From positions 2,678,572 through 2,742,571 of the forward strand of contig CP030759.1 in assembly GCA_003290465.1 (NCBI GenBank): a DNA stretch of 64,000 nt, in the 5' to 3' direction. Shown piece by piece: positions 1 to 64,000 of this stretch. Below the pieces are notes generated by a model. It searched no databases. It saw only the letters and a list, made by a program, of their open reading frames with translations, and had not been told where the DNA came from. The stretch's first letter is position 1, and each line of letters begins with the position of its first letter. This DNA is from Candidatus Sumerlaea chitinivorans (GTDB lineage: Bacteria > Sumerlaeota > Sumerlaeia > Sumerlaeales > Sumerlaeaceae). A program made the position numbers and the translations under genes.

Positions 1-2
1 AT

Positions 3-182
3 CGGGTGCAAAAGTTCTCTGTCTCAGACGGCCGGCCGGACATCATGTTCCGCGAACACGGCTCAGTCCGGGCTGATGACATGAGTCACTGCGAACGGGT
101 CACGGATCTTTCGCCACGAAAGCTATTACTTGAGAAGATCACGGTTAGTGTTCTCGGGGAGGTGGAGGTAGCCCATGACTGA
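3..182 (+). CDS. cas9: Cas9, C-terminal fragment (5' end outside window)
   Basis: An open frame enters from the left edge and gives 59 residues before TGA at 180-182. It ends in a Ser-Pro-Arg-Lys-Leu-Leu stretch followed by KITVSVLGEVEVAHD. A basic/hydrophobic stretch leading into a V-x-x-L/I-G-x-V-x-x-A-x-D tail resembles the PAM-interacting C-terminus of type II-C Cas9 proteins. The stop overlaps the ATG of cas1 by 8 bases, as expected for a cas9-cas1-cas2 operon. The catalytic RuvC and HNH parts lie outside the window, so the assignment rests on this tail, on position, and on the type II-C features of Cas1 and the array. It is the nuclease that would use the crRNAs made from the adjacent array. 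Confidence 0.7.
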   Translation, partial: RVQKFSVSDGRPDIMFREHGSVRADDMSHCERVTDLSPRKLLLEKITVSVLGEVEVAHD

Positions 183-1131
183 CCGGACCATCGAAATCTC
201 AGGCTTCGACGCTCATCTGACCGCTCGCCTCAAGCAAATTCAGATCCGACACGAGGGTGAGATCGTGACTACCATTCCAGCCGAGGACATTGGTATCCTC
301 GTGGTGGACACCCCGAATTCAAACTTTACGAACGAAACGCTCGTTTCGATTGTGCGGGGCGGTGGGCTTGTGATCCTGTGCGGTTCGGACCACTTGCCCG
401 CCGCCTACGTCGTTCCTGTTGTGGGCAATTCGCTTCAAGTGCAACGTCAGCAACAGCAACTTGCCCTGAGCGATCGCCGCCGCAACCGCCTCTGGAGCCA
501 CATCGTCCGCGCCAAAATCCAGAATCAAGCGCTCGCGGTGGAGGATGCGACTGTGCGTCAGCGACTCGAGATTTTGGCTGAGCGGGTGGGTTATGCCGAC
601 CGCACGAACTGCGAAGCTTCCGCTGCCCGCATCTATTGGCCGACAATGGTCGGGAATCCGAACTTCCGACGCGAACGCGATGGGCCGCCACCCAACTTGT
701 TCCTAAATTACGGGTATACCGTCCTGCGCGCCGCCGTGGCTCGCGCCCTTTGCGCCGCGGGCCTCAACTGTGCATTCGGGATTCACCACTCGAACCGAAA
801 CGCAGGGTTCTGCCTTGCCGATGATCTCATGGAACCGTTACGCCCGTGGATTGACCTTGCGGCCGTCGAACTCCACCGCAAGGGACTCACAGAGCTCGAC
901 AAGACAACCAAAGCCCGCCTCCTTGGGGTGCTCTATCAGCCAGCGTGGTTCGGGGAAGAACGTTCCACGGTGGGCAATGCAATTCCACGGATGGTGGGCA
1001 CACTTGTGCGCTACTACGAGCAAGCCACGGAGGAGGTCACCTTCCCACGATTACCGGAAAAGGAGGACCGACACATGGGGTCAAGCGCGAGCGGCTGCGT
1101 GCCCGACGCGAACGAGAACGACGGGCCCTAA
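175..1131 (+). CDS. cas1: CRISPR integrase Cas1 (type II-C)
   Basis: Cas1 is the metal-dependent integrase that inserts new spacers as a complex with Cas2. The 318-residue product shows the family plan: an N-terminal beta domain, then a helical catalytic domain with the Glu in NCEASAARIYWP and the His/Asp cluster in GIHHSNRNAGFCLADDLMEP. Its length and sequence fit the short Cas1 proteins of type II. GGAGGTGGAG just upstream of ATG 175 is a strong ribosome binding site. The natural core probably ends near VTFPRLPEKEDRHMG. The last 17 or so residues (to 1131) are low in family-like character and overlap a different frame that reads like the N-terminus of Cas2, so the annotated end may not be the whole story. 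Confidence 0.95.
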   Translation: MTDRTIEISGFDAHLTARLKQIQIRHEGEIVTTIPAEDIGILVVDTPNSNFTNETLVSIVRGGGLVILCGSDHLPAAYVVPVVGNSLQVQRQQQQLALSDRRRNRLWSHIVRAKIQNQALAVEDATVRQRLEILAERVGYADRTNCEASAARIYWPTMVGNPNFRRERDGPPPNLFLNYGYTVLRAAVARALCAAGLNCAFGIHHSNRNAGFCLADDLMEPLRPWIDLAAVELHRKGLTELDKTTKARLLGVLYQPAWFGEERSTVGNAIPRMVGTLVRYYEQATEEVTFPRLPEKEDRHMGSSASGCVPDANENDGP

Positions 1132-1157
1132 TCCAGCGTTGGAGTGAGTGGCGGACC

Positions 1158-1463
1158 GTGTGGACCTTTGTGATGTTTGACCTGCCCGTCGCAACACCTG
1201 AACAGCGTCACGACTATGCGGTATTTCGCAAGCGCTTGCTCGAGCTTGGGTTTACGAAGCTCCAATACTCGGTTTATGCCCGCTTTCTTCCGAGCGAAGA
1301 GAAGGCGGAAGCGGTGGTGCGGCGGGTACGCGAAATTCTACCGCCAGAGGGGCAGGTCCGCATTCTCGAAATCACGGGTAAGCAATTCGAAAAGATGCAC
1401 GTTTTCTACGGAACTCGACAGCGACCGCCCGAAAACCCACCTCAACAGCTCGAATTATTCTGA
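1158..1463 (+). CDS. cas2: CRISPR-associated protein Cas2
   Basis: Cas2 is the small dimeric ferredoxin-fold partner of Cas1 in spacer acquisition. From GTG 1158 the product is 101 residues, with the diagnostic beta-1 strand WTFVMFDLPV, then FRKRLLELGFTKLQYSVYARF and the late strand VRILEITGKQFEKMHVFYG. This start gives a normal Cas2 length and leaves 26 nt after the cas1 stop. However, the same frame is open upstream and encodes a basic stretch ending in QRWSEWRTVW, like the extended N-terminus of many type II-C Cas2 proteins. No ATG or GTG serves it. The best Shine-Dalgarno nearby (AGGAGG, 1061-1066) instead points at ATG 1075, which is in the cas1 frame. The true start is therefore uncertain. 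Confidence 0.9.
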   Translation: MWTFVMFDLPVATPEQRHDYAVFRKRLLELGFTKLQYSVYARFLPSEEKAEAVVRRVREILPPEGQVRILEITGKQFEKMHVFYGTRQRPPENPPQQLELF

Positions 1464-1483
1464 AAGATTCACACCACAAACAC

Positions 1484-1510
1484 AAAAAAATGAGCGGCCT
1501 GCGGCCGCTC
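1484..1510 (-). terminator. Intrinsic terminator of the CRISPR array, reading toward cas2
   Basis: GAGCGGCC (1492-1499) and GGCCGCTC (1503-1510) form a perfect 8-bp GC stem with a 3-nt loop. On the minus strand the stem is followed by ATTTTTTT (from the A run at 1484-1490). This is a textbook rho-independent terminator for transcripts coming out of the array on the minus strand. It lies between the last minus-strand repeat and the 3' end of cas2, and would keep array transcription from running antisense into cas2 and cas1. No T run follows the stem on the plus strand. Confidence 0.8.
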
Positions 1511-1511
1511 T

Positions 1512-1539
1512 ATCGTAACCAAACTTTCCCCGAGGTCAA
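1512..1539 (-). promoter_or_regulatory. Repeat-embedded promoter (representative copy, present in every repeat)
   Basis: On the minus strand each repeat contains TTGACC (here 1534-1539), 16 nt, then TACGAT (1512-1517). These match the sigma-70 consensus at 5 of 6 and 4 of 6 bases at near-optimal spacing. The -10 box is the very end of the repeat, so transcription would begin about 6-7 nt into the adjoining spacer, leaving about 23-24 nt of guide before the next repeat. Type II-C arrays of Neisseria and Campylobacter are known to carry promoters inside repeats and to produce crRNAs this way. The boxes are seen in the sequence; their activity is inferred. The repeat at 4479 has TTAACC in place of TTGACC. 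Confidence 0.6.
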
Positions 1540-4500
1540 TCCACAACTGGGTTGATGCCATATATTTGGACAGAAACATCGTAACCAAACTTTCCCCGAG
1601 GTCAATCCACAACCGTCAGGTTCAATGACGAGCTCACGGTAGAATCGTAACCAAACTTTCCCCGAGGTCAATCCACAACGGGATGGTAGTGTTCTTAACT
1701 GGTGTTCTCATCGTAACCAAACTTTCCCCGAGGTCAATCCACAACGGTAGTGTTAGGATACGCTGGCGGGGAGAAATCGTAACCAAACTTTCCCCGAGGT
1801 CAATCCACAACCCGCGTGCAACACTTCTCTCAACCTCGCTCATCGTAACCAAACTTTCCCCGAGGTCAATCCACAACCCTCTGCTCCTGCGGTTGTCATC
1901 CCGCGCTATCGTAACCAAACTTTCCCCGAGGTCAATCCACAACCTGGGAGATTCCTTGAGCGCGAATCGATCAATCGTAACCAAACTTTCCCCGAGGTCA
2001 ATCCACAACATCGCGGAGGCGCTCGCGCACGCGCCCGCCATCGTAACCAAACTTTCCCCGAGGTCAATCCACAACCTTGGGTTTAACAAAGCAGGGAGGC
2101 CTTTAATCGTAACCAAACTTTCCCCGAGGTCAATCCACAACTAACGAATACAGCTTCACCCGCCTTCAGCAATCGTAACCAAACTTTCCCCGAGGTCAAT
2201 CCACAACGCTCGGCCTCCCTGAACAGTGCCCGCGGCAATCGTAACCAAACTTTCCCCGAGGTCAATCCACAACTAGCATCGACAATATACCTTGCAATGC
2301 TTTTATCGTAACCAAACTTTCCCCGAGGTCAATCCACAACAGTGGGGGCCATATCCCCTGAAACCGCCGCATCGTAACCAAACTTTCCCCGAGGTCAATC
2401 CACAACTCGTCGACGGCAGCGCATCAGGCGAGGAAAATCGTAACCAAACTTTCCCCGAGGTCAATCCACAACAGAGCGTTCTCATAAGCCTCGCGCAAAG
2501 GATCGTAACCAAACTTTCCCCGAGGTCAATCCACAACTGATGGTCGTATCAGATGTGTCGTTTCCATAATCGTAACCAAACTTTCCCCGAGGTCAATCCA
2601 CAACCAGTGCATGGTTGCTTGGTACTGGTCGTTTATCGTAACCAAACTTTCCCCGAGGTCAATCCACAACTGCTGATTATGAGATCATATTAAGCATAAA
2701 ATCGTAACCAAACTTTCCCCGAGGTCAATCCACAACCCTTGGCCGCATCCTTGACCGCATAAGTGTATCGTAACCAAACTTTCCCCGAGGTCAATCCACA
2801 ACACTGTAACGAATGAATGTGGGGAATTCATTATCGTAACCAAACTTTCCCCGAGGTCAATCCACAACGAGGCGCGCGATGTGCTTTGCGAGCCACTGAT
2901 CGTAACCAAACTTTCCCCGAGGTCAATCCACAACTTCCTGCGCGATGAGGTTCAGGTGAGTGGTATCGTAACCAAACTTTCCCCGAGGTCAATCCACAAC
3001 AGAGAACGATAATGACCTATACTGTCGCCCATCGTAACCAAACTTTCCCCGAGGTCAATCCACAACGGTGTGTTAACATGATAACGCACGCCAAGAATCG
3101 TAACCAAACTTTCCCCGAGGTCAATCCACAACGAACCCCTTCGCAAGGTTAAAAGTTCATTGATCGTAACCAAACTTTCCCCGAGGTCAATCCACAACTT
3201 GGTGCTATAGTTCGGTTTGCGGTTGGGTATCGTAACCAAACTTTCCCCGAGGTCAATCCACAACTCTGCCGTGCGGCGGTTTTTATTGTGCTTCATCGTA
3301 ACCAAACTTTCCCCGAGGTCAATCCACAACTTTCAATGGTTCGCTTTGCTCTTCCTTTTATCGTAACCAAACTTTCCCCGAGGTCAATCCACAACGGTTG
3401 CGAGTGACATTCAAACGACACTAACATCGTAACCAAACTTTCCCCGAGGTCAATCCACAACGCCGCCTGCAGTATACGTAACGAAACCAACATCGTAACC
3501 AAACTTTCCCCGAGGTCAATCCACAACCGAAATACGGTGCTTCGCTGCTTGCCGCTAATCGTAACCAAACTTTCCCCGAGGTCAATCCACAACGGGGGAC
3601 GAGTTGGAGCTTGATTATGAGGTATCGTAACCAAACTTTCCCCGAGGTCAATCCACAACTCGAGGCTGCGTGTGTTAGCCGCCCCGCAGATCGTAACCAA
3701 ACTTTCCCCGAGGTCAATCCACAACCCGCCGCGGATACTGTGGGCGCTCATAGGTATCGTAACCAAACTTTCCCCGAGGTCAATCCACAACCGGCGCATG
3801 ACGCAGCGTCGCGCGCGCGCCATCGTAACCAAACTTTCCCCGAGGTCAATCCACAACTGGTTTTGTGCGCGTAACATTGACATATCATCGTAACCAAACT
3901 TTCCCCGAGGTCAATCCACAACCTTGAGCACGCGCCCATTTCGCCCCCCGTGATCGTAACCAAACTTTCCCCGAGGTCAATCCACAACCGGAACAGGTCG
4001 CGCTCGAGCTACTCCGGCATCGTAACCAAACTTTCCCCGAGGTCAATCCACAACCAGATAGTCGTCACCTACATCACCGCTCCAATCGTAACCAAACTTT
4101 CCCCGAGGTCAATCCACAACTGACATACGAATGCGCGTCACCGCGGATAAATCGTAACCAAACTTTCCCCGAGGTCAATCCACAACATCCTTGATGTTGG
4201 ACAGACCGCTAACGCAATCGTAACCAAACTTTCCCCGAGGTCAATCCACAACGGAAAATTCGGAATATGTCAGCAGCAGAGCATCGTAACCAAACTTTCC
4301 CCGAGGTCAATCCACAACAAAAAGAATTGTCGCTATCCATGAAACAGGATCGTAACCAAACTTTCCCCGAGGTCAATCCACAACGTCAATGGTTTTGATA
4401 ACCACCCATGCCAATCGTAACCAAACTTTCCCCGAGGTCAATCCACAACGCTTGAGCATTACGTAAAGTGGCCTCAGGATCGTAACCAAACTTTCCCCGA

Positions 4501-5401
4501 GGTTAATCCACAACTGCGTGGCAATTTGGGCTGGACGTCATTCGATCGTAACCAAACTTTCCCCGAGGTCAATCCGCAACAGTAATTGGCGCCGCTTCCG
4601 CTATCGTGATATCGTAACCAAACTTTCCCCGAGGTCAATCCACAACGACAACGCTGAAACTTGCTTGCTGGTCACAATCGTAACCAAACTTTCCCCGAGG
4701 TCAATCCACAACCGTCGTGCAGATACCGCCGGCCCTGATACGATCGTAACCAAACTTTCCCCGAGGTCAATCCACAACGGAGAACGTTAGCGCTTGCGAA
4801 ATAGATTGATCGTAACCAAACTTTCCCCGAGGTCAATCCACAACTGTCAAGTTGAACAGGCAAGCGCTATGCGAATCGTAACCAAACTTTCCCCGAGGTC
4901 AATCCACAACCATACCGGCGATATGTGGGTATCTCCGGATATCGTAACCAAACTTTCCCCGAGGTCAATCCACAACCAACGCGTATAAGCTCGAAGAGGC
5001 GCGCAAATCGTAACCAAACTTTCCCCGAGGTCAATCCACAACTATAGGGGCGCTTTTTGGGGGATGAGTGCCATCGTAACCAAACTTTCCCCGAGGTCAA
5101 TCCACAACAACCGCGGGAAGTGACATTGGCGCGTGCTCATCGTAACCAAACTTTCCCCGAGGTCAATCCACAACCCGCGTCACCTTGACATTGCGACTCC
5201 ACGGATCGTAACCAAACTTTCCCCGAGGTCAATCCACAACTACTCCTTCTTCCAGCTCTCGCGCGGGGATATCGTAACCAAACTTTCCCCGAGGTCAATC
5301 CACAACAGCGCCACGACCGGGCAGTTGTGCGTGAGGATCGTAACCAAACTTTCCCCGAGGTCAATCCACAACCAGTGGACCTGCACGGGCTCGACGGTCT
5401 C

Positions 5402-5437
5402 ATCGTAACCAAACTTTCCCCGAGGTCAATCGAACGG
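5402..5437 (-). repeat. Degenerate terminal CRISPR repeat
   Basis: The first 30 bases match the repeat exactly, but the last six (5432-5437, normally CACAAC) read GAACGG. Both promoter-like boxes survive. A decayed copy normally marks the oldest, leader-distal end of an array. The two other variant repeats (4479 and 4545) lie toward this same end. Confidence 0.85.
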
Positions 5438-5529
5438 ACAAACGTCGGTAAACTTCAACATGACGGCCGGTCAAATGCGTAAATACTGAGGGCTCGAGAT
5501 AATTAGCATCTGCTAAAATAGCTCCAATC
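5438..5529. other. Short intergenic stretch between array and asnB
   Basis: It holds a small inverted repeat, TTAGC-ATCT-GCTAA near 5502-5515, but no clear terminator. I see no stretch complementary to the CRISPR repeat here, so the tracrRNA is not in this gap. It most likely lies upstream of cas9, outside the window. Confidence 0.4.
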
Positions 5530-7461
5530 CTACCACAGCGGGCCCGCGAGGGGGTCGGGGCGGTCGAGGAAGGTGCGGGCCCACGCTTCGAACATCAGCA
5601 GGGCCCAGAGTCGGTGCGCGTGGTTTTGCGCGCCGCTCTGGTGTTGCCGGTAGATGCGCTCGACGTAGGCGGGGTCGAAGAACCCGCGGTTGCGTGAGCG
5701 TTCGCTCAGCAGAAAGTCCTCCACCAACTCGCGCAACTCGCGCCGGAACCACAGGCCCACAGGCACGCCAAAGCCTTGTTTCGGGCGGTTGAGAAACTCC
5801 ATGGGGAAAAACCGATTCGCGATGCGTTTCAGGAGGAACTTAAGCTCCCCATCGCGGTACTTGAGTTCCGCTGGCAAGCGTGCGGCCCACTCCATTAGGA
5901 CATAATCAAGCAAGGGCGAGCGCCCCTCGAGCGAAACCGCCATGGTGGTTCGGTCCACTTTCGGCAGGAGGGCGCCCGGCAAATAGAGCATGATGTCGGC
6001 AAACATCATGCGGTCCACCGGCGCCCGCGCGCTGCCGTTGAGCATCATCCCCTCGGTTAGCCATTCTGAGTCGATGTCGGCCTCGGTGAGTTCATGGCGA
6101 TGCCGATCCACGAAAAGCGCCCGCTTTTGGTAGTCGCGGAAAATCACCATCATTTGCACGTAGTAGCTCTCGAGCGGGAGGAGCGACGTGCGGTTCACAT
6201 AGTTAAGGAGTTCCAGCTTGGCGCTCGAGGAAAACACGCGCGCCGCCGCCGCCAAGGGCTTGACCATCGCGCGCCGGACCCACGCGGGGATTTTCTTGTA
6301 GAGGCGCAGGGGGGCGAGACTACGGTAGCGTTCGTAGCCCGCGAAGCTCTCGTCGCCGCCGTCGCCGTTGAGCGCCACGGTCACGTGCTGGCGCGTCATT
6401 TTCGCCAAGTAGTAGGTGGGCACCGCGCTCGAGTCGGCAAAGGGCTCATCGAAGTGCCAAGCCAGTCGCGCCACGCACTCCAGCGCGTCGGGCCGCACAA
6501 TGTACTCCTCGTGCTCGGTCTGCAGTTGCTGGGCCACTTGGCGCGCATAGGGCAGCTCGTTAAACTTTTCCTCCGTGAAGCCGATCGAGAAGGTGCGCAG
6601 GCGGCCCGAGACGTGGCGGCGCATCATCGCTGCGACGGTGGAGGAATCCACGCCCCCGCTCAGGAAGCATCCAAGGGGGACTTCGCTCATGAGCCGGATG
6701 CGCACGGCTTCCTCAAGGAGATGGAAGCCTTCCTCGATTGCGTCCTCCAACCGTATAGCGCGTTTGGGTTCGTAGGTGAGGGTCCAGTAACGTTCAGTGC
6801 GCAGGCGGCCATTGCGCCACTCGAGCCAAGACCCAGGCTCCACCTTGCGGATGTCCTCAAAGATGCTCCACGGGTGCGGCACATATTGGTAGGTAAGATA
6901 ATGGCTGAGGGCGGCCAGATCCACGCGGCGGGGGAGGGTTGGCTCCGCCAAAAGGGACTTGAGCTCGCTGGCAAAGAGGAAGGCTTCATCGGCTGTCCCG
7001 CGGTTCACGACGGCATAGTACAGGGGCTTCTTGCCCACGCGGTCGCGCGCCATGAAGAGTGTCTGCGTTTTGAAATCGAAGATAGCGAACGCGAACATTC
7101 CGCGCAGGCGCTCCACCACACCGCGGCCCCACTGCTCGTAGCCATGGAGGATGGTTTCCGTGTCGGAGCGAGTGCGGAACATGTGGCCGGCGGCCATGAG
7201 CTGCCGACGCAGTTCGGGGAAATTGTAGATTTCCCCGTTGAAGACGATGGCGACGGTACCGTCCTCATTCACCATCGGCTGGTGCCCAGTGGCGAGGTCA
7301 ATGATGGCCAAGCGCTGAAAGCCAAACCCTACATTGGCCTTGAGCAGCGTGCCGTGATCGTCGGGCCCGCGGTGCACAATGCAGCGCTTCATCCGCTCGA
7401 TGAGCTCAGGCTCCACCGGGCGCTGGGAATCCAAATATACTTTTCCGACTATGCCGCACAT
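5530..7461 (-). CDS. asnB: Asparagine synthase (glutamine-hydrolysing)
   Basis: AsnB makes asparagine from aspartate, ATP and glutamine-derived ammonia. The 643-residue product begins MCGIVGKVYL, placing the catalytic Cys at residue 2 after Met removal. This fixes the start at 7461 rather than the upstream in-frame ATG at 7521. The N-terminal Ntn glutaminase domain has RGPDDHG (31-37) and FNGEIYN (74-80). The C-terminal ATP-pyrophosphatase domain has SGGVDS (268-273). AAGGA lies just before the start. The neighbours are the CRISPR array and unrelated small genes. Some AsnB homologues work in surface-sugar amidation rather than amino acid synthesis, and nothing nearby settles which applies here. 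Confidence 0.93.
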   Translation of the reverse strand: MCGIVGKVYLDSQRPVEPELIERMKRCIVHRGPDDHGTLLKANVGFGFQRLAIIDLATGHQPMVNEDGTVAIVFNGEIYNFPELRRQLMAAGHMFRTRSDTETILHGYEQWGRGVVERLRGMFAFAIFDFKTQTLFMARDRVGKKPLYYAVVNRGTADEAFLFASELKSLLAEPTLPRRVDLAALSHYLTYQYVPHPWSIFEDIRKVEPGSWLEWRNGRLRTERYWTLTYEPKRAIRLEDAIEEGFHLLEEAVRIRLMSEVPLGCFLSGGVDSSTVAAMMRRHVSGRLRTFSIGFTEEKFNELPYARQVAQQLQTEHEEYIVRPDALECVARLAWHFDEPFADSSAVPTYYLAKMTRQHVTVALNGDGGDESFAGYERYRSLAPLRLYKKIPAWVRRAMVKPLAAAARVFSSSAKLELLNYVNRTSLLPLESYYVQMMVIFRDYQKRALFVDRHRHELTEADIDSEWLTEGMMLNGSARAPVDRMMFADIMLYLPGALLPKVDRTTMAVSLEGRSPLLDYVLMEWAARLPAELKYRDGELKFLLKRIANRFFPMEFLNRPKQGFGVPVGLWFRRELRELVEDFLLSERSRNRGFFDPAYVERIYRQHQSGAQNHAHRLWALLMFEAWARTFLDRPDPLAGPLW

Positions 7462-7664
7462 CGTCCTTGGTAGCGACAGACCACACCAGCGCGCGGAAAT
7501 TCTTGCAAATGAAGAATGCATCTGTGGGTGCGCGGGCGAAAGGCCTGCGCGAGGTGGGCTTGGAGATTGCCGACCGGCAGGGCGTTGCAGCGCAGATCAG
7601 GGCTGCTAAACGACCTCAGCGTTGGCGCGCGGCGATCGCGGGGCAGAGGCGGGTGTAGGCCAGC

Positions 7665-8249
7665 CTATTTCATTCGAATGCGCTGGGGAGCTTGCCGCCA
7701 ACAATCACGCAAACGCGGATACGGCGAGCTGTCGTCCCACACCACGTAGTTCCACCGGGAGTTGAGTGGCTGCGGGATCCCCGAGATGGCTTCCTTAAAT
7801 GACTGGATCGGCATGGTTGAGGTCGCGTGCTGGGCATCACACTCCGCGGAGAGATGGGCCCGGACCCACGGCGAATCCTCGGCCAGAAGCTGCTGGAGGC
7901 GCTTCTGGAGCTTGTGGTCGGTGCGCTGGCGGTTCCCGCGGCGGAATTCGCGATAGGCGGAAAAAGCCCACAGGGCGCCGGTCAGCCCACCCCACAACCC
8001 CACCACAAACAGAGCAACCAATCCCGCGAATGGGCCGCCGAAAATTGTCAGATACGTAACGACGCGCCCCAGCGAGACAAAGTAGGCCGCGCCGACGAGC
8101 AGGAACCCAATCAGAAAGTAAACAAGGGGGAAGAGAGCAATTTCGAGGATGGTGGCGTCGCGGTATTCGAAATGAAAGAGTCCCGTAGGGGTGCGTCGCA
8201 CAATCAATCCCCCGACGCGCGCAATGACCTTCCCACGCGAATCTTTCAT
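7665..8249 (-). CDS. Hypothetical membrane protein, 194 aa
   Basis: I do not recognise this gene. After about 35 mostly polar residues come two strongly hydrophobic stretches (about residues 36-60 and 65-95), followed by a charged, Arg/Gln-rich region and a C-terminal soluble part rich in Trp and Pro. A GGAGG sits 7 nt before ATG 8249, supporting the start. It lies between asnB and another minus-strand small gene, with gaps of about 200 and 70 nt, so co-transcription is possible but not evident. A role at the inner membrane is all that can be inferred. Confidence 0.6.
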   Translation of the reverse strand: MKDSRGKVIARVGGLIVRRTPTGLFHFEYRDATILEIALFPLVYFLIGFLLVGAAYFVSLGRVVTYLTIFGGPFAGLVALFVVGLWGGLTGALWAFSAYREFRRGNRQRTDHKLQKRLQQLLAEDSPWVRAHLSAECDAQHATSTMPIQSFKEAISGIPQPLNSRWNYVVWDDSSPYPRLRDCWRQAPQRIRMK

Positions 8250-8319
8250 TTCGCAGCCTCCAGCTACGATTTTTTCTCAATCACCGGGCCAGAAGTCAAG
8301 CTCCAAGGGAAATTCCCGC

Positions 8320-8553
8320 TCACCACGACATATCGCGGGCGGGCGGACCAAATTGCTCCCACAGGCGCTCGAAGCGAGGTGGATAGATCATCTCAAAAAG
8401 CTCCAATCGTTCGGGAAGGTGCTCGCGGCAAAAGTCGCGCATCTCATTGATCGCGATCTCAACGTCAATCCATTCCACATCCGCGTGAAAGATGAGGTTC
8501 GCCACGCGGTCACTCATGCGCCGCAAAGTTTCGGCAATTTCTTGATCCGTCAT
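8320..8553 (-). CDS. Hypothetical small acidic protein, 77 aa
   Basis: From ATG 8553 the product begins MTDQEIAETLRRMSDRVANL and continues as a mainly helical acidic protein with two Trp residues near its end. GAGGCGG lies about 6 nt upstream, which supports this start over the upstream in-frame ATG at 8610. No family is recognised and no signal peptide or membrane segment is visible. It is probably a small cytoplasmic protein. The 66-nt gap to the downstream membrane-protein gene would allow one transcript. Confidence 0.5.
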   Translation of the reverse strand: MTDQEIAETLRRMSDRVANLIFHADVEWIDVEIAINEMRDFCREHLPERLELFEMIYPPRFERLWEQFGPPARDMSW

Positions 8554-8778
8554 CGCGCCGCCTCGCCGTCGTGATGATTCGCAAAGATGTCGCCCACAAG
8601 GGCGTTTCATTAATAGTTACCAGCGAGCAATGATTTTCGTACTTTCCTCTTGCAGCTTGGGGGAACCCTTGGCACGACCGTTGGCAACGAGAGATGGCAC
8701 AGAATGTGTCTGTGGTGCAGACGGTGGAGTCGCTCACCGCCCGCCGCAGACACCGATGGCGAACTTGGGGTTAAGGGT

Positions 8779-9798
8779 GTGCTCGCCAAAATCGCAAAAG
8801 CGATAAGTTACCTTGTGCTAACCGCGTGGGCGCTCGTGCTGTTTGTGCCGATGGTGTGGATGGTGCTGAGCGCGTTTACGCCGCAATCGGAGCTACAAAC
8901 CGCCGTCCCCATGCGGCGCACCTTCCAGTCGTTCCAGCTGCGCATGCTGTGGGACTGGGGGGAGGCGGCGAGCTGGGCCCGCAGCTACTTCACAACAGAA
9001 AACTTCCACTCACCTGGCACCGATCGCGGACTTTTCGATATCACCGCGATGCCACGGCGCGAGTTCCTCAATGCTCCCGTTCATGGTTGGGCCGTGCGCG
9101 CGTGGTTGCGAATCCTTGGCAAAGAGCCTCCAACCGATACGTCGCCGGTCTTGGGCGGACGTCTGATCTTGTGGTTCGAGAACACGCTCTTTGTGGCGCT
9201 CGTCGTCACCGTGCTTAGCGTGCTGCTCAATGCAATGGCGGGCTATGCGTTCGCGAAGTTTGAATTCTGGGGTCACCGTTGGCTCTTCTGGCTGATTCTG
9301 GCTACTATTATGATTCCCGGGCAAGTAACCCTGATCCCACTGTTTCTCCTCTTCACGCGTGGGCTTCAGTGGTACGATAGTTTCTGGCCCGTCATTCTTC
9401 CGCAGGTTGCGGCGCCCGTTGGCATCTTCCTGATGCGGCAATACATTCAAAGCCTTCCCAGCCAACTGGAAGATGCTGCGCGCATCGATGGCTGCACGGA
9501 GATCGGGATCTTTGCTCGGGTCATCCTGCCTTTGTCCAAACCGATTTTGGCGGTGTGGGCAATCTTCACGTTCATCGGCGCGTGGAAAGCGTTCCTTTGG
9601 CCTCTCGTTATTACAGACGATCAAAACCGCTTCATGCTTGAGGTGGGGTTGAAAACCCTCCAGTTCACTGCTGGCCCCCGCAACGTGGGCGTGGTCATGA
9701 GCGCAGCCGTCTTAGCCTCCATCCCCATGGTCCTCATCTTCTTTGCTTTCCAGCGCTATCTCACCAAGGGGCTGACGATTGGCGCAGTGAAAGGTTGA
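8779..9798 (+). CDS. Carbohydrate ABC transporter permease (MalG type), orphan
   Basis: This is an inner-membrane permease of the binding-protein-dependent sugar ABC family. It has an N-terminal membrane helix (AWALVLFVPMVWMVLSAF), a periplasmic insert of about 100 residues, then a five-helix core. The EAA loop is clear (EDAARIDGCTEIGIFARVILP); it contacts the ATPase. GTG 8779 gives a normal N-terminus of 339 residues. The frame is open further upstream (ATG 8650, ATG 8704), but that part reads as non-membrane filler. Another ATG at 8694 in a different frame gives a plausible permease leader that stops at 8773, so a frameshift near 8770 is possible. No MalF partner, binding protein or ATPase adjoins it, which is unusual. 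Confidence 0.8.
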   Translation: MLAKIAKAISYLVLTAWALVLFVPMVWMVLSAFTPQSELQTAVPMRRTFQSFQLRMLWDWGEAASWARSYFTTENFHSPGTDRGLFDITAMPRREFLNAPVHGWAVRAWLRILGKEPPTDTSPVLGGRLILWFENTLFVALVVTVLSVLLNAMAGYAFAKFEFWGHRWLFWLILATIMIPGQVTLIPLFLLFTRGLQWYDSFWPVILPQVAAPVGIFLMRQYIQSLPSQLEDAARIDGCTEIGIFARVILPLSKPILAVWAIFTFIGAWKAFLWPLVITDDQNRFMLEVGLKTLQFTAGPRNVGVVMSAAVLASIPMVLIFFAFQRYLTKGLTIGAVKG

Positions 9799-9849
9799 GT
9801 TCGCAAGAAATAGAAAAGTTACGAATCCAAATGGAGCTAAGAGAACCTC

Positions 9850-10914
9850 ATGAAAACAAATTTAAGTGGTAGAAGAAGTTTTTCGTCTTGGGAAGAAGCG
9901 CGCAAGTCCACCCCGCTGCCAAGTGCTTGTCAGCAGTGGCTCATCGTTGTGGCGATGTGGCTGTGTGCCACCGTGAGTGTGGGGCCGGTGAAGGCCGCAA
10001 CCACGCCAACGCTCGAGCGGGCGAAGCCCACGACAGCTCCGCGCGTGTGGGATTTTTTCGCTCACTGGCGCACGCGGCGAGCCAAGATCGCTGAGGAATG
10101 TGGTGGCTTGGATGCCACCACCACAGGCACAGTCGTTTTGCTCGGAGACTCCATCACCGAGGGTCATCCCGCAAAGCGGATCGCCGGCAGGCGCGTGATC
10201 AACATGGGCATCGGAGGAGATCAAATCGCCATGGATGGGGCGGAAGGCGGCGTGCGCAATCGCCTCGAGTTTCTGTCACAGGCGCGTCCAGCCCATGTGT
10301 TCTTGCTCATCGGCATCAACGACCTCGGCGCCTCGAAGCCACTCACCCTTGCGAAGCGCCAATACGAAGACCTTGTGGCGGCGATTCGGGCCACTGTGCC
10401 GAGTGCGCAGCTTCACCTCCAGACGATTTTGCCCACGCGGGGGCGCTTTGCGCACCTCAACTCGCGGGTCGAGGAGCTCAACATTTTCATCTGCCAAGTT
10501 GCGGCACGCGAAAAGTGCGACTTTGTGGATTTGTGGAGCGTGATGGCGGATGAAAACGGCGAACTCCGCGCGGATTACACGCGGGACGGGCTTCACCTTG
10601 TGGCCCCAGCCTATGAGAAATGGATCGCCGTTCTGGAGGAGCGGGTGGGAGCCGCCCGCTGGTGGCGCCACGTCCCAAGCAGCACGCCAGGCGCGGGCGG
10701 GGCGACTGCTTCCGCAGCCGCGACGCCTGCGGCTGTCACGCTTGTTCCTCCGCGCACGACGCCAGCCCGAAGAGGTAGTGGAGTTCTCCAGTCAGGGGTG
10801 CGCACCCCGAGAACCCGCCTCAGCCGATCGTCCGGCGAAAGCGCATCGTACACACAGCGAAAAGCGTCAGACCGATCAGCACGAGCGCAACGAGTGCGTT
10901 CACGTACTCGCTAA
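9850..10914 (+). CDS. SGNH/GDSL-type hydrolase, secreted
   Basis: SGNH hydrolases cleave ester bonds in lipids or acylated sugars. The four blocks are present: GDSI (99-102, nucleophile Ser101), GIGGDQ (120-125), GIND (155-158) and DGLH (246-249, catalytic Asp and His). A hydrophobic segment at about residues 30-50 ending near VKA looks like a signal peptide or anchor after an unusually long N-terminal region. The enzyme domain ends near residue 270. The remaining 85 residues are Ala/Pro/Arg/Ser-rich and lack family character. This tail runs 95 nt into the 3' end of the convergent ABC-2 permease gene, so the natural stop may have been lost. The substrate is unknown. Confidence 0.8.
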   Translation: MKTNLSGRRSFSSWEEARKSTPLPSACQQWLIVVAMWLCATVSVGPVKAATTPTLERAKPTTAPRVWDFFAHWRTRRAKIAEECGGLDATTTGTVVLLGDSITEGHPAKRIAGRRVINMGIGGDQIAMDGAEGGVRNRLEFLSQARPAHVFLLIGINDLGASKPLTLAKRQYEDLVAAIRATVPSAQLHLQTILPTRGRFAHLNSRVEELNIFICQVAAREKCDFVDLWSVMADENGELRADYTRDGLHLVAPAYEKWIAVLEERVGAARWWRHVPSSTPGAGGATASAAATPAAVTLVPPRTTPARRGSGVLQSGVRTPRTRLSRSSGESASYTQRKASDRSARAQRVRSRTR

Positions 10915-11941
10915 AGAGCGCGCCCCGCAGCACCACTCCGCGCACGAGCTCAATGTAATAGGTAGCCGGAAGCACCGTGCTGATGGCATAGAAGATCCAC
11001 GGCAGCGTCTCGCGCGGAAAGATGAAGCCCGAGAAGAAGATCGTGGGAAGCATGAAGGCCATCGAGATCTGCAACGCCTGCATGTGGTTTTGAGCCACCG
11101 TGGAGATCAGCAGTCCGAGACACAACAGCGCAAAGATGTAGGCGAGCGAACCAACGGCAAGCGCCCACAGACTTCCCGCGATTGGGATGAAAAACACGAA
11201 GTGCAGGACCGCAACGAGCACTCCAGCCATGACCATGGCGATGAAAAGATAGGGTGTGAGTTTCCCCAGCATCAATGCCCCTTTCCCCATCGGGCTCACC
11301 AGCAATTGCTCAAGAGTCCCGCGCTCGCGTTCTCGCACGACCGAAAGAGCGGTCGAGATCATCGTAGCGATTTGAAGGGCAATGCCAATCACGCCGGGCA
11401 CGAAAAAGTTCGGGCTCTTCATGGCGGGGTTGTAGAGGATCTGAGGGCGGACTTCTACCGGTAGATCCCGCCGGCCGCTTTGCGCAAGGAGCGTCCCCAA
11501 CGAACGTCGGAACGCCACCCCCATGGCTGTGTTGAGCGCCTGAAGCGCAGGAGTGGAGTTCGAGCCGTCAATGAGCACTTGCACCTGCGCGTTGCGTCCG
11601 GCACGCAGCCGCCGCGAAAAATCGGGTGGGATCTGCAAGCCCGCAGTTGCTTGGCCGGCCCGCAAGGCACTTGCTAATTCCGCAGCGGAATGAACTTCGC
11701 CTACAAGACGAAACGACATGGTGTTGACGAACGCTTCGACCAACGCCCGGCTTTCACGTGTACGATCCTCGTCGTAGAGCAGCAGCCGAAGATGTTTTGG
11801 GTCGTTATCTAATGCAAATCCGAAGGCAATGATCTGCAGGAGCGGGGGAAAGAACATGAAGAAAAGCGTGGTGCGGTCGCGCAACACGACGATGAATTCC
11901 TTGTAAACGATGGCCGCGAATCCACGGAAGAGTGCTTTCAT
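10820..11941 (-). CDS. ABC-2 type transporter permease
   Basis: This is the membrane subunit of a drug- or polymer-type ABC exporter resembling YbhS/YbhR. An N-terminal helix (about 20-42) is followed by a large extracytoplasmic domain (about 45-175) and a block of five or so helices, with the ABC-2 signature region RERERGTLEQLLVSPM before the third-last helices. ATG 11941 overlaps the stop of the ATPase gene by 4 bp (ATGA), so the two are translationally coupled. It is the last gene of a HlyD-ATPase-permease operon. The substrate cannot be read from the sequence. Its 3' end is overlapped by the convergent SGNH hydrolase gene. Confidence 0.9.
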   Translation of the reverse strand: MKALFRGFAAIVYKEFIVVLRDRTTLFFMFFPPLLQIIAFGFALDNDPKHLRLLLYDEDRTRESRALVEAFVNTMSFRLVGEVHSAAELASALRAGQATAGLQIPPDFSRRLRAGRNAQVQVLIDGSNSTPALQALNTAMGVAFRRSLGTLLAQSGRRDLPVEVRPQILYNPAMKSPNFFVPGVIGIALQIATMISTALSVVRERERGTLEQLLVSPMGKGALMLGKLTPYLFIAMVMAGVLVAVLHFVFFIPIAGSLWALAVGSLAYIFALLCLGLLISTVAQNHMQALQISMAFMLPTIFFSGFIFPRETLPWIFYAISTVLPATYYIELVRGVVLRGALFSEYVNALVALVLIGLTLFAVCTMRFRRTIG

Positions 11942-12906
11942 ACATCGGCCCCTGCGGTCAGCTTTTCGGTGTGAATGCGGGTGAGTTCCACAAAAACATC
12001 CTCGAGCGAAGGGGCAATTGGGTGGATTTCCACCTCATGAATTCCACTCTCGCGGAGACGCGTGCGCAAGGTGACTTCCGAAAAGTCGGCATCCACAAGC
12101 AAATGCATGGATTGCCCGAAAATAGTGGCTGAGCGCACACCGGGGAGCTGGCGCGCAATGCGCAGGGCGGTTGTCACATGGTCGCAGTTCACATCCAGAC
12201 GCTGCGTCCCTTGGGGATTGACTTCTGGCAGCGCTTTGAGTGCGTCGGGTTCGCCACATACGATCAGTTGGGACTGATAAACATACGCCACGTGCGAACA
12301 GCGCTCGGCCTCGTCCATATAATGAGTGGTGACGAACAAGGTCATCCCTTGGCCAGAAAGCGCGAAGAGCATGTCCCACAGCTCACGCCGTGCCACCGGA
12401 TCGATGCCCGCCGTGGGTTCATCCAAGAAGAGCACTTGTGGCCGATGCATGAGCGCACACGCCATTGCCAAGCGCTGACGCCAGCCGCCCGAAAGCATTC
12501 GCGCAAGGCGATCGCAATAAGGTGCAAGGTGCATGAGCTCTAAAAGCTCCTCGCGTCGCTGCGCCAGTTCGCGGCCTCGCAACCCATACAAACGGCCAAA
12601 AAACGTGAGATTCTCGAAGACGGTCAGCTCATCGTAGAGCGAGAACTGTTGGGACATGTAGCCGATGAGCCCCTTGATGCGATCCGCTTCACGTTCCACA
12701 TCGTGACCCGCAATCCACGCGCGACCAGCGGTGGGGCGAAGAACGCCGCATAGCATCCGGATGATGGTTGTCTTTCCCGACCCGTTGGGGCCCAGCAGAC
12801 CAAAAATCGTTTTGCGCCTAACCTCAAATGTCACGTCGCGCACGGCAACGAATGATCCAAACCGACGCGTCAGGCCCTCACACCGAATGACTACGTCGTC
12901 AGTCAT
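11938..12906 (-). CDS. ABC transporter ATP-binding protein
   Basis: A 322-residue ATPase subunit powering the adjacent ABC-2 permease. Walker A is GPNGSGKTT, the signature is LSGGWRQRLAMA, Walker B is VLFLDEPTAGID and the switch His is in VTTHYMDEAERC. The C-terminal 80 or so residues form the small accessory domain common in DrrA/YbhF-like ATPases. The start overlaps the upstream HlyD-family gene by 4 bp and the stop overlaps the permease gene by 4 bp, indicating tight coupling of all three proteins. Confidence 0.93.
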   Translation of the reverse strand: MTDDVVIRCEGLTRRFGSFVAVRDVTFEVRRKTIFGLLGPNGSGKTTIIRMLCGVLRPTAGRAWIAGHDVEREADRIKGLIGYMSQQFSLYDELTVFENLTFFGRLYGLRGRELAQRREELLELMHLAPYCDRLARMLSGGWRQRLAMACALMHRPQVLFLDEPTAGIDPVARRELWDMLFALSGQGMTLFVTTHYMDEAERCSHVAYVYQSQLIVCGEPDALKALPEVNPQGTQRLDVNCDHVTTALRIARQLPGVRSATIFGQSMHLLVDADFSEVTLRTRLRESGIHEVEIHPIAPSLEDVFVELTRIHTEKLTAGADV

Positions 12907-13910
12907 GGAGCGAAACCCTGCGCACGAATTTTGCCCGAACGCCGAAACTCCGGCGGAGGCTTTGGTACGTTGGCAAACTTTGCGGCAACGGTCATCCCGG
13001 GGCGGATCTGTGCCGTCGGGGTAAGGCGAAGCTTTACGGCGTAGACTTGCTCGATGCGATCCGCTGGCGTCTGCACGTTACGTGGCGTGAACTCAGCCGC
13101 GCGTGCGATCTGCTCGATGGTGGCGCGCACCGTGCAATCGGGCATCGCGTCGGGCACCACGATTGCCTCGTCGCCTACTCTCAGATAGCCTAACCATGTG
13201 GCTGGCACGTACACACGCACATAAAGATGATCCTCGAGAATGAGCGTTGCCACTTCGCGACCTGCGGTGAGTACGTCTCCGACCTTCACATTGAGCGACT
13301 CAAGCACGCTCGTGGTAGGTGGCGCGCATACGATGGTCTCGCTTAGCAAGGCTTCAGCTTCTGCAAGCTGAGCCCGGACCTGCGCAATGCGCTCTGGGCG
13401 AGTTCCCGCCACGAGCAGCTCATAACGTTTGTGCGCTGCTTCCGCGCTCTTTTCAAGGTACGCAGCTTTTGACTCGGCCGCGTCCAGCTCCGCCTGAGCC
13501 GTGGAGCCTTGGCGAAGCAGTTCACGAAGGCGCCGCACATCGCTGCGAGCGTAATCGAGTTCTGCGCTCAGCGCTTCCCATTCGCTTTTCGCTGCGGCGA
13601 TCTCTTGTGGCCTTGGACCGTTGAGAGCTTCACTGAGTGCTGCACGCGCTGCTTCGAGCCGAGCGGTAAGTTCTGGCGCGTCGAGTTCCACGATGAGGGC
13701 TCCAGGGGGCAGTGTGTCGCCCTCTTGCCAATGGATACGCGAAACGCGCCCCCCGTAGCGGCTTCCCACGTGAACCTCGTCGCATTCCACTGTTCCCGAA
13801 AGTGGATATTCCCGCGAAGCCTCACCGATTCCGCGCCAGAAATAGACGCTTACTCCCGCAATTGCGAGAACCAAGACAAGTAGTCTAAAAAAGATCTTCA
13901 TCCCACCCAC
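12903..13910 (-). CDS. HlyD-family periplasmic adaptor
   Basis: This is the membrane-fusion subunit of the exporter (YbhG-like). One N-terminal helix (FRLLVLVLAIAGVSVYFW) anchors it in the inner membrane. A lipoyl-like half motif (GGRVSRIHWQEGDTLPPGALIVELD) is followed by a long alpha-hairpin with coiled-coil character (about 75-175) and a beta-barrel part (VKVGDVLTAGREVATLI). The frame can start at GTG 13910 or at ATG 13901 three codons later. AGAGGGAG upstream does not clearly decide. It is the first gene of the export operon and is divergent from the Rrf2 regulator, with a 387-nt control region between them. Confidence 0.9.
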   Translation of the reverse strand: MGGMKIFFRLLVLVLAIAGVSVYFWRGIGEASREYPLSGTVECDEVHVGSRYGGRVSRIHWQEGDTLPPGALIVELDAPELTARLEAARAALSEALNGPRPQEIAAAKSEWEALSAELDYARSDVRRLRELLRQGSTAQAELDAAESKAAYLEKSAEAAHKRYELLVAGTRPERIAQVRAQLAEAEALLSETIVCAPPTTSVLESLNVKVGDVLTAGREVATLILEDHLYVRVYVPATWLGYLRVGDEAIVVPDAMPDCTVRATIEQIARAAEFTPRNVQTPADRIEQVYAVKLRLTPTAQIRPGMTVAAKFANVPKPPPEFRRSGKIRAQGFAP

Positions 13911-14297
13911 GTGCTCCCTCTGCTCGTTGTGGGTCGTGAGAGCTTGCCACCGAAGTCACTCAACCTCATTCGATTTTTTCGGAGTCCAGCTTAAGCGTTC
14001 AACTGGCTTGGGTGCAACATGTGCTTTTCACCGAGCTTGTCTCACCGTCACCGCTGGCGGAGTCAGCGTACCCGCTCAAGGACTTCCACGCCTTATAACC
14101 ACTACACGAAACTCACCCGACCCAGCACTCATTTTATCCCTTCAAACTTAGCCGAGATCAAGAATCGTAAGCCGCGCAAAAAATTTTCCTCTTGCAAGTA
14201 GCCAGGGAAAAGATGACCTTTAGATCATCATTTTTGCCTTGCGCCACAGCGTGATACCTGTGATATGGCACTGCAACGCTTCGAGCTGGAGTGAAGA
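13911..14297. other. Divergent intergenic region between exporter operon and Rrf2 operon
   Basis: No gene is seen. It must hold the promoters of both the minus-strand export operon and the plus-strand respiratory operon. An imperfect inverted repeat, GATGACC-TTTA-GATCATC (14212-14229), lies about 70 nt before the Rrf2 start and could be an operator, possibly autoregulatory. That is inference only. No terminator-like hairpin was found. Confidence 0.4.
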
Positions 14298-14825
14298 ATG
14301 ATTGGTTTCTCGCAGACTGTGGGGTATGCAATTCGAGCACTTGCTTGTATTCCCTTGGTTGGGACGAACGAACCTGCTCGAATTGAGGAAATTGCCGAGT
14401 GCACTGGCATCCCACGCCCCTACTTAGCGCGCGTTCTCCACAGTTTGGCTCTCAAAGGGCTGGTAATAACAAAGCGCGGACGAACTGGGGGATTGTACCT
14501 TCCACGTCCATCAGAGGAGATCTCTGTGAAAGAGATCATTTTTGCGGTGGAAGGCCCGGAGGTTTTTCGCCGCTGTATTTGGGGAGTGGAGGAGTGTTCG
14601 GATACGCGAGGTTGCCCTGCCCATGAAATGTGGGTCCGCTTCCGCGAGAATCTCGAACGCCAGCTTGAGAGGATGACTCTCGCGCAAGTGGCGCAGTTCG
14701 AGAGAGTTCGCAGCTGTTTGGTGTGCCACAAGACCTCAGCGTGTGAAATTCCACCGACGAAAGGAGTCCAACATGGCCGAACGCAACTCAAACGACGCGG
14801 AAAGCACCGCGAACGTTGTGCGTGA
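14298..14825 (+). CDS. Rrf2-family transcriptional regulator with Fe-S-type cysteines
   Basis: Rrf2 regulators are winged-helix proteins that often sense redox state, NO or sulfur compounds through a cluster. The N-terminal helix-turn-helix ([14 protein letters not shown] through [19 protein letters not shown]) and the wing [11 protein letters not shown] match the family. Three cysteines (93, 100, 106) sit in the loop where IscR/NsrR-type members bind a cluster, with spacing slightly longer than in IscR. The protein is 175 residues. Its last 50 or so nt overlap the start of the ferredoxin-subunit gene, and its Arg/Lys-rich tail may be partly a by-product of that overlap. Position at the head of a molybdoenzyme operon suggests it controls that operon. 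Confidence 0.88.
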
Positions 14826-15759
14826 GCCTGAGGCTGAGCATAGGCCGGTTCTCGATCGCCGCGAGTTCGTGCGCTTAGGAGCGATTACAACCGTTGGGGC
14901 TGCCGTCGTCGGATCTGCATTGATCTATGACCGATTGAACCCCCCAGCGAACGACGTGGAAGGCGAAGCTTCTATCCGCAAGCTGGATGGGCTCTCGGGC
15001 ATTCCGTCGTCCGAGTCGGAAGACCTACTGGTGCGAATGCAGCGGGAGCTAGCCAGGGCTATGGCAAAGCCCATGGAGCAGCGCCAATGGGTCATGGTGA
15101 TTGATACGCGCAAATGCGTCGGCTGCCATGCGTGCACGATCGGCTGTGTGGCGGAGAACAAGCTTCCGCCGGGGGTAGTGTACCGCCCTGTTGTCACCGA
15201 AGAAGCCGGGAAATTTCCGAACGTCCAGTTGCGCTTTACCCCGCGCCCCTGCATGCAGTGCGATGCCCCGCCTTGTGTCCCGGTGTGCCCCGTCAAGGCG
15301 ACTTGGAAACGCAAAGATGGCATTGTCGCGATTGATTATGACAAGTGCATTGGGTGTCGTTATTGCCTGACAGCGTGCCCCTATGGCGCCCGAACCAGCG
15401 ATTTCGGAGAATACTACACGGCAGGTGTGGCCGAGGGAGTACAGCGCAACGATCCTGATCGCCCGCTCGATGGCGCCCGAGCCCGGTACGAAGAGCTCCC
15501 GAATCACGAGTACCACAAAAAGTTTTCTCGTGCCAAACATGGCTCGCCCATGGGGAACGCCCGGAAATGCCATTATTGCTTGCATCGTTTGGAAGAAGGC
15601 ATGTTGCCCATGTGCACCACCACGTGCATTGGACGAGCCACGTACTTTGGCGATGCTGCGGACCCGGATAGTCTGGTCAGCGAACTGATTGCAAAGCACC
15701 GATGCCAGACCCTTCTGCCCGAAAAAGGCACACGCCCGCGCGTTTACTACATCCTATGA
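14773..15759 (+). CDS. Tat-exported four-cluster ferredoxin subunit (NrfC/PsrB/TtrB type)
   Basis: This is the electron-transfer subunit of a respiratory molybdoenzyme. ATG 14773 with AAAGGAG 6 nt upstream is preferred over the in-frame ATG at 14743. A twin-arginine signal ([12 protein letters not shown] at 29-30, then a hydrophobic stretch) directs folded export. Four cysteine groups carry [4Fe-4S] clusters: [35 protein letters not shown], and CHYC with CTTTC eleven residues on. The 328-residue length suits the TtrB/PsrB family plus signal. It is followed by the NrfD-type membrane subunit and the catalytic subunit, giving a complete three-subunit complex. Confidence 0.92.
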
Positions 15760-15790
15760 GCCGTTGATAGCAGAAAGGAGCGACAAGACA

Positions 15791-16987
15791 ATGAACAGCC
15801 TCGCCGATACAGTGTCAAAACGATTCGAGCCGGTCCCGCCTTCACTGCCTCTCAAACCTCTTCTCTGGCTGGTCTGGTTCGTTTCCGTCCTTGTCGGTGG
15901 CTACGGTGTTTACTTGCGACTGACGCAAGGTCATCTGCCTGCGGGGTACGGTTCGTACGTCCCGTGGGGACTTTGGATTGCCCTCTATTTTCATGGCGTG
16001 GGGATGGCAGGCGGTGTGTTTGTGATTTCCGCACTTGGCTATTTACTTCGCTGGCGTGGTTTTGCCCACGAACGTTCCCTTCGCTTAGCAATTGTGCTGA
16101 GTGTTGCCTCCATTATCCCAGCCTTTCTGGGGGTTTTCTTGGATCTTGGCCGCATGGACCGTGCCGTTCGCATTGCAGCACATCCCAATTTTACAAGCAT
16201 GATGGCCTTCAACGCTTGGATGTATGGCCTGTATATGTGTGTTGCCGCGGTGATCTTCTTCCTGAGTTATCGTCCGCAGACGCCGTGGCTGCGCCCGCTT
16301 CTGTGCGTGGGTATGTTGTTATCCACAATGTTCCCCAGTCAGAGCGGAGCATTTTTCGGCGTCGTAGATGCCCGCAGTTATTGGCACAATCCGTTGCTAC
16401 CTGTCTTATTCTTTACCTCGGCCGTCACAGCCGGAAGTGCACTCCTCCTCGTCGTCCGCTACATTGTGGGCGGAACGAGCTGTGCACAGAACGTCGCGGC
16501 CTTGCGGTCGCTCCGCAATATCACGATCGGAGGCCTTGTCCTTTACCTCTTCTTTGAGTTCGCAGAGATCTCGATTTCGTTGTGGAATCCAATGTCACAT
16601 GCACCAGCCGTGGAGCTTGTGCTCTTTGGGTCTTACTGGTGGGTATTCTGGCTGATCCACCTCTTAGCAGGAGGGGTCGTCGCCTTTGTTTTACTGGTGC
16701 GGCGGCATCAGATTCTGTCGTGGGCAGTGGGGGCTCTGCTCGTTGCTGTAACGTTTGTCAGCGCTCGGTTGAATGTATTAATTCCCGGCCAAGTGGTTTC
16801 CGAGCTCCACGGACTTCAGGAGGCTTTTTACCATCCCCGGCTTCAGTATCTATATCATCCCACCGCGATGGAGTATTACGTCGGCTTATTTATGGTTGCC
16901 GTTGGTCTGACGATCTTCTTTGTGGGCTGGCGGATAAGCCAGCTTCTCGAAGCGACATCCCAGCCATCCCAGTCTAACACGAGGTGA
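15791..16987 (+). CDS. NrfD/PsrC-type quinone-interacting membrane subunit
   Basis: A polytopic membrane protein of 398 residues with about nine hydrophobic helices. NrfD-family subunits exchange electrons between the quinone pool and the ferredoxin subunit. GAAAGGAG sits 10 nt before ATG 15791; the frame is open upstream but there overlaps the ferredoxin gene. The segment LYFHGVGMAGGVFVISALGYLL is typical of the family. The stop (16985-16987) is 5 nt before the catalytic-subunit ATG, with the intervening GAGGTGAG doubling as its ribosome binding site. Confidence 0.9.
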   Translation: MNSLADTVSKRFEPVPPSLPLKPLLWLVWFVSVLVGGYGVYLRLTQGHLPAGYGSYVPWGLWIALYFHGVGMAGGVFVISALGYLLRWRGFAHERSLRLAIVLSVASIIPAFLGVFLDLGRMDRAVRIAAHPNFTSMMAFNAWMYGLYMCVAAVIFFLSYRPQTPWLRPLLCVGMLLSTMFPSQSGAFFGVVDARSYWHNPLLPVLFFTSAVTAGSALLLVVRYIVGGTSCAQNVAALRSLRNITIGGLVLYLFFEFAEISISLWNPMSHAPAVELVLFGSYWWVFWLIHLLAGGVVAFVLLVRRHQILSWAVGALLVAVTFVSARLNVLIPGQVVSELHGLQEAFYHPRLQYLYHPTAMEYYVGLFMVAVGLTIFFVGWRISQLLEATSQPSQSNTR

Positions 16988-16992
16988 GAACT

Positions 16993-19900
16993 ATGTCGCA
17001 AGCAGGTGGATCAAAACGTCTGTCGCGTCGCGAATTCTTAGCGGGCGGTGCACTTCTTGGGTTTGCTTTGCAAGCGAAGGCAATGGCGGCAGGCCAAGGC
17101 GACGACTCGGTGGGGGTCGTCAAGAGCTCAAGGCCAGATGCCCCGTACGAGCTCGCAAAACCCGAAAACATAATCTATTCGGTGTGCCTCCAGTGCAACA
17201 CCGGCTGTGGCATCAAGTGTAAGATTCAGGACGGCATCGTGGCGAAAATAGATGGCAATCCCTATAGTCCATGGTGCCTGCTGCCCCATCTCGATGAATC
17301 CGTCTCCGCGATAGAAGCCGCGAAGGTTGATGGTTCGATTTGTCCCAAAGGTCAGGCTGGACTGCAAACCGCCTACGATCCGTACCGCCTTCGCAAGGTG
17401 CTCAAGCGCGCCGGTCGGAGGGGCGAAAATAAGTGGATTACCATCAGCTTTGAGCAAGCGATTCGTGAGATTTGCGAGGGAGGGCGCTTGTTTGCCTACG
17501 TACCCGGCGAGGAAGATCGAGAGGTAGAAGGGCTAAATTCCCTTGTGGCTTTGCGTGACCCAAAAGTCGCGGAAGCCATGGCCAAAAAGATCACCGAGAT
17601 TTGGAATGAAAAGGACAGAACGAAGAAAGCAGAGCTCGTGGCAGCATTCCAAAAAGAGTTTGCCTCGGAATTGGGCAAACTCATTGACCCCGATCATCCT
17701 GATCTCGGTCCGCGCAACAATCAGGTTGTCGTGGCGTGGGGGCGTGCGAAGGGTGGGCGTGGCGAATGGTTGAAGCGTTTTGCCACAGCGCTGGGCAGTA
17801 CAAATGCCCATGGCCACACCACTGTGTGCCAAGGGTCATTATATTTCACCTGCAAGGCGATCAGCGAGCAATATGAGGGGGGCAAGTTCACAAATGGTCA
17901 GAAGTTTTATTGGCAAGCGGACACGGAGAATGCCGAGTTCATTCTATTCGTAGGCGCCAACCTCTTCGAAGCAAATTATGGCCCGCCAAACCGAACTGTG
18001 CGTCTGACCGAAAACCTTGCCTCCGGCCGGACGCGAATCGCGGTGGCCGATCCTCGCTTCTCCAAGTTGGCCAGCAAGGCTTGGAAATGGCTTCCCCTTC
18101 AGCCCGGGACCGACGCCGCCTTGGCTCTGGCAATGATTCGATGGATTCTCGACCACGAAAAGTACGATGCCCGCTTTTTGTCCGCTGCGAACAAAGTTGC
18201 TGCCAAGGCTGCGGGCGAGACGAGCTGGACCAACGCCTCTTGGCTTGTTGAGGTTAAGGACGGTAAGCCCGGCAAATTCGTACGTGCCGCCGATCATGGT
18301 CTTGCGACGGCCGAGAAACGTCAAACCAAGGATGGCAAGGAGTACGAGGAGAAATTCCTTGTCGTCATGGAAAATGGCGTACCGAAGGCCTTCGAGCCCA
18401 ACGACGAGCAAAATCCGGTGGTAGGCGACCTTTTTGTCGATACCTCACTGCCTGACGGAACACATGTGAAGAGCGGGCTTCAGATTCTCGCTGAAAGCGC
18501 CCGCCAACATAGCATTGAGCAATGGGCAGAGATAGCTGGGGTACGCCCGCAAGACGTTATTGCTGTCGCCCGCGAGTTGACGAGTCACGGAAAGCGAGCC
18601 GTTGTGGATATCCATCGGGGCCCAGCGCAGCACACCAACGGCTTCTATAACGTGTTGGCGTGGATGACGCTCAATATGCTTATTGGCAATTACGACGCCA
18701 AAGGCGGGCTTATCAAAGCCTCCACCTACAACTACTTGGGCAAGGGTGGGCCGTACAATCTGGAAGCACAGCCCGGCGCCATAAAGCCTTTCGGCATTAG
18801 CTCCATTCGCCACGGCATTGACTACGAAAAGACGACACTCTTCGCCGGTTACCCCGCAAAGCGCAACTGGTATCCGTTGAGCAGCGATGTTTACGAGGAA
18901 ATCATCCCGTCCATCGGTGATGCATACCCTTATCCGGTCAAGGCACTATTCTTCTACATGGGGGCACCGAATTACGCGCTCCCTGCGGGTCACACGAACA
19001 CGGAAATTCTCTGCGACGTGAAGAAGCTCCCTCTCTTTGTCGCCTCGGATATCATCGTCGGTAGCACAAGCATGTATGCCGACTACATCTTCCCGGATTT
19101 GTCCTTCCTTGAGCGCTGGGAGTTTCAAGGGAGCCACCCCAATGTTCCGCAGAAAGTGCAACCCGTGCGCCAGCCTGTGATGGCGCCGATCCCTGAGGAG
19201 TGCACGGTCTTTGGCAAACGTATGCCTATCTGTTTCGAAGCAATGGTCCTTGGCATCGCCGAATACCTCAACCTTCCGGGGTTCGGGCCCAACGGTTTTG
19301 GCGAGGGTCTCGCTTTGGAACACCCGGATGATTTCTATCTGCGTGCCGTCGCGAATCTCGCATTTGGTGAAGCGAAAGATGGCAGTCAGGCTGTCCCAGA
19401 AGCGAGCGATGCCGAAGTGGAAGTATTCCTAAGAGCTCGCAGACATCTGCCCTCATACGTCTTTGAGGAAGCGCGCTGGAAGGCGGTCGCGGGCGAGCAA
19501 TATTGGCGCCGGGTCATCACGGTTCTCAATCGAGGCGGACGGTGGGAGAGCTATTCCAAGGCGTGGAAAGGTGACAAGGTCGCACATCCCTATGCGGCCC
19601 TTCTTAACCTCTATCAGGAGAAAACCGCAGTTACGATTCACAGCGGCACTGGCCAATCTCATTTTCCGGTAGCCACATATGTTCCCATCCGGAGCTATAC
19701 GGGCAAAGACTTGTCTGAATATCGTCAGATAGCTGGCAGGCTCCAATTGATCACACATCGCACGATCGTACAGACAAAGTCGCGCACGATCGTCGACCCG
19801 TGGCTGACCCCACTCATGCCAGAGAATGGAATACTCATTCACCCCAGTGATGCCGAAGCGTTGGGACTTAAGAGGGGAGACTTGGTGCGGGTCAAGAGCG

Positions 19901-20211
19901 CAACCAACCGCGAGGGAGTTTACCTGCTCGGTAATGGAAAGGGCAAACCCATGGTTGGAAAGCTGATTCCCACGGAAACCATTCGGCCCGGTGTCGTGAG
20001 CTTTGCCTTGGGGTTTGGTCACTGGGCCACAGGTGCAAGCGACCTCACCATTGACGAGCACACCATCCGCGGAGAAGCACGACGTGCGGCCGGCATCCAC
20101 GCCAATGCTGCCATGTGGGTGGATCCAGACGTGAAGAATACTTGTTTGTTTGATCCTGTTGGCGGCAGCGTGAGTTTCTACGATACATGGGTTACGCTTG
20201 AGCGAGCGTGA
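16993..20211 (+). CDS. Tat-exported molybdopterin oxidoreductase, tetrathionate/polysulfide-reductase-like catalytic subunit
   Basis: This is the catalytic subunit of a DMSO-reductase-superfamily enzyme acting outside the cytoplasmic membrane. ATG 16993 follows GAGGTGA by 5 nt. The Tat signal is SRREFLAGGALLGFAL (RR at 12-13). A [4Fe-4S] motif is formed by Cys65, Cys68, Cys72 and Cys117. Cys279 in HTTVCQGS is the likely molybdenum ligand. The C-terminal MGD-binding domain (NGILIHPSDAEALGLKRGDLVRV) is complete. At 1072 residues it is the size of TtrA and related sulfur-compound reductases, larger than NapA or PsrA. With its ferredoxin and NrfD partners, reduction of tetrathionate, polysulfide or another sulfur oxyanion is the best guess; arsenate or selenate cannot be excluded. 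Confidence 0.88.
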   Translation: MSQAGGSKRLSRREFLAGGALLGFALQAKAMAAGQGDDSVGVVKSSRPDAPYELAKPENIIYSVCLQCNTGCGIKCKIQDGIVAKIDGNPYSPWCLLPHLDESVSAIEAAKVDGSICPKGQAGLQTAYDPYRLRKVLKRAGRRGENKWITISFEQAIREICEGGRLFAYVPGEEDREVEGLNSLVALRDPKVAEAMAKKITEIWNEKDRTKKAELVAAFQKEFASELGKLIDPDHPDLGPRNNQVVVAWGRAKGGRGEWLKRFATALGSTNAHGHTTVCQGSLYFTCKAISEQYEGGKFTNGQKFYWQADTENAEFILFVGANLFEANYGPPNRTVRLTENLASGRTRIAVADPRFSKLASKAWKWLPLQPGTDAALALAMIRWILDHEKYDARFLSAANKVAAKAAGETSWTNASWLVEVKDGKPGKFVRAADHGLATAEKRQTKDGKEYEEKFLVVMENGVPKAFEPNDEQNPVVGDLFVDTSLPDGTHVKSGLQILAESARQHSIEQWAEIAGVRPQDVIAVARELTSHGKRAVVDIHRGPAQHTNGFYNVLAWMTLNMLIGNYDAKGGLIKASTYNYLGKGGPYNLEAQPGAIKPFGISSIRHGIDYEKTTLFAGYPAKRNWYPLSSDVYEEIIPSIGDAYPYPVKALFFYMGAPNYALPAGHTNTEILCDVKKLPLFVASDIIVGSTSMYADYIFPDLSFLERWEFQGSHPNVPQKVQPVRQPVMAPIPEECTVFGKRMPICFEAMVLGIAEYLNLPGFGPNGFGEGLALEHPDDFYLRAVANLAFGEAKDGSQAVPEASDAEVEVFLRARRHLPSYVFEEARWKAVAGEQYWRRVITVLNRGGRWESYSKAWKGDKVAHPYAALLNLYQEKTAVTIHSGTGQSHFPVATYVPIRSYTGKDLSEYRQIAGRLQLITHRTIVQTKSRTIVDPWLTPLMPENGILIHPSDAEALGLKRGDLVRVKSATNREGVYLLGNGKGKPMVGKLIPTETIRPGVVSFALGFGHWATGASDLTIDEHTIRGEARRAAGIHANAAMWVDPDVKNTCLFDPVGGSVSFYDTWVTLERA

Positions 20212-20224
20212 TGGAGGTCCAACA

Positions 20225-20638
20225 ATGAAAATTCGCGTTCAAGATAGCTCTGTTCGATATCGCGTCACGCTGCGGGAACTCGAGGAACTCCAGAAGCAAG
20301 GAAGAATCGCGGCAGAGTGCCTAACGCCGGACGGTGGGACGTGGCGTTATGCGATTCGACTCGCTCCGGACTGTGAAGCAAGTCGGTTGGCGATCGAGCC
20401 GTTTGCGATCACTCTCGAACTCACGCCGAGTGATTTTCAGGAACTCAGTCGCCCAGACCGCGAGGGGGTGTACGTGCGCCGCGAGTGGAGCGACTCTGGT
20501 GGAGAGGTGCGCCGCATGATCGCATTTGTGGAGAAGGATCGTCCCGCAGCCACATGCGAGAAACCCGAAATGTGGATCTACGAGGGCCATGGTAAAGGGC
20601 CCCAGATTACAGTACCGATCTCATCCTCGTCAGAATGA
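20225..20638 (+). CDS. Small conserved-looking protein in molybdoenzyme operon (137 aa)
   Basis: The protein starts MKIRVQDSSVRYRVTLRELEEL, a pattern I recall from small DUF7009-like proteins, though I cannot confirm the family. It appears to be a beta-rich soluble protein without signal peptide or metal motifs, apart from a single late Cys. GGAGGT lies about 8 nt before ATG 20225. It is 13 nt after the catalytic subunit and overlaps mobA by 4 bp, so it is certainly in the operon. A role in cofactor insertion or enzyme assembly is an inference from position only. Confidence 0.7.
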   Translation: MKIRVQDSSVRYRVTLRELEELQKQGRIAAECLTPDGGTWRYAIRLAPDCEASRLAIEPFAITLELTPSDFQELSRPDREGVYVRREWSDSGGEVRRMIAFVEKDRPAATCEKPEMWIYEGHGKGPQITVPISSSSE

Positions 20639-21258
20639 TGAGTACGAGGAACACTGAGTGCACTCGAGCACCTTCCCCGCTGGTGGGTGCCATCTTGGCA
20701 GGAGGGTTTTCGCGCCGCATGGGACAGAATAAAGCTGCCATGCGGCTTGTCGACGGCTGCCCCATGATCGAATGGGTTGCGCGGGCGCTTGAGCGAGTCA
20801 CGCCGACGATTGTGGTCATCGGGTCTTCATCAGAGGAACGTTGCTTTCGTCCCCATGTACAAATGCTCAGCGATCTGCGACCCGGCCTTGGGCCTCTGGC
20901 TGGCATCGAGGCACTTCTGGTGAGCAATCTCGCTGATGCTTATTTAGTGGCCGGGTGCGATCAGCCCTTATTGTCACCCTTTTTGCTCGAAGTGTTGGCC
21001 CATGCGGCTGGCCATGCTTACTATGCGGAGGTATGCGTGATTCATTGTGGGAACAGTTGGCAACCCCTGCCGTCCGTGTGGCGTCCGGATGCACTTCGTT
21101 ATGTTCGGAAAGCGCTCGATGCCGGCGAGTACCGACTCCAGCGTGTGATTGCTGATCTTCGACCGCACGAAATAGCCATTTCCCCAGAGATGTTTGCCAC
21201 AGCGATCAGCATGAATTGTCCCGACGACCTTATCGCAGCCGGCCTATTGGAGTGCTAA
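20635..21258 (+). CDS. mobA: Molybdenum cofactor guanylyltransferase MobA
   Basis: MobA attaches GMP to molybdopterin to make the MGD cofactor needed by DMSO-reductase-family enzymes such as the one encoded just upstream. The nucleotidyltransferase fingerprint GAILAGGFSRRMGQNKAAM is at residues 18-36. SDLRPGLGPLAGIEALL and VAGCDQPLL follow in the expected order. The 207-residue length is normal. Start codons at 20635 and 20638 are adjacent; the first overlaps the preceding stop by 4 bp. Co-location means the cofactor step is produced with its client. Confidence 0.92.
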   Translation: MMSTRNTECTRAPSPLVGAILAGGFSRRMGQNKAAMRLVDGCPMIEWVARALERVTPTIVVIGSSSEERCFRPHVQMLSDLRPGLGPLAGIEALLVSNLADAYLVAGCDQPLLSPFLLEVLAHAAGHAYYAEVCVIHCGNSWQPLPSVWRPDALRYVRKALDAGEYRLQRVIADLRPHEIAISPEMFATAISMNCPDDLIAAGLLEC

Positions 21259-21446
21259 CCGAAAAGTGTTCGGTAAAGCGGGAGGCTGGCCCCGAAATGC
21301 TCCCGGCAGACGTTTTGTGGGGCGTTACGCTCGAGAAATGGCATTTTCTTCATCGAGGCCACCAAACGAAAGGCGCGACCCCGATCGCGAATAGATTTTG
21401 CTTCAGTCTTGCGTAACGCGACTGCCCATTGTCATGTTTACCACGC

Positions 21447-22466
21447 ATGAGCTCAATCGTGTCCCCAAAACGAGATGAAGGCGAAGAGCGCGAAGAAGCT
21501 ACGCTTCGACCGCGCACAACAGCCGAGTTTATTGGCCAGCGCCGCGTGATCGAGAATCTTCGCGTCTACATCGAAGCGGCGAAACGACGTGGCGATGCGC
21601 TCGATCATTGCCTACTTTTTGGTCCCCCGGGTCTCGGCAAGACCACCCTTGCCCATATCATCGCAAATGAGATGGGCTCAGACATCAAAGCCACAAGCGG
21701 CCCCATCATCGAGCGTAAAGATGACCTTGCGGCAATTCTCACGGATCTCAAGAAGGGCGACGTCTTGTTCATCGATGAGATTCATCGCCTGAACCGCGTC
21801 GTAGAGGAGTGCCTCTATCCGGCGCTCGAAGATTTCAAAATAGATATTCTCATCGGCGAGGGCCCTCACGCCAAATCCATTAAGTTGCATCTGCCGCCAT
21901 TTACGCTGGTGGGTGCGACCACGCGTGCGGGAATGATCACCGCACCGCTGCGAAGTCGTTTCGGGATAACGGAGCGCTTGGAGTTCTACGGCGTAGAAGA
22001 AATGGAGCAGATTGTCCGGCGAAGTGCCCGCATTCTGGGCATCGAAATGGATGAGAGCGGTTGTCACGAAATCGCACGTCGTGCCCGCGGCACCCCTCGC
22101 ATTGCCAATCGCATTTTGCGGCGTCTGCGCGATTTTGCCCAAGTCAAGGGCGATGGCCGCATCACCGGCGACCTCGCCAAGCATTCGCTCGCCCTTCTGG
22201 AAATTGACGAGCTGGGCCTCGACCTTCTTGACCGTACCTACCTCCTAACCATCATAGATAAATTTTCAGGCGGCCCCGTTGGACTCAACAACATTGCTAT
22301 CGCCATTGGCGAGGACGAAGATACAATCGAGGACATGATCGAGCCATTTCTCATCCAGATCGGTTTCCTGCAGCGCACCCCCCGCGGGCGGGTGGCCACG
22401 CCTGCTGCGTACCGACATCTTGGCTTGCCAGAACCGAAAGTCACTCAACCGGAGTTGTTTTCGTGA
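21447..22466 (+). CDS. ruvB: Holliday junction branch migration helicase RuvB
   Basis: RuvB is the hexameric AAA+ motor that drives branch migration with RuvA during recombination repair. Walker [10 protein letters not shown], Walker [12 protein letters not shown], the sensor region [11 protein letters not shown] and the arginine-finger area PLRSRFGI are all present, followed by the winged-helix domain ending in [17 protein letters not shown] 21447 gives a normal 339 residues. A TTG at 21429 is in frame but adds nothing family-like. No ruvA or ruvC adjoins. The stop overlaps the next gene by 4 bp. Confidence 0.97.
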
Positions 22467-22774
22467 CCACGAAACGCAGCCGCACGATACAGTTGCTCAT
22501 CGTCGTGTTCGCGCTGGTGGCTGTTGTAGTGTGGAAGGGGCAGACGATCCTAAGTGGATGGGAAGGGCAAGTCGCTGAAATCCACATGCCATCGGGCGGC
22601 CAAGGCAACGCCACCGTGGTCGTGCGAGACGCAAGCGGGCGATATTTCAATGTGCTTTTACCTGCTGGCCAAGCTCAACATCTTGTGGTGGGGGCGAAGC
22701 TGGTGAAGGATCGGTTCTCGCTGCGCGTGCGCCTCGTGGAACTTCCAGAAGAGAAAACTCCCCCAGCCCCTTAG
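22463..22774 (+). CDS. Small membrane-anchored protein, 103 aa
   Basis: The GTG start at 22463 overlaps the ruvB stop by 4 bp (GTGA), implying coupled translation. One N-terminal hydrophobic helix ([17 protein letters not shown]) is followed by about 75 residues with beta-strand character and a Pro-rich end. No family is recognised. It is probably anchored in the inner membrane with a small extracytoplasmic domain. Confidence 0.6.
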
Positions 22775-22892
22775 GGTTGCGAAGACGCTCGGATGCCTCT
22801 CCGCGCGCGCCTTAACTTTTTGTGTCCTGTGGTTGATCCTCGGAGCATTCGCCGTCACGGCGAACCCCTGACAGAAATTCCCTGGTGCCCTC

Positions 22893-22931
22893 AAAAAGTA
22901 AGAGGCCGTGCACCGAGGGCGCACGGCCTCT
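22893..22931 (-). terminator. Intrinsic terminator of the TPR gene
   Basis: AGAGGCCGTGC (22901-22911) pairs perfectly with GCACGGCCTCT (22921-22931) across a 9-nt loop. On the minus strand the stem is followed by TACTTTTTG. It lies about 60 nt past the stop of the minus-strand TPR gene and also separates it from the convergent ruvB operon. No T run follows the stem on the plus strand. Confidence 0.85.
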
Positions 22932-22993
22932 CATCCAGACATCTATGGCGCGCCTACAGCGCGACCCTTGTGGAAATCACACCTGCAGGAGTG

Positions 22994-24070
22994 TCACTCC
23001 ATGATTTCTTGCCATTTGCCAACGGCCCACTCGAGAGCCGACTGATTGGCGACCAGTGCGTCGTAGAGCACACCGATCACGAACATTGCTTCGCCGGGCG
23101 TGCCCGGAGCCGAAGTGTCCGCAACTTCCTCGGGACGCATGAGACCGAAAAGCAGAGGCAACACGTAAGGATTGCGCTCGAGCGCGTTCGTGAGCGATTC
23201 TTTGGCGGCATCCTCGCGTCCCACTTTGTAGTTTGCGAGCATGCGCGCGTACTCAAACACTGCACTGTGATCCTTGGGGTAACGACCATCCATAAGAGTC
23301 AGCGCATCTTCTGCTCGGTCGGAGGTCAGGTAATAGCCAGCCAAAAACTCGCGCACACCAAGGTTGTCGTTCGGGCATAGATCCAGCAATCCCTCAGCTT
23401 CCGCGATTGCACCCTCGATGTCACCCGTCTGACCGAGCGCAGTCATTAGCATTTGGCGCGCACGCATATAGGGGCGCGTTACTGGATCGGTATAGAAGTC
23501 GCCGCGGTGCGAGGCAAAGAACGCTTCACCCAAACGGTTTTCGGCGTCGCGCACGATCTTACGCAACTGTGCCGCCTCATCCTCAGGCGACTCTGCGTTG
23601 ATCAAAGCGATTTGGGCGTCAAGGTTTGTTGGGTCAAGCTCGAGGGCCCGCTCGAGAAGCTCCAGCGCTTCTTCATCATTGTTCGCCTTGATGGCTTGCG
23701 CGACCAAGAGCAGTGACTCTTCCTCGGGCGTGAGATCCAAGCCAGCGAAGATTTCCTCGGCGGACTTGTCCGCGATCAAACTGCTAACGAACGCGTTGGC
23801 TTCTTCTGCGGAGTCAAACTGCTTCTCCGCCAGCAGTCGGCCAATGGCCCGCTGGAGAACTTCCAACTCACGCATTTGGGCGCCAGGAGGGGGGCCGCCT
23901 TCGTCACACGCGTCGTGGGGGCCACCACAGCAGCCTTCGTGAGAATGACCGGGATCGTCGCAACCCGACTCATCGGAGTCGTCCGCGTCGCAGCAATCTT
24001 CGTCGCGTCCACCACAGCAGCCACCGTGGTGTTCATGTTCATCGTCGTGATATCGTTTACGGGGAGTCAA
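22994..24070 (-). CDS. TPR-repeat protein with His/Cys/Asp-rich N-terminus
   Basis: The first 60 or so residues are extremely rich in His, Cys, Asp and Gly (for example HEHHGGCCGG and SHEGCCGGPHDACDE), containing nine Cys and seven His. From about residue 65 the protein is acidic and helical with tetratricopeptide-like units, such as NNDEEALELLERALELDPTN and GDIEGAIAEAEGLLDLCPND, and probably forms a protein-binding scaffold. There is no signal peptide, so it is cytoplasmic. The head resembles metal-storage or metal-delivery tails seen on nickel and zinc chaperones. Metal binding is inferred from composition only. The gene stands alone on its strand with its own terminator. Confidence 0.75.
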   Translation of the reverse strand: MTPRKRYHDDEHEHHGGCCGGRDEDCCDADDSDESGCDDPGHSHEGCCGGPHDACDEGGPPPGAQMRELEVLQRAIGRLLAEKQFDSAEEANAFVSSLIADKSAEEIFAGLDLTPEEESLLLVAQAIKANNDEEALELLERALELDPTNLDAQIALINAESPEDEAAQLRKIVRDAENRLGEAFFASHRGDFYTDPVTRPYMRARQMLMTALGQTGDIEGAIAEAEGLLDLCPNDNLGVREFLAGYYLTSDRAEDALTLMDGRYPKDHSAVFEYARMLANYKVGREDAAKESLTNALERNPYVLPLLFGLMRPEEVADTSAPGTPGEAMFVIGVLYDALVANQSALEWAVGKWQEIME

Positions 24071-24513
24071 AGTGGAGGGTCCTTTTCACAAATGATTTCT
24101 ATACTACGCCACAAGACTAAACCGCCCCAAAAACAAAATTCGCCATTTTTTGCTCCTCGTCTCCACCGAGCAGCCTGAATCCAACCCATCGGTAAGCAGA
24201 CATGGAAGGCGGAGGACTCACTCGGACAACCAGGCCCGACGACCCAGCCTACCTCGAGAGGTTCGCTTGGAGGAGGCATCAGCCTGGAGTGCCCCCCGTT
24301 GCGCCCCAGCTTCGAAGCTCTTAGGCACGCCAAGACCGCGGCGGAATTTAGCTCACCTCCGCGGGAACAGAGTTCTTCCTGCCTGCGTTTGCTCACAATT
24401 TCTTGAGTCGGAACCGCGATGGTTCTCAGCACCAGCCATTTTTCGCAAGGGGGGCTTTGTCACTTCCTCTTGACAGCTGAAGGGGAAGTCAGCCAGAATA
24501 AAGAGTTTTCCTC
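24071..24513. other. Divergent intergenic region between TPR gene and ureide-type cluster
   Basis: No convincing gene, RNA gene or repeat is seen in these 443 nt. The right end holds a candidate promoter for the 24514 operon. The left end would hold the promoter of the TPR gene. Confidence 0.4.
24470..24499 (+). promoter_or_regulatory. Candidate sigma-70 promoter of the 24.5-kb operon
   Basis: TTGACA (24470-24475), a perfect -35 box, is followed after 18 nt by CAGAAT (24494-24499; 4 of 6 matches to TATAAT). Transcription would start near 24506, very close to ATG 24514, giving a very short leader. The perfect -35 in an otherwise empty region makes it a reasonable candidate, but it is unproven. 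Confidence 0.4.
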
Positions 24514-25251
24514 ATGGAGAATCATCAAAATGTACAAGGTGCGGAAGGAGATTTCGAGCCGATGATGGATCACCTCGAAGCAATGCTCCGGCCGCCGCGG
24601 ATGGAGATGCCGCCGTATCCGGCGAAGTACATCGTCTTGGCCAATGGCGAGATCATGGTCGTGCGCCAAGCCTCGCTCGACGAGGTGGATGTGCTGCTCG
24701 AAGCGGTCGACCCCCTGCGGAAGCTGGATCGCGATTTTTATGACATTGTGGCTGCGCGCCTTTATGCCGAATTGCTCGGCTGGAAGCGTCATCGCGTGCG
24801 CAACGAGTACTGCCTTGTTGGGGTCGTGAATGGTGTTCTTGCGGGCATCGTCAACGGCCGCATGTTCGATGAGAAGTACGGCATTAGTTACCATACTCTG
24901 ACCCTCAAACGCGGCCTACGCGTCGGCGCGCACCTCTTCGCGTCGAAAATGGAATATCACATTGAGTACCTCGGCGAAGAAGAAGTTTGGATCGTCGCCG
25001 AGAGTCCCATCGGCCATCGCCGCTGGATGATTGAGTACCCGCTGGAACAGCGTTTCCAGATTCAGCACGAGTTGGGCGGTGCTCCATCTTGGGCTCTGAC
25101 ACGTGAAACATATTTCAAAGCCAAGCCTCGGCTTGTGAAAGGAACCCGTCCGGTGCCCCCGGAATTGCTGGCGACTTCGTATCCCATCCGCATTCCCGAT
25201 CTCCGGACGATGCTGATCCAAATTGGGGATACACTGGAGGCTCGGCTATGA
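24514..25251 (+). CDS. GNAT-like protein at head of thiolase/DUF35 operon, function unknown
   Basis: The 245-residue product is not a family I recognise with certainty. The middle (YCLVGVVNGVLAGIVNGRMF through EEEVWIVAESPIGHRRWMIEY) has the strand-turn-helix rhythm of GNAT acyltransferases but lacks a clear acetyl-CoA loop. There is no signal peptide. Its stop overlaps the thiolase-like start by 4 bp (ATGA), so the two are coupled and probably act in one process. The candidate promoter lies directly upstream. An acyltransferase role is a weak inference. Confidence 0.65.
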   Translation: MENHQNVQGAEGDFEPMMDHLEAMLRPPRMEMPPYPAKYIVLANGEIMVVRQASLDEVDVLLEAVDPLRKLDRDFYDIVAARLYAELLGWKRHRVRNEYCLVGVVNGVLAGIVNGRMFDEKYGISYHTLTLKRGLRVGAHLFASKMEYHIEYLGEEEVWIVAESPIGHRRWMIEYPLEQRFQIQHELGGAPSWALTRETYFKAKPRLVKGTRPVPPELLATSYPIRIPDLRTMLIQIGDTLEARL

Positions 25252-26429
25252 GAGATGTCGCAATCGTAGGAGCCGCAACGACCCAATTCGGGCGTGCTCA
25301 GTGGAGTCTTCTGAAGCTGGCCGCAGAAGCCGCCCATGGCGCGATCGCCGATGCGGGAGTAGACCCCAAGGCGATTGACCAGGTGTTTGTGGCGAACATG
25401 GGGGCGGGACGCAATAATCGCCAGCTTGCCATCGCCAGCGCGCTCGTGGACCGACTCAACATCTACCCGACCCCCGCGGAAACCGTGGAGAACGGCCCAG
25501 CGTCCGGCGCAAGCGCCGTGAAACTCGGCTGGATGGCAGTTGCCTCCGGCATGTGCGATCTAGTCCTCGTCGTCGGCGTGGAGCGGATGCAAGAGGTCAA
25601 CAACTTCGAGGCGACCGAGTTCGTCAGTTACCTTTCGCACCGCTGGGCCGAGTACATTTACGGTGTCACGTTGCCGTCCCTTGCCGGCATGTTTGCCCGC
25701 CTGTGGATGGAGAAATACGGGGTGACGAGCGAGCATTTGGCCATGGTGGCCATCAAGAACCACAAGAACGGTCTACTGAACAAGAACGCCCACATCAAAA
25801 TGCCGATCTCACTCGAGGCAATTCTTCACGGTCCGGATGCCATCATGAACAACCCCTACGTGGCTGAGCCACTTCGCTTCCTTGATTGCTGTCCGGTGAG
25901 CGATGGTGCGGCTGCGGTGCTGCTTGCGCCGGCCGAGAAAGCCAAGAGCTTTGCCAAAACGCCGGTGCGCATTACGGGCGTGGGCCAAGCCACGGATACC
26001 CATGCGGTGCACGAGCGGCCCGATCCCACGGAGCTGCGCGCGGTGAAGATCGCCTCCCAAAAGGCGTTCGACATGGCGGGGCTGAAGCCGAAGGATATCT
26101 CGCTCGCAGAGCTTCATGATGCTTTCACGATTCTCGAGATCGCCGAGAGCGAACAGGCGGGCTTTTTCCCAGAAGGCCAAGGCCACAAAGCGCTTGAGCG
26201 CGGCGACACCCAAATCGGCGGGAAATTTCCCATCAACGCCTCGGGCGGGCTAAAGGCAAAAGGCCACCCCGTGGGCGCGACGGGCGTCTCGCAGATTGTC
26301 GAGCTGGTTTTCCAACTGCGCGGTGAAGCGGGTGAGCGCCAAGTCAAAAACGCCAAGCACGGTTTCGCGCTCAACTTCGGGGGTTTTGGTAACAACGTTA
26401 TCGCCACGATTCTGACGAAAGGGGTGTGA
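25248..26429 (+). CDS. Thiolase-fold protein lacking the nucleophilic Cys
   Basis: The 393-residue sequence follows the thiolase fold of archaeal-type acetyl-CoA acetyltransferases and Ltp2-like aldolases: LVLVVGVERM, LDCCPVSDGAAAVLLA, LHDAFTILEIAE and GGLKAKGHPVGATG. The active-site loop that normally reads E-A/N-A-C-A-S-G reads ENGPASG here, with Pro84 in place of the catalytic Cys. True Claisen chemistry through an acyl-Cys is therefore unlikely. The His of HPVGATG and the DAFT region are kept. It is coupled on both sides, upstream to the GNAT-like gene and downstream to a DUF35 gene. Thiolase-like proteins without Cys that pair with DUF35 include the steroid side-chain retro-aldolase Ltp2-ChsH2, so an aldolase-type reaction is plausible. 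Confidence 0.85.
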   Translation: MRDVAIVGAATTQFGRAQWSLLKLAAEAAHGAIADAGVDPKAIDQVFVANMGAGRNNRQLAIASALVDRLNIYPTPAETVENGPASGASAVKLGWMAVASGMCDLVLVVGVERMQEVNNFEATEFVSYLSHRWAEYIYGVTLPSLAGMFARLWMEKYGVTSEHLAMVAIKNHKNGLLNKNAHIKMPISLEAILHGPDAIMNNPYVAEPLRFLDCCPVSDGAAAVLLAPAEKAKSFAKTPVRITGVGQATDTHAVHERPDPTELRAVKIASQKAFDMAGLKPKDISLAELHDAFTILEIAESEQAGFFPEGQGHKALERGDTQIGGKFPINASGGLKAKGHPVGATGVSQIVELVFQLRGEAGERQVKNAKHGFALNFGGFGNNVIATILTKGV

Positions 26430-26437
26430 TCCGCACT

Positions 26438-26800
26438 ATGGCCAACAAAGTCGTCAACGCAGCGAAATGCCGGAAATGTGGCAAACTGACCTACCCGACG
26501 CACTTCTATTGCCCAGCGTGCGGAGCCACCGAGTTTGACGCCGTGCCAATCGAAGGCGAGGGGCGCCTCCTGACGTGGACGCGCTGCTACAACCTGTCGC
26601 TCGATTACGATGACCTGTTCATCGCATTGGGGATCGTCGAGATGGACATGGGGATTCGCGCTCTGGGGCAGTTGCGAATTGAGGAACCGCGGACGGGAAT
26701 GCGGGTGCGCGCAACTGTCGGGCCAGTGCGTGACGTCAACGGCCGCGACGTCTATGGGCTGATATTTGAGTCTGCCGAGCCGGTGGCTGCGGAAGCGTAA
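26438..26800 (+). CDS. DUF35 zinc-ribbon/OB-fold protein, partner of thiolase-like protein
   Basis: The product has a rubredoxin-like zinc ribbon (Cys11, Cys14, Cys25, Cys28) and then an OB-fold domain (GEGRLLTWTRCYNL, ALGIVEMDMGIRALGQL). DUF35 proteins form complexes with thiolases, HMG-CoA synthase or Ltp2-type aldolases and help bind CoA substrates. A GTG at 26426 overlaps the thiolase stop, but ATG 26438 with AAAGGGG upstream gives a cleaner N-terminus. It belongs with the thiolase-like gene directly before it. Confidence 0.88.
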   Translation: MANKVVNAAKCRKCGKLTYPTHFYCPACGATEFDAVPIEGEGRLLTWTRCYNLSLDYDDLFIALGIVEMDMGIRALGQLRIEEPRTGMRVRATVGPVRDVNGRDVYGLIFESAEPVAAEA

Positions 26801-26967
26801 GGCCGCTGCTCGGCATGAAAAGAACAGACGTGCTGGACACATGGGCCGCGTTCGGTACGTCCCCGGCGGGCCTTGGTCGGTGTCACATGCCGACTGGGGT
26901 CCGCCCCAAACGGGGACGCGTCCGGTGGCGCGGTGGGCTATGTGTTTGGCCGAGGAGGTAAGTCATC

Positions 26968-27825
26968 ATGCCCATTCAACGTTACGAACGCCCCACCACG
27001 CTCGATGGGGCGCTTGCCTTGCTCAGCGAAGCCGCCGAGAGCCCACCCGTTATCGTTGCAGGTGCCACCGATCTTGCTGTCGATGTTCGCCGAGGTCGTG
27101 ACGTTCCCTTTGTGGTGGACGTCAAACAAATTCCTGAGCTCAATGAGTATAAGTGGACGCCCGACGGCGCCCTTGTAATGGGGGCGTGTGTGACCATGAA
27201 GCACATCGGCGCTGATCCGCGCGTGCGAGAGCGCTATCCTGCCCTTGCTGCGGCAGCCGACGACGTCGGTTCCTACCAGATTCGTTGTCGGGCGACCATC
27301 GCCGGCAACCTTGGGAACGCCTCTCCGTGCGCCGACACCGCACCTCCGCTCCTTGTGCTTCAGGCTCGCCTACGTCTCCGCTCACGCTCAGGCGAACGCG
27401 AAGTCCCGCTCGAGAAGTTCTTCGTCCATGTAAAACGCACCACGATCCAGCCGGGGGAAATCATCACCCATGTGATCATTCCACCACAGCCGCCCGGCCT
27501 TCGGAACGTATTTCTAAAGATTAAGCGAGTGCGGGGCCACGATCTTGCGCTTGTCAATGCAGCTGGTGCCTTCGACCCCGTCGCCCGGGAGATCCGCCTC
27601 GCGGTAGGGGCCGCTGCCCCCACGCCGATTCTTGTGCGCGGGTTGGAGGGGATCTGCCCCGAAGGCGCATGCCCCGAAGAAGTCGGTGAGGCCTTGGCGG
27701 AGCGGGCTCTGGCCGCCATCAGCCCCATTGACGACGTGCGCGCCAGCGCAGAGTACCGCCGGGACATGGTGGCCACTATGTGCCGGCGCATTGCCGCCAT
27801 TTTACTCGAGCCGGACGCTCACTAA
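26968..27825 (+). CDS. Xanthine dehydrogenase family FAD-binding subunit
   Basis: This is the medium subunit (CoxM/CutM/XdhB type) of a molybdenum hydroxylase. The FAD-binding PCMH fold shows IVAGATDLAVDVRRG (about 29-43) and IAGNLGNASPCADTAPPLL (about 111-129), followed by the CO-dehydrogenase-flavoprotein C-terminal domain. It takes electrons from the FeS domains and passes them to an acceptor. GAGGAGG lies about 8 nt upstream of ATG 26968. It is separated by 36 nt from the fused FeS-Mo subunit, making a two-gene enzyme. Confidence 0.92.
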   Translation: MPIQRYERPTTLDGALALLSEAAESPPVIVAGATDLAVDVRRGRDVPFVVDVKQIPELNEYKWTPDGALVMGACVTMKHIGADPRVRERYPALAAAADDVGSYQIRCRATIAGNLGNASPCADTAPPLLVLQARLRLRSRSGEREVPLEKFFVHVKRTTIQPGEIITHVIIPPQPPGLRNVFLKIKRVRGHDLALVNAAGAFDPVAREIRLAVGAAAPTPILVRGLEGICPEGACPEEVGEALAERALAAISPIDDVRASAEYRRDMVATMCRRIAAILLEPDAH

Positions 27826-27861
27826 GGGAGCGCCCAATTCCATCAGGAAGGAGTTTCCACC

Positions 27862-30732
27862 ATGAACCGCGAAATTACACTCACCATCAACGGCGAAAAG
27901 GCAACGCTGAGTGTTCCGCCCCATCGGACGTTGCTTGAACTCATCCGGGGCGAGCTTCATCTGACGGGCACGAAGCTCGGCTGCGGCATCGGCGAGTGCG
28001 GTGCGTGCACCGTCATCATGAATGGCGAACCCGTCAATTCGTGCTTGGTGCTGGCTGCGGAAGCGGATGGCGCTGAGATCTGGACCATTGAAAGCGAAGC
28101 GCAGGGAGACACGCTTTCGGATCTACAACAGGCGTTTGTCGATTTCGGTGCGACCCAGTGCGGATTCTGCACGCCGGGCATGATCATGTCCGCTCGTGCC
28201 CTGCTCGAGCGCAACCCTTCGCCCACCCGCGAAGAAATCGCTGAAGCGATTGCCGGCAACTTGTGCCGCTGCACTGGCTACGAGCCAATCATTGAGGCCA
28301 TTGACGCCGTAGCCCGCGAGCGACGCAGTGGCGGCTATAAGCCGCGCACGCCAGCTCTTAAGCCCGGGGAGTACGTAGGCAGCGGCACACCCCGCGTGGA
28401 TGCCTTCGAGAAGGTTGCGGGCAGCGCCATTTACGTCCATGACATGGTGCTTCCCGGTATGCTCTATGCACGCATCAAAACGAGTCCGTATGCGGCTGCG
28501 CGCATCAAGGCCATCCACACAGAGAAAGCTGCTGCCATGCCGGGCGTGAAGGTGATTCTTACCGGCAAGGACTTACCCCCAGTGAAAGTGGGCCTTTACC
28601 TGCAGGACAAAGACATCCTCGTGCGTGAAGTGGTCCGTTTCCAAGGCGAGCCAGTAGTGGCGGTGGCCGCAGAAACCGAAGACATTGCGCGCGCGGCGTG
28701 TGACGCGATCGAAGTCGAGTACGAGCCCCTCGAGCCCGTGATGGATGTGGAAAAAGCCTTCGAAGAACGCGAACGGCTTGTCCACCCGGATCTGGGGAGT
28801 TACTCGTACATGAAAGGCGTCTTTTTCCCGCAACCCGGGACGAATATCGCTCATCATCAGAAAATCCGGAAAGGGAACATTGACGATGGGTTCGCCCATG
28901 CCGATGTGGTGACGGAATATGAGTTCTGGAACCCACCCGTTCAGCACGTCGCGATGGAGACGCATACGTCAATTGTACAGGCAAAACCCGAGGGGAAAGT
29001 GGACATTATCTCCTCTGCCCAATCGCCCTATGCGGTGCGAAACCTTTTTGCCCATGCGTTCGGGATCCCGCACGCCAACATTCGCGTGCGTGTGCCGTAC
29101 GTAGGCGGCGGGTTCGGCGGCAAAGCCGGAATCCATCTCGAACCGCTACTCTATTGCTTGTCGAAAGCAGCAAAGGGGCGGCCGGTGAAGCTCACCTGCA
29201 CGCGCGAAGAAGAATTCAACACGATGCCTTCGCGCCAAGGTCTGAAGAGCGTCGTGAAAACAGGCGTCACTCGCGACGGCAAGATCGTTGCTCTCAAGGT
29301 GCGCTACCTGTGGGATGCCGGTGCCTATGCCGATTACGGCGTTAACATTGGGCGAGCCGCGGCCTACTCGGGTGCGGGCCCGTACCACATCCCCAATTGC
29401 TGGATTGATTCGTTCGTGGTCTACACCAACAAGGTGTTTGGCACTGCCTACCGCGGCTTTGGCCACTTGGAAGTCCTCTGGGCAATCGAACGCAATATGG
29501 ACCTCGTGGCGAAGCAGCTTGGCATGGACCCGTTTGAGTTCCGCATGAAGAACGTGCTGCGGGTCGGCGACACCACGATCACCGGCGAAAAAATCACGCA
29601 TCACCACGGCCGACCAGACAAATGCCTCGAGATCGTTGCCCGCGAGATTGGCTGGGAGAATCGCCATCAGCAGCCCAAACAAGTGGCGCCGAACAAACTG
29701 CGCGGCTTTGGCCTCGCCTTGCTGCACAAGGCACCCGCCATGCCCACCTTCACTTCGTGCTCGGCCATCATCAAATTTAATGAGGATGGCTCGGTGAACG
29801 TGCTGGTGAGCGGCGTGGACTATGGTCAGGGCACCTACACCGCTCTCGCCCAGATTGCTGCGGATGAGCTCAAGATTCCGATCGAAAAGGTCCGCATCTC
29901 GTGGGATTGCGACACCGACTACACTCCCTACGATTGGCAGACCGTGGCAAGCCGCTTTACCGTGATGGGCGGAAATGCCGTCATTCAGGCAGCGCGCGAC
30001 TGCCTGAACCAGATGAAGAACATTGCCTCGCAAGTGTTGCGTGTTCCGCCCGATCAGCTCGAATGTGCGGATGAGAAGGTCTATTTCCGCGGCAATCCCG
30101 ATATGGCAATCCCGTACCGCCAGCTTGCCATCGGCTACGTGTATCCGAACGGCAACGCCATCGGTGGGCCAGTGATCGGGCATGGGCGCTACATTGCAGT
30201 TGGCCTGACGAACCTCGACCCCGAAACTGGCCAAGGGCTTCCCGCGCTTGACTGGACCTATGGGGCCCATGCTGCGGAAATCGAAGTGGATATCGAGACT
30301 GGTGAAATCGAGGTCCTACGCCTGATCTCCGCATTCGACGCCGGCAAAGTGATCAACGAGCAACAGTGCAAGAGCCAGATTGTTGGCGGTGTCGTCCAAG
30401 GGCTTGGCTCCGCCATGAGCGAGAAATTTATCTTCAACGAGCATGGCCAATTCCGCAACGCAACCTTCACGGATTACAAAATTCCGACAGCGCGAGACAT
30501 CCCGCGGGAAATGAAGTCGTTCCTCGTGGAGACTCCTGACGCGCAAGGGCCCTACGGGGCGCGGGGAATCGCCGAACATCCTATGGTGTCCATCCCAAGC
30601 GTGATTGGGAATGCAATTGCCGACGCCACCGGTGTCGAAATGTTCGAATTCCCGTTCTTACCCGAAACGGTATACCTTGCGCTGAAGCGAGCGGGGGTTA
30701 CCCCTAAGCCCACCGCAGGGGTCACAGCATGA
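27862..30732 (+). CDS. Fused 2Fe-2S/molybdopterin subunit of xanthine-dehydrogenase-family enzyme
   Basis: A 956-residue fusion of the small and large molybdenum hydroxylase subunits. Residues 1-160 carry a plant-type [2Fe-2S] site (Cys41, 46, 49, 61) and the helical [2Fe-2S] site (Cys100, 103, 135, 137). From about residue 175 comes the aldehyde oxidase/xanthine dehydrogenase domain, with PYVGGGFGGKAG, TAYRGFGHLE, the substrate-gate region and the catalytic Glu in GARGIAEH near the C-terminus. It hydroxylates an aromatic or aldehyde carbon using water. AAGGAGT sits upstream of ATG 27882 is not needed; the ATG at 27862 is preceded by AGGAAGGAG. Neighbouring FdrA/DUF1116 genes suggest a purine- or ureide-like substrate, but related enzymes also act on nicotinate, CO and quinoline. 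Confidence 0.93.
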   Translation: MNREITLTINGEKATLSVPPHRTLLELIRGELHLTGTKLGCGIGECGACTVIMNGEPVNSCLVLAAEADGAEIWTIESEAQGDTLSDLQQAFVDFGATQCGFCTPGMIMSARALLERNPSPTREEIAEAIAGNLCRCTGYEPIIEAIDAVARERRSGGYKPRTPALKPGEYVGSGTPRVDAFEKVAGSAIYVHDMVLPGMLYARIKTSPYAAARIKAIHTEKAAAMPGVKVILTGKDLPPVKVGLYLQDKDILVREVVRFQGEPVVAVAAETEDIARAACDAIEVEYEPLEPVMDVEKAFEERERLVHPDLGSYSYMKGVFFPQPGTNIAHHQKIRKGNIDDGFAHADVVTEYEFWNPPVQHVAMETHTSIVQAKPEGKVDIISSAQSPYAVRNLFAHAFGIPHANIRVRVPYVGGGFGGKAGIHLEPLLYCLSKAAKGRPVKLTCTREEEFNTMPSRQGLKSVVKTGVTRDGKIVALKVRYLWDAGAYADYGVNIGRAAAYSGAGPYHIPNCWIDSFVVYTNKVFGTAYRGFGHLEVLWAIERNMDLVAKQLGMDPFEFRMKNVLRVGDTTITGEKITHHHGRPDKCLEIVAREIGWENRHQQPKQVAPNKLRGFGLALLHKAPAMPTFTSCSAIIKFNEDGSVNVLVSGVDYGQGTYTALAQIAADELKIPIEKVRISWDCDTDYTPYDWQTVASRFTVMGGNAVIQAARDCLNQMKNIASQVLRVPPDQLECADEKVYFRGNPDMAIPYRQLAIGYVYPNGNAIGGPVIGHGRYIAVGLTNLDPETGQGLPALDWTYGAHAAEIEVDIETGEIEVLRLISAFDAGKVINEQQCKSQIVGGVVQGLGSAMSEKFIFNEHGQFRNATFTDYKIPTARDIPREMKSFLVETPDAQGPYGARGIAEHPMVSIPSVIGNAIADATGVEMFEFPFLPETVYLALKRAGVTPKPTAGVTA

Positions 30733-30742
30733 CATCATGGCA

Positions 30743-30777
30743 GGTGGGTCTCAGCCAAGCGTTGGCTGGGACCCACC
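30743..30777 (+). terminator. Strong hairpin between molybdenum hydroxylase and fdrA
   Basis: GGTGGGTCTCAGCCAA (30743-30758) pairs with 30762-30777 over 16 positions with a single G-U wobble and a GCG loop. No T run follows on either strand, so this is not a standard intrinsic terminator. It could be an attenuator, an RNA-stability element or a partial operon boundary that lowers expression of fdrA onward. Confidence 0.5.
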
Positions 30778-30895
30778 ACGCGCGGGGCTGACACCATCAC
30801 GATCCGAACCCCCTTCCATCTTGCGACTCAGCCCGCGAATTAGGCAAGTTTCACCGCTTTGTGCGGCAGTTTGTTAGAAAGAGGGGAGATCGCCG

Positions 30896-32509
30896 TTGAA
30901 GGAAACTTCAGGAAAGCCGGTTGCGCCCCAATGGGATCAAAGCGCAGCCCCTGCAGCCAGCCGCGGACAGGTCCGGGTGCGGCGGGGCGAATACTTTGAT
31001 TCTGTTCTCCTGATGCGTATCTCTCGGTCGCTCAAACAACTGGAGGGCGTGGAGGATGCCGTCGTGGCGATGGGAACCCCCCAGAACAAAGCACTCCTTG
31101 CCGAGCAGGGTTTTGCGGGGCCCGACCTCGATTCGGCAACGCCCAATGATTTGATCATCGCGGTCCGCGGAGCGGAGATCCCCGACGCCATCATTGATCA
31201 GGAGATTCGCAACATCGTTCAGCCCGAACCTGAAGGGACACGGTCTCGCCCGCGTCCGCGCTCGCTGGCAGCCGCCCTCTGCGAAATGCCCGATGCGAAC
31301 ATGGCGGTGATTTCCGTCCCCGGCCTTTACGCAGCCCGAGAGGCGCGTCAAGCGTTGCGCCGGGGACTTCATGTGATGCTGTTCTCCGACAACGTCTCGG
31401 TCGCCGATGAGATTGCCTTGAAGCGCGAGGCCCTTGAGCGCGGCCTCCTACTCATGGGCCCCGACTGCGGTACAGCGATCATCAATGGCATGCCGCTGGG
31501 TTTTGCAAATGCAGTGCGGCGTGGTCCCATCGGGATCGTGGGTGCCGCCGGAACAGGGATTCAGGAAGTCTCGTCGTGTATCCATCGGTTGGGTGGTGGA
31601 ATTTCCCAAGCGATTGGGACTGGGGGGCGAGACCTGTCGGACGAGGTAGGTGCGGCGACCATGCGCGTGGGCATCGCAGCCCTCAGTGCGGACCCATCCA
31701 CGCAAGTCCTTGTTGTCATTTCCAAAACCCCCTCGCCTGTGGTCGCCTCGAATGTGATCCAAGCCCTCGCGGACGCCAGCAAACCGGCTGTTGTACATTT
31801 TGTTGGCTACGATCCTGCTCAGGCAGGAAAGCTGCCCCCGAATGTTCGGTTTGCGGATTCGCTCGCAGGAACAGCGGAGCTGGCCTGTCAGCTCGCGGGC
31901 ATTGCGGTAGCGGGGCCCACCGAAAGCTGGCCGGCGCAGGCATTGGCCCGGTCCTTAGCCGAGCGGCTTTCCCCCGATGCGTGCCTTCGCGGTCTATTCT
32001 GCGGCGGCACCACGGGTCAGGAAGCCCTCGCGATTCTCAGCCGCGCTGGCATAGCCGTGCGCTCGAATCTCCACAAGCACGGTGAACTTCGCATCGTGGG
32101 CACGGAAGTTGTCTCAGGACACGTATTGCTCGATCTCGGCGCAGACGAGTTCACGGTTGGACGTCCCCACCCCATGATCGAGCCTGTTTTGCGCAATGAG
32201 CGCCTTCGTGAGGAAATGCAAGACCCAAGCGTCGGCATTTTGCTATTTGATTGTGTGCTTGGTTACAGTGCGCACCCGGATCCCGCTGGCCTTCTTGCGG
32301 AAGCCGTCTTGGAAGCCAAGGAAACCGCAGCTCGGCGCGGCCGCGAGGTGATCGCGATCGCCTCTGTCACAGGCACCGACGAAGACCCCCAGCCAGCCGT
32401 CTTCCAGAAACGAGAATTGGAGCAAGCTGGCATTACGGTGGCACCGGATAATCGCCACGCGGCCCAACTGGCCGCAATGGTTCTCAAGAACTTAGCAGCG
32501 AGGGCATAA
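30896..32509 (+). CDS. fdrA: FdrA-family protein (AllF-like oxamate carbamoyltransferase component)
   Basis: FdrA proteins resemble succinyl-CoA synthetase alpha/beta folds. The 537-residue product has the CoA-ligase-like regions MGPDCGTAIINGMPLGFA and GIVGAAGTGIQEVSS, and a C-terminal half with LRGLFCGGTTGQEAL. In E. coli, FdrA with a DUF1116 and a DUF2877 protein has been linked to oxamate carbamoyltransferase (AllFGH), which turns oxalurate and phosphate into oxamate and carbamoyl phosphate. All three families are in this cluster. The start is a TTG at 30896, supported by GAGGGGAG 7 nt upstream; no better ATG is present. Function is inferred from family and context. Confidence 0.88.
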   Translation: MKETSGKPVAPQWDQSAAPAASRGQVRVRRGEYFDSVLLMRISRSLKQLEGVEDAVVAMGTPQNKALLAEQGFAGPDLDSATPNDLIIAVRGAEIPDAIIDQEIRNIVQPEPEGTRSRPRPRSLAAALCEMPDANMAVISVPGLYAAREARQALRRGLHVMLFSDNVSVADEIALKREALERGLLLMGPDCGTAIINGMPLGFANAVRRGPIGIVGAAGTGIQEVSSCIHRLGGGISQAIGTGGRDLSDEVGAATMRVGIAALSADPSTQVLVVISKTPSPVVASNVIQALADASKPAVVHFVGYDPAQAGKLPPNVRFADSLAGTAELACQLAGIAVAGPTESWPAQALARSLAERLSPDACLRGLFCGGTTGQEALAILSRAGIAVRSNLHKHGELRIVGTEVVSGHVLLDLGADEFTVGRPHPMIEPVLRNERLREEMQDPSVGILLFDCVLGYSAHPDPAGLLAEAVLEAKETAARRGREVIAIASVTGTDEDPQPAVFQKRELEQAGITVAPDNRHAAQLAAMVLKNLAARA

Positions 32510-32575
32510 CACGTGACTGCACAAACCATCCGCTACGCAAGCACCCAAGGAAATGTCATTTCGCGGTGAGAAGAG

Positions 32576-34036
32576 ATGAACGTCGAAAACATCCTGAAAC
32601 TGTTTGGGCAAGGTCGTGAGGGGGACGCCCCTCTGCGCGTCATTAATCTGGGGCTGAGTATTTTCGCAGAAAATCTTGAGCGGGCCGGGGCACGCGTTGT
32701 GCATACGGATTGGCGTGCAGAAGCGGGGGGAAAGCTCGAGCTCATCGAAGCCCTCGATGCGTTGCGCGATCCTGCGGGAGAATTGCGCGCGGACATCGTC
32801 GCTGCAAACGAAGAAGCGGTGTCGCGCATCCTGCGCGGAAAGCCGGTGATCGTCGGAATCGGTCGTGCTCTCGAGGTGATCCCGGGCATGCACCAGAAGC
32901 TGTTGCTCCACGCAGGGCCACCCGTGACGTGGGAGCGCATGTGTGGTCCGATGCGTGGCGCAGTGATGGGAGCGCTCATGTACGAGGGGCTAGCAAAATC
33001 CCCAGAGGAAGCGGCCCGGCTTGCAGCAAGTGGCGAAATTGAGTTTGCGCCGTGCCACCATCATCAAGCGGTGGGACCCATGGCAGGGATCGTGAGTGCC
33101 TCGATGCCGGTGTGGATCCTCCGCAACGAAACGTTCGGCAACCTCGCCTTCTCAACGCTCAACGAGGGGCTCGGCAAAGTCCTGCGTTACGGCGCTTACA
33201 GTGATGAGGTCTTGAGGCGACTCAAGTGGATGGAGGAGGTGCTTGCCCCAATCCTTGCAAAAGCGCTCGAACTCCACGGCCCAGTGGATATGCAGGCGCT
33301 AATCGCCCAAGCGCTGCAGATGGGCGACGAAGGGCACAATCGCAATCGCGCCGCCACCAGTTTGCTCATTCGTACCCTTGCTCCCCACATAGTTCACGTG
33401 CAGGCGTCTGTCAGCGATGTTGCGGAGGTTTTCCGCTTTCTCGATAGCAACGACCACTTCTTTCTCAATCTCAGCATGGCCGCGTGCAAGAGTCTCCTCG
33501 ACCCGACGCTTGGGATTGAGAAGAGCACCGTTGTTTCCACGATGGCCCGCAACGGCACGGAATTCGGCATCCGTGTGGCAGGGCTCGGCGAGCAGTGGTT
33601 TACAGCGCCAGCCCCGAAAGTGGAGGGTCTCTACTTACCGGGTTTCAGCGAAGCCGACGCGGCGCCCGATATCGGAGATTCGGTGATCACGGAGACAGCC
33701 GGCATTGGCGGTTTCGCGATGGCGGCTGCCCCAGCCATTGTCCAGTTTGTTGGGGGAACCGCGGCCCAAGCCCTCACCTTTACCCAACGAATGTATGAAA
33801 TCACCGTTGCGGAAAACCCGCTCTGGCGCATCCCTGCCCTTGATTTCCGCGGGACGCCTACGGGCATCGAGCTGACCCGTGTCGTGGCCAGTGGGATCGT
33901 TCCCGTCGTCAATACTGGCATTGCCCATCGCGAGCCCGGCATCGGAATGGTGGGGGCCGGCCTCGTGAAACCCCCGATGGAGTGCTTCGAGCAGGCGCTC
34001 CTTGCTTTTGCGCGCAAGTATCAATCCAACAATTAA
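32576..34036 (+). CDS. DUF1116 protein (YlbE/AllG-like)
   Basis: A 486-residue DUF1116 protein. Family landmarks include GMHQKLLLHAGPPVTWERMCGPMRGA, CHHHQAVGPMAGI with adjacent His residues, GDEGHNRNRAA, and the C-terminal TGIAHREPGIGMVGAGLVKPPM. In E. coli the corresponding protein is a component of the oxamate carbamoyltransferase complex with FdrA and a DUF2877 protein. It lies 66 nt after fdrA and 17 nt before the cyclase-family gene, with AGAAGAG just upstream of ATG 32576. It is probably cytoplasmic. Confidence 0.88.
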   Translation: MNVENILKLFGQGREGDAPLRVINLGLSIFAENLERAGARVVHTDWRAEAGGKLELIEALDALRDPAGELRADIVAANEEAVSRILRGKPVIVGIGRALEVIPGMHQKLLLHAGPPVTWERMCGPMRGAVMGALMYEGLAKSPEEAARLAASGEIEFAPCHHHQAVGPMAGIVSASMPVWILRNETFGNLAFSTLNEGLGKVLRYGAYSDEVLRRLKWMEEVLAPILAKALELHGPVDMQALIAQALQMGDEGHNRNRAATSLLIRTLAPHIVHVQASVSDVAEVFRFLDSNDHFFLNLSMAACKSLLDPTLGIEKSTVVSTMARNGTEFGIRVAGLGEQWFTAPAPKVEGLYLPGFSEADAAPDIGDSVITETAGIGGFAMAAAPAIVQFVGGTAAQALTFTQRMYEITVAENPLWRIPALDFRGTPTGIELTRVVASGIVPVVNTGIAHREPGIGMVGAGLVKPPMECFEQALLAFARKYQSNN

Positions 34037-34053
34037 ACCTTTGGAGGTAACCG

Positions 34054-34947
34054 ATGAAACTAATTGATCTCACGATTCCGTTGGGAATTGCCACGCCGGC
34101 GTGGCCAACCTACGAGCCGCTGCAGGTGAAGTACTTTAAGCGTCTCGCGCCGAACGGTGCAAACGGACAGCTCCTCACCCATTCCAATCACTTGGGAACC
34201 CATCTCGACGGCGAGATTCACTTTTATACGCCGGGACGCGACATTGCCTCGCTCCCACTGGATTTCCTCGTGAGCGACGGTGTGATTGTGGACCTTTCCG
34301 ACGCGGTAGATGCCTACGAAATCTACACATCGAAAATGGTCGAGGAACGCGTCGAGGTCCGCGAGGGCGACATCCTGATCATTCACACCGGATTCCATCA
34401 CTACGGGTGGGACCAGCCCACGGCCGACGAGGTGGCGTACATGGTCAAGCACCCCGGTCCGGACCGTGAGTTCGCTGAGTGGGCGAAGCGCAAAAAGATC
34501 AAATGGATCGGCGTGGATTGCGGTAGCGCCGATCACCCGATGAACACCATCATCCGCCAGTGGATGCCACGGCAAGCCCGAGAGGCGGACAAGGTATTCC
34601 GTGAGAAATACGGTAAGTCGCTCGAAGAAGTGTTCGACGACTCAAAGTACCAGCTCATGCACCTTGAGATGTTCAACCATGGGATTATCCATGCGGAATG
34701 CCTCGGCGGTGACATTGACCTCTTGCTCAACCAGCGATGCAAAATCGGCTGCTTCCCGTGGCGTTTCGTGGATGGCGAGGCGTCCATCGCACGCATTGTC
34801 GCCTTCGTCGAGGACGACCGCTACGAAGAACTCATGAAGGTGAAGGCGAAGTGCCAACTGACGAAGTTCGGGGACATCGCAGGGGCCTTCCACCCAGAGC
34901 TTCACGGCAATGGCCGCGGGGGCAAACAGTGTTTCCCAAAGAAGTAG
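34054..34947 (+). CDS. Cyclase-family (kynurenine-formamidase-like) metal hydrolase
   Basis: Cyclase-family enzymes are metal-dependent hydrolases of amides or lactams, such as isatin hydrolase and bacterial kynurenine formamidase. The signature HLGTHLDGEIH (His46, His50, Asp52, His56) supplies the metal ligands, and WIGVDCGSADHP carries the second active-site patch. At 297 residues it is longer than typical members (about 210-260), with an extra C-terminal segment from about residue 235. GGAGG lies 7 nt before ATG 34054. Inside a molybdenum-hydroxylase/FdrA cluster, a ring-opening or deformylating step on a hydroxylated heterocycle is plausible but unproven. Confidence 0.85.
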   Translation: MKLIDLTIPLGIATPAWPTYEPLQVKYFKRLAPNGANGQLLTHSNHLGTHLDGEIHFYTPGRDIASLPLDFLVSDGVIVDLSDAVDAYEIYTSKMVEERVEVREGDILIIHTGFHHYGWDQPTADEVAYMVKHPGPDREFAEWAKRKKIKWIGVDCGSADHPMNTIIRQWMPRQAREADKVFREKYGKSLEEVFDDSKYQLMHLEMFNHGIIHAECLGGDIDLLLNQRCKIGCFPWRFVDGEASIARIVAFVEDDRYEELMKVKAKCQLTKFGDIAGAFHPELHGNGRGGKQCFPKK

Positions 34948-35113
34948 TTCCCGAGTAGCGCGTGGGGTGGCCACAAATTCGATTGAGTGCTGCGTTTCGC
35001 GTGGGGCTATTTCCAGCGTAGGGTTAAGACTCTGAGCCGCGTCCACTTGCCCAAAGACCGTGGGAAAGCGTGAGAAGCCGCTCAGATGCTCTCTATAGCC
35101 CGAAGGCAATTTC

Positions 35114-36172
35114 ATGAGCAAAGGCGCCACCGAAATACCTAACCTACGCATTGGGGACCTTGCCCTTCAGGCGCTCCGCAGTGCGCGACGCGGTTGCCTA
35201 ATGGCAAGCACCACGAGTGGAGTCTTTCTGGAGCTGGACACAGGCCTGATTCTTGCCCTGCTTGCCGGAGGCACTCCTTTGCATCCGTGGGCGGTGAGCG
35301 GCATTCTGCCCGTGCAGTGGGAGGAGCTACGCGCCCTTACCCCCTCTCGAACAAAGACGAATATCTTGGCCCCGCGTTCTCGGACGAAGGCGTCGCCCAA
35401 CGTGACGTTCGAGGTCACACCCGTTGCGCTCAAAGGCCCCGGCGTTGAGTTGATTTATGCCAAAGCCGTCGTCGTGGGGTTGCGCATGCCGCGCTGGGGC
35501 CCAAGCATGGAGGGAAGCGATTCTTCTCAGGAGGCACCCACTCCCACGGAAGTTCGCCCCGCGAAAACGCACAAGAGAGCTCCGCTCCGAGCTACACTTC
35601 GGAAACTTGTTTCCACGCACTCACGGCAGGCTTCCCACAAGTCCGGAGCGGTTCAAGCATCCGACCACGCGCTGCTCGTTGCGGCAACAACGCTTCAGGC
35701 GGAGGTGTCTAAGGCCGCGCCCTCGGGCAGTGAGTTGCTTGGTGCAGGTTCTCTCCGCGATGCTTTGCATATGATTCGCACGCAAGGCGATCCGCGTCCG
35801 TTGGCAGCGTTATTGGGGGGCGGCGAAGGCTTAACCCCAGCGGCGGACGACGTGATCCTCGGCGTGTTGGCTGCATGCGAAATGCTTTCGGATTTCGAAC
35901 CCACTGTGCGGCGGTTTCGCCAAGAGCTTGTGGCGCAGATGCCGACCCCCCTCCGCCAGTATACCACAAGATTTTCTGCTCAGTTGATCGAAGCGGCAAT
36001 CGCAGGCCACTTTCCTGAACCGTTACTCGACATTGCACACGCCATCTGTGCCCCACAGTTTAGCGAAGCTCAGTTGGTCGAAGCCACGAAGCGGCTTCTC
36101 GCGGTGGGCCATTCGTCGGGGCTGCTCTGGCTTAGCGGTTTCTCGGAGATTTTTTCCACTTCACTGCGATGA
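35114..36172 (+). CDS. DUF2877 protein (YlbF/AllH-like)
   Basis: A DUF2877 protein of 352 residues. The diagnostic block GGGEGLTPAADDVILGVLAACEM (about 235-257) and the later VGHSSGLLWLSG are clear. In E. coli the counterpart is the third component of the oxamate carbamoyltransferase complex. Residues about 135-175 form a polar, Lys/Arg/Ser/Pro-rich stretch that looks like an unstructured insert compared with the ordered flanks. It follows the cyclase gene after 166 nt, slightly apart from the rest of the cluster, so a separate promoter is possible. Confidence 0.8.
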   Translation: MSKGATEIPNLRIGDLALQALRSARRGCLMASTTSGVFLELDTGLILALLAGGTPLHPWAVSGILPVQWEELRALTPSRTKTNILAPRSRTKASPNVTFEVTPVALKGPGVELIYAKAVVVGLRMPRWGPSMEGSDSSQEAPTPTEVRPAKTHKRAPLRATLRKLVSTHSRQASHKSGAVQASDHALLVAATTLQAEVSKAAPSGSELLGAGSLRDALHMIRTQGDPRPLAALLGGGEGLTPAADDVILGVLAACEMLSDFEPTVRRFRQELVAQMPTPLRQYTTRFSAQLIEAAIAGHFPEPLLDIAHAICAPQFSEAQLVEATKRLLAVGHSSGLLWLSGFSEIFSTSLR

Positions 36173-36420
36173 CGGGGTTGCTCGGCCCGTGGCGGGTGGA
36201 CACGGAGCTTGAAACGTCTTGGCGTCGGTCACGTTGTGTCCAGCCGAATTTCGTGGCCCGACATTCCGGCGCGTTGTTTTCGGAGACGTCTGTTGTTCGC
36301 ACGAATGGACGACTCGACGACGCTTTCGACCATCGTCGCGTCCCCTGCACTCTTGCTTTTTCCCCAGATTAGCTCTCTGTGTTTTCAGAGGCTGTCCCAA
36401 ATCCGCGAAAACGAGACAAG

Positions 36421-38241
36421 ATGATGGTGCCAACGAGTCCAGAGCCGAGCCCGAACCAGACCCGCGAGCAGGCAGAGCCTTTCTTGGCGATTGGACTGAC
36501 GCTTTGCGTGCTCGGTCTTGCGTTGCGCTGGTGGCGCCTCGATCTCATGCCTTTTCGTTTTGATGCAGCCGAAGCTCTTGCGCGAACACGTGAAACGCTT
36601 GCCTACGGATTTCCTCCTCTCACGGGCATCGTAAATAGTCTGGGGTTCCGCAACCCAGCAGGCTTGGAGTGGCTCATCCTGCCCTCGGCTCTCCTGTCGC
36701 CGGATCCCCGTCTCAGTGCAGTATGGATCGCGGTGCTGTTCATGTCGGGAGTTTGGCCAATGTTGCGACTCGGTGCGACCATTGGCGGCAGTTGGGGAGC
36801 GTGGCTGCTTGGGGTTGTTTACACATTTCATCCGCTTTGCGTGTTCGCCTCGCGCGACGTGTGGGCCCAAAATCTTCTGCCGATGTTTGGGGCGTGGGCC
36901 CTTTGGTGTGTGGTGCATGCCCGCGTGGCGCCACCGCGCCAAGCAGCAAATTTGCTGGCGCGCGCGTTCGTGGCGATCAGTGTTGCGGCCGCCGTCCACC
37001 TCTCGGGAGTTGCCTGGTGGCTCACCTTGTGCGGGATTGCTCTTTTTTGGCTGAGGCAAGTCGCCACAAAGGTGGAAGGCGAGACGCGTCCCACCTTGGA
37101 CCCAGACGGTACACCCACAAATGGTGCCCAGCCACTTCCAACGCGGATTTCTTTGTGGGTGCGGCCCATGTTGGCGGCCGCCGCCCTTTTCCTCTTTCTC
37201 TTGCCGAGCGCCATGGACTTTCTTCGCGTGCAGTCCGCCCCTGCCCAACCCAAGCCGGACTATGTCGAAACTTTCGAGCGCCAAATGCCCCAACCGAAAC
37301 CTGTCGTTCTGCGTGTTGGGGACTCGTTTGCTGCTCTCTTTGAGCCATGGTCCAGCGTCGGGGCCACGGGTGGCGCCGCCGAGTTGCTTCCAAACTGGGT
37401 TGTGGGGCTGGCAGGTGGAGTGGATATGGTGCTGATGTTGGCTTCGCTGATAGGCTTTGTCCTCGTGCTGGTCGCAGCGCTACGTCCGGGCGCCGTTCCC
37501 AGCCTCCCGCAAGATCTTGCACGCATCCTTCTCGCATGGGTGCTTGTGCCTGCCGTGGGTGCAGGCGTTTTCATGCGTTACCCCAATTCCACTTATCTTT
37601 ATTGCGCGTTGCCGGCCACATATCTGTTTGTCCCTCTTGCGCTACGGGCCGTCTCGGCATGCCTGCTTCGGCGTATCATTGCATGGCCCAAATCTGCCAC
37701 AGGGGACGGTGGTGAAACCTCGGCGGGCTCCTCAGCGGAGCGGACCCACGAGCTCAGCAATTATCCAGCTTCGGTCCCCAAGGAGGGTATTCGCTTCAGG
37801 ACAGTGGGGGGTCTTACCCTTGCATTAGTGGCACTGGCCTACATTTCGTTTCAGCTTGCGGTGGTCCGGGAACTTGATCGCGTGGGGCGCGTCGATGGCC
37901 CCTATTACATCCCGCTTGCAGAGCAGGTCGCTCTCGTTCAGGACCTCAAAGCCGCAGGGGTTCGCAGCGGGCGATTCGTGCATTTGGCGGGTGGGTGGTT
38001 CCAGCGCCCCTACGATTATCTTCTCGAGTGGCTCGCTCCTCGTCACCTGACGGGCTCCACAGAGGCACCAATGTGGGGTGTCGCAGAAGACCTACTTTTG
38101 CGCCGGAGTCAACCGAAGCTACAAGAATACTGTAAGCGTGTCCTTCGTCGGAATCGTGGATCCGTGCAGTGGGATGTCTTCCCAAGCGAAGCGGCCGTCA
38201 TTCAAATCCTTGATCAGTATGCTCGCATTCCCCCCGAGTGA
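36421..38241 (+). CDS. Polytopic membrane protein, glycosyltransferase-39-like
   Basis: A 606-residue protein with about ten hydrophobic helices and an early acidic periplasmic loop (FRFDAAEALARTRETL), the layout of GT-C type glycosyltransferases (PMT/ArnT families) that use lipid-linked sugars. No textbook DD/DE motif is obvious, so the family is tentative. ATG 36421 is chosen; a GTG at 36379 is in frame but overlaps no coding character. Residues about 435-470 form a soluble Gly/Ser-rich loop. It stands alone between the DUF2877 gene and the convergent mcsB. Confidence 0.6.
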   Translation: MMVPTSPEPSPNQTREQAEPFLAIGLTLCVLGLALRWWRLDLMPFRFDAAEALARTRETLAYGFPPLTGIVNSLGFRNPAGLEWLILPSALLSPDPRLSAVWIAVLFMSGVWPMLRLGATIGGSWGAWLLGVVYTFHPLCVFASRDVWAQNLLPMFGAWALWCVVHARVAPPRQAANLLARAFVAISVAAAVHLSGVAWWLTLCGIALFWLRQVATKVEGETRPTLDPDGTPTNGAQPLPTRISLWVRPMLAAAALFLFLLPSAMDFLRVQSAPAQPKPDYVETFERQMPQPKPVVLRVGDSFAALFEPWSSVGATGGAAELLPNWVVGLAGGVDMVLMLASLIGFVLVLVAALRPGAVPSLPQDLARILLAWVLVPAVGAGVFMRYPNSTYLYCALPATYLFVPLALRAVSACLLRRIIAWPKSATGDGGETSAGSSAERTHELSNYPASVPKEGIRFRTVGGLTLALVALAYISFQLAVVRELDRVGRVDGPYYIPLAEQVALVQDLKAAGVRSGRFVHLAGGWFQRPYDYLLEWLAPRHLTGSTEAPMWGVAEDLLLRRSQPKLQEYCKRVLRRNRGSVQWDVFPSEAAVIQILDQYARIPPE

Positions 38242-38317
38242 CCCTTGGTGGCCGCCCAACGCATAGAGCCCCCCGAGCAAGACCTTCGAGAGGTGAGCCG
38301 GGTGTCAATGCGTGGGA

Positions 38318-39379
38318 TTAATTGCGTGGGGCTGCCATGGCCAAGCGCTCACGCAAGAACAGAGCGCGGGCTTCATCCCGAGATTCTGGGCCACTCGCTT
38401 GGCGTCGGAGTTCGATGTGGGACGGCTGAACTTCAATCGCTAACCGGTTGAGGGCGTGGTGATCGAGACCACGGAAGAACCCCCGGTCCACTCCAAGCCG
38501 CAACAAAGTCAGTAGGCTCAGCGCTTCATGAGAGGTGACTTGGCGAGCGTGCGAAAGGATCCCAAAGGCACGCCAGATTTGATCTTCAAGTTTCAGACCG
38601 TGGTTCTTAAAGAGTTCGTGACGCGCAGCTTCTTCCTTCGCGATCAGATCCTCGATGATTTTCTTGAAGCGGTCGACGATCTGTTCTTCACTCAACCCGA
38701 GTGTGACTTCGTTGGACAACTGGAAGAAGTTTCCGTGATTTTCAGAGCGCTCTCCCTGAAATCCGCGAACCGTCATGCCAAGTTGCGGCATGGCCTCAAA
38801 AATCTGAGATACCTGCTCGGTAAGCACAAGTCCCGGCAGGTGCAGCATGACGCTAATACGTAAGCCTGTTCCGGTGTTCGAAGGGCATGCGGTCAGATAA
38901 CCAAAGCGTTCCGAGAACGCAAACGCGAGCAGATTGTCCAGCGTCATTTCCAGATCACTCGCACGCTTGAGCACCTCATACGGCTGAAAGCCTGCCTCGA
39001 GCGCGAAGATACGGAGGTGATCTTCTTCATTCACCATGACGCCAACTCGCACATCGGGCGACAGAAATAAGCCACGCTCTTTGTACGAGTCCACGATTTC
39101 CATCTCTTGGGAAATCACGTTAGACTCGCGCAGGTAGGAGCGTTCCTTGCGCCCAAGCTGAGAGAGCTCGAAGTGGATAGCTCCTGTGAGCTGGGGTACC
39201 TGTTCGATAGCTTCTGCCACTCTGCGATAGACCCTGCCGCGTTCGCCCTCCGACGCACAGTGAGGGAAGGGGACCATCTGCAAATTGCGAGCAAAGCGTG
39301 CTCGGGATGATACCACGACATGCTCAAACGCCCCCCGCCGCTCGAGCCACAAATCACACTTTGCAATGCGTTCATCCAT
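38318..39379 (-). CDS. mcsB: Protein arginine kinase McsB
   Basis: McsB phosphorylates arginine residues on proteins, marking them for the ClpCP protease in Gram-positive bacteria. The 353-residue phosphagen-kinase fold includes VVSSRARFARNLQMVPFP, the catalytic Cys loop CPSNTGTGLR, and the binding loop RGFQGERSENHGNFFQLSN. It lies 95 nt downstream of mcsA, its activator, in the same direction. Neither ctsR nor clpC is in the window, unlike the Bacillus ctsR-mcsA-mcsB-clpC operon. Regulation must differ here. Confidence 0.93.
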   Translation of the reverse strand: MDERIAKCDLWLERRGAFEHVVVSSRARFARNLQMVPFPHCASEGERGRVYRRVAEAIEQVPQLTGAIHFELSQLGRKERSYLRESNVISQEMEIVDSYKERGLFLSPDVRVGVMVNEEDHLRIFALEAGFQPYEVLKRASDLEMTLDNLLAFAFSERFGYLTACPSNTGTGLRISVMLHLPGLVLTEQVSQIFEAMPQLGMTVRGFQGERSENHGNFFQLSNEVTLGLSEEQIVDRFKKIIEDLIAKEEAARHELFKNHGLKLEDQIWRAFGILSHARQVTSHEALSLLTLLRLGVDRGFFRGLDHHALNRLAIEVQPSHIELRRQASGPESRDEARALFLRERLAMAAPRN

Positions 39380-39474
39380 AAAATGGTTGTCCCCGCCTGT
39401 CTTGGGTTATCAGCTCATCAAGTTAACAAAATATCGGATGAGGATCTTTCCTCCTCTGTTGGATTGGCGAAAGA

Positions 39475-40020
39475 TTACCTGTGTTGACTCTTGCGCGCCC
39501 GAATCTCGTCACGCAGTTTTGCCGCTAACTCAAAATCTTCATTTGCTACTGCTTGAGCCAACTTCCGCTCAAGTTCCTCGATGGAAAACGTCTCTTCCAT
39601 CACATATTCAGGAACGGTGCGCACTTGTTGCTTGCGCCCGCGATGATAGGTGTCGCCGTGGTATTTTCGCAAATCCACAATCAGTTGTTCTTCAAATGTC
39701 TTATAACACTCGCTGCACCCGAGCAGCAACTTTTCGCGGTAGCCTCGAAACGTTCGCCCACAGTTCGGACACGTTAAATCGACCTGCGTTTTCACGTCTT
39801 CCTTGCTTTCTTGCTCTGTCGGGGGAACACCCAAAATGCTCATAAACAATTGAGAGAATTTGTCTTTGGGCTCCACAGACAACGAAGGAGGTGGAGTGAT
39901 CGTATAGTGTTCAGCACACTCCCGGCAGAGCCAGTACTCTCTCTTCCGGTTCTTAGCTACACGGACGAGTTTCACGACCGCAGCTCTCTTTTTGCATATC
40001 ATGCAACGATCTGTCGCCAT
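39475..40020 (-). CDS. mcsA: McsA, activator of McsB (UVR-motif protein)
   Basis: McsA binds zinc through CxxC pairs and activates the arginine kinase McsB. From ATG 40020 (AAAGGCGG 5 nt upstream) the protein has 181 residues, with CMICKK and CRECAEHY near the start, CPNCGRTF and CSECYKTF in the middle, and a C-terminal UVR motif (LERKLAQAVANEDFELAAKLRDEIRARK). The frame extends upstream to 40206 without family character and into the tsaD gene, so the shorter start is preferred. It precedes mcsB. Confidence 0.92.
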   Translation of the reverse strand: MATDRCMICKKRAAVVKLVRVAKNRKREYWLCRECAEHYTITPPPSLSVEPKDKFSQLFMSILGVPPTEQESKEDVKTQVDLTCPNCGRTFRGYREKLLLGCSECYKTFEEQLIVDLRKYHGDTYHRGRKQQVRTVPEYVMEETFSIEELERKLAQAVANEDFELAAKLRDEIRARKSQHR

Positions 40021-40133
40021 TGTTCCGCCTTTCCCGCGCCCTCCGTGGCCGGCCCGTTGCCCCTCGCGGCCGAATCGGCGATCCACGCGTCTTTCAACAT
40101 GTCCTGTGTACTTCTTATATACCAGCCGAAGGA

Positions 40134-41228
40134 TTATGCAAGCGGAAGGTCCGCTTGAGCATTCAATGCCAAGTCCGCCTTGGCGAAAGCACCCCGATAG
40201 TGCCAAGCGAGTCCTGCGATCATAGCTGCGTTGTCAGTACACAAAATGGGTGGCGGAAACACCACGCGAATTCCCGGGAGATATTCGCGCGGCGCTTCGC
40301 GCAAACGCCGGTTACACGCCACGCCACCTACGATGGCAAGCTCACGGCACCCGAATGCTTTTAGCGCCATGCCAGCTTTTTTTAGCAAAACTTCGACCAC
40401 TGCTTCCTGAAACGAGGCACAGAGGTCGGCCACAAGGCTTCGGTCTTCGCGCAAACGGTCGGCTCCAAGCTCATGGACCACTTGGGCTACGGCAGTCTTC
40501 AGGCCACTGAAGCTAAAATCGAAATCCCCGCTTCGCAGCATAGGCCGCGGAAAATCAAAACGCTTCGAGTTCCCCTCTCGTGCCAATTTGTCTACAATCG
40601 GACCCCCGGGGAACCCCAACTCAAGAAGCTTCGCTACCTTGTCGAAAGCCTCTCCCGCAGCATCATCCACTGTTTCACCGAGGATTTCGAATCGGGTCGG
40701 ACTGGCCACTCGAACCAAAGTGGTGTGTCCTCCTGACACAACTAAACCAATAAACGGGAAGGTGAGAGGCGGTTCCTCCCCGGCGTCGTTCTTTGGCATC
40801 GCGGGGCCTTGGTCCTCACCTTCGGCCTCAAGCACAATCAGACGATAGCTTCCGGAGTCGCCCACAAGAAATGGAGCATAAAGATGGCCGGCGATGTGCT
40901 GCACAGGGATGAGTGGCTTGCCAAGGGCAAACGCCAAGGACTTTGCAGTTTCCACGCCGACAAGTAATGCCCCCACAAGGCCCGGACCTTGAGTGACCGC
41001 AATGGCGTCCACGTCCGGCCACGTCATTCCAGCATCGCTGAGCGTGGCTTCGATCATCGCCGGAAGCTGCCGCATGTGGGCGCGAGAGGCCAACTCGGGG
41101 ACCACACCGCCAAACCGAGCGTGGAGCCGAACTTGCGAGGCAATGTGATTGACGAGGATTTGACGGCCATCCTCGACGATAGCCACAGACGTTTCGTCGC
41201 ACGAAGTTTCGATACCTAAGATTCGCAT
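40134..41228 (-). CDS. tsaD: tRNA N6-adenosine threonylcarbamoyltransferase TsaD
   Basis: TsaD installs the t6A modification at position 37 of ANN-decoding tRNAs together with TsaB, TsaC and TsaE. It has the ASKHA-fold signatures MRILGIETSCDETSVAIV, the metal-binding HAGHLY-type motif (HIAGHLYAPF), VVSGGHTTLV and the late GGVACNRRLR. ATG 41228 with GGAG 8 nt upstream fixes the start at the conserved MRILGIETS; 364 residues is slightly longer than usual owing to an insert around residues 145-165 (EAEGEDQGPAMPKNDAGEE). No other tsa gene is nearby. Confidence 0.96.
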   Translation of the reverse strand: MRILGIETSCDETSVAIVEDGRQILVNHIASQVRLHARFGGVVPELASRAHMRQLPAMIEATLSDAGMTWPDVDAIAVTQGPGLVGALLVGVETAKSLAFALGKPLIPVQHIAGHLYAPFLVGDSGSYRLIVLEAEGEDQGPAMPKNDAGEEPPLTFPFIGLVVSGGHTTLVRVASPTRFEILGETVDDAAGEAFDKVAKLLELGFPGGPIVDKLAREGNSKRFDFPRPMLRSGDFDFSFSGLKTAVAQVVHELGADRLREDRSLVADLCASFQEAVVEVLLKKAGMALKAFGCRELAIVGGVACNRRLREAPREYLPGIRVVFPPPILCTDNAAMIAGLAWHYRGAFAKADLALNAQADLPLA

Positions 41229-41472
41229 GATCTCGTCTCCAAGCCTACAACAAAATCGAGCGCGTCTTATTTTGGCACAGAAGTTGCCGCTCATCATTCA
41301 CGCCACACTTTGTTATGCGTGGGGGTAAAAAGTACTCTGCCGGACCCGGCGCAAGCTGGCACCCCCGCGCAGCGGGCGGGAAAGCTCCCGCTCCGAAGCG
41401 ACTCCCACGCAAGTTTTCGCTGAATCTACAGGGCTCGGCGGAGTATCCAGTTGGACAAAGGAGGACTCGAAG

Positions 41473-42600
41473 ATGCGGTGGTCTTGGAAAATAGGTCGTT
41501 TTGCAGGAATTGATGTTTTTATCCACGTAACCTTTGTGGCCCTCATCGCGTTCATCGCGATTCAGCATTTTCTACTTACCTACGACCTGCGTGCGGTGAT
41601 TGAAGGGACGCTCTTCCCTTTGCTGATTTTCGGTTGTGTCCTCCTGCATGAGTTTGGCCACGCACTCGCCGCTCGTCGTTACGGCATCCGGACCCGCGAC
41701 ATCACGCTCTATCCTATCGGTGGGGTGGCCCGCTTGGAACGCATGCCCGATAAGCCTCATCAGGAACTGTGGGTCGCGCTGGCCGGCCCTCTGGTCAATG
41801 TCGCCATTGCAGTGGTTCTTTACCTCTACCTCGCCCTAACCGGCACATTTGAGCCCACGGGGAAGCTCGGGGTCACAGCTGGCCCCCTCCTTGAGCGGCT
41901 TCTTGCTGTGAACGTGATGTTGGTCGGTTTCAATTTATTGCCGGCATTCCCGATGGATGGCGGGAGAGTCCTGCGCGCGCTGCTCGCTTCGCGCATGGAT
42001 TACGTACGAGCAACCAACATTGCTGCCACGCTGGGCCAAGCCATGGCGATGCTCTTTGGTTTCTTAGGTATCATGGGGGGCAATCCAATCCTCGTTTTCA
42101 TTGCATTTTTCGTGTGGATCGCAGCCTCGCAAGAGGCAAGCATGGCCCAGATCAAAGGTGCACTCGGTGGCATCCCCGTTTGGCGCGCAATGATCACGGA
42201 TTTCCGGACGGTTACCCCTGATGAGACACTGGCGGACGTCGCAGAGTTGATCATTGCTGGCTCGCAACCCGATTTTCCGGTTGTAGAAGGGAACTCCATC
42301 GTGGGGGTTTTGACCCGCGCCGACTTACTTCAAGCCCTCGCCACCCTCGGCAAAGATGCCCGCGTTCGCGACGTCATGCGGCGTGAATTCATGACACTCG
42401 ACCCTGGCGAAATGCTCGAGCTCGCGTTTGCGCGCCTGAATGAGTGCGCATGTCACACGGTGCCGGTGGTTCGCAACGGCCGTCTCATCGGTCTGATCAC
42501 GCCCGAGAATATTGGTGAGTTCCTCATGATTCAATCTGCTCTTTCCGGCAAAGCATCCCCGGACTTTCCAGCAGATCTCGGCATGCTTCAGCAGCGGTGA
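41473..42600 (+). CDS. Site-2 protease family (M50) with CBS domain pair
   Basis: An intramembrane zinc protease of the SpoIVFB-like group with two C-terminal CBS domains. The zinc motif HEFGH is at residues 59-63, and the third ligand is in NLLPAFPMDGGRVLR. About five hydrophobic helices are followed by CBS units (about 245-300 and 305-360) that usually bind adenine nucleotides and would tune activity to energy state. AAGGAGG is 9 nt upstream of ATG 41473. The substrate is unknown; membrane-anchored regulators are usual targets. Confidence 0.92.
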   Translation: MRWSWKIGRFAGIDVFIHVTFVALIAFIAIQHFLLTYDLRAVIEGTLFPLLIFGCVLLHEFGHALAARRYGIRTRDITLYPIGGVARLERMPDKPHQELWVALAGPLVNVAIAVVLYLYLALTGTFEPTGKLGVTAGPLLERLLAVNVMLVGFNLLPAFPMDGGRVLRALLASRMDYVRATNIAATLGQAMAMLFGFLGIMGGNPILVFIAFFVWIAASQEASMAQIKGALGGIPVWRAMITDFRTVTPDETLADVAELIIAGSQPDFPVVEGNSIVGVLTRADLLQALATLGKDARVRDVMRREFMTLDPGEMLELAFARLNECACHTVPVVRNGRLIGLITPENIGEFLMIQSALSGKASPDFPADLGMLQQR

Positions 42601-42736
42601 CTTCTCGTCGGTTCTCCTCCTCGGGCACATATTGGGATCCCTTGCCAGGCACTTTTTCACTTGCGCGTTGGAGCGCCATTTTATGAACTCTACTTCTTAT
42701 CGAACGCCATGAGGGCGAGGTTGAACGGATTGTAAA

Positions 42737-43609
42737 ATGCCAGTTACTATTACGGAATATCTGCGACCCAAAAGTCTTCGCGAGGCGCTGGATTTGCTCG
42801 CCGACGAACCGTCGAAGAATGTTGCGGTCGGCGGTGGCGTGACCGTGGTTCTCTCGGGTGCCCCCCGCCACGTGCGTGCCGTGGACCTTGCTGGGGTCGG
42901 TCTGGATAAGATTTCGCTTAAGGATGATGTGCTGGAGCTGGGAGCGATGGTGACGCTCCAAAACGTCATTTGCTCAGCCCACGCGCAGAAAGTTGCAAGC
43001 GGGCTCTTGCCCCGAGCTTTGCGCACGGCAGCAAGCGAACCCATCCGCCGCCTAATTACCGTCGGTGGCAATATCGTTCAATGCTTCTATTGGGCAACTC
43101 TGCCCCCGCTCCTCCTCGCGTTGGGGGGGCGAGTTCATCTTCGCCGTGCTGGCCACCAGCGCACCCTCAGTGTGGACGAATTCTTTGCCCAACCCCCGCT
43201 TCGCCTTTTGGCCCCCGGCGAACTCGTCACATCGGTAGAAATCCCAGTGCGGTCGAACGTCAGCGCAGGTTTCCAGAAGCATACAAAGACAGCGAATGAC
43301 TACGCGTTGATTCATGCAGTCGCCGTGATTGAGCACGAACGAAAGAAAGTGAAAGCAGCCCGCCTTGTGCTGTCGGCATGCACGAGTTTACCTGTTCGGT
43401 GCCGCGAGGCGGAGCAAGTGCTCGTTGGCAAGACACTCGACTTGGCCACAGCCATGGAAGCAGCGCGGGTGGCGGCCCATCATGTCGCTTTGCGGCGTGA
43501 TTTTCGCGCCTCCAGCGATTATCGTCGGAAAGCTGCGGCTGTGCTGATGCAGCGAGCGATCCTCGAAGCAGCGGGCATTCCGCCCCTCGCCGCTTCGACA
43601 CTATCGTAA
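42737..43609 (+). CDS. FAD-binding subunit of second molybdenum hydroxylase
   Basis: The medium subunit of a second, three-gene xanthine-dehydrogenase-family enzyme. The PCMH FAD fold is recognisable (VAVGGGVTVVLSG near residues 29-41 and ITVGGNIVQCFYW near 106-118), though both FAD loops diverge from the usual GGT and AGNI/GxxP patterns. The C-terminal CO-dehydrogenase flavoprotein domain follows. Its divergence from the 26968 protein shows that this is not a recent duplication. It is 27 nt before the ferredoxin subunit. Confidence 0.88.
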   Translation: MPVTITEYLRPKSLREALDLLADEPSKNVAVGGGVTVVLSGAPRHVRAVDLAGVGLDKISLKDDVLELGAMVTLQNVICSAHAQKVASGLLPRALRTAASEPIRRLITVGGNIVQCFYWATLPPLLLALGGRVHLRRAGHQRTLSVDEFFAQPPLRLLAPGELVTSVEIPVRSNVSAGFQKHTKTANDYALIHAVAVIEHERKKVKAARLVLSACTSLPVRCREAEQVLVGKTLDLATAMEAARVAAHHVALRRDFRASSDYRRKAAAVLMQRAILEAAGIPPLAASTLS

Positions 43610-43636
43610 GGAACTGGCACAACGAGAGGAACACAA

Positions 43637-44119
43637 ATGGAACTCCGAACAGAAATCAACGGCACTCCCGTAACACTGGACATTGCGCCGGGCGCAATCC
43701 TTGCCGACGTCCTGCGCGAGATGGGGCTAACTGGCACAAAAACCGGATGCCGCGAAGGCCACTGCGGCTCGTGCATGGTGTTGCTCGACGGAGAGCCCGT
43801 CAACTCATGTCTCTTGTTGGCAGCGCGGGTCGAGGGGCGACGCGTAACAACCATCGAGGGACTTGGCTCTCCACTTGAGCCCCATCCAATCCAGCAAGCT
43901 TTTGTCGAAGCGGGAGCTGTGCAGTGCGGCTTCTGCACCCCGGGAATGGTATTGGCGACCAAAGCCCTGCTCGACGAAGACCCCGACCCCACTGAGGAAC
44001 GCGTGCGCGAAGCCCTCAGTGGGAATCTGTGCCGCTGCACAGGCTACGTGAAAATCTTCGACGCGGTTCGCTTGGCCGCAGAAAAACTCTCGGAGCAAGG
44101 CACGTCTGCACGCGAATAA
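43637..44119 (+). CDS. 2Fe-2S subunit of second molybdenum hydroxylase
   Basis: The small subunit of the enzyme, carrying two [2Fe-2S] clusters: Cys38, 43, 46, 58 (plant-type) and Cys97, 100, 132, 134 (helical domain). The 160-residue length is standard for CoxS/XdhC-type subunits. Electrons pass from the molybdenum centre through these clusters to FAD. It sits between the FAD and molybdenum subunit genes in the usual M-S-L order. Confidence 0.94.
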   Translation: MELRTEINGTPVTLDIAPGAILADVLREMGLTGTKTGCREGHCGSCMVLLDGEPVNSCLLLAARVEGRRVTTIEGLGSPLEPHPIQQAFVEAGAVQCGFCTPGMVLATKALLDEDPDPTEERVREALSGNLCRCTGYVKIFDAVRLAAEKLSEQGTSARE

Positions 44120-44206
44120 TTCGCGTCCGGCGCAGGCCGAACGAATTTGCTCCCACAAGCTTTACTCGAGCCCAAGAACGAGTGGAACGAAAAGGATGTG
44201 AGAAAG

Positions 44207-46597
44207 ATGGCAACCAAGGCTCCTACAACACCCACAACGGATGACCGACAAAAAAGCACGAAAGCACCCTCGCGAACTCAAGTGGTGGGTCATTCTGTGC
44301 CAAAGGTCGACGGACTTGCGTTGGCCACTGGCCGAGCCCAATTCACCGCGGATGAAATCCCAAAGGGCACCCTCATCGGCATGCTCCTCCTATCGCCCCA
44401 TGCGCATGCCCGAATTCGTTCCATTGACACCTCAGCGGCCGAGGCCTTGCCTGGCGTCCATTGCATTCTGCACCACGGGAATGTCCCGCGCATTGCGCAT
44501 ACGACAGCCGGCCAAGGCTATCCCGAGCCCTCACCCTACGACACCTTCATGTTCGACAACAAAGTTCGCTTTGTCGGGGACCGAGTGGCGGCTGTGGCAG
44601 CCGAGACCCGCGAAATTGCGCTCAAAGCGCTGAGTCTAATTAAGGTCGAATACGAAATTCTCCCCGCGGTGCTGGACCCGGAGCAGGCGCTTGCGCCGGA
44701 TGCGCCGATCATTCATGATGAGCCGGACATTTCGAGCTTCCTGCCTTTTGATCCGAAGCGCAACCTTGCTGCATGGGCAGAAGCGACGGTGGGCGACGTC
44801 GAAAAAGGATTGGCGGAAGCGGACGTCGTGGTGGGCGGAGAATTTGAAACCCACTATTATGCTCACGCGCCGATCGAACCTCACGTTACGTTGACGTACC
44901 TTGATCCGAACGGCCGAATCGTCATCCGCACGTCCACCCAAGTGCCGTTCCACTGCCGGCGAATTGTCGCGCAAACCCTCGGCATTCCGGTCCGCCAAAT
45001 TCGTGTGATCAAGCCGCGTCTTGGCGGAGGGTTTGGTGGCAAGCAAGAGATCCTGCTCGAGGACGTCTGCGCGATGATGACGTTGCGCACCGGCCGCCCC
45101 GTTTTCATGGAGCTGAACCGCGCGCAAGAATTTACCAGCTCCCGAACCCGCCATCCAATGCGCATGTGGGTGAAGATGGGAGTGAAGAAAAACGGCGACA
45201 TTACCGCCATTGATTTCCGCGGCATCCTAAACACGGGAGCGTACGGTTCGCACGCGCTAACGGTGCTGACGAATGTCGGCAGCAAATGCCTTGGGCTACT
45301 GCATTGCCCGAACATTCGGTTCGACGGGAAATCCGTCTACACGAATCTCCCGGTTGCCGGAGCCTACCGTGGCTATGGTGCGACTCAGGGCATGATGGCG
45401 CTCGGGCAGCTCATTGACGAAGCCGCGTGCGCAATTGGAATGGATCCCGTGGATTTCTGCCTGCGGAACCACATCCGTGCCGGCGAGACCTCCCCGATTT
45501 TCAAGGCTCTCGGCGAGGGGCGAGAAGGTGTGGATATGACGATTGCCTCATGTGGTCTTGCCGAATGCATTCGTCGCGGAGCGAAGGCGTTTGGCTGGAA
45601 AGAACGCCGAGGAAAAGGCCGCAATCTCCCCGGCCCCATCAAGCGTGGCGCTGGCATGGTAATTCTCATGCAAGGCTCTTCGATTCCTGAAATTGATATG
45701 GCCGCGGCGATCGTGAAGCTCAATGATGACGGCTCCGTGAATCTTTATAGCGGCGCGACAGATCTGGGGACTGGGGCAGATACCGTCCTTTCCCAAATCG
45801 TTGCCGAGACGCTCCATATCCCGGTGAGCGATGTCATCTTGACAGTGGCGGACACAGACAACTCTCCCTTCGACACGGGAGCCTATGCCTCCAGCACTAC
45901 CTACCTGAGTGGTGAGGCTGCACGGCGAGCCGCCCAAAACCTGCTCGAGGAAATGCGTCGAGTGGCTGCCGAGGCGCTCAGTGCTGAGCCCGACGAACTC
46001 TCGCTTGGCGAAAAGTGCTTCTACGTCAAGGGAAGTGCCCGGAAGAAGATTTCCTTTGAGGCGATCGCACGCCGTGCACTGTACGCCAAGAATCAGCAGC
46101 AGCTTGTGGGACATGCCTCCGCGATCTCTCACGTGTCGCCTCCGCCTTTCGCGGCCCACTTCTGCGAAGTCGAAGTGGACACCGAGACTGGGCAAGTTCG
46201 CGTGACGCGTTACGTGGCCGCGGTGGACTGCGGTGTCGCGATCAACCCCAAACTTGCAGAGGGCCAGACCGAAGGCGCCATTCTCAATTCCATCGGTGCT
46301 GCGCTCACGGAAGAGTACATGTTCAACTCCGAGGGCCGGATGCTCAATCCGACCTTCAACTACTACAAGCTGCTCACGGCTTCCGACGCTCCCAAGATTG
46401 AAACCATCCTTGTCGAAACGCACGAGCCCACGGGGCCCTACGGCGCCAAGAGCGTAAGCGAAATCAATACGAATGGACCTCTTCCCGCGATTGCGAACGC
46501 GATCTACGACGCGGTGGGCGTGCGCTTGCGGAAGTCACCGTACACCCCAGAGCGCGTCCTTGAGGCACTTGAGGAGGCAAAACGCGCTAAAGACTAA
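44207..46597 (+). CDS. Molybdopterin-binding large subunit of second molybdenum hydroxylase
   Basis: The catalytic subunit, 796 residues from ATG 44207; a TTG at 44147 is in frame but adds a non-family leader. PRLGGGFGGKQE, AYRGYGATQG and the C-terminal GAKSVSEIN with the catalytic Glu are all present. The loop GAYRGYG lacks the CSFR/CAYR-type Cys of carbon monoxide dehydrogenases, so CO oxidation is unlikely; aldehydes or N-heterocycles are more plausible substrates. It is followed directly by hypA. Confidence 0.92.
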   Translation: MATKAPTTPTTDDRQKSTKAPSRTQVVGHSVPKVDGLALATGRAQFTADEIPKGTLIGMLLLSPHAHARIRSIDTSAAEALPGVHCILHHGNVPRIAHTTAGQGYPEPSPYDTFMFDNKVRFVGDRVAAVAAETREIALKALSLIKVEYEILPAVLDPEQALAPDAPIIHDEPDISSFLPFDPKRNLAAWAEATVGDVEKGLAEADVVVGGEFETHYYAHAPIEPHVTLTYLDPNGRIVIRTSTQVPFHCRRIVAQTLGIPVRQIRVIKPRLGGGFGGKQEILLEDVCAMMTLRTGRPVFMELNRAQEFTSSRTRHPMRMWVKMGVKKNGDITAIDFRGILNTGAYGSHALTVLTNVGSKCLGLLHCPNIRFDGKSVYTNLPVAGAYRGYGATQGMMALGQLIDEAACAIGMDPVDFCLRNHIRAGETSPIFKALGEGREGVDMTIASCGLAECIRRGAKAFGWKERRGKGRNLPGPIKRGAGMVILMQGSSIPEIDMAAAIVKLNDDGSVNLYSGATDLGTGADTVLSQIVAETLHIPVSDVILTVADTDNSPFDTGAYASSTTYLSGEAARRAAQNLLEEMRRVAAEALSAEPDELSLGEKCFYVKGSARKKISFEAIARRALYAKNQQQLVGHASAISHVSPPPFAAHFCEVEVDTETGQVRVTRYVAAVDCGVAINPKLAEGQTEGAILNSIGAALTEEYMFNSEGRMLNPTFNYYKLLTASDAPKIETILVETHEPTGPYGAKSVSEINTNGPLPAIANAIYDAVGVRLRKSPYTPERVLEALEEAKRAKD

Positions 46598-46671
46598 TGC
46601 CAGTCGGTGCCTCCGAGCGCATCGCGGCGCATGAGCACCATGCTTTCACTGATCAGAGGAGACGCAACGCC

Positions 46672-47028
46672 GTGCATGAGTTCTCGGTCGTGAAATCGCT
46701 CGTCGAGCGCGTATGCGATGAGCTTTCTAAACAAGGGTACGCGCGTGCGTGCGCCGTTCGGGTCCGGCGCTCAAGCGCTTTTTCGGAGCAGGCTTTGCGC
46801 GAGGCGTTCCGGGCTTTGACACGGGGAACGCCTCTTCAGGACGCCGAACTTCTTGTGGAAACCACTGAGCATCTTGCTCGGTGCTCCTGTGGTGCAGAAC
46901 ATGTTGTCCACAGCGACGACCTCGTGGGTCACATGTTCGTATGTCCGGCTTGTGGCGCGGTGATGGAGATCGACGAACATGGCGACCTTTGGCTTCTCGA
47001 AGTTGAGGTCGAAGAGCCAGGATCCTGA
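46672..47028 (+). CDS. hypA: HypA/HybF-type nickel metallochaperone
   Basis: HypA delivers nickel to [NiFe] hydrogenase, and in some bacteria to urease. GTG 46672 gives the obligatory Met-His-Glu N-terminus whose His2 and main chain bind nickel; AGAGGAG is 10 nt upstream. The structural zinc site is formed by Cys71, Cys73, Cys91 and Cys94, with a C-x-C first pair where C-x-x-C is usual. The 118-residue length is normal. The longer frame from 46597 overlaps the preceding gene and is not needed. No hydrogenase or other hyp gene is in the window, so its position after a molybdenum hydroxylase is notable. Confidence 0.85.
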   Translation: MHEFSVVKSLVERVCDELSKQGYARACAVRVRRSSAFSEQALREAFRALTRGTPLQDAELLVETTEHLARCSCGAEHVVHSDDLVGHMFVCPACGAVMEIDEHGDLWLLEVEVEEPGS

Positions 47029-47338
47029 GAGGCGCCCCACGCGTCTCTGCCAGTTGTTGAGCACCGTCCAATCGATTCACACGACGAAGGTACGCCCATG
47101 CTGAGAGATCAATGCGACAGGCGCGGGAGTGCCAAAACTACTTACCGTGGTCGAGCGGAGCGCGCTGGAGATAAAACATGCCAGCCCCCCGTAAGCATCA
47201 TTTCGAACGGGCCGCTGAGGAATGCCCTTCGGTTCCTGAGCCCATCTTCGAGACTTCGTGCCCAAGAAGGAACGTCGCAAAGCGTCGAACCGTCACTCGC
47301 ACTTGAATAAGCGACTTTTGCTACCACAAGTAAGAGTC
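47029..47338. other. Intergenic region between hypA and aroB
   Basis: No gene, RNA gene or terminator-like hairpin is evident. The aroB frame is open back to 47258, but that part lacks family character. Confidence 0.35.
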
Positions 47339-48484
47339 ATGGCCACCCACGAACCAACACAAGCAGACAGTTCACGCTCCCGAGTGCGTGTTGAGCTCGG
47401 TGAGCGCAGTTACGACATTCGCTTCTACCACGACGAGCCCGATGCATTAGCCTGCGACCTTGCCCCGTATTGCCCAGAGCGCGCTCTGATCGTCTCGAAC
47501 CCAACGATATGGAATCTGCATGGTGAGGCATTAGCGAGTGCGCTGACGCGCGCCGGCGTGGAATTCATCGTGGAGCTCATTGGCGATGGTGAGGAATTCA
47601 AGACACTCGCCACAGCATCCACGCTTTACGATCGCCTCATCCGCGAATGTTTTACCCGCCGCGCGTGCGTCATTGCATTTGGTGGGGGAGTCGTCGGAGA
47701 TCTCGCTGGATTTGTCGCCGCGACATTCATGCGTGGAGTGACATTCATTCAGGTGCCCACGACTCTCATCGCCATGGTGGATAGCGCTGTCGGCGGTAAG
47801 ACGGGCGTGGATCATCCGTTAGGCAAGAATCTCATCGGTGCGTTTTATCAGCCGCGGCTGGTTGCGGTGGATCTCGCCTATCTGCGCACGTTGGATGACC
47901 ACAATTTCCGCGGTGGGCTTGCCGAAGTCATCAAGTACGGGATGATCGCAGACGCCGAGTTTTTCGCATGGCTCGAGGGGGCCATCGGTGCCGCTCTTGC
48001 GCATGATCCGGCTGTGCTTGAACGCATCGTAAAGCGCTCTTGCGAAATCAAATCCCAAGTCGTTGGCGCGGATGAGCGCGAGAGTGGTCTGCGGGCCATT
48101 CTCAACTACGGTCACACCTTTGGCCACGCCATTGAAAGTCTGGGCCAATACCGCGGCCTTGGCGACCAACCGGTTGCTCAGTTTCATGGTCAGGCTGTAG
48201 CCATTGGAATGAATGCTGCAGCGGACCTCGCCGTGCGCATGGGCCTGCTGACAGATCAAGAGCGAGAACGCCAGCGAGCCCTAATTGAGGCCGCGGGACT
48301 CCCCACCCGGCTGCCTGAACCGCTACGTGCCGACGACCTCATTGCTCGCATGTACGGCGATAAGAAGGTCGCGGGCGGCAAACTGCGATTCGTCCTTCCG
48401 CATGCGATCGGACATGTGGAGCTCCATAGCGACGTCCCGGAAACGCAACTGCGCCAAGCTCTGGGGGCGATTGGTGCCGTGTGA
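47339..48484 (+). CDS. aroB: 3-dehydroquinate synthase
   Basis: AroB performs the second step of the shikimate pathway, cyclising DAHP to 3-dehydroquinate with NAD and a metal. NAD-binding GGGVVGDLAGFVAATFMRG and the DSAVGGKTGVDHPLGKN phosphate/metal region are intact, as are the metal ligands in GLAEVIKYG (Glu), NYGHTFGHAIE (His) and FHGQAVAIGM (His). The 381-residue length is normal. Convergent with bioF, leaving only 32 nt between the stops. Confidence 0.96.
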   Translation: MATHEPTQADSSRSRVRVELGERSYDIRFYHDEPDALACDLAPYCPERALIVSNPTIWNLHGEALASALTRAGVEFIVELIGDGEEFKTLATASTLYDRLIRECFTRRACVIAFGGGVVGDLAGFVAATFMRGVTFIQVPTTLIAMVDSAVGGKTGVDHPLGKNLIGAFYQPRLVAVDLAYLRTLDDHNFRGGLAEVIKYGMIADAEFFAWLEGAIGAALAHDPAVLERIVKRSCEIKSQVVGADERESGLRAILNYGHTFGHAIESLGQYRGLGDQPVAQFHGQAVAIGMNAAADLAVRMGLLTDQERERQRALIEAAGLPTRLPEPLRADDLIARMYGDKKVAGGKLRFVLPHAIGHVELHSDVPETQLRQALGAIGAV

Positions 48485-48516
48485 AGTCTGAACCCTTCAG
48501 TTGCCCGCAACAGCTC

Positions 48517-49776
48517 TCACTCGTCCCCAAGCCGAGAAAGTTGGGGCGCGAGGTTGGTAGCGATTGCCTGCGCTAACCCTTCCACGGCTTCGCGTGGGTG
48601 ACTGCACATCAAGGTGATTCGCAAGCGACTCGTGCCCAGAGGCACTGTTGGGGGGCGGATCCCTACCACAAGATAGTTCTGTGCTTCCAATGTTGCGGCG
48701 AGCTCAAGCGTTCGTGCAGCTTCGCCAACGACCAGTGGCACGATCGCAGCGGGGCTCTCGGGAATTGCGAAACCCTGCATCCGTAGGAGCCGACGCAGGA
48801 GCGCACTGAGCTCGCGCAAGGTCGCAACGCGTTCTGGCTCTTGCTCTAAGACTTCCAATGCGCCCAATGCTGCTCCCACGCACGGTGGCGCGAGAGCTGT
48901 ATCGAAAATAAAGGCACGTGCACGGTTCACGAGAAACTCCCGCAACTTGCTCGGGCCTGCCACGAATCCCCCCTGCGTGCCAAACGCCTTGCTCAGCGTA
49001 CCCACTTGAACAAGGTTGGGGGCCCCACTGAGGCCAAGCCATTGAACCACGCCCGCTCCGTTTGGGCCCACAACCCCCGTGCCGTGCGCATCGTCTACGA
49101 CAAGCAGAGCTCCCCACCGCTCACAGATCTCTTGAAGCTCTGTGAGCGGTGCCACGTCGCCGTCCATGGAGAAAACGCCTTCTGTCACCACCACGGCGCT
49201 GGGTTTCTGACGAGCCACGCTGTTGCCCACAACGCGCTTGAGATGACGCTCCAACGCTTCGACATCGTTGTGTGGGAAAGTGCGCCATGGTGCCCGACTG
49301 AGCATAACCGCGTCCACGACGCTCGCATGCGCCAACCGATCAAAAAAGATCGGTACTCGCGAGCCATCAGCGCGCCACGACAACGCCCCAATAACCCCCA
49401 AATTTGCTAAATAACCGGAGGAAAACACGAGCGCAGCTTCCGTGCCCTTGAAAGTAGCAAGACGCGCTTCGAGCGTCTCGTGAAGATCCAGCGAGCCGGT
49501 GATCAGACGCGAGCCGCCTGCCCCGGCGCCATAGCGTTCCAACGCTTCGCGAGCCCGAGTCACTACCGTAGGGTGGGTGGCGAGGTCTAAATAATTGTTT
49601 GAGGAAAAATTCCAAAGCACGCGCCCCCCCCGCTGAATGCGATTGCCCACGGCCAGCCCCGACGGCCACAAGCTGCGTTTTAGGTTGTGCGCCGATATCG
49701 CCTCAAGCTGCTGTGTGGCATCCACCCACCATTCGTTGACTGCATGCGAACTCTGCTCGCCCTTTTTTCCGTTCAT
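48517..49776 (-). CDS. bioF: 8-amino-7-oxononanoate synthase-like PLP enzyme
   Basis: An alpha-oxoamine synthase of 419 residues. BioF condenses pimeloyl-ACP/CoA with alanine in biotin synthesis. FSSNNYLDLATHP, RLITGSLDLHETLE, VDDAHGTGVVG and the PLP lysine in VGTLSKAFGTQGG are all present. Closely related KBL (glycine C-acetyltransferase) and serine palmitoyltransferase enzymes share these motifs. The GS-L/biotin-type sequence and genome context without a threonine dehydrogenase favour BioF, but no other bio gene is nearby. Confidence 0.85.
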   Translation of the reverse strand: MNGKKGEQSSHAVNEWWVDATQQLEAISAHNLKRSLWPSGLAVGNRIQRGGRVLWNFSSNNYLDLATHPTVVTRAREALERYGAGAGGSRLITGSLDLHETLEARLATFKGTEAALVFSSGYLANLGVIGALSWRADGSRVPIFFDRLAHASVVDAVMLSRAPWRTFPHNDVEALERHLKRVVGNSVARQKPSAVVVTEGVFSMDGDVAPLTELQEICERWGALLVVDDAHGTGVVGPNGAGVVQWLGLSGAPNLVQVGTLSKAFGTQGGFVAGPSKLREFLVNRARAFIFDTALAPPCVGAALGALEVLEQEPERVATLRELSALLRRLLRMQGFAIPESPAAIVPLVVGEAARTLELAATLEAQNYLVVGIRPPTVPLGTSRLRITLMCSHPREAVEGLAQAIATNLAPQLSRLGDE

Positions 49777-50170
49777 GTCTAAGTCAGCTCGTCACCGCGA
49801 ATTGCTTGGAGGTTGGATCCTGCTCCACTCGAGCCACACACTCGAAAGATGGCTTACGCTTGCTCCGCGCAACGAGAACAAGCGAGTGGACGCCCCTTAT
49901 GGCCCCACCCACGCCCTGTCGTGAGCGTCCAGCTTCCCCGTCAGAGTAAGCTTCCGCGCTCGAAGCACACATGGCAGCTGTTGCCAGACTTCTTGAGTGA
50001 CCACAATCTTTGCTTTGCAACTCCATACTACGAGACTCAATCCCTAAGTCTTTTTTCCGACCTCGAAGCTCTAAGCCCGACTTCGAACCCGAGAGAGAGC
50101 CATCACTCAGCTCGATACCGTGAAGCAAAGGCTTGCCTTTCTACCGTATGTACCAGAAAAGCCACTCGAT
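49777..50170. other. Divergent intergenic region between bioF and truA
   Basis: This region must contain promoters for both genes. I see no coding region, repeat or RNA gene. A tRNA-like T-loop string near 50091-50098 has no supporting stems. Confidence 0.35.
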
Positions 50171-50980
50171 ATGATCGGGCGTACAGAAAAGCGAGTCATC
50201 CGCATGACGCTGGAGTACGACGGCACCCGCTACGTCGGCTGGCAGCGACAGAAAAACGGCGTTTCTGTTCAGGAAAAAGTCGAGGAAGCGCTGAGCCGCC
50301 ATCTTGGCGAACGCATCCGCGTCACTGCGGCCGGGCGCACCGATTCCGGCGTCCATGCGCTTGGGCAGGTGATTAGCTTTTCGACGCGCACGCGACTGTC
50401 GCCGCACGCGATTGCTCGGGGGGCGTTACCCTACTTGCCGAGGGATATCGCAATCCTGAATGCGGCGGAAGCCTCGCCTGACTTCAATGCGCGGCGCCAT
50501 GCACGGCTCCGCTGGTATCGTTATTTTATTTTGAACCGCTCGATCGCCCCAGCAGTTGGCGCCGCGTATCTCACGCATGTTCCCTATCGGCTGGATTTGC
50601 AGCGCATGGAGGCGGTTGCGGAAATTGTCGCAGGTCACCACGACTTTCGCGCCTTTCGCGCAAAGACCTGCACCGCGGTGCGCACCCACCTCACCCTTCA
50701 CAAGCCTGAAATCACCCTCCTGCCGGATGGCGTCCTCATGCTCGATTTCCGATGCCAGTCCTTTCTTCAGAACATGGTGCGGATTCTGGCGGGCGTGATG
50801 GTGAACTGCGCCCGAGGCAAGATGTCGCTCGACGCCGTTCGCGCAATGCTCGCCACAGGTGAGCGGCCCAATGAAGCGGTCACACTGCCACCCAACGGAC
50901 TTTTTCTGTATCGTGTGCTTTACCCGGGCGATCCCGAGCTGGAAGCCTTGCTCCGACACGCACCCGGCGCGAGATCGTAA
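50171..50980 (+). CDS. truA: tRNA pseudouridine(38-40) synthase
   Basis: TruA converts uridines 38-40 in the anticodon arm to pseudouridine. The N-terminal MTLEYDGTRYVGWQRQ and the catalytic-Asp motif AAGRTDSGVHALGQV are diagnostic; the C-terminal FLQNMVRILAGVMV completes the fold. ATG 50171 gives 269 residues. An in-frame ATG at 50120 is less likely and one at 50204 would remove part of the first strand region. Confidence 0.95.
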   Translation: MIGRTEKRVIRMTLEYDGTRYVGWQRQKNGVSVQEKVEEALSRHLGERIRVTAAGRTDSGVHALGQVISFSTRTRLSPHAIARGALPYLPRDIAILNAAEASPDFNARRHARLRWYRYFILNRSIAPAVGAAYLTHVPYRLDLQRMEAVAEIVAGHHDFRAFRAKTCTAVRTHLTLHKPEITLLPDGVLMLDFRCQSFLQNMVRILAGVMVNCARGKMSLDAVRAMLATGERPNEAVTLPPNGLFLYRVLYPGDPELEALLRHAPGARS

Positions 50981-51216
50981 GTAGCGTTGCCGATGTCAGC
51001 CGGGTCTCCGCAGCGCGGCCCCAAACACACGCAACATTTTTTGCAGCGCAATCTTTGGTAACGCCATCTTACCTCAGCGTCCTATGTGCACCCTGACCGG
51101 TTGCGTGTTGATGTCGAACGCTTGTGCCAAGAGACGTCTGGCTCGCCGACTCGTGCGCACCGAACTGGAGGGTTCACGTCTGGAGTTTACACGCGAGGCA
51201 GCACCCAGTCCCATGC

Positions 51217-52164
51217 TCATGGCACGATGCGTGTGCCTGTTTTTCCGTCCAGCGCCTCGGTAAATTTTTCTGGGGAGGTGATGATGACCGTATCGCCACC
51301 GTTGCGCAGGAATTGGATGGCCGCCCGAATTTTGGGACCCATGCTTCCCGCGGGAAACTGACCCTCCTCGAGATAGCGCTCGGCTTCGGCCACGGTCATG
51401 GAATCGAGCAGTCGCATCGTCGGTTTGCGAAAATCCACCGCCACTTTCTCGACGCCCGTCAGGATCACCAGCACCCCGATGCCGAGATTTGCTGCCAAGA
51501 GCGCACTGGCAAGGTCCTTGTCAATGACCGCCTCGACGCCGTGCAGAAGTCCTCGTTCGTCGCGAATGACGGGGATTCCGCCGCCGCCGGCTGCGATGAC
51601 AATGAAGTTCTTTTCCAGAAGAGCCCGCACGGCTTCGAGTTCGACGATTTCCTTCGGTTCGGGAGAGGGCACCACCCTTCGCCAGCCGCGCCCTGCGTCC
51701 TCGCGCATGCGCCAGCCTCGTTCCTCCATCATCCGCTTGGCTTCCTCTTCGCTGTAGAAGCGGCCAATGGGCTTGGTGGGCTGCTGCCATGCGGGGTCAT
51801 TTCGGTCCACGACGACCTGCGTCAGCACACACACCACGCGCTCCGGCATTCCCTTTTCATGGAGAATGTTGTAGAGCACCTGCTGGAACATATAGCCCAT
51901 GCCCCCCTCGGAGTCGGAAACGCATGTGTCGAGCGGGAGCGGATAGACGTACGACGAAGCAAGCTCGCTGCGTAGCACGATATTGCCCACCTGAGGCCCA
52001 TTTCCATGAGTGAGCACGACGCGCTCGTACCGCCCTTCGATGGCTCGAACCAGTTCGCGCATGGTCTCTTCTGTGTGGCGGAACTGTTGTTCGATCGTCC
52101 CCTCTTCCCCTTCGCGGGTGATCGCGTTTCCTCCCAGCGCAATGAGCACCGCCGATTTCCGCAT
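51217..52164 (-). CDS. arcC: Carbamate kinase
   Basis: Carbamate kinase converts carbamoyl phosphate and ADP to ATP, CO2 and ammonia. It begins at MRKSAVLIALGGNA (ATG 52164, AAGGGA about 10 nt upstream) and shows LTHGNGPQVGN, QQVLYNILHEKG, AAGGGGIPVI and the C-terminal GSMGPKIRAAIQFL. The 315-residue length is normal. No arginine deiminase or ornithine carbamoyltransferase is nearby. The window's FdrA/DUF1116/DUF2877 cluster would be a natural source of carbamoyl phosphate, although 15 kb away and on the other strand. Confidence 0.95.
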   Translation of the reverse strand: MRKSAVLIALGGNAITREGEEGTIEQQFRHTEETMRELVRAIEGRYERVVLTHGNGPQVGNIVLRSELASSYVYPLPLDTCVSDSEGGMGYMFQQVLYNILHEKGMPERVVCVLTQVVVDRNDPAWQQPTKPIGRFYSEEEAKRMMEERGWRMREDAGRGWRRVVPSPEPKEIVELEAVRALLEKNFIVIAAGGGGIPVIRDERGLLHGVEAVIDKDLASALLAANLGIGVLVILTGVEKVAVDFRKPTMRLLDSMTVAEAERYLEEGQFPAGSMGPKIRAAIQFLRNGGDTVIITSPEKFTEALDGKTGTRIVP

Positions 52165-52502
52165 ACGTTGTTTCCCTTGGCGAAAAATGATTGTCGGCTT
52201 GGGATGGCTCGAACGCTTTCCCTCTGGCCGAAACACAATATTTCGGGATGCAAACCACCAGAATTGCAACAAAGAAAGCACCGTGGCCTGTTTAGAAACG
52301 GCAACTTCCCACGGGGTTCTATTGCTGAAGAGGTACTGGGTGGCAGAGATGGGCAGGTGCGCCACGTGAGTGAGCTATGCCAGAACGAAGATCGAAGATC
52401 AGCCGCGCAGCAAAGAGCAAACGACCGAAGTTATTGGGCCCAGGATGGGAATGGGGTGCTGAGCCGGACGGATTCGGTCCCGCTGGACCATCTTCTCCGA
52501 AT
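52165..52502. other. Region between guaA 3' end and arcC start
   Basis: No gene is seen in these 338 nt. Just past the guaA stop, GGTCC-CGCT-GGACC (52476-52489) is nested within GATTCGG...CCGAATC (52471-52503). This could fold on the minus strand, but it lacks a T run and is a weak terminator candidate. The arcC promoter presumably lies at the left side. Confidence 0.35.
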
Positions 52503-54038
52503 CTACTCCCATTCAATCGTGCTCGGTGGTTTTGAGCTGATGTCGTAAACCACCCGGTTCACGCCCTCCACCTCATTGATGATTCGCGAGGCGATGCGCC
52601 CCAAGAGCGGATAGGGGAGTTTGGCGAAATCGGCCGTCATGCCATCGACGCTTTCCACCGCTCGCAATGCAACCACATTGGCGTAGGTGCGCATGTCGCC
52701 CATGACTCCAACCGCCTTCACGGGGAGCAGGACCGCAAAGCTTTGCCAGATCCGATGGTAGAGGCCGCTTGCTTTGATCTCATCGAGCACAATTTTGTCC
52801 GCGTGCCGGAGGATCTCCAACCGGTCCTCCGTCACCTCTCCCAAAATGCGGACTGCCAGACCGGGACCCGGGAAGGGCTGCCGCCAAAGCAACTCCTTGG
52901 GCAACCCCAACTGCTTGCCGAGTTCGCGCACCTCGTCCTTAAAAAGCTCGCGAAGCGGCTCCACGACGCGCCCCTCCCGCATCAGTTCCAGCACCTCGGC
53001 AACGCGGTTGTGGTGGGTTTTGATGGTCGCGCTCGGCCCCTTCACGCTCACGCTCTCGATGACGTCCGGGTAGAGCGTCCCTTGTGCGAGCAGATCGTGG
53101 CGGCGGAGTTTGCGGAAAAACACTGCGATGAACTCACGCCCAATGATGCGACGCTTTTGTTCGGGATCTGTGACGCCGCGCAGGGCTCGGAGGAAGCGCT
53201 TTCGGGCATCCACAAATTCGACTTCGATGCCTAAATAGCGGCGGAAATTTTCACGGACGGTCTCCGCTTCGTTCATGCGTAGGAGCCCATTGTCCACAAA
53301 CACCGGCACGAACCGGTCACCCACAGCCCGATGCAAGAGAGCGGCAAGGACGGTCGAATCCACACCACCGCTCACTGCAGCTACAATGCGTGCCCCGCGG
53401 GGCGCCGCGTCCAATCGCGCACGAATCTCTTCCTCGGCTTGCGCAATGTAGTTGCGCATTTTCCAATCGCGCTTAGCGCCGCAGATCTTCTCAGCAAAGT
53501 TGCGCAGGATTCGCATCCCGTCCTGAGTGTGGTGAACTTCGGGATGGAACTGCAGTCCCCAGAACGGACGCCTCCGGTGGCGCACCGCCGCCTGCCGACA
53601 TCCTTCCGTGCTCGCAAGCGTTTGCCACTCGCGCGGCAATCGCACCGCGGCATCGTTGTGGCTCATCCATACGACACTGCCCACTTTTACCCCATCGAAC
53701 AGTGGATTGGGTTCGATTGCCGTCAGGTGCGCGCGGCCGTATTCACTGTGGGTTTGCGGCTCCACTCGGCCGCCCAAAAGGTGCACCAGAAGCTGCATAC
53801 CGTAACAAATTCCAAGGATCGGGCACCCCAAATCCAACACGTCCGGCTCGACCGTCGGGGCATTCGGCTCGCGCACGGAAGCCGGCCCGCCGGAGAAGAC
53901 CAGCCCCACCGGATTCATCGCACGCAGTTCATTCGCGGAGATCGTGTGCGGTACGATCACAGCATGGACCTGCAAGGCCCTCAGTTTTCGGGCAATGAGC
54001 TGGGCGTATTGGGAACCAAAATCTAAAATGGCAATCAT
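52503..54038 (-). CDS. guaA: GMP synthase (glutamine-hydrolysing)
   Basis: GuaA aminates XMP to GMP. The class I glutaminase domain has the Cys in LGICYGMQLLVHLLGG and the His/Glu in LQFHPEVHHT. The ATP-pyrophosphatase domain has the P-loop SGGVDSTVLAALLHR, and the C-terminal dimerisation domain ends in RVVYDISSKPPSTIEWE. ATG 54038, with AGGA upstream, begins at the conserved MIAILDFGSQYAQLIAR; the frame is open to 54137 without family character. Together with the neighbouring guaB3 it forms a guanine-nucleotide pair on one strand. Confidence 0.97.
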   Translation of the reverse strand: MIAILDFGSQYAQLIARKLRALQVHAVIVPHTISANELRAMNPVGLVFSGGPASVREPNAPTVEPDVLDLGCPILGICYGMQLLVHLLGGRVEPQTHSEYGRAHLTAIEPNPLFDGVKVGSVVWMSHNDAAVRLPREWQTLASTEGCRQAAVRHRRRPFWGLQFHPEVHHTQDGMRILRNFAEKICGAKRDWKMRNYIAQAEEEIRARLDAAPRGARIVAAVSGGVDSTVLAALLHRAVGDRFVPVFVDNGLLRMNEAETVRENFRRYLGIEVEFVDARKRFLRALRGVTDPEQKRRIIGREFIAVFFRKLRRHDLLAQGTLYPDVIESVSVKGPSATIKTHHNRVAEVLELMREGRVVEPLRELFKDEVRELGKQLGLPKELLWRQPFPGPGLAVRILGEVTEDRLEILRHADKIVLDEIKASGLYHRIWQSFAVLLPVKAVGVMGDMRTYANVVALRAVESVDGMTADFAKLPYPLLGRIASRIINEVEGVNRVVYDISSKPPSTIEWE

Positions 54039-54311
54039 GGTCGGAATCCTAAAAATGTTCTCTTGTGAGTTTTGCTCAGTTGCTTGGGGTGTATGACCTT
54101 GCAGTTGCTCCCGTGCCGCCTGAGCGTCCGGCGTCACACTTCGAAGGAATCAGTAGTAGTTGCCCACGGGTCTGCTACCATTTTCAGTTTTGTGCACTCT
54201 GCGCCGGTGAGTCCTTTCCCGAGGCAATACTCGCCTATTCTCCAGCAACTGCGGATGAGACAGGGAAAAGTTTGTCACGTGCCAGCCACTTCAAGAAGCT
54301 TGGTCACCGTG

Positions 54312-55472
54312 CTATTTCCCCATACCGATCCGCTGCGCCTTTTGGAAGATTTTTCCTTCCGTTTTGATAGCTGGAGCGATGCATAGCTCCACACGCTGGA
54401 GTTCACGAATCGTTCGGGCGCCCACATTCCCCATACAGGTGCGCAAGGCCCCCACGAGGTTTTGGCTGCCGTCATCGAGCCGGGCGGGACCGAACAAGAT
54501 CTCCTCGAGGGTTCCCGTTGTGCCCACGTGGATGCGGGTGCCCCGCGGCAGATTCGCGTGAGGTGTGGCCATGCCCCAGTGGTAGCCCTTGCCGGGCGCC
54601 TCGACGGCTTTCGCAAATGCGCTTCCCACAATCACGGCGTCGGCCCCTGCCGCAAAGGCTTTGCAGATGTCCCCGCCGACACTCATGCCGCCGTCCGTGA
54701 TGATGGGGATGTACTGCCCAGTGGTCATGTAGAACTTATCACGCGCTGCAGCGCCGTCCACGGTGGCCGTGACTTGGGGAACGCCAATGCCAAGCACTCC
54801 GCGGGTGGTGCAGGCCGCCCCAGGCCCAATGCCGATGATCACCGCTGCCGGCCGGCACTCCATAATTTCAAGGGCAACTTCGTACGTGACGCAATTGCCC
54901 ACCATCACTTTCATTTTGGTGTTCGCGATAAACTTGGCGAGGTCGAGCGTTTGGTACTCCGATGAGATGTGCCGCACCGTGCAAACTGTGGACTGGACCA
55001 CAAAGATCTCGCATCCCGCCTCTTCGGCCAGTGCACCATAGCGTTCGGCTTTCTGGGGAATTGAAGAAACAACAGGAGGCACTCCCGCAGCGCGAATTTG
55101 CTCGACTCGGCGCTGGATCAAGTCCTCGCGCACCGGAGGACGGTACAGCTCCTGCACAAGTTCCGTGGCGCGCTCGGGGGTAGCGGTGGCAATCTCATTG
55201 AGAATATCTGTCGGGTCCTCATAGCGGGTCCACACACCCTCCAGATTGAGGATCGCCAACCCGCCAAGCTTGCCCATCAAAATGGCAAAGTTGGGATCCA
55301 CCACCCCGTCCATCGCAGCAGCAATAATGGGGATTTCAAAACGGCGTCCGCCTAACTCCCACGAGGTGTCCACCTCGTTGGGATTGATGGTCACAGTTCC
55401 CGGAACTATGGCAATCTCATCGAAACCATACGCACGACGCGCCTTGCGCCCACGACCTATCCATTCACCCAT
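54312..55472 (-). CDS. guaB3: GuaB3-type IMP dehydrogenase/GMP reductase-family protein
   Basis: A TIM-barrel purine nucleotide oxidoreductase without the CBS insert found in classical GuaB. The catalytic Cys is in GPGAACTTRGVLGIG. IIAAAMDGVVDPNFAILMGKLGGLAILNLEG near the N-terminus and GYHWGMATPHANLPRGTRI near the C-terminus are typical of the GuaB3 group of Actinobacteria and Cyanobacteria, reported to act as a GMP reductase. The 386-residue length fits. It lies upstream of guaA with a 273-nt gap. Whether it makes XMP for GuaA or recycles GMP cannot be settled from sequence, and no classical guaB is in the window. Confidence 0.87.
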   Translation of the reverse strand: MGEWIGRGRKARRAYGFDEIAIVPGTVTINPNEVDTSWELGGRRFEIPIIAAAMDGVVDPNFAILMGKLGGLAILNLEGVWTRYEDPTDILNEIATATPERATELVQELYRPPVREDLIQRRVEQIRAAGVPPVVSSIPQKAERYGALAEEAGCEIFVVQSTVCTVRHISSEYQTLDLAKFIANTKMKVMVGNCVTYEVALEIMECRPAAVIIGIGPGAACTTRGVLGIGVPQVTATVDGAAARDKFYMTTGQYIPIITDGGMSVGGDICKAFAAGADAVIVGSAFAKAVEAPGKGYHWGMATPHANLPRGTRIHVGTTGTLEEILFGPARLDDGSQNLVGALRTCMGNVGARTIRELQRVELCIAPAIKTEGKIFQKAQRIGMGK

Positions 55473-55773
55473 GGTTCAAAGCTTCTCCTTGGCGCATGCA
55501 CTGGGAACGAAGAAGGAAATCTCCCAAAAATGCGTGCGCCGAAAATTGTGAAACTTTGAACACAATAGGCCACCCGGAATGTGGATTCGTGTCAACGCGC
55601 ACATTGTGACAAGACGGTGACAAGTGCAGGCGCGCGTGCAAAGGGATCAATTCCCACGACTTACATCAGGTGCCCAACGTTCGCCATTGCCTCGAACCAC
55701 GGCGCTCTCAGAACGAAGCGGAGGCAAAGAACGAATATCCAAGTGATCGTGAATCCCTACGACAACGATGGGC
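55473..55773. other. Region upstream of guaB3
   Basis: No gene is seen. GTGACAAG occurs twice, at 55606-55613 and 55617-55624, exactly 11 nt apart (one helical turn). This could be a binding site for a regulator of guaB3, but is unproven. Confidence 0.3.
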
Positions 55774-56229
55774 TCACGGATTGAGCTGCCAAAACTGATA
55801 ATTCAGGTACGTGGCAAAACTGACCCACGCCAAGTAGGGAACGAAAAGCCACCCCGCCAAAGGAACGACTCGGAAGAAGCTCACCATCGTCGCCACGATT
55901 GCAATCCACAGGGCGACAATATCGAGAAGCGCAAGATCCGGCCGACGCATCCCAAAGAATAGCGGGGACCACGCCATGTTGAATAGAAGTTGAACGAGGA
56001 AAAGCCCCAGCGGCCAACTTTTCCATCCTGTCTGGCGCCACACGAGCCACGCCGCAATCGCCATCATCGTGTAGAGAAGCGTCCAGACGGGACCAAAGAC
56101 CCAGCTTGGTGGTGTGAGAGCCGGCCGGCGGAGCGTCTGGTACCACTCGCCGGGCGAAGCAACCGCGCCAACCGCAGCAGCGCCCCACGTCAACGCAATA
56201 AACGCGACAAGTCCCAATACGGTTTTCAT
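55774..56229 (-). CDS. tspO: TspO/MBR-family membrane protein
   Basis: A five-helix membrane protein that binds porphyrins and is implicated in tetrapyrrole and stress signalling. The family pattern GEWYQTLRRPALTPPSWVFGPVWTLLY is present, with many Trp residues along helices 2-5. ATG 56229 with AAGGAG 9 nt upstream gives 151 residues; an in-frame start at 56271 would add a charged leader in front of the first helix. It stands alone. Confidence 0.93.
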   Translation of the reverse strand: MKTVLGLVAFIALTWGAAAVGAVASPGEWYQTLRRPALTPPSWVFGPVWTLLYTMMAIAAWLVWRQTGWKSWPLGLFLVQLLFNMAWSPLFFGMRRPDLALLDIVALWIAIVATMVSFFRVVPLAGWLFVPYLAWVSFATYLNYQFWQLNP

Positions 56230-56743
56230 GAAATTCTCACTCCTTCGCTGAGTACAGCGAAAGCTCGGCAAACGTCAATGTAGATACGTGAGCCCGCCTC
56301 CCCAACCCCGAGTCTATTCCCCGGCTGCCAAGGAAGCACTCTGCATCCAGAAACTGACGCCGATAGCGGCCCACAGATTGGTATTGTCGGACCCCACGGT
56401 CATGCGTTGAAAACACGGGTGGCCGACCCCTGCAGGGCGCATTTTAGCGCATGGCTTGGGTAGAGGCAGCCTACCCAGTGCCTCTCCCCACTATGAAGGC
56501 TCGTTGTGGATTTTGCGTAGTGTCGTGGAGAGACAACGTGGAAAAGCCGTATCTTCCCAAAGAGCAGGCAACTGCGTGCGAGGAGAAGGATTTGGTTCCT
56601 GTGTGTGGCAGCAGGAAGGGAGTCCCGCGTATGAGTTCTCATCGCACTCTCGTGCCTCTGCAGAGTCTCATTTACCCCTGCACTCGATTCGTGTCGAATT
56701 TTTTCATTGCGCGGGCGGTGCGGCTGCGGATCCAATCGCGCCC
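56230..56743. other. 514-nt region between tspO and the fabG-like gene
   Basis: The fabG frame is open back to 56456, but the extra 96 residues have no recognisable character. I see no RNA gene, repeat or clear terminator. Divergent promoters for tspO and the reductase are expected here. Confidence 0.35.
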
Positions 56744-57490
56744 ATGAAAACAATTTCGCTCGAAGGACAAGTCGCAGTTGTGACAGGCGCGGGCCGCGGA
56801 ATTGGCCGTGCCATTGTGGAAGAATTTGTTGCCGCGGGGGCGGATGTAGTCATCGCGGACATCGCACCCCCGCCGGACGATCTCTTGGAGTACGTCAAAA
56901 CGCAAGGCCGCCGCGCTGTTGGCGTCGTTGCGGACGTTTCCAAAGTCGAAGATTGCAATCGCATTATCGAAACCGCTGTCAGCGAGTTCGGTAAGATCGA
57001 CATTCTCGTCAACAATGCCGGCATTACCCGAGACGCCCTTCTGATGCGCATGGAAGAGGATGCGTGGGACGCCGTGCTGGCTGTAAATCTCAAAAGCGTT
57101 TACGCCTGTAGCCGCGCAGCGATCAAGCACATGATGAAGGCGCGTAAAGGCGCGATCATCAACATCGCATCGGTCGCCGGCATCATGGGGAATGCGGGGC
57201 AGTGCAACTACGCCGCCAGCAAGGCAGGCGTCATTGGCTTCTCCAAATCGCTTGCCCGCGAAGTGGCCAGTCGCAACATCCGCGTCAATTGTGTGGCGCC
57301 GGGCTTCATTCGCTCGAAAATGACCGACGTCCTCGACGATAAGGTCAAGGAAGCGGTGGTGGCGCAAATCCCGCTTGGGCGCTTTGGGGAAGTTCAGGAT
57401 ATCGCAAACGCCGTCCTTTATCTTGCTTCACCGGCAGCCCAATACGTCACCGGTGCCGTGCTGGTCGTGGATGGCGGCATGAGCATGTGA
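56744..57490 (+). CDS. fabG: Short-chain dehydrogenase, FabG-like 3-oxoacyl-ACP reductase
   Basis: A classical SDR of 248 residues, the length of FabG. The NADP motif GAGRGIGRA is at residues 14-22, NNAG follows strand 4, and the catalytic Ser-Tyr-Lys set lies in IASVAGIMGNAGQCNYAASKAG. The C-terminal PLGRFGEVQDIANAVLYLASPAAQYVTGAVLVVDGGMSM is typical of FabG. ATG 56744 is chosen at the conserved start of the fold. No other fatty acid genes are nearby, so a role in another reductive pathway is possible. Confidence 0.88.
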   Translation: MKTISLEGQVAVVTGAGRGIGRAIVEEFVAAGADVVIADIAPPPDDLLEYVKTQGRRAVGVVADVSKVEDCNRIIETAVSEFGKIDILVNNAGITRDALLMRMEEDAWDAVLAVNLKSVYACSRAAIKHMMKARKGAIINIASVAGIMGNAGQCNYAASKAGVIGFSKSLAREVASRNIRVNCVAPGFIRSKMTDVLDDKVKEAVVAQIPLGRFGEVQDIANAVLYLASPAAQYVTGAVLVVDGGMSM

Positions 57491-57608
57491 GTTCATGCCC
57501 AAGCAGCCACAAAACGCGGAAGGTGCTGGGCAAGCTTCAAGGAACCCAGCACCAATTTCGTCTGCATTGAACGCGAATAGCGTTTCTCACGGCGGATAAG
57601 CACACAAT

Positions 57609-60530
57609 ATGAACACTGCCACGCACGATGCTCGGTTGCATGCCCAAGCGCTTGAAGAACGGCTGCGGCGCGAGGTCGTGGGCGAAGTCCGTTTCGATAC
57701 GGCCACCCGCGCCATGTATGCAACCGACTCGTCGAATTACCGACAAGTTCCCATTGGCGTTGTCATTCCGCGCTCTGTAGAGGATGTGTTGGCGACCGTG
57801 GCCGTTTGTCGCGCCGAAGGTGTGCCGATCCTCAGTCGTGGCGGCGGCACCAGCCTTGCCGGCCAATGCTGCAACGTGGCGGTTATCCTCGATTTTTCGA
57901 AGTACCTGAACCGCGTGGTCGAAGTGGATCCAGCGCGACGCGTGGCACGCGTCCAGCCCGGAACCATTCTGGACGACTTACATAAGGCCACCACTCCTCT
58001 TGGCCTGACGTTTGGTCCCGATCCGGCCACCCACGATCGCTGCACGATCGGGGGCATGATCGGGAACAACTCCTGTGGCATCCATTCAGTTCAGACCGGG
58101 CGCACCTCGGATAACATCGAGGAACTCGAAATTCTCACGGTGCGTGGCGACCGATTCCGGGTGGGCAGCACGAGCCCCGAGGAACTCGAAGCCATCATTC
58201 GGGCCGGAGGACCCCGTGGCGAGATCTACCGCAAGCTTCGTGACCTGCGGGATCGCTATGCAGAACTGATTCGAACTCGGTTCCCAAGGTTGCCGCGGCG
58301 CGTTTCGGGTTTTAACCTCGACGAACTGTTGCCCGAAAATGGCTTCCACGTCGCTCGGGCTCTTGTCGGCACCGAGGGGACCTGCGTCACTTTTCTCGAA
58401 GCGACGGTGCGTCTTGTGGAAAATCCGCCCGTGCGCACGCTCTTGGTGTTGGGCTATCCGGATGTTTTTTCCGCCGCAGAAGCGGTCCCGGAAATCTTGA
58501 CCTACAAGCCTGTCGGGCTCGAAGGGATGGACGATTACCTGCGCCGCTTCCTTCAGAAGAAGCGCAAGCAGAAGCGCGAGTGGTCGGACCCCTTACCTGA
58601 AGGCACCGGCTGGTTACTCATTGAATTTGGAGGCGAGACCCAAGCCGAGGCCGAGGCTCGCGCCCGCGAGCTCATGGCCGTGCTTGCAAAGCGCCCCAAT
58701 CCGCCTTCCATGAAACTTCCCAACCCTCAGGAAGCAGCGGTGATTTGGGAGGTGCGCAAGAGTGGGCTGGGCGCCACCGCCTTCTTGCCGGATGGACGCA
58801 ATACGTGGCCCGGCTGGGAGGATGCAGCCGTGCCTCCGGAAAACTTGGCCGCCTACCTGCGTGATTTTGCGGAGCTTCGCGACCGCTTCGGTTACGAGAG
58901 CGCGATGTATGGTCACTTTGGGGACGGTTGCGTCCACATGCGCCTCGACTTCGATTTCCAAACGCGCGAAGGCGTGGAGAAATTTAAGCGCTTCTTGGAC
59001 GAAGCAGGGGATTTGATCGTTCGTCACGGCGGCTCGATGAGCGGAGAGCATGGCGATGGCCAAGCGCGCGCTCACCTGCTTCCCAAAATGTTTGGCCCCG
59101 AGCTCGTGGAAGCGTTCCGCGAGTTTAAGCGCATTTGGGATCCCGACAACCTGATGAATCCGGGCAAGGTCGTAGATGCGTGGGGGCCAGCGGACCACCT
59201 TCGGCTTGGGCCGGACTACCGGCCTTGGTCCCCCGTGACCTATTTTGCGTTTCCTGATTCCCGAAATGATTTTGCCCGCGCGATGTTGCGTTGTGTCGGT
59301 GTCGGACGCTGTAGGCGTCTTGAGGGTGCGCTCATGTGCCCCAGCTTCATGGCCACCCGCGAGGAAAAGTATTCCACGCGCGGCCGCTCCCGCCTGCTTC
59401 AGGAAATGATCCGCGGCGAAGTGATTCGCGACCGCTGGCGCAGCAAAGAAGTCAAGGAAGCCCTCGACCTGTGCCTTTCGTGCAAAGGCTGCAAGACCGA
59501 TTGTCCCACGAACGTGGACATGGCCACTTACAAGGCCGAGTTCTTCGCGCATCACTACGAGGGGCGAATTCGCCCCTTGGAAGCCTATGCACTTGGGCTC
59601 ATTGACTATTGGGCGCGCTTGGCAAGCCTTGCGCCCTCGGTGGCCAATGCGCTGATGCATGCTCCCGGTCTTTCGGGCCTCATGAAAAAAGTGTTGGGCA
59701 TCGCCCCCGAGCGCGAAATGCCCCGCTTTGCCCCTGAAACATTCCGCAAATGGTTTTTCCGCAACTGGCCGGGGGCTTCTCCTGCTGAGGGGGTCGCACG
59801 TCGGCCGGCGGCGCAAGGTGGACGCGTAGTGATTCTCTGGGCCGACACATTCAACAACCATTTCCTACCACGCACTTTGCGTGCGGGTCTGAACGTGCTC
59901 GAAGCTGCCGGCTGGTATGTTGTCGTCCCACGCTCGCCAGATTGTTGCGGTCGGCCGCTTTACGATGTCGGAATGCTCCGATTGGCCAAGCGAGTTCTTC
60001 AGCGAATCATGACCAACCTCCGCGAGGAGATCGAAGCCGGTCTTCCGATCGTCGTACTCGAACCGAGCTGCGCTTCTGTCTTCCGCGACGAGCTACCCGC
60101 GCTTTTCCCCCAAAACCCGCTCGCCCAGAAACTCAGCGAACAGGTATTCTTATTGGCGGAATTCTTAGCAAAGTTTTCGCCCGATTGGCAGCCACCAGCT
60201 ATTCGCCGCAAAGCCGTCTTTCATGGTCACTGCCACCATAAGGCGGTGATGCAGCTGAGCTACGACACGCAGCTCCTCGAACGAATGGGAATTGAGTATG
60301 TGGCCCCGGAAGCAAGCTGTTGCGGTATGGCGGGGGCGTTCGGTTTCAAAAAGGCCACGTATGAGATCTCAATGAAGATAGCTGAGCGGGCGCTTTTGCC
60401 AGCCGTTCGGGCGGCTCGACCAGAGGATTTGATCATCATGGATGGCTTCAGTTGTCGGGAGCAGATACGTCAGGCCACCGGCCGATTGCCGATGCATTTG
60501 GCGGAAGTCATCGAAATGGGATTGAGCTAA
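57609..60530 (+). CDS. Fused FAD-binding/Fe-S D-2-hydroxyacid dehydrogenase (YdiJ/GlcD-GlpC type)
   Basis: A 973-residue fusion. The N-terminal half is a PCMH-type FAD domain (ILSRGGGTSLAGQCCNVAVILDFSKYLN, TIGGMIGNNSCGIHSVQTG) followed by the GlcD-like C-terminal domain (YGHFGDGCVHMR, SGEHGDGQAR). Residues about 620-640 carry ferredoxin-type cysteines (CLSCKGCKTDC), and the last third is a CCG-domain half (PDCCGRPLYDVG, CCGMAGAFGF) like GlpC/HdrB. Such proteins oxidise D-lactate, D-2-hydroxyglutarate or glycolate and pass electrons to quinone or ferredoxin. The exact substrate cannot be told. Confidence 0.88.
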   Translation: MNTATHDARLHAQALEERLRREVVGEVRFDTATRAMYATDSSNYRQVPIGVVIPRSVEDVLATVAVCRAEGVPILSRGGGTSLAGQCCNVAVILDFSKYLNRVVEVDPARRVARVQPGTILDDLHKATTPLGLTFGPDPATHDRCTIGGMIGNNSCGIHSVQTGRTSDNIEELEILTVRGDRFRVGSTSPEELEAIIRAGGPRGEIYRKLRDLRDRYAELIRTRFPRLPRRVSGFNLDELLPENGFHVARALVGTEGTCVTFLEATVRLVENPPVRTLLVLGYPDVFSAAEAVPEILTYKPVGLEGMDDYLRRFLQKKRKQKREWSDPLPEGTGWLLIEFGGETQAEAEARARELMAVLAKRPNPPSMKLPNPQEAAVIWEVRKSGLGATAFLPDGRNTWPGWEDAAVPPENLAAYLRDFAELRDRFGYESAMYGHFGDGCVHMRLDFDFQTREGVEKFKRFLDEAGDLIVRHGGSMSGEHGDGQARAHLLPKMFGPELVEAFREFKRIWDPDNLMNPGKVVDAWGPADHLRLGPDYRPWSPVTYFAFPDSRNDFARAMLRCVGVGRCRRLEGALMCPSFMATREEKYSTRGRSRLLQEMIRGEVIRDRWRSKEVKEALDLCLSCKGCKTDCPTNVDMATYKAEFFAHHYEGRIRPLEAYALGLIDYWARLASLAPSVANALMHAPGLSGLMKKVLGIAPEREMPRFAPETFRKWFFRNWPGASPAEGVARRPAAQGGRVVILWADTFNNHFLPRTLRAGLNVLEAAGWYVVVPRSPDCCGRPLYDVGMLRLAKRVLQRIMTNLREEIEAGLPIVVLEPSCASVFRDELPALFPQNPLAQKLSEQVFLLAEFLAKFSPDWQPPAIRRKAVFHGHCHHKAVMQLSYDTQLLERMGIEYVAPEASCCGMAGAFGFKKATYEISMKIAERALLPAVRAARPEDLIIMDGFSCREQIRQATGRLPMHLAEVIEMGLS

Positions 60531-60666
60531 GTAAGCTCAAGCGGATGCGTTTCGCGAGCGATCTAACAGCGCTAAATTTGCAGTAACACCGCGCGGCCAA
60601 GGCCATGCGTTTCGCGGCAACACTTTAACGAGCTTCTGAACCTTGCCGCAAAAGAAAGCGGGGGCA

Positions 60667-60894
60667 CTAATCAATCAGTTCTGCCAGTTTGGCCACAAGT
60701 TCGTTCTTTTCTTTTGCGGCCTCTTCAAGTTCGTGGATTCTTGCCTCAAGTTCTTGGATGCGCGCCTGCTGCTCCTCAATCTTGGCCTGCTGCTCGTGGA
60801 TTTGCTTCTGCTGCTCGACGATGACCTCGTTTTGTTCGGCGAGCTTTTGCTGAATGCGTTTGACGATTTCTTCTGTAGTTAGCGGTGTGGTCAT
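60667..60894 (-). CDS. Small Gln/Glu-rich coiled-coil protein, 75 aa
   Basis: From ATG 60894 (AGAGGA 7 nt upstream) the protein reads as one long heptad coiled coil rich in Gln, Glu and Ile, with repeating KIEEQQARIQELEARIHELEE-like units. There is no membrane segment or signal. It is divergent from mutS2, with 129 nt between the starts. No family is recognised; such proteins often act as oligomerisation or scaffolding parts. The in-frame start at 60999 would overlap the mutS2 promoter region and is less likely. Confidence 0.6.
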   Translation of the reverse strand: MTTPLTTEEIVKRIQQKLAEQNEVIVEQQKQIHEQQAKIEEQQARIQELEARIHELEEAAKEKNELVAKLAELID

Positions 60895-61023
60895 GACAAA
60901 TCCTCTCGCAATCCTTACTCGCAACCTTAGAGAAGTCCTTTGGGGCGAATCAAGTGCATTCATGCACCGTCCGCAAACAATTTCATGGGCTGGGTTCAAT
61001 CAAGGGAGGCGCGCATAGCGAGC

Positions 61024-63378
61024 ATGCAAAACTTCGAAGAACGCATGTTAGAGTTTGGCCGCATCCGCGAACTGCTCGAGTTGCGTTGCGTGAGTGATTT
61101 GGGGCGCCGTCGAGTCGCGCAATTGATTCCAACCTCCGAGCGTTCCACCCTACAGCGCAACATCCAGCTGGTGCGTGAGATGATGACGTTACTTGAACAA
61201 CGTCACGAACCACCGATCCACGACTTGCGCGACGTCGAGGAGCATCTCAAACGGGTTTCGCGCGAACGCGCGATTCTGGAGACCACCGAGCTCCTCGATC
61301 TCCGGGATTTTCTGGAAACAGCACGCCGGATGCGCCAGTTCTTCACAGGTCTGGAAACGGTTGCCCCAAACCTTTACCAGCTTGCCCAGCCTCTTCAGCA
61401 TCTGCCTGCCCTTGTACGGTCCATCGAGGAGAAAGTTGCACCCGACAGCACGATGCGTGACACCGCAAGTGAGAATCTTCGGGTATTGCGCGCGGAAATC
61501 TTCGCTTGCGAGCACCGCATCCAAACCACTTTGCAGCGGATGATCCGCGAGCTGATGGAGTCCGGCGACCTGCAGGATGATTTCTACACGCTGCGCAACA
61601 ACCGCTATGTACTCCCTGTCAAGACGAGTAACCGTCACCGGGTCCCCGGCCTCATCCACGATTCCTCAAATACGGGCGAGACCGTTTTCATTGAGCCTTA
61701 CGTCATCCTCGATGAGTCCAACCGCTTGTCCGAGTTGCGCGTCAAAGAACGGGAGGAAATCTACCGCATTCTCTTGCGCGTGGCTGGTCACATTCGCGAT
61801 GAGCTGCCCTCCTTGCAGACCAATCTCGCAATCTTGGCGGAGTTCGATCTGCTTTATGCAAAGGCGCGCTTTGGGGTCGCTCATGGCTGCACGTTTCCCT
61901 CTTTGGCTGAACCCGATGAGCCGCTGCGCCTGATTGAGGCGCATCACCCCCTCTTACGCGTAGCGGCTCCCGACGTCTCGCGCCCCCTGACGCTCACCCT
62001 CGAACGCGCCAACCGGGTTCTGGTGATCACCGGCCCAAACGCAGGCGGCAAAACGACGGCGCTGAAAACGGTGGGGCTGACAGTACTTATGGTACAATCG
62101 GCCATCCCAGTGCCCCTGAACGCGCGCAGTCGGGTTCCTCTTTTTGACCAAGTCCTTGTGGACATCGGCGACGAACAAAGCGTGTTGCAGGGCGTCAGCA
62201 CTTTCAGCGCGCACATGCAGCGGATCGCCCGCATTCTCGAGCGCGCAAGCCTCGGATCCCTTGTCCTTCTCGATGAGCTTGGCACAGCAACCGATCCCGG
62301 CGAGGGCGGTGCGCTCGCGGTGGCGATTCTTGAAGCTCTTGCCGAGCGCGGTTGCTTGACGCTTGTTTCCACGCACCTTGCGGCGCTCAAAAACTGGGCG
62401 GCCGCACATCCGGCGGGTCGCAACGCGAGTTTCCGCCTTTCTGAGCGAGACCATCGCCCAACGTTCCAACTCATTCTCGACCTGCCCGGCATTAGCGAAG
62501 CCTTGATTATTGCGGAACAAGTTGGGCTTCCCCGCGCGATCATTGAGCGCGCCCGAGCTATGCGCCCAGCAGTGGAACACGATGCTACCGCGCTACTCGT
62601 TTCGATTCAGCACAAGGAGGAGCGGCTGAGTCGAGAGCTTGCAGAAATCGAAAAGACCCGAGCCGAACTCGAGATTCTGAAAAGTGAGCTTGAGACTGAG
62701 CGCGAGGCACTTGCACGCGAGAAGCGTCAGCTTCGATTGCGGATGCTTGAGGAGAAGGAGCGAGCGATACGCGAACTCAAAGCGAAGGTGGAAGAGCTCA
62801 TCGCGCGCCAGCCCACGAAGCGCGAGCTTGACGAAGCCCGCCGTGAGCTCGATGCCGAACGCAAAGCCACTGAGGGTGAGCTGGAGCGGCTCAAAGCTAC
62901 CCCCCGAACCAACGTTGCGAAGTTTGAAATCGGCATGAACGTGAACATTCCCCAGCTCAACGATGAAGGAACGATCGAGAAGCTCGTGCCGGAAAAAGGG
63001 AAAGCTCAGGTGCGGTTGCGCAATGGTGTCGTGGTCACCGTCCCGCTGGATGAGCTGGAACACATTGTGAGGTCGGAGCAGGAGACGTCCCACCATGCTC
63101 CCCAAGGCGCGGTCGTCTACTTACCGAAGGGCAACGTGGCCACATCCATTGACCTCCATGGCAAACGAGTGGATGAGGCACTCCCGCTCGTCGAGAAATT
63201 CCTCGATAATGCGCTGGCTGCGGGAGTCCCATTTGTGCGAATCGTGCATGGCCAAGGTACCGGCGCCCTGCGCAAGGCCATTCATGAATCCCTTCGCCAG
63301 CACCCCCACGTGAAGAATTATCGCTATGGGACTCCGCTCGAGGGTGGGGGAGCGGTAACGATTGTGGAATTCAAGTAA
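61024..63378 (+). CDS. mutS2: Endonuclease MutS2
   Basis: MutS2 proteins act on branched DNA or on collided ribosomes rather than in mismatch repair. Walker A GPNAGGKTT is at about residue 337 and Walker B with LVLLDELGTATDPGEG follows. The 500-650 region is a long coiled coil. The C-terminal Smr nuclease domain (IDLHGKRVDEALPLVEKF and RIVHGQGTGALR) is intact, with the DLHG and HGxGxG motifs. The mismatch-binding domain of MutS is absent, as expected. ATG 61024 is used, giving 784 residues; the frame is open to TTG 60940 without family character. Confidence 0.94.
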   Translation: MQNFEERMLEFGRIRELLELRCVSDLGRRRVAQLIPTSERSTLQRNIQLVREMMTLLEQRHEPPIHDLRDVEEHLKRVSRERAILETTELLDLRDFLETARRMRQFFTGLETVAPNLYQLAQPLQHLPALVRSIEEKVAPDSTMRDTASENLRVLRAEIFACEHRIQTTLQRMIRELMESGDLQDDFYTLRNNRYVLPVKTSNRHRVPGLIHDSSNTGETVFIEPYVILDESNRLSELRVKEREEIYRILLRVAGHIRDELPSLQTNLAILAEFDLLYAKARFGVAHGCTFPSLAEPDEPLRLIEAHHPLLRVAAPDVSRPLTLTLERANRVLVITGPNAGGKTTALKTVGLTVLMVQSAIPVPLNARSRVPLFDQVLVDIGDEQSVLQGVSTFSAHMQRIARILERASLGSLVLLDELGTATDPGEGGALAVAILEALAERGCLTLVSTHLAALKNWAAAHPAGRNASFRLSERDHRPTFQLILDLPGISEALIIAEQVGLPRAIIERARAMRPAVEHDATALLVSIQHKEERLSRELAEIEKTRAELEILKSELETEREALAREKRQLRLRMLEEKERAIRELKAKVEELIARQPTKRELDEARRELDAERKATEGELERLKATPRTNVAKFEIGMNVNIPQLNDEGTIEKLVPEKGKAQVRLRNGVVVTVPLDELEHIVRSEQETSHHAPQGAVVYLPKGNVATSIDLHGKRVDEALPLVEKFLDNALAAGVPFVRIVHGQGTGALRKAIHESLRQHPHVKNYRYGTPLEGGGAVTIVEFK

Positions 63379-63467
63379 GAAGTCCGTTTGCTCTTAGTTT
63401 AACAGTATCCGTTGGACGGCAAAACGCTTGCTAATCCCCCACACCAAAATGCTAAGTTCATCTACCC

Positions 63468-63878
63468 ATGGCGAAGATTGTAATTATCGATGACGAGAAG
63501 GATAGCCTCATCATCCTCAGGACGTTTTTGACGCGCAGCGGCCATGAGGTTTTCCCGCTCCTACGCGCAGAACGTGCGCTGCAGGAAATCGAGCAGGTAA
63601 ATCCGGATCTTGTGATTACGGATATCGTGATGCCCGGGGTGATGGGGGGTACCCTTTATGATGCGATTCGCAAACAGCTTAGCCCTTACCTGCCCGTGAT
63701 CGTCTCCAGTGGCACTCGCCTTCGGGTGAAGGGGCAGAATGACCCACTGCTTGCTTATTGCCCCAAACCCGTGGATTTTGACGAACTTCTCGCAACCATC
63801 AACCGGCTTTTGGTACGTCGCCGTGAACTGCTCGAGCAAGGCACCCAAAATGCCGACGAGGATCTCGACCTCATATAG
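63468..63878 (+). CDS. Single-domain response regulator (receiver)
   Basis: A CheY-like receiver of 136 residues: the acidic pair in IIDDEKD (8-9), phosphoacceptor Asp52 in LVITDIVMPG, the Ser of VSSG and the Lys of CPKP. No output domain follows; residues 118-136 are an acidic tail. The partner histidine kinase is not in the window. It would relay phosphorylation to another protein by interaction. Confidence 0.92.
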   Translation: MAKIVIIDDEKDSLIILRTFLTRSGHEVFPLLRAERALQEIEQVNPDLVITDIVMPGVMGGTLYDAIRKQLSPYLPVIVSSGTRLRVKGQNDPLLAYCPKPVDFDELLATINRLLVRRRELLEQGTQNADEDLDLI

Positions 63879-64000
63879 CCTCACTCAAGTTATTTCGCTG
63901 GAGGTCCCACGGTGAAGGAAAGCCCGTGCTCACCCCTCCAGCAGCGATCAGCTTCGCAAGGCTAAGGGCTTATCCCCCTCAACCTCTGCTTGCTGGCGCC

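Follow-up and report, generated by a model that had tools for sequence, protein, structure and literature searches.

A Cys-less thiolase-fold protein encoded with GNAT-fold and DUF35 partners is a candidate malonyl-CoA decarboxylase in a putative pyrimidine-degradation gene cluster

Results

The window analysed here, a stretch of 64,000 nucleotides from the Candidatus Sumerlaea chitinivorans contig CP030759.1, carries three plus-strand genes encoding a GNAT-fold protein of 245 residues that is predicted to bind CoA (24514–25251), a thiolase-fold protein of 393 residues that is a candidate malonyl-CoA decarboxylase (25248–26429) and a DUF35 partner of 124 residues (26426–26800). The genes are coupled by 4-bp overlaps, ATGA at the GNAT–thiolase junction and GTGA on the DUF35 side, and every locus of sufficient length to show the triad has the GNAT gene directly 5′ of the thiolase gene; the three form a single unit. 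The DUF35 partner comprises the Pfam domains zf-ChsH2 and OB_ChsH2_C, with a Cys4 zinc ribbon (C-x2-C-x10-C-x2-C) as in the DUF35 partners of the Ltp2/Sal class.

The thiolase-fold protein matches Pfam Thiolase_N and Thiolase_C_1 and scores 437.7 bits against the NCBIfam profile NF004720 (PRK06064; cutoff 420), which places it in the SCP2/archaeal-type family. Its AlphaFold2 model (pLDDT 81.7 with two segments below 50, pTM 0.88) has as its nearest structural neighbours in Foldseek the archaeal thiolases 6et9, 6esq and 7yvy (TM ~0.9, ~40% identity). Residues 81–87, encoded at 25488–25508 on the plus strand, form an altered nucleophile loop, E81-N82-G83-P84-A85-S86-G87, which pairs with EAACASG of 6esq and 7yvy; the nucleophilic Cys of the CxS motif is absent, and Pro84 (codon CCA in the window) occupies its position in all family members. 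An earlier note on this DNA had described a thiolase fold with Pro84 at the catalytic Cys site and a coupled DUF35 gene, and both open reading frames and the alignment bear this description out.

The loop reads ENGPASG in 29/29 genomes that encode the Cys-less family, and the Cys-thiolases recovered by the same homologue searches have Cys in the Pro84 column, so that Pro84 reflects neither chance nor sequencing error. Pro84 arose once on the tree: its bearers lie on one side of a single branch in 96% of bootstrap trees (branch support 95/82), the label CYS on this tree denoting every protein that is not Pro, including those with Gly (L020–L025) and Ser (4yzo). The dN/dS of the Cys-less thiolase is ~0.05–0.2, with dS near saturation.

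Every member of the family keeps, together with Pro84, the motifs His290-Asp-Ala292-Phe and Gly339-His340-Pro, and the N376FGGFGN tail is conserved with one exception (L066, where the last residue is Ser instead of Asn). The invariant His290 (HD.F) and His340 (GHP) are what we take to be the oxyanion-hole pair of established thiolase chemistry. In thiolases, this His pair provides the oxyanion hole in which the enolate thioester is held, and the main-chain NH of the nucleophilic Cys contributes to a second one; Pro has no such NH. Pro84 thus deprives the site of its nucleophile and the second oxyanion hole of an NH donor, which makes formation of an acyl-enzyme impossible, and the enolate chemistry that is left fits decarboxylation. 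Thiolysis via an acyl-cysteine cannot occur in the window protein. The earlier note had named a Cys elsewhere in the active site as a finding that would contradict it, and no such Cys is apparent in the sequence: the sole invariant Cys, C215, precedes PVSDGA in a column that holds Cys or Ser in ordinary thiolases too.

In SCP2-type thiolases the acid/base Cys is contributed by an HDCF motif (PMC12329534). This motif reads HDAF in all members of the Cys-less family, and likewise in the Cys-thiolase 7yvy; neither this replacement nor the upstream GNAT-fold gene featured in the earlier note.

A Cys-less thiolase fold with a DUF35 protein also characterizes the steroid aldolases Ltp2–ChsH2 (6ok1) and Sal–Shy (9myr), both of which are among the Foldseek relatives; there DUF35 is bound and here it is gene-paired, and Sal has Gly at the position of the missing nucleophile (PMC12329534). 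Their catalytic residues are Tyr294 and Tyr344 in TcLtp2 and Tyr302 and Cys304 in CtSal (PMC12329534). When Ltp2 is placed in two steps, by aligning it to L020 and L020 to the window protein, Tyr294 and Tyr344 fall on His290 and His340, and the CtSal Tyr302/Cys304 pair corresponds to His290/Ala292. The family therefore lacks the retro-aldolase catalytic Tyr of YDHF/YDCY, at whose position it has His290, as well as the second acid (Ltp2 Tyr344 or Sal Cys304), where it has His340 and Ala292. Identity is 27% to Ltp2 compared with ~40% to the archaeal thiolases, and no hydratase or other steroid/β-oxidation gene was recognised in the cluster loci read. With both Ltp2 tyrosines replaced by His, an Ltp2-type retro-aldolase, the comparison drawn in the earlier note, is not borne out, and we regard an Ltp2/Sal-like retro-aldolase or other C–C lyase acting on β-hydroxyacyl-CoA as improbable. 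By its nucleophile the family is not a thiolase, and by its residues it is not an Ltp2/Sal aldolase. The broader expectation of C–C chemistry in place of thiolysis fares better, cleavage with loss of CO2 being the best reading, whereas its retro-aldol version does not stand and the gene neighbourhood points to pyrimidine breakdown and decarboxylation.

The GNAT-fold protein returned no family in Pfam or NCBIfam and no sequence match in the PDB, so we do not assign it to a named family and place it by fold search: its model matches CoA-binding GNATs in Foldseek (E 5e-7, probability 1.00, with a query TM of only ~0.5). The family alignment reveals a P-loop-like CoA motif, RGLRxG, and an invariant S125-x-H127-T128. 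Among 198 spirochaete genomes, GNATs of the window type occur in exactly the 11 that encode the Cys-less thiolase; the two genes are linked, so this shared occurrence indicates inheritance as a unit and not independent co-occurrence.

GNAT folds that decarboxylate malonyl thioesters are known (MCD, CurA). The GNAT could accordingly be the enzyme, for instance a GNAT-type malonyl-CoA decarboxylase, and the thiolase, having lost its Cys, could form with DUF35 a non-catalytic CoA-binding scaffold; the GNAT is also the more widespread partner, being found without the thiolase as well. Set against this arrangement, a Pfam search with the GNAT protein at E up to 5 yielded no family, the malonyl-CoA decarboxylase profile PF05292 included; a second GNAT type described below adjoins mmdA-type decarboxylase genes, next to which a decarboxylating GNAT would be redundant; and the invariant His pair of the thiolase is not needed by a scaffold. 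We therefore find such a division of labour unlikely. The eukaryote-type PF05292 enzyme was matched in 0/29 triad genomes, and the control genomes gave no match either, so this search is no evidence of absence.

Downstream of the triad, the plus strand encodes the FAD subunit (26968–27825) and a fused [2Fe-2S] and molybdenum subunit (27862–30732) of a xanthine-dehydrogenase-type molybdenum hydroxylase, assigned with NCBIfam and Pfam, the fused parts being separate genes in most relatives. These are followed by an AllF/FdrA-like subunit of the oxamate transcarbamylase type (30896–32509; NF004760, 500 bits against a cutoff of 433), an AllG-like subunit (32576–34036; PF06545, 340 bits against 27), a PF04199 metal-dependent cyclic amide hydrolase (‘cyclase’) that is the putative ring opener (34054–34947) and an AllH-like subunit (35114–36172; PF11392, 70.7 bits against 25). 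Homologues of all three subunits of the Escherichia coli oxamic transcarbamylase AllFGH, each above its profile cutoff, are thus present; here they accompany the molybdenum hydroxylase, the PF04199 hydrolase and the triad rather than allantoin genes, and allantoinase or ureidoglycolate genes were recognised in none of the clusters read. An amino acid kinase family protein (PF00696; 51217–52365, minus strand), 15 kb away, is probably a carbamate kinase, being 51% identical to the L015 carbamate kinase, which is itself encoded inside the L015 cluster. The window cluster contains no permease, and elsewhere in the host genome there is just a weaker NCS2 match (1.3e-35).

A contig scan of genomes recovered 17 homologues of the Cys-less thiolase (55–81% identity) from Planctomycetota, Eiseniibacteriota, Gemmatimonadota, Acidobacteriota, Spirochaetota, Chloroflexota, Verrucomicrobiota and Lentisphaerota. 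Genome searches added members from the host phylum and the spirochaetes, bringing the family to 29 genomes in at least 8 named phyla plus that of the host. AllG accompanies the triad in 16/17 genomes of the contig scan compared with 1/14 control genomes, in 3/3 thiolase genomes of the host phylum compared with 0/37 without the thiolase (40 genomes), and in 10/11 thiolase genomes of spirochaetes compared with 27/187 others (Fisher 1.6e-7, phylogeny ignored). In relatives, the gene immediately 5′ of the GNAT gene is mostly that of the PF04199 hydrolase. Verrucomicrobia-type genomes carry both the triad and the AllF–AllG–hydrolase set, but at separate sites, with the triad adjoining a nitrilase-family gene; this separation counts against the pathway proposed below. 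Clusters of relatives additionally carry GntR regulators, carbamate kinase and NCS2 permeases (L005, L007, L008, L010, L015, L017 and others), the L017 permease being a UraA equivalog (587.6 bits against a cutoff of 477). A PreT/GltD-like protein flanks the L002 locus, its best NCBIfam matches being glutamate synthase-type. Literature searches found no published description of this gene cluster.

Spirochaetes offer a view of what stands in for the triad. Among the 37 spirochaete genomes with AllG, 10 contain the triad. In nine triad-less genomes the PF04199 gene is instead accompanied nearby by a class-III CoA-transferase, mostly with an adjoining amidase, and the window-family GNAT is found in 0/9 of them (Fisher 0.0015, phylogeny ignored); this transferase is nearest to CoA:oxalate CoA-transferase in NCBIfam, below the cutoff. 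A further 7 encode a second GNAT type (GNAT2), ~39% identical to the window GNAT: in 3/7, mmdA-D-C-B-like genes within the cluster separate the hydroxylase from AllF; the other 4 and one genome without AllG have an mmdA-like gene oriented divergently from the GNAT gene. One such GNAT2–mmdA locus, L161, also contains hydantoinase- and PreA/PreT-like genes, identified by eye. The remaining 11 genomes fall outside all modules or have the genes on short contigs. Overall, mmdA occurs in 0/10 triad loci and in 11/27 triad-less spirochaete AllG genomes (p = 0.018), where the module classes were defined after inspection of the AllG loci, the genomes are related to one another and the Fisher tests make no correction for phylogeny. 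The mmdA-like genes are nearest to the methylmalonyl-CoA decarboxylase alpha subunit, below the curated cutoff (782 against 998.8), and the beta gene of the set is nearest to the Na+-translocating decarboxylase beta subunit, above the cutoff. Genes resembling mmdA can also be subunits of propionyl-CoA carboxylase, which weakens the argument from replacement.

These modules also bear on where in the pathway the triad acts. It could serve another step, for example by activating or transferring a malonamyl or ureidomalonyl group, with decarboxylation left to an unlinked enzyme: the triad mostly follows directly after the PF04199 gene, the CoA-transferase and amidase are replaced along with mmdA, and OAD_beta, the gene for a Na+-pump decarboxylase beta subunit, is present elsewhere in 13/29 triad genomes. 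Yet OAD_beta has no match in the other 16/29, among them the host genome (one contig, 96% complete), which has no match to MdcA or MdcE either, and MdcE over the cutoff was found in 0/18 triad genomes searched; a different step for the triad therefore seems to us rather unlikely. The genome-wide scarcity of OAD_beta relative to comparison genomes (26/28) is confounded by phylum, and within spirochaetes triad and non-triad genomes hardly differ, so we do not count it as evidence. Similarly, MdcA is present in 6/18 triad genomes that lack MdcE over the cutoff, but we do not rely on it, because in most Verrucomicrobia-type genomes it adjoins an aconitase-like gene and not the triad.

Discussion

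From the sequence and invariance of the loop, its single origin, the clustering and the replacement in relatives, we infer a series of reactions. We judge the chances about even that the triad completes a pathway of the oxidative pyrimidine-degradation type in which the thiolase/DUF35 pair is a malonyl-CoA decarboxylase. Oxidative pyrimidine degradation yields urea along with malonic acid when the pyrimidine is uracil and methylmalonic acid when it is thymine (PMC7662398), and AllFGH splits oxalurate, giving oxamate together with carbamoyl phosphate (PMC11326118). Combining these two chemistries, we propose that the molybdenum hydroxylase would oxidize uracil or thymine to (methyl)barbiturate, that the PF04199 hydrolase, in place of the known barbiturase of the cyanuric acid hydrolase family, would open this ring to ureido(methyl)malonate and that the AllFGH-type transcarbamylase would phosphorolyse the acyl-urea to carbamoyl phosphate and (methyl)malonamate. 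Ureidomalonate, the substrate proposed for the window AllFGH, is the same acyl-urea as oxalurate with one CH2 more. The kinase at 51217–52365 could make ATP from the carbamoyl phosphate. That uracil is a substrate is what we infer from the permeases of relatives and from the neighbouring genes in L161; the lack of a permease in the window cluster weighs against it.

Because E. coli AllFGH acts on oxalurate (PMC11326118), the cluster might instead degrade another N-heterocycle (hydantoin, parabanate or a purine derivative) via oxalurate and oxamate, with the triad acting on oxalyl- or another acyl-CoA. The xanthine-dehydrogenase-like molybdenum subunit and the resemblance of the alternative-module CoA-transferase, below cutoff, to CoA:oxalate CoA-transferase agree with such a route, but the methylmalonyl-CoA-decarboxylase-type genes and the UraA equivalog fit malonyl and not oxalyl chemistry, and the clusters read yielded no recognisable allantoin-type genes, so that we consider it doubtful at best.

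In the pyrimidine pathway that we favour, malonamate could be processed in three ways: by an amidase, a CoA-transferase and a decarboxylase, by a GNAT and Mmd, or by a GNAT, the Cys-less thiolase and DUF35. The GNAT would take the malonyl group off nitrogen and pass it to CoA, standing in for the amidase and CoA-transferase, and the thiolase/DUF35 pair, standing in for the biotin decarboxylase, would convert (methyl)malonyl-CoA to acetyl- or propionyl-CoA and CO2. N-to-S acyl transfer by a GNAT would be uphill, a point against the scheme, and would need decarboxylation to pull it; decarboxylation by the thiolase fold within a GNAT/Cys-less-thiolase/DUF35 complex could pull this transfer from amide to thioester.

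KSQ ketosynthase domains, which decarboxylate malonyl thioesters, likewise have a Cys-less condensing-enzyme fold that keeps its enolate-stabilising residues. By analogy with these Cys-less ketosynthases, His290 and His340 may still bind the oxygen of the thioester, stabilising the enolate that forms as CO2 leaves. KSQ domains belong to another family and act on ACP substrates, and their Cys is replaced by Gln, not Pro, a difference that counts against the parallel. Two Cys-less proteins of the thiolase fold provide further comparisons: DUF35-bound CtSal does not decarboxylate malonyl-CoA, which counts against our proposal, and Trypanosoma brucei TbSLP does so very slowly (PMC12329534). TbSLP (5ab4–5ab7), which lacks the thiolase Cys residues as the window protein does, differs from it in having a YDCF motif, no DUF35 and ~25% identity. 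Sulfolobus tokodaii ST0096 (4yzo) is closer (~38% identity, a replaced Cys and a similar C-terminal motif), but its replacement is Ser and the tree does not place it within the Pro clade.

The archaeal thiolases, that of the thiolase/HMG-CoA synthase/DUF35 complex (6esq/6et9) and that of P. furiosus (7yvy), share the fold and ~40% identity over their full length with the window protein, as well as the His residues of HD.F and GHP (GHA in 6esq) and, for 6esq, a DUF35 partner. They retain the nucleophilic Cys that is Pro in every member of the window family, and the Cys of the 6esq HDCF motif is Ala here. The archaeal DUF35 protein bridges the thiolase and HMG-CoA synthase (PMC12329534). In the window the partner is a GNAT-fold protein encoded in a bacterial catabolic cluster, and DUF35 bridging the thiolase and the GNAT would parallel this archaeal role.

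Annotation pipelines name the window protein thiolase domain-containing, that is, an acyl transferase, which is contradicted by its missing catalytic Cys. We tentatively suggest that the clusters encode an undescribed oxidative uracil/thymine pathway, spread over at least 8 phyla, in which carbamoyl phosphate is saved and malonamate is converted to acetyl-CoA by the GNAT/Cys-less-thiolase/DUF35 complex with no need for ATP, biotin or a dedicated amidase. If this is true, an enzyme of the thiolase family would have been made into a decarboxylase through an invariant Cys-to-Pro change, poorly known bacteria would possess a complete pyrimidine pathway, and roles would emerge for a nameless GNAT family, for the PF04199 hydrolase and for AllFGH-type transcarbamylases beyond allantoin metabolism.

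Molybdenum enzymes and other features of the window

A second molybdenum-hydroxylase gene set occupies positions 42737-46594, where a probable 2Fe-2S gene separates the genes for the FAD and molybdenum subunits; a HypA-like gene (46597-47028) comes next. Translations of 14743-21258, read by eye, show a molybdopterin oxidoreductase whose other subunits are an iron-sulfur protein and an NrfD-like membrane protein, and after these a MobA-like gene; provision of molybdenum cofactor would suit the hydroxylases. The protein encoded at 22994-24070 on the reverse strand, possibly metal-binding, has a His/Cys-rich N-terminus (HHGGCCGG..., HSHEGCCGG) followed by a repeat-like C-terminal part. A long repeat array at 1634-5408, with repeat translations LWIDLGESLVT / IVTKLSPRSIHN and unrelated spacers, looks like a CRISPR array.

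Thiolase-like proteins and gene neighborhoods in relatives

In the thiolase-like proteins of Gammaproteobacteria (L020-L025), Gly takes the place of the Cys, a YDCF motif is present, and the nearest PDB structure is Ltp2; they are probably aldolases of the Ltp2/Sal/SLP type.

In five Verrucomicrobia-type genomes (L009, L011, L012, L013 and L018), the GNAT-thiolase-DUF35 triad is divergent to a gene for a nitrilase-superfamily hydrolase, which may substitute for an amidase or have a ureido compound as its substrate. One spirochaete triad locus (L016, 1964-8338) contains an amidase gene together with a gene resembling malonate decarboxylase alpha (MdcA), although MdcE had no match in that genome. 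In the Anaerolineaceae genome, L049 is a second AllF-AllG locus with different neighbors, read by eye as dihydropyrimidinase-like and ferredoxin-like genes. AllFG modules are part of several pathways.
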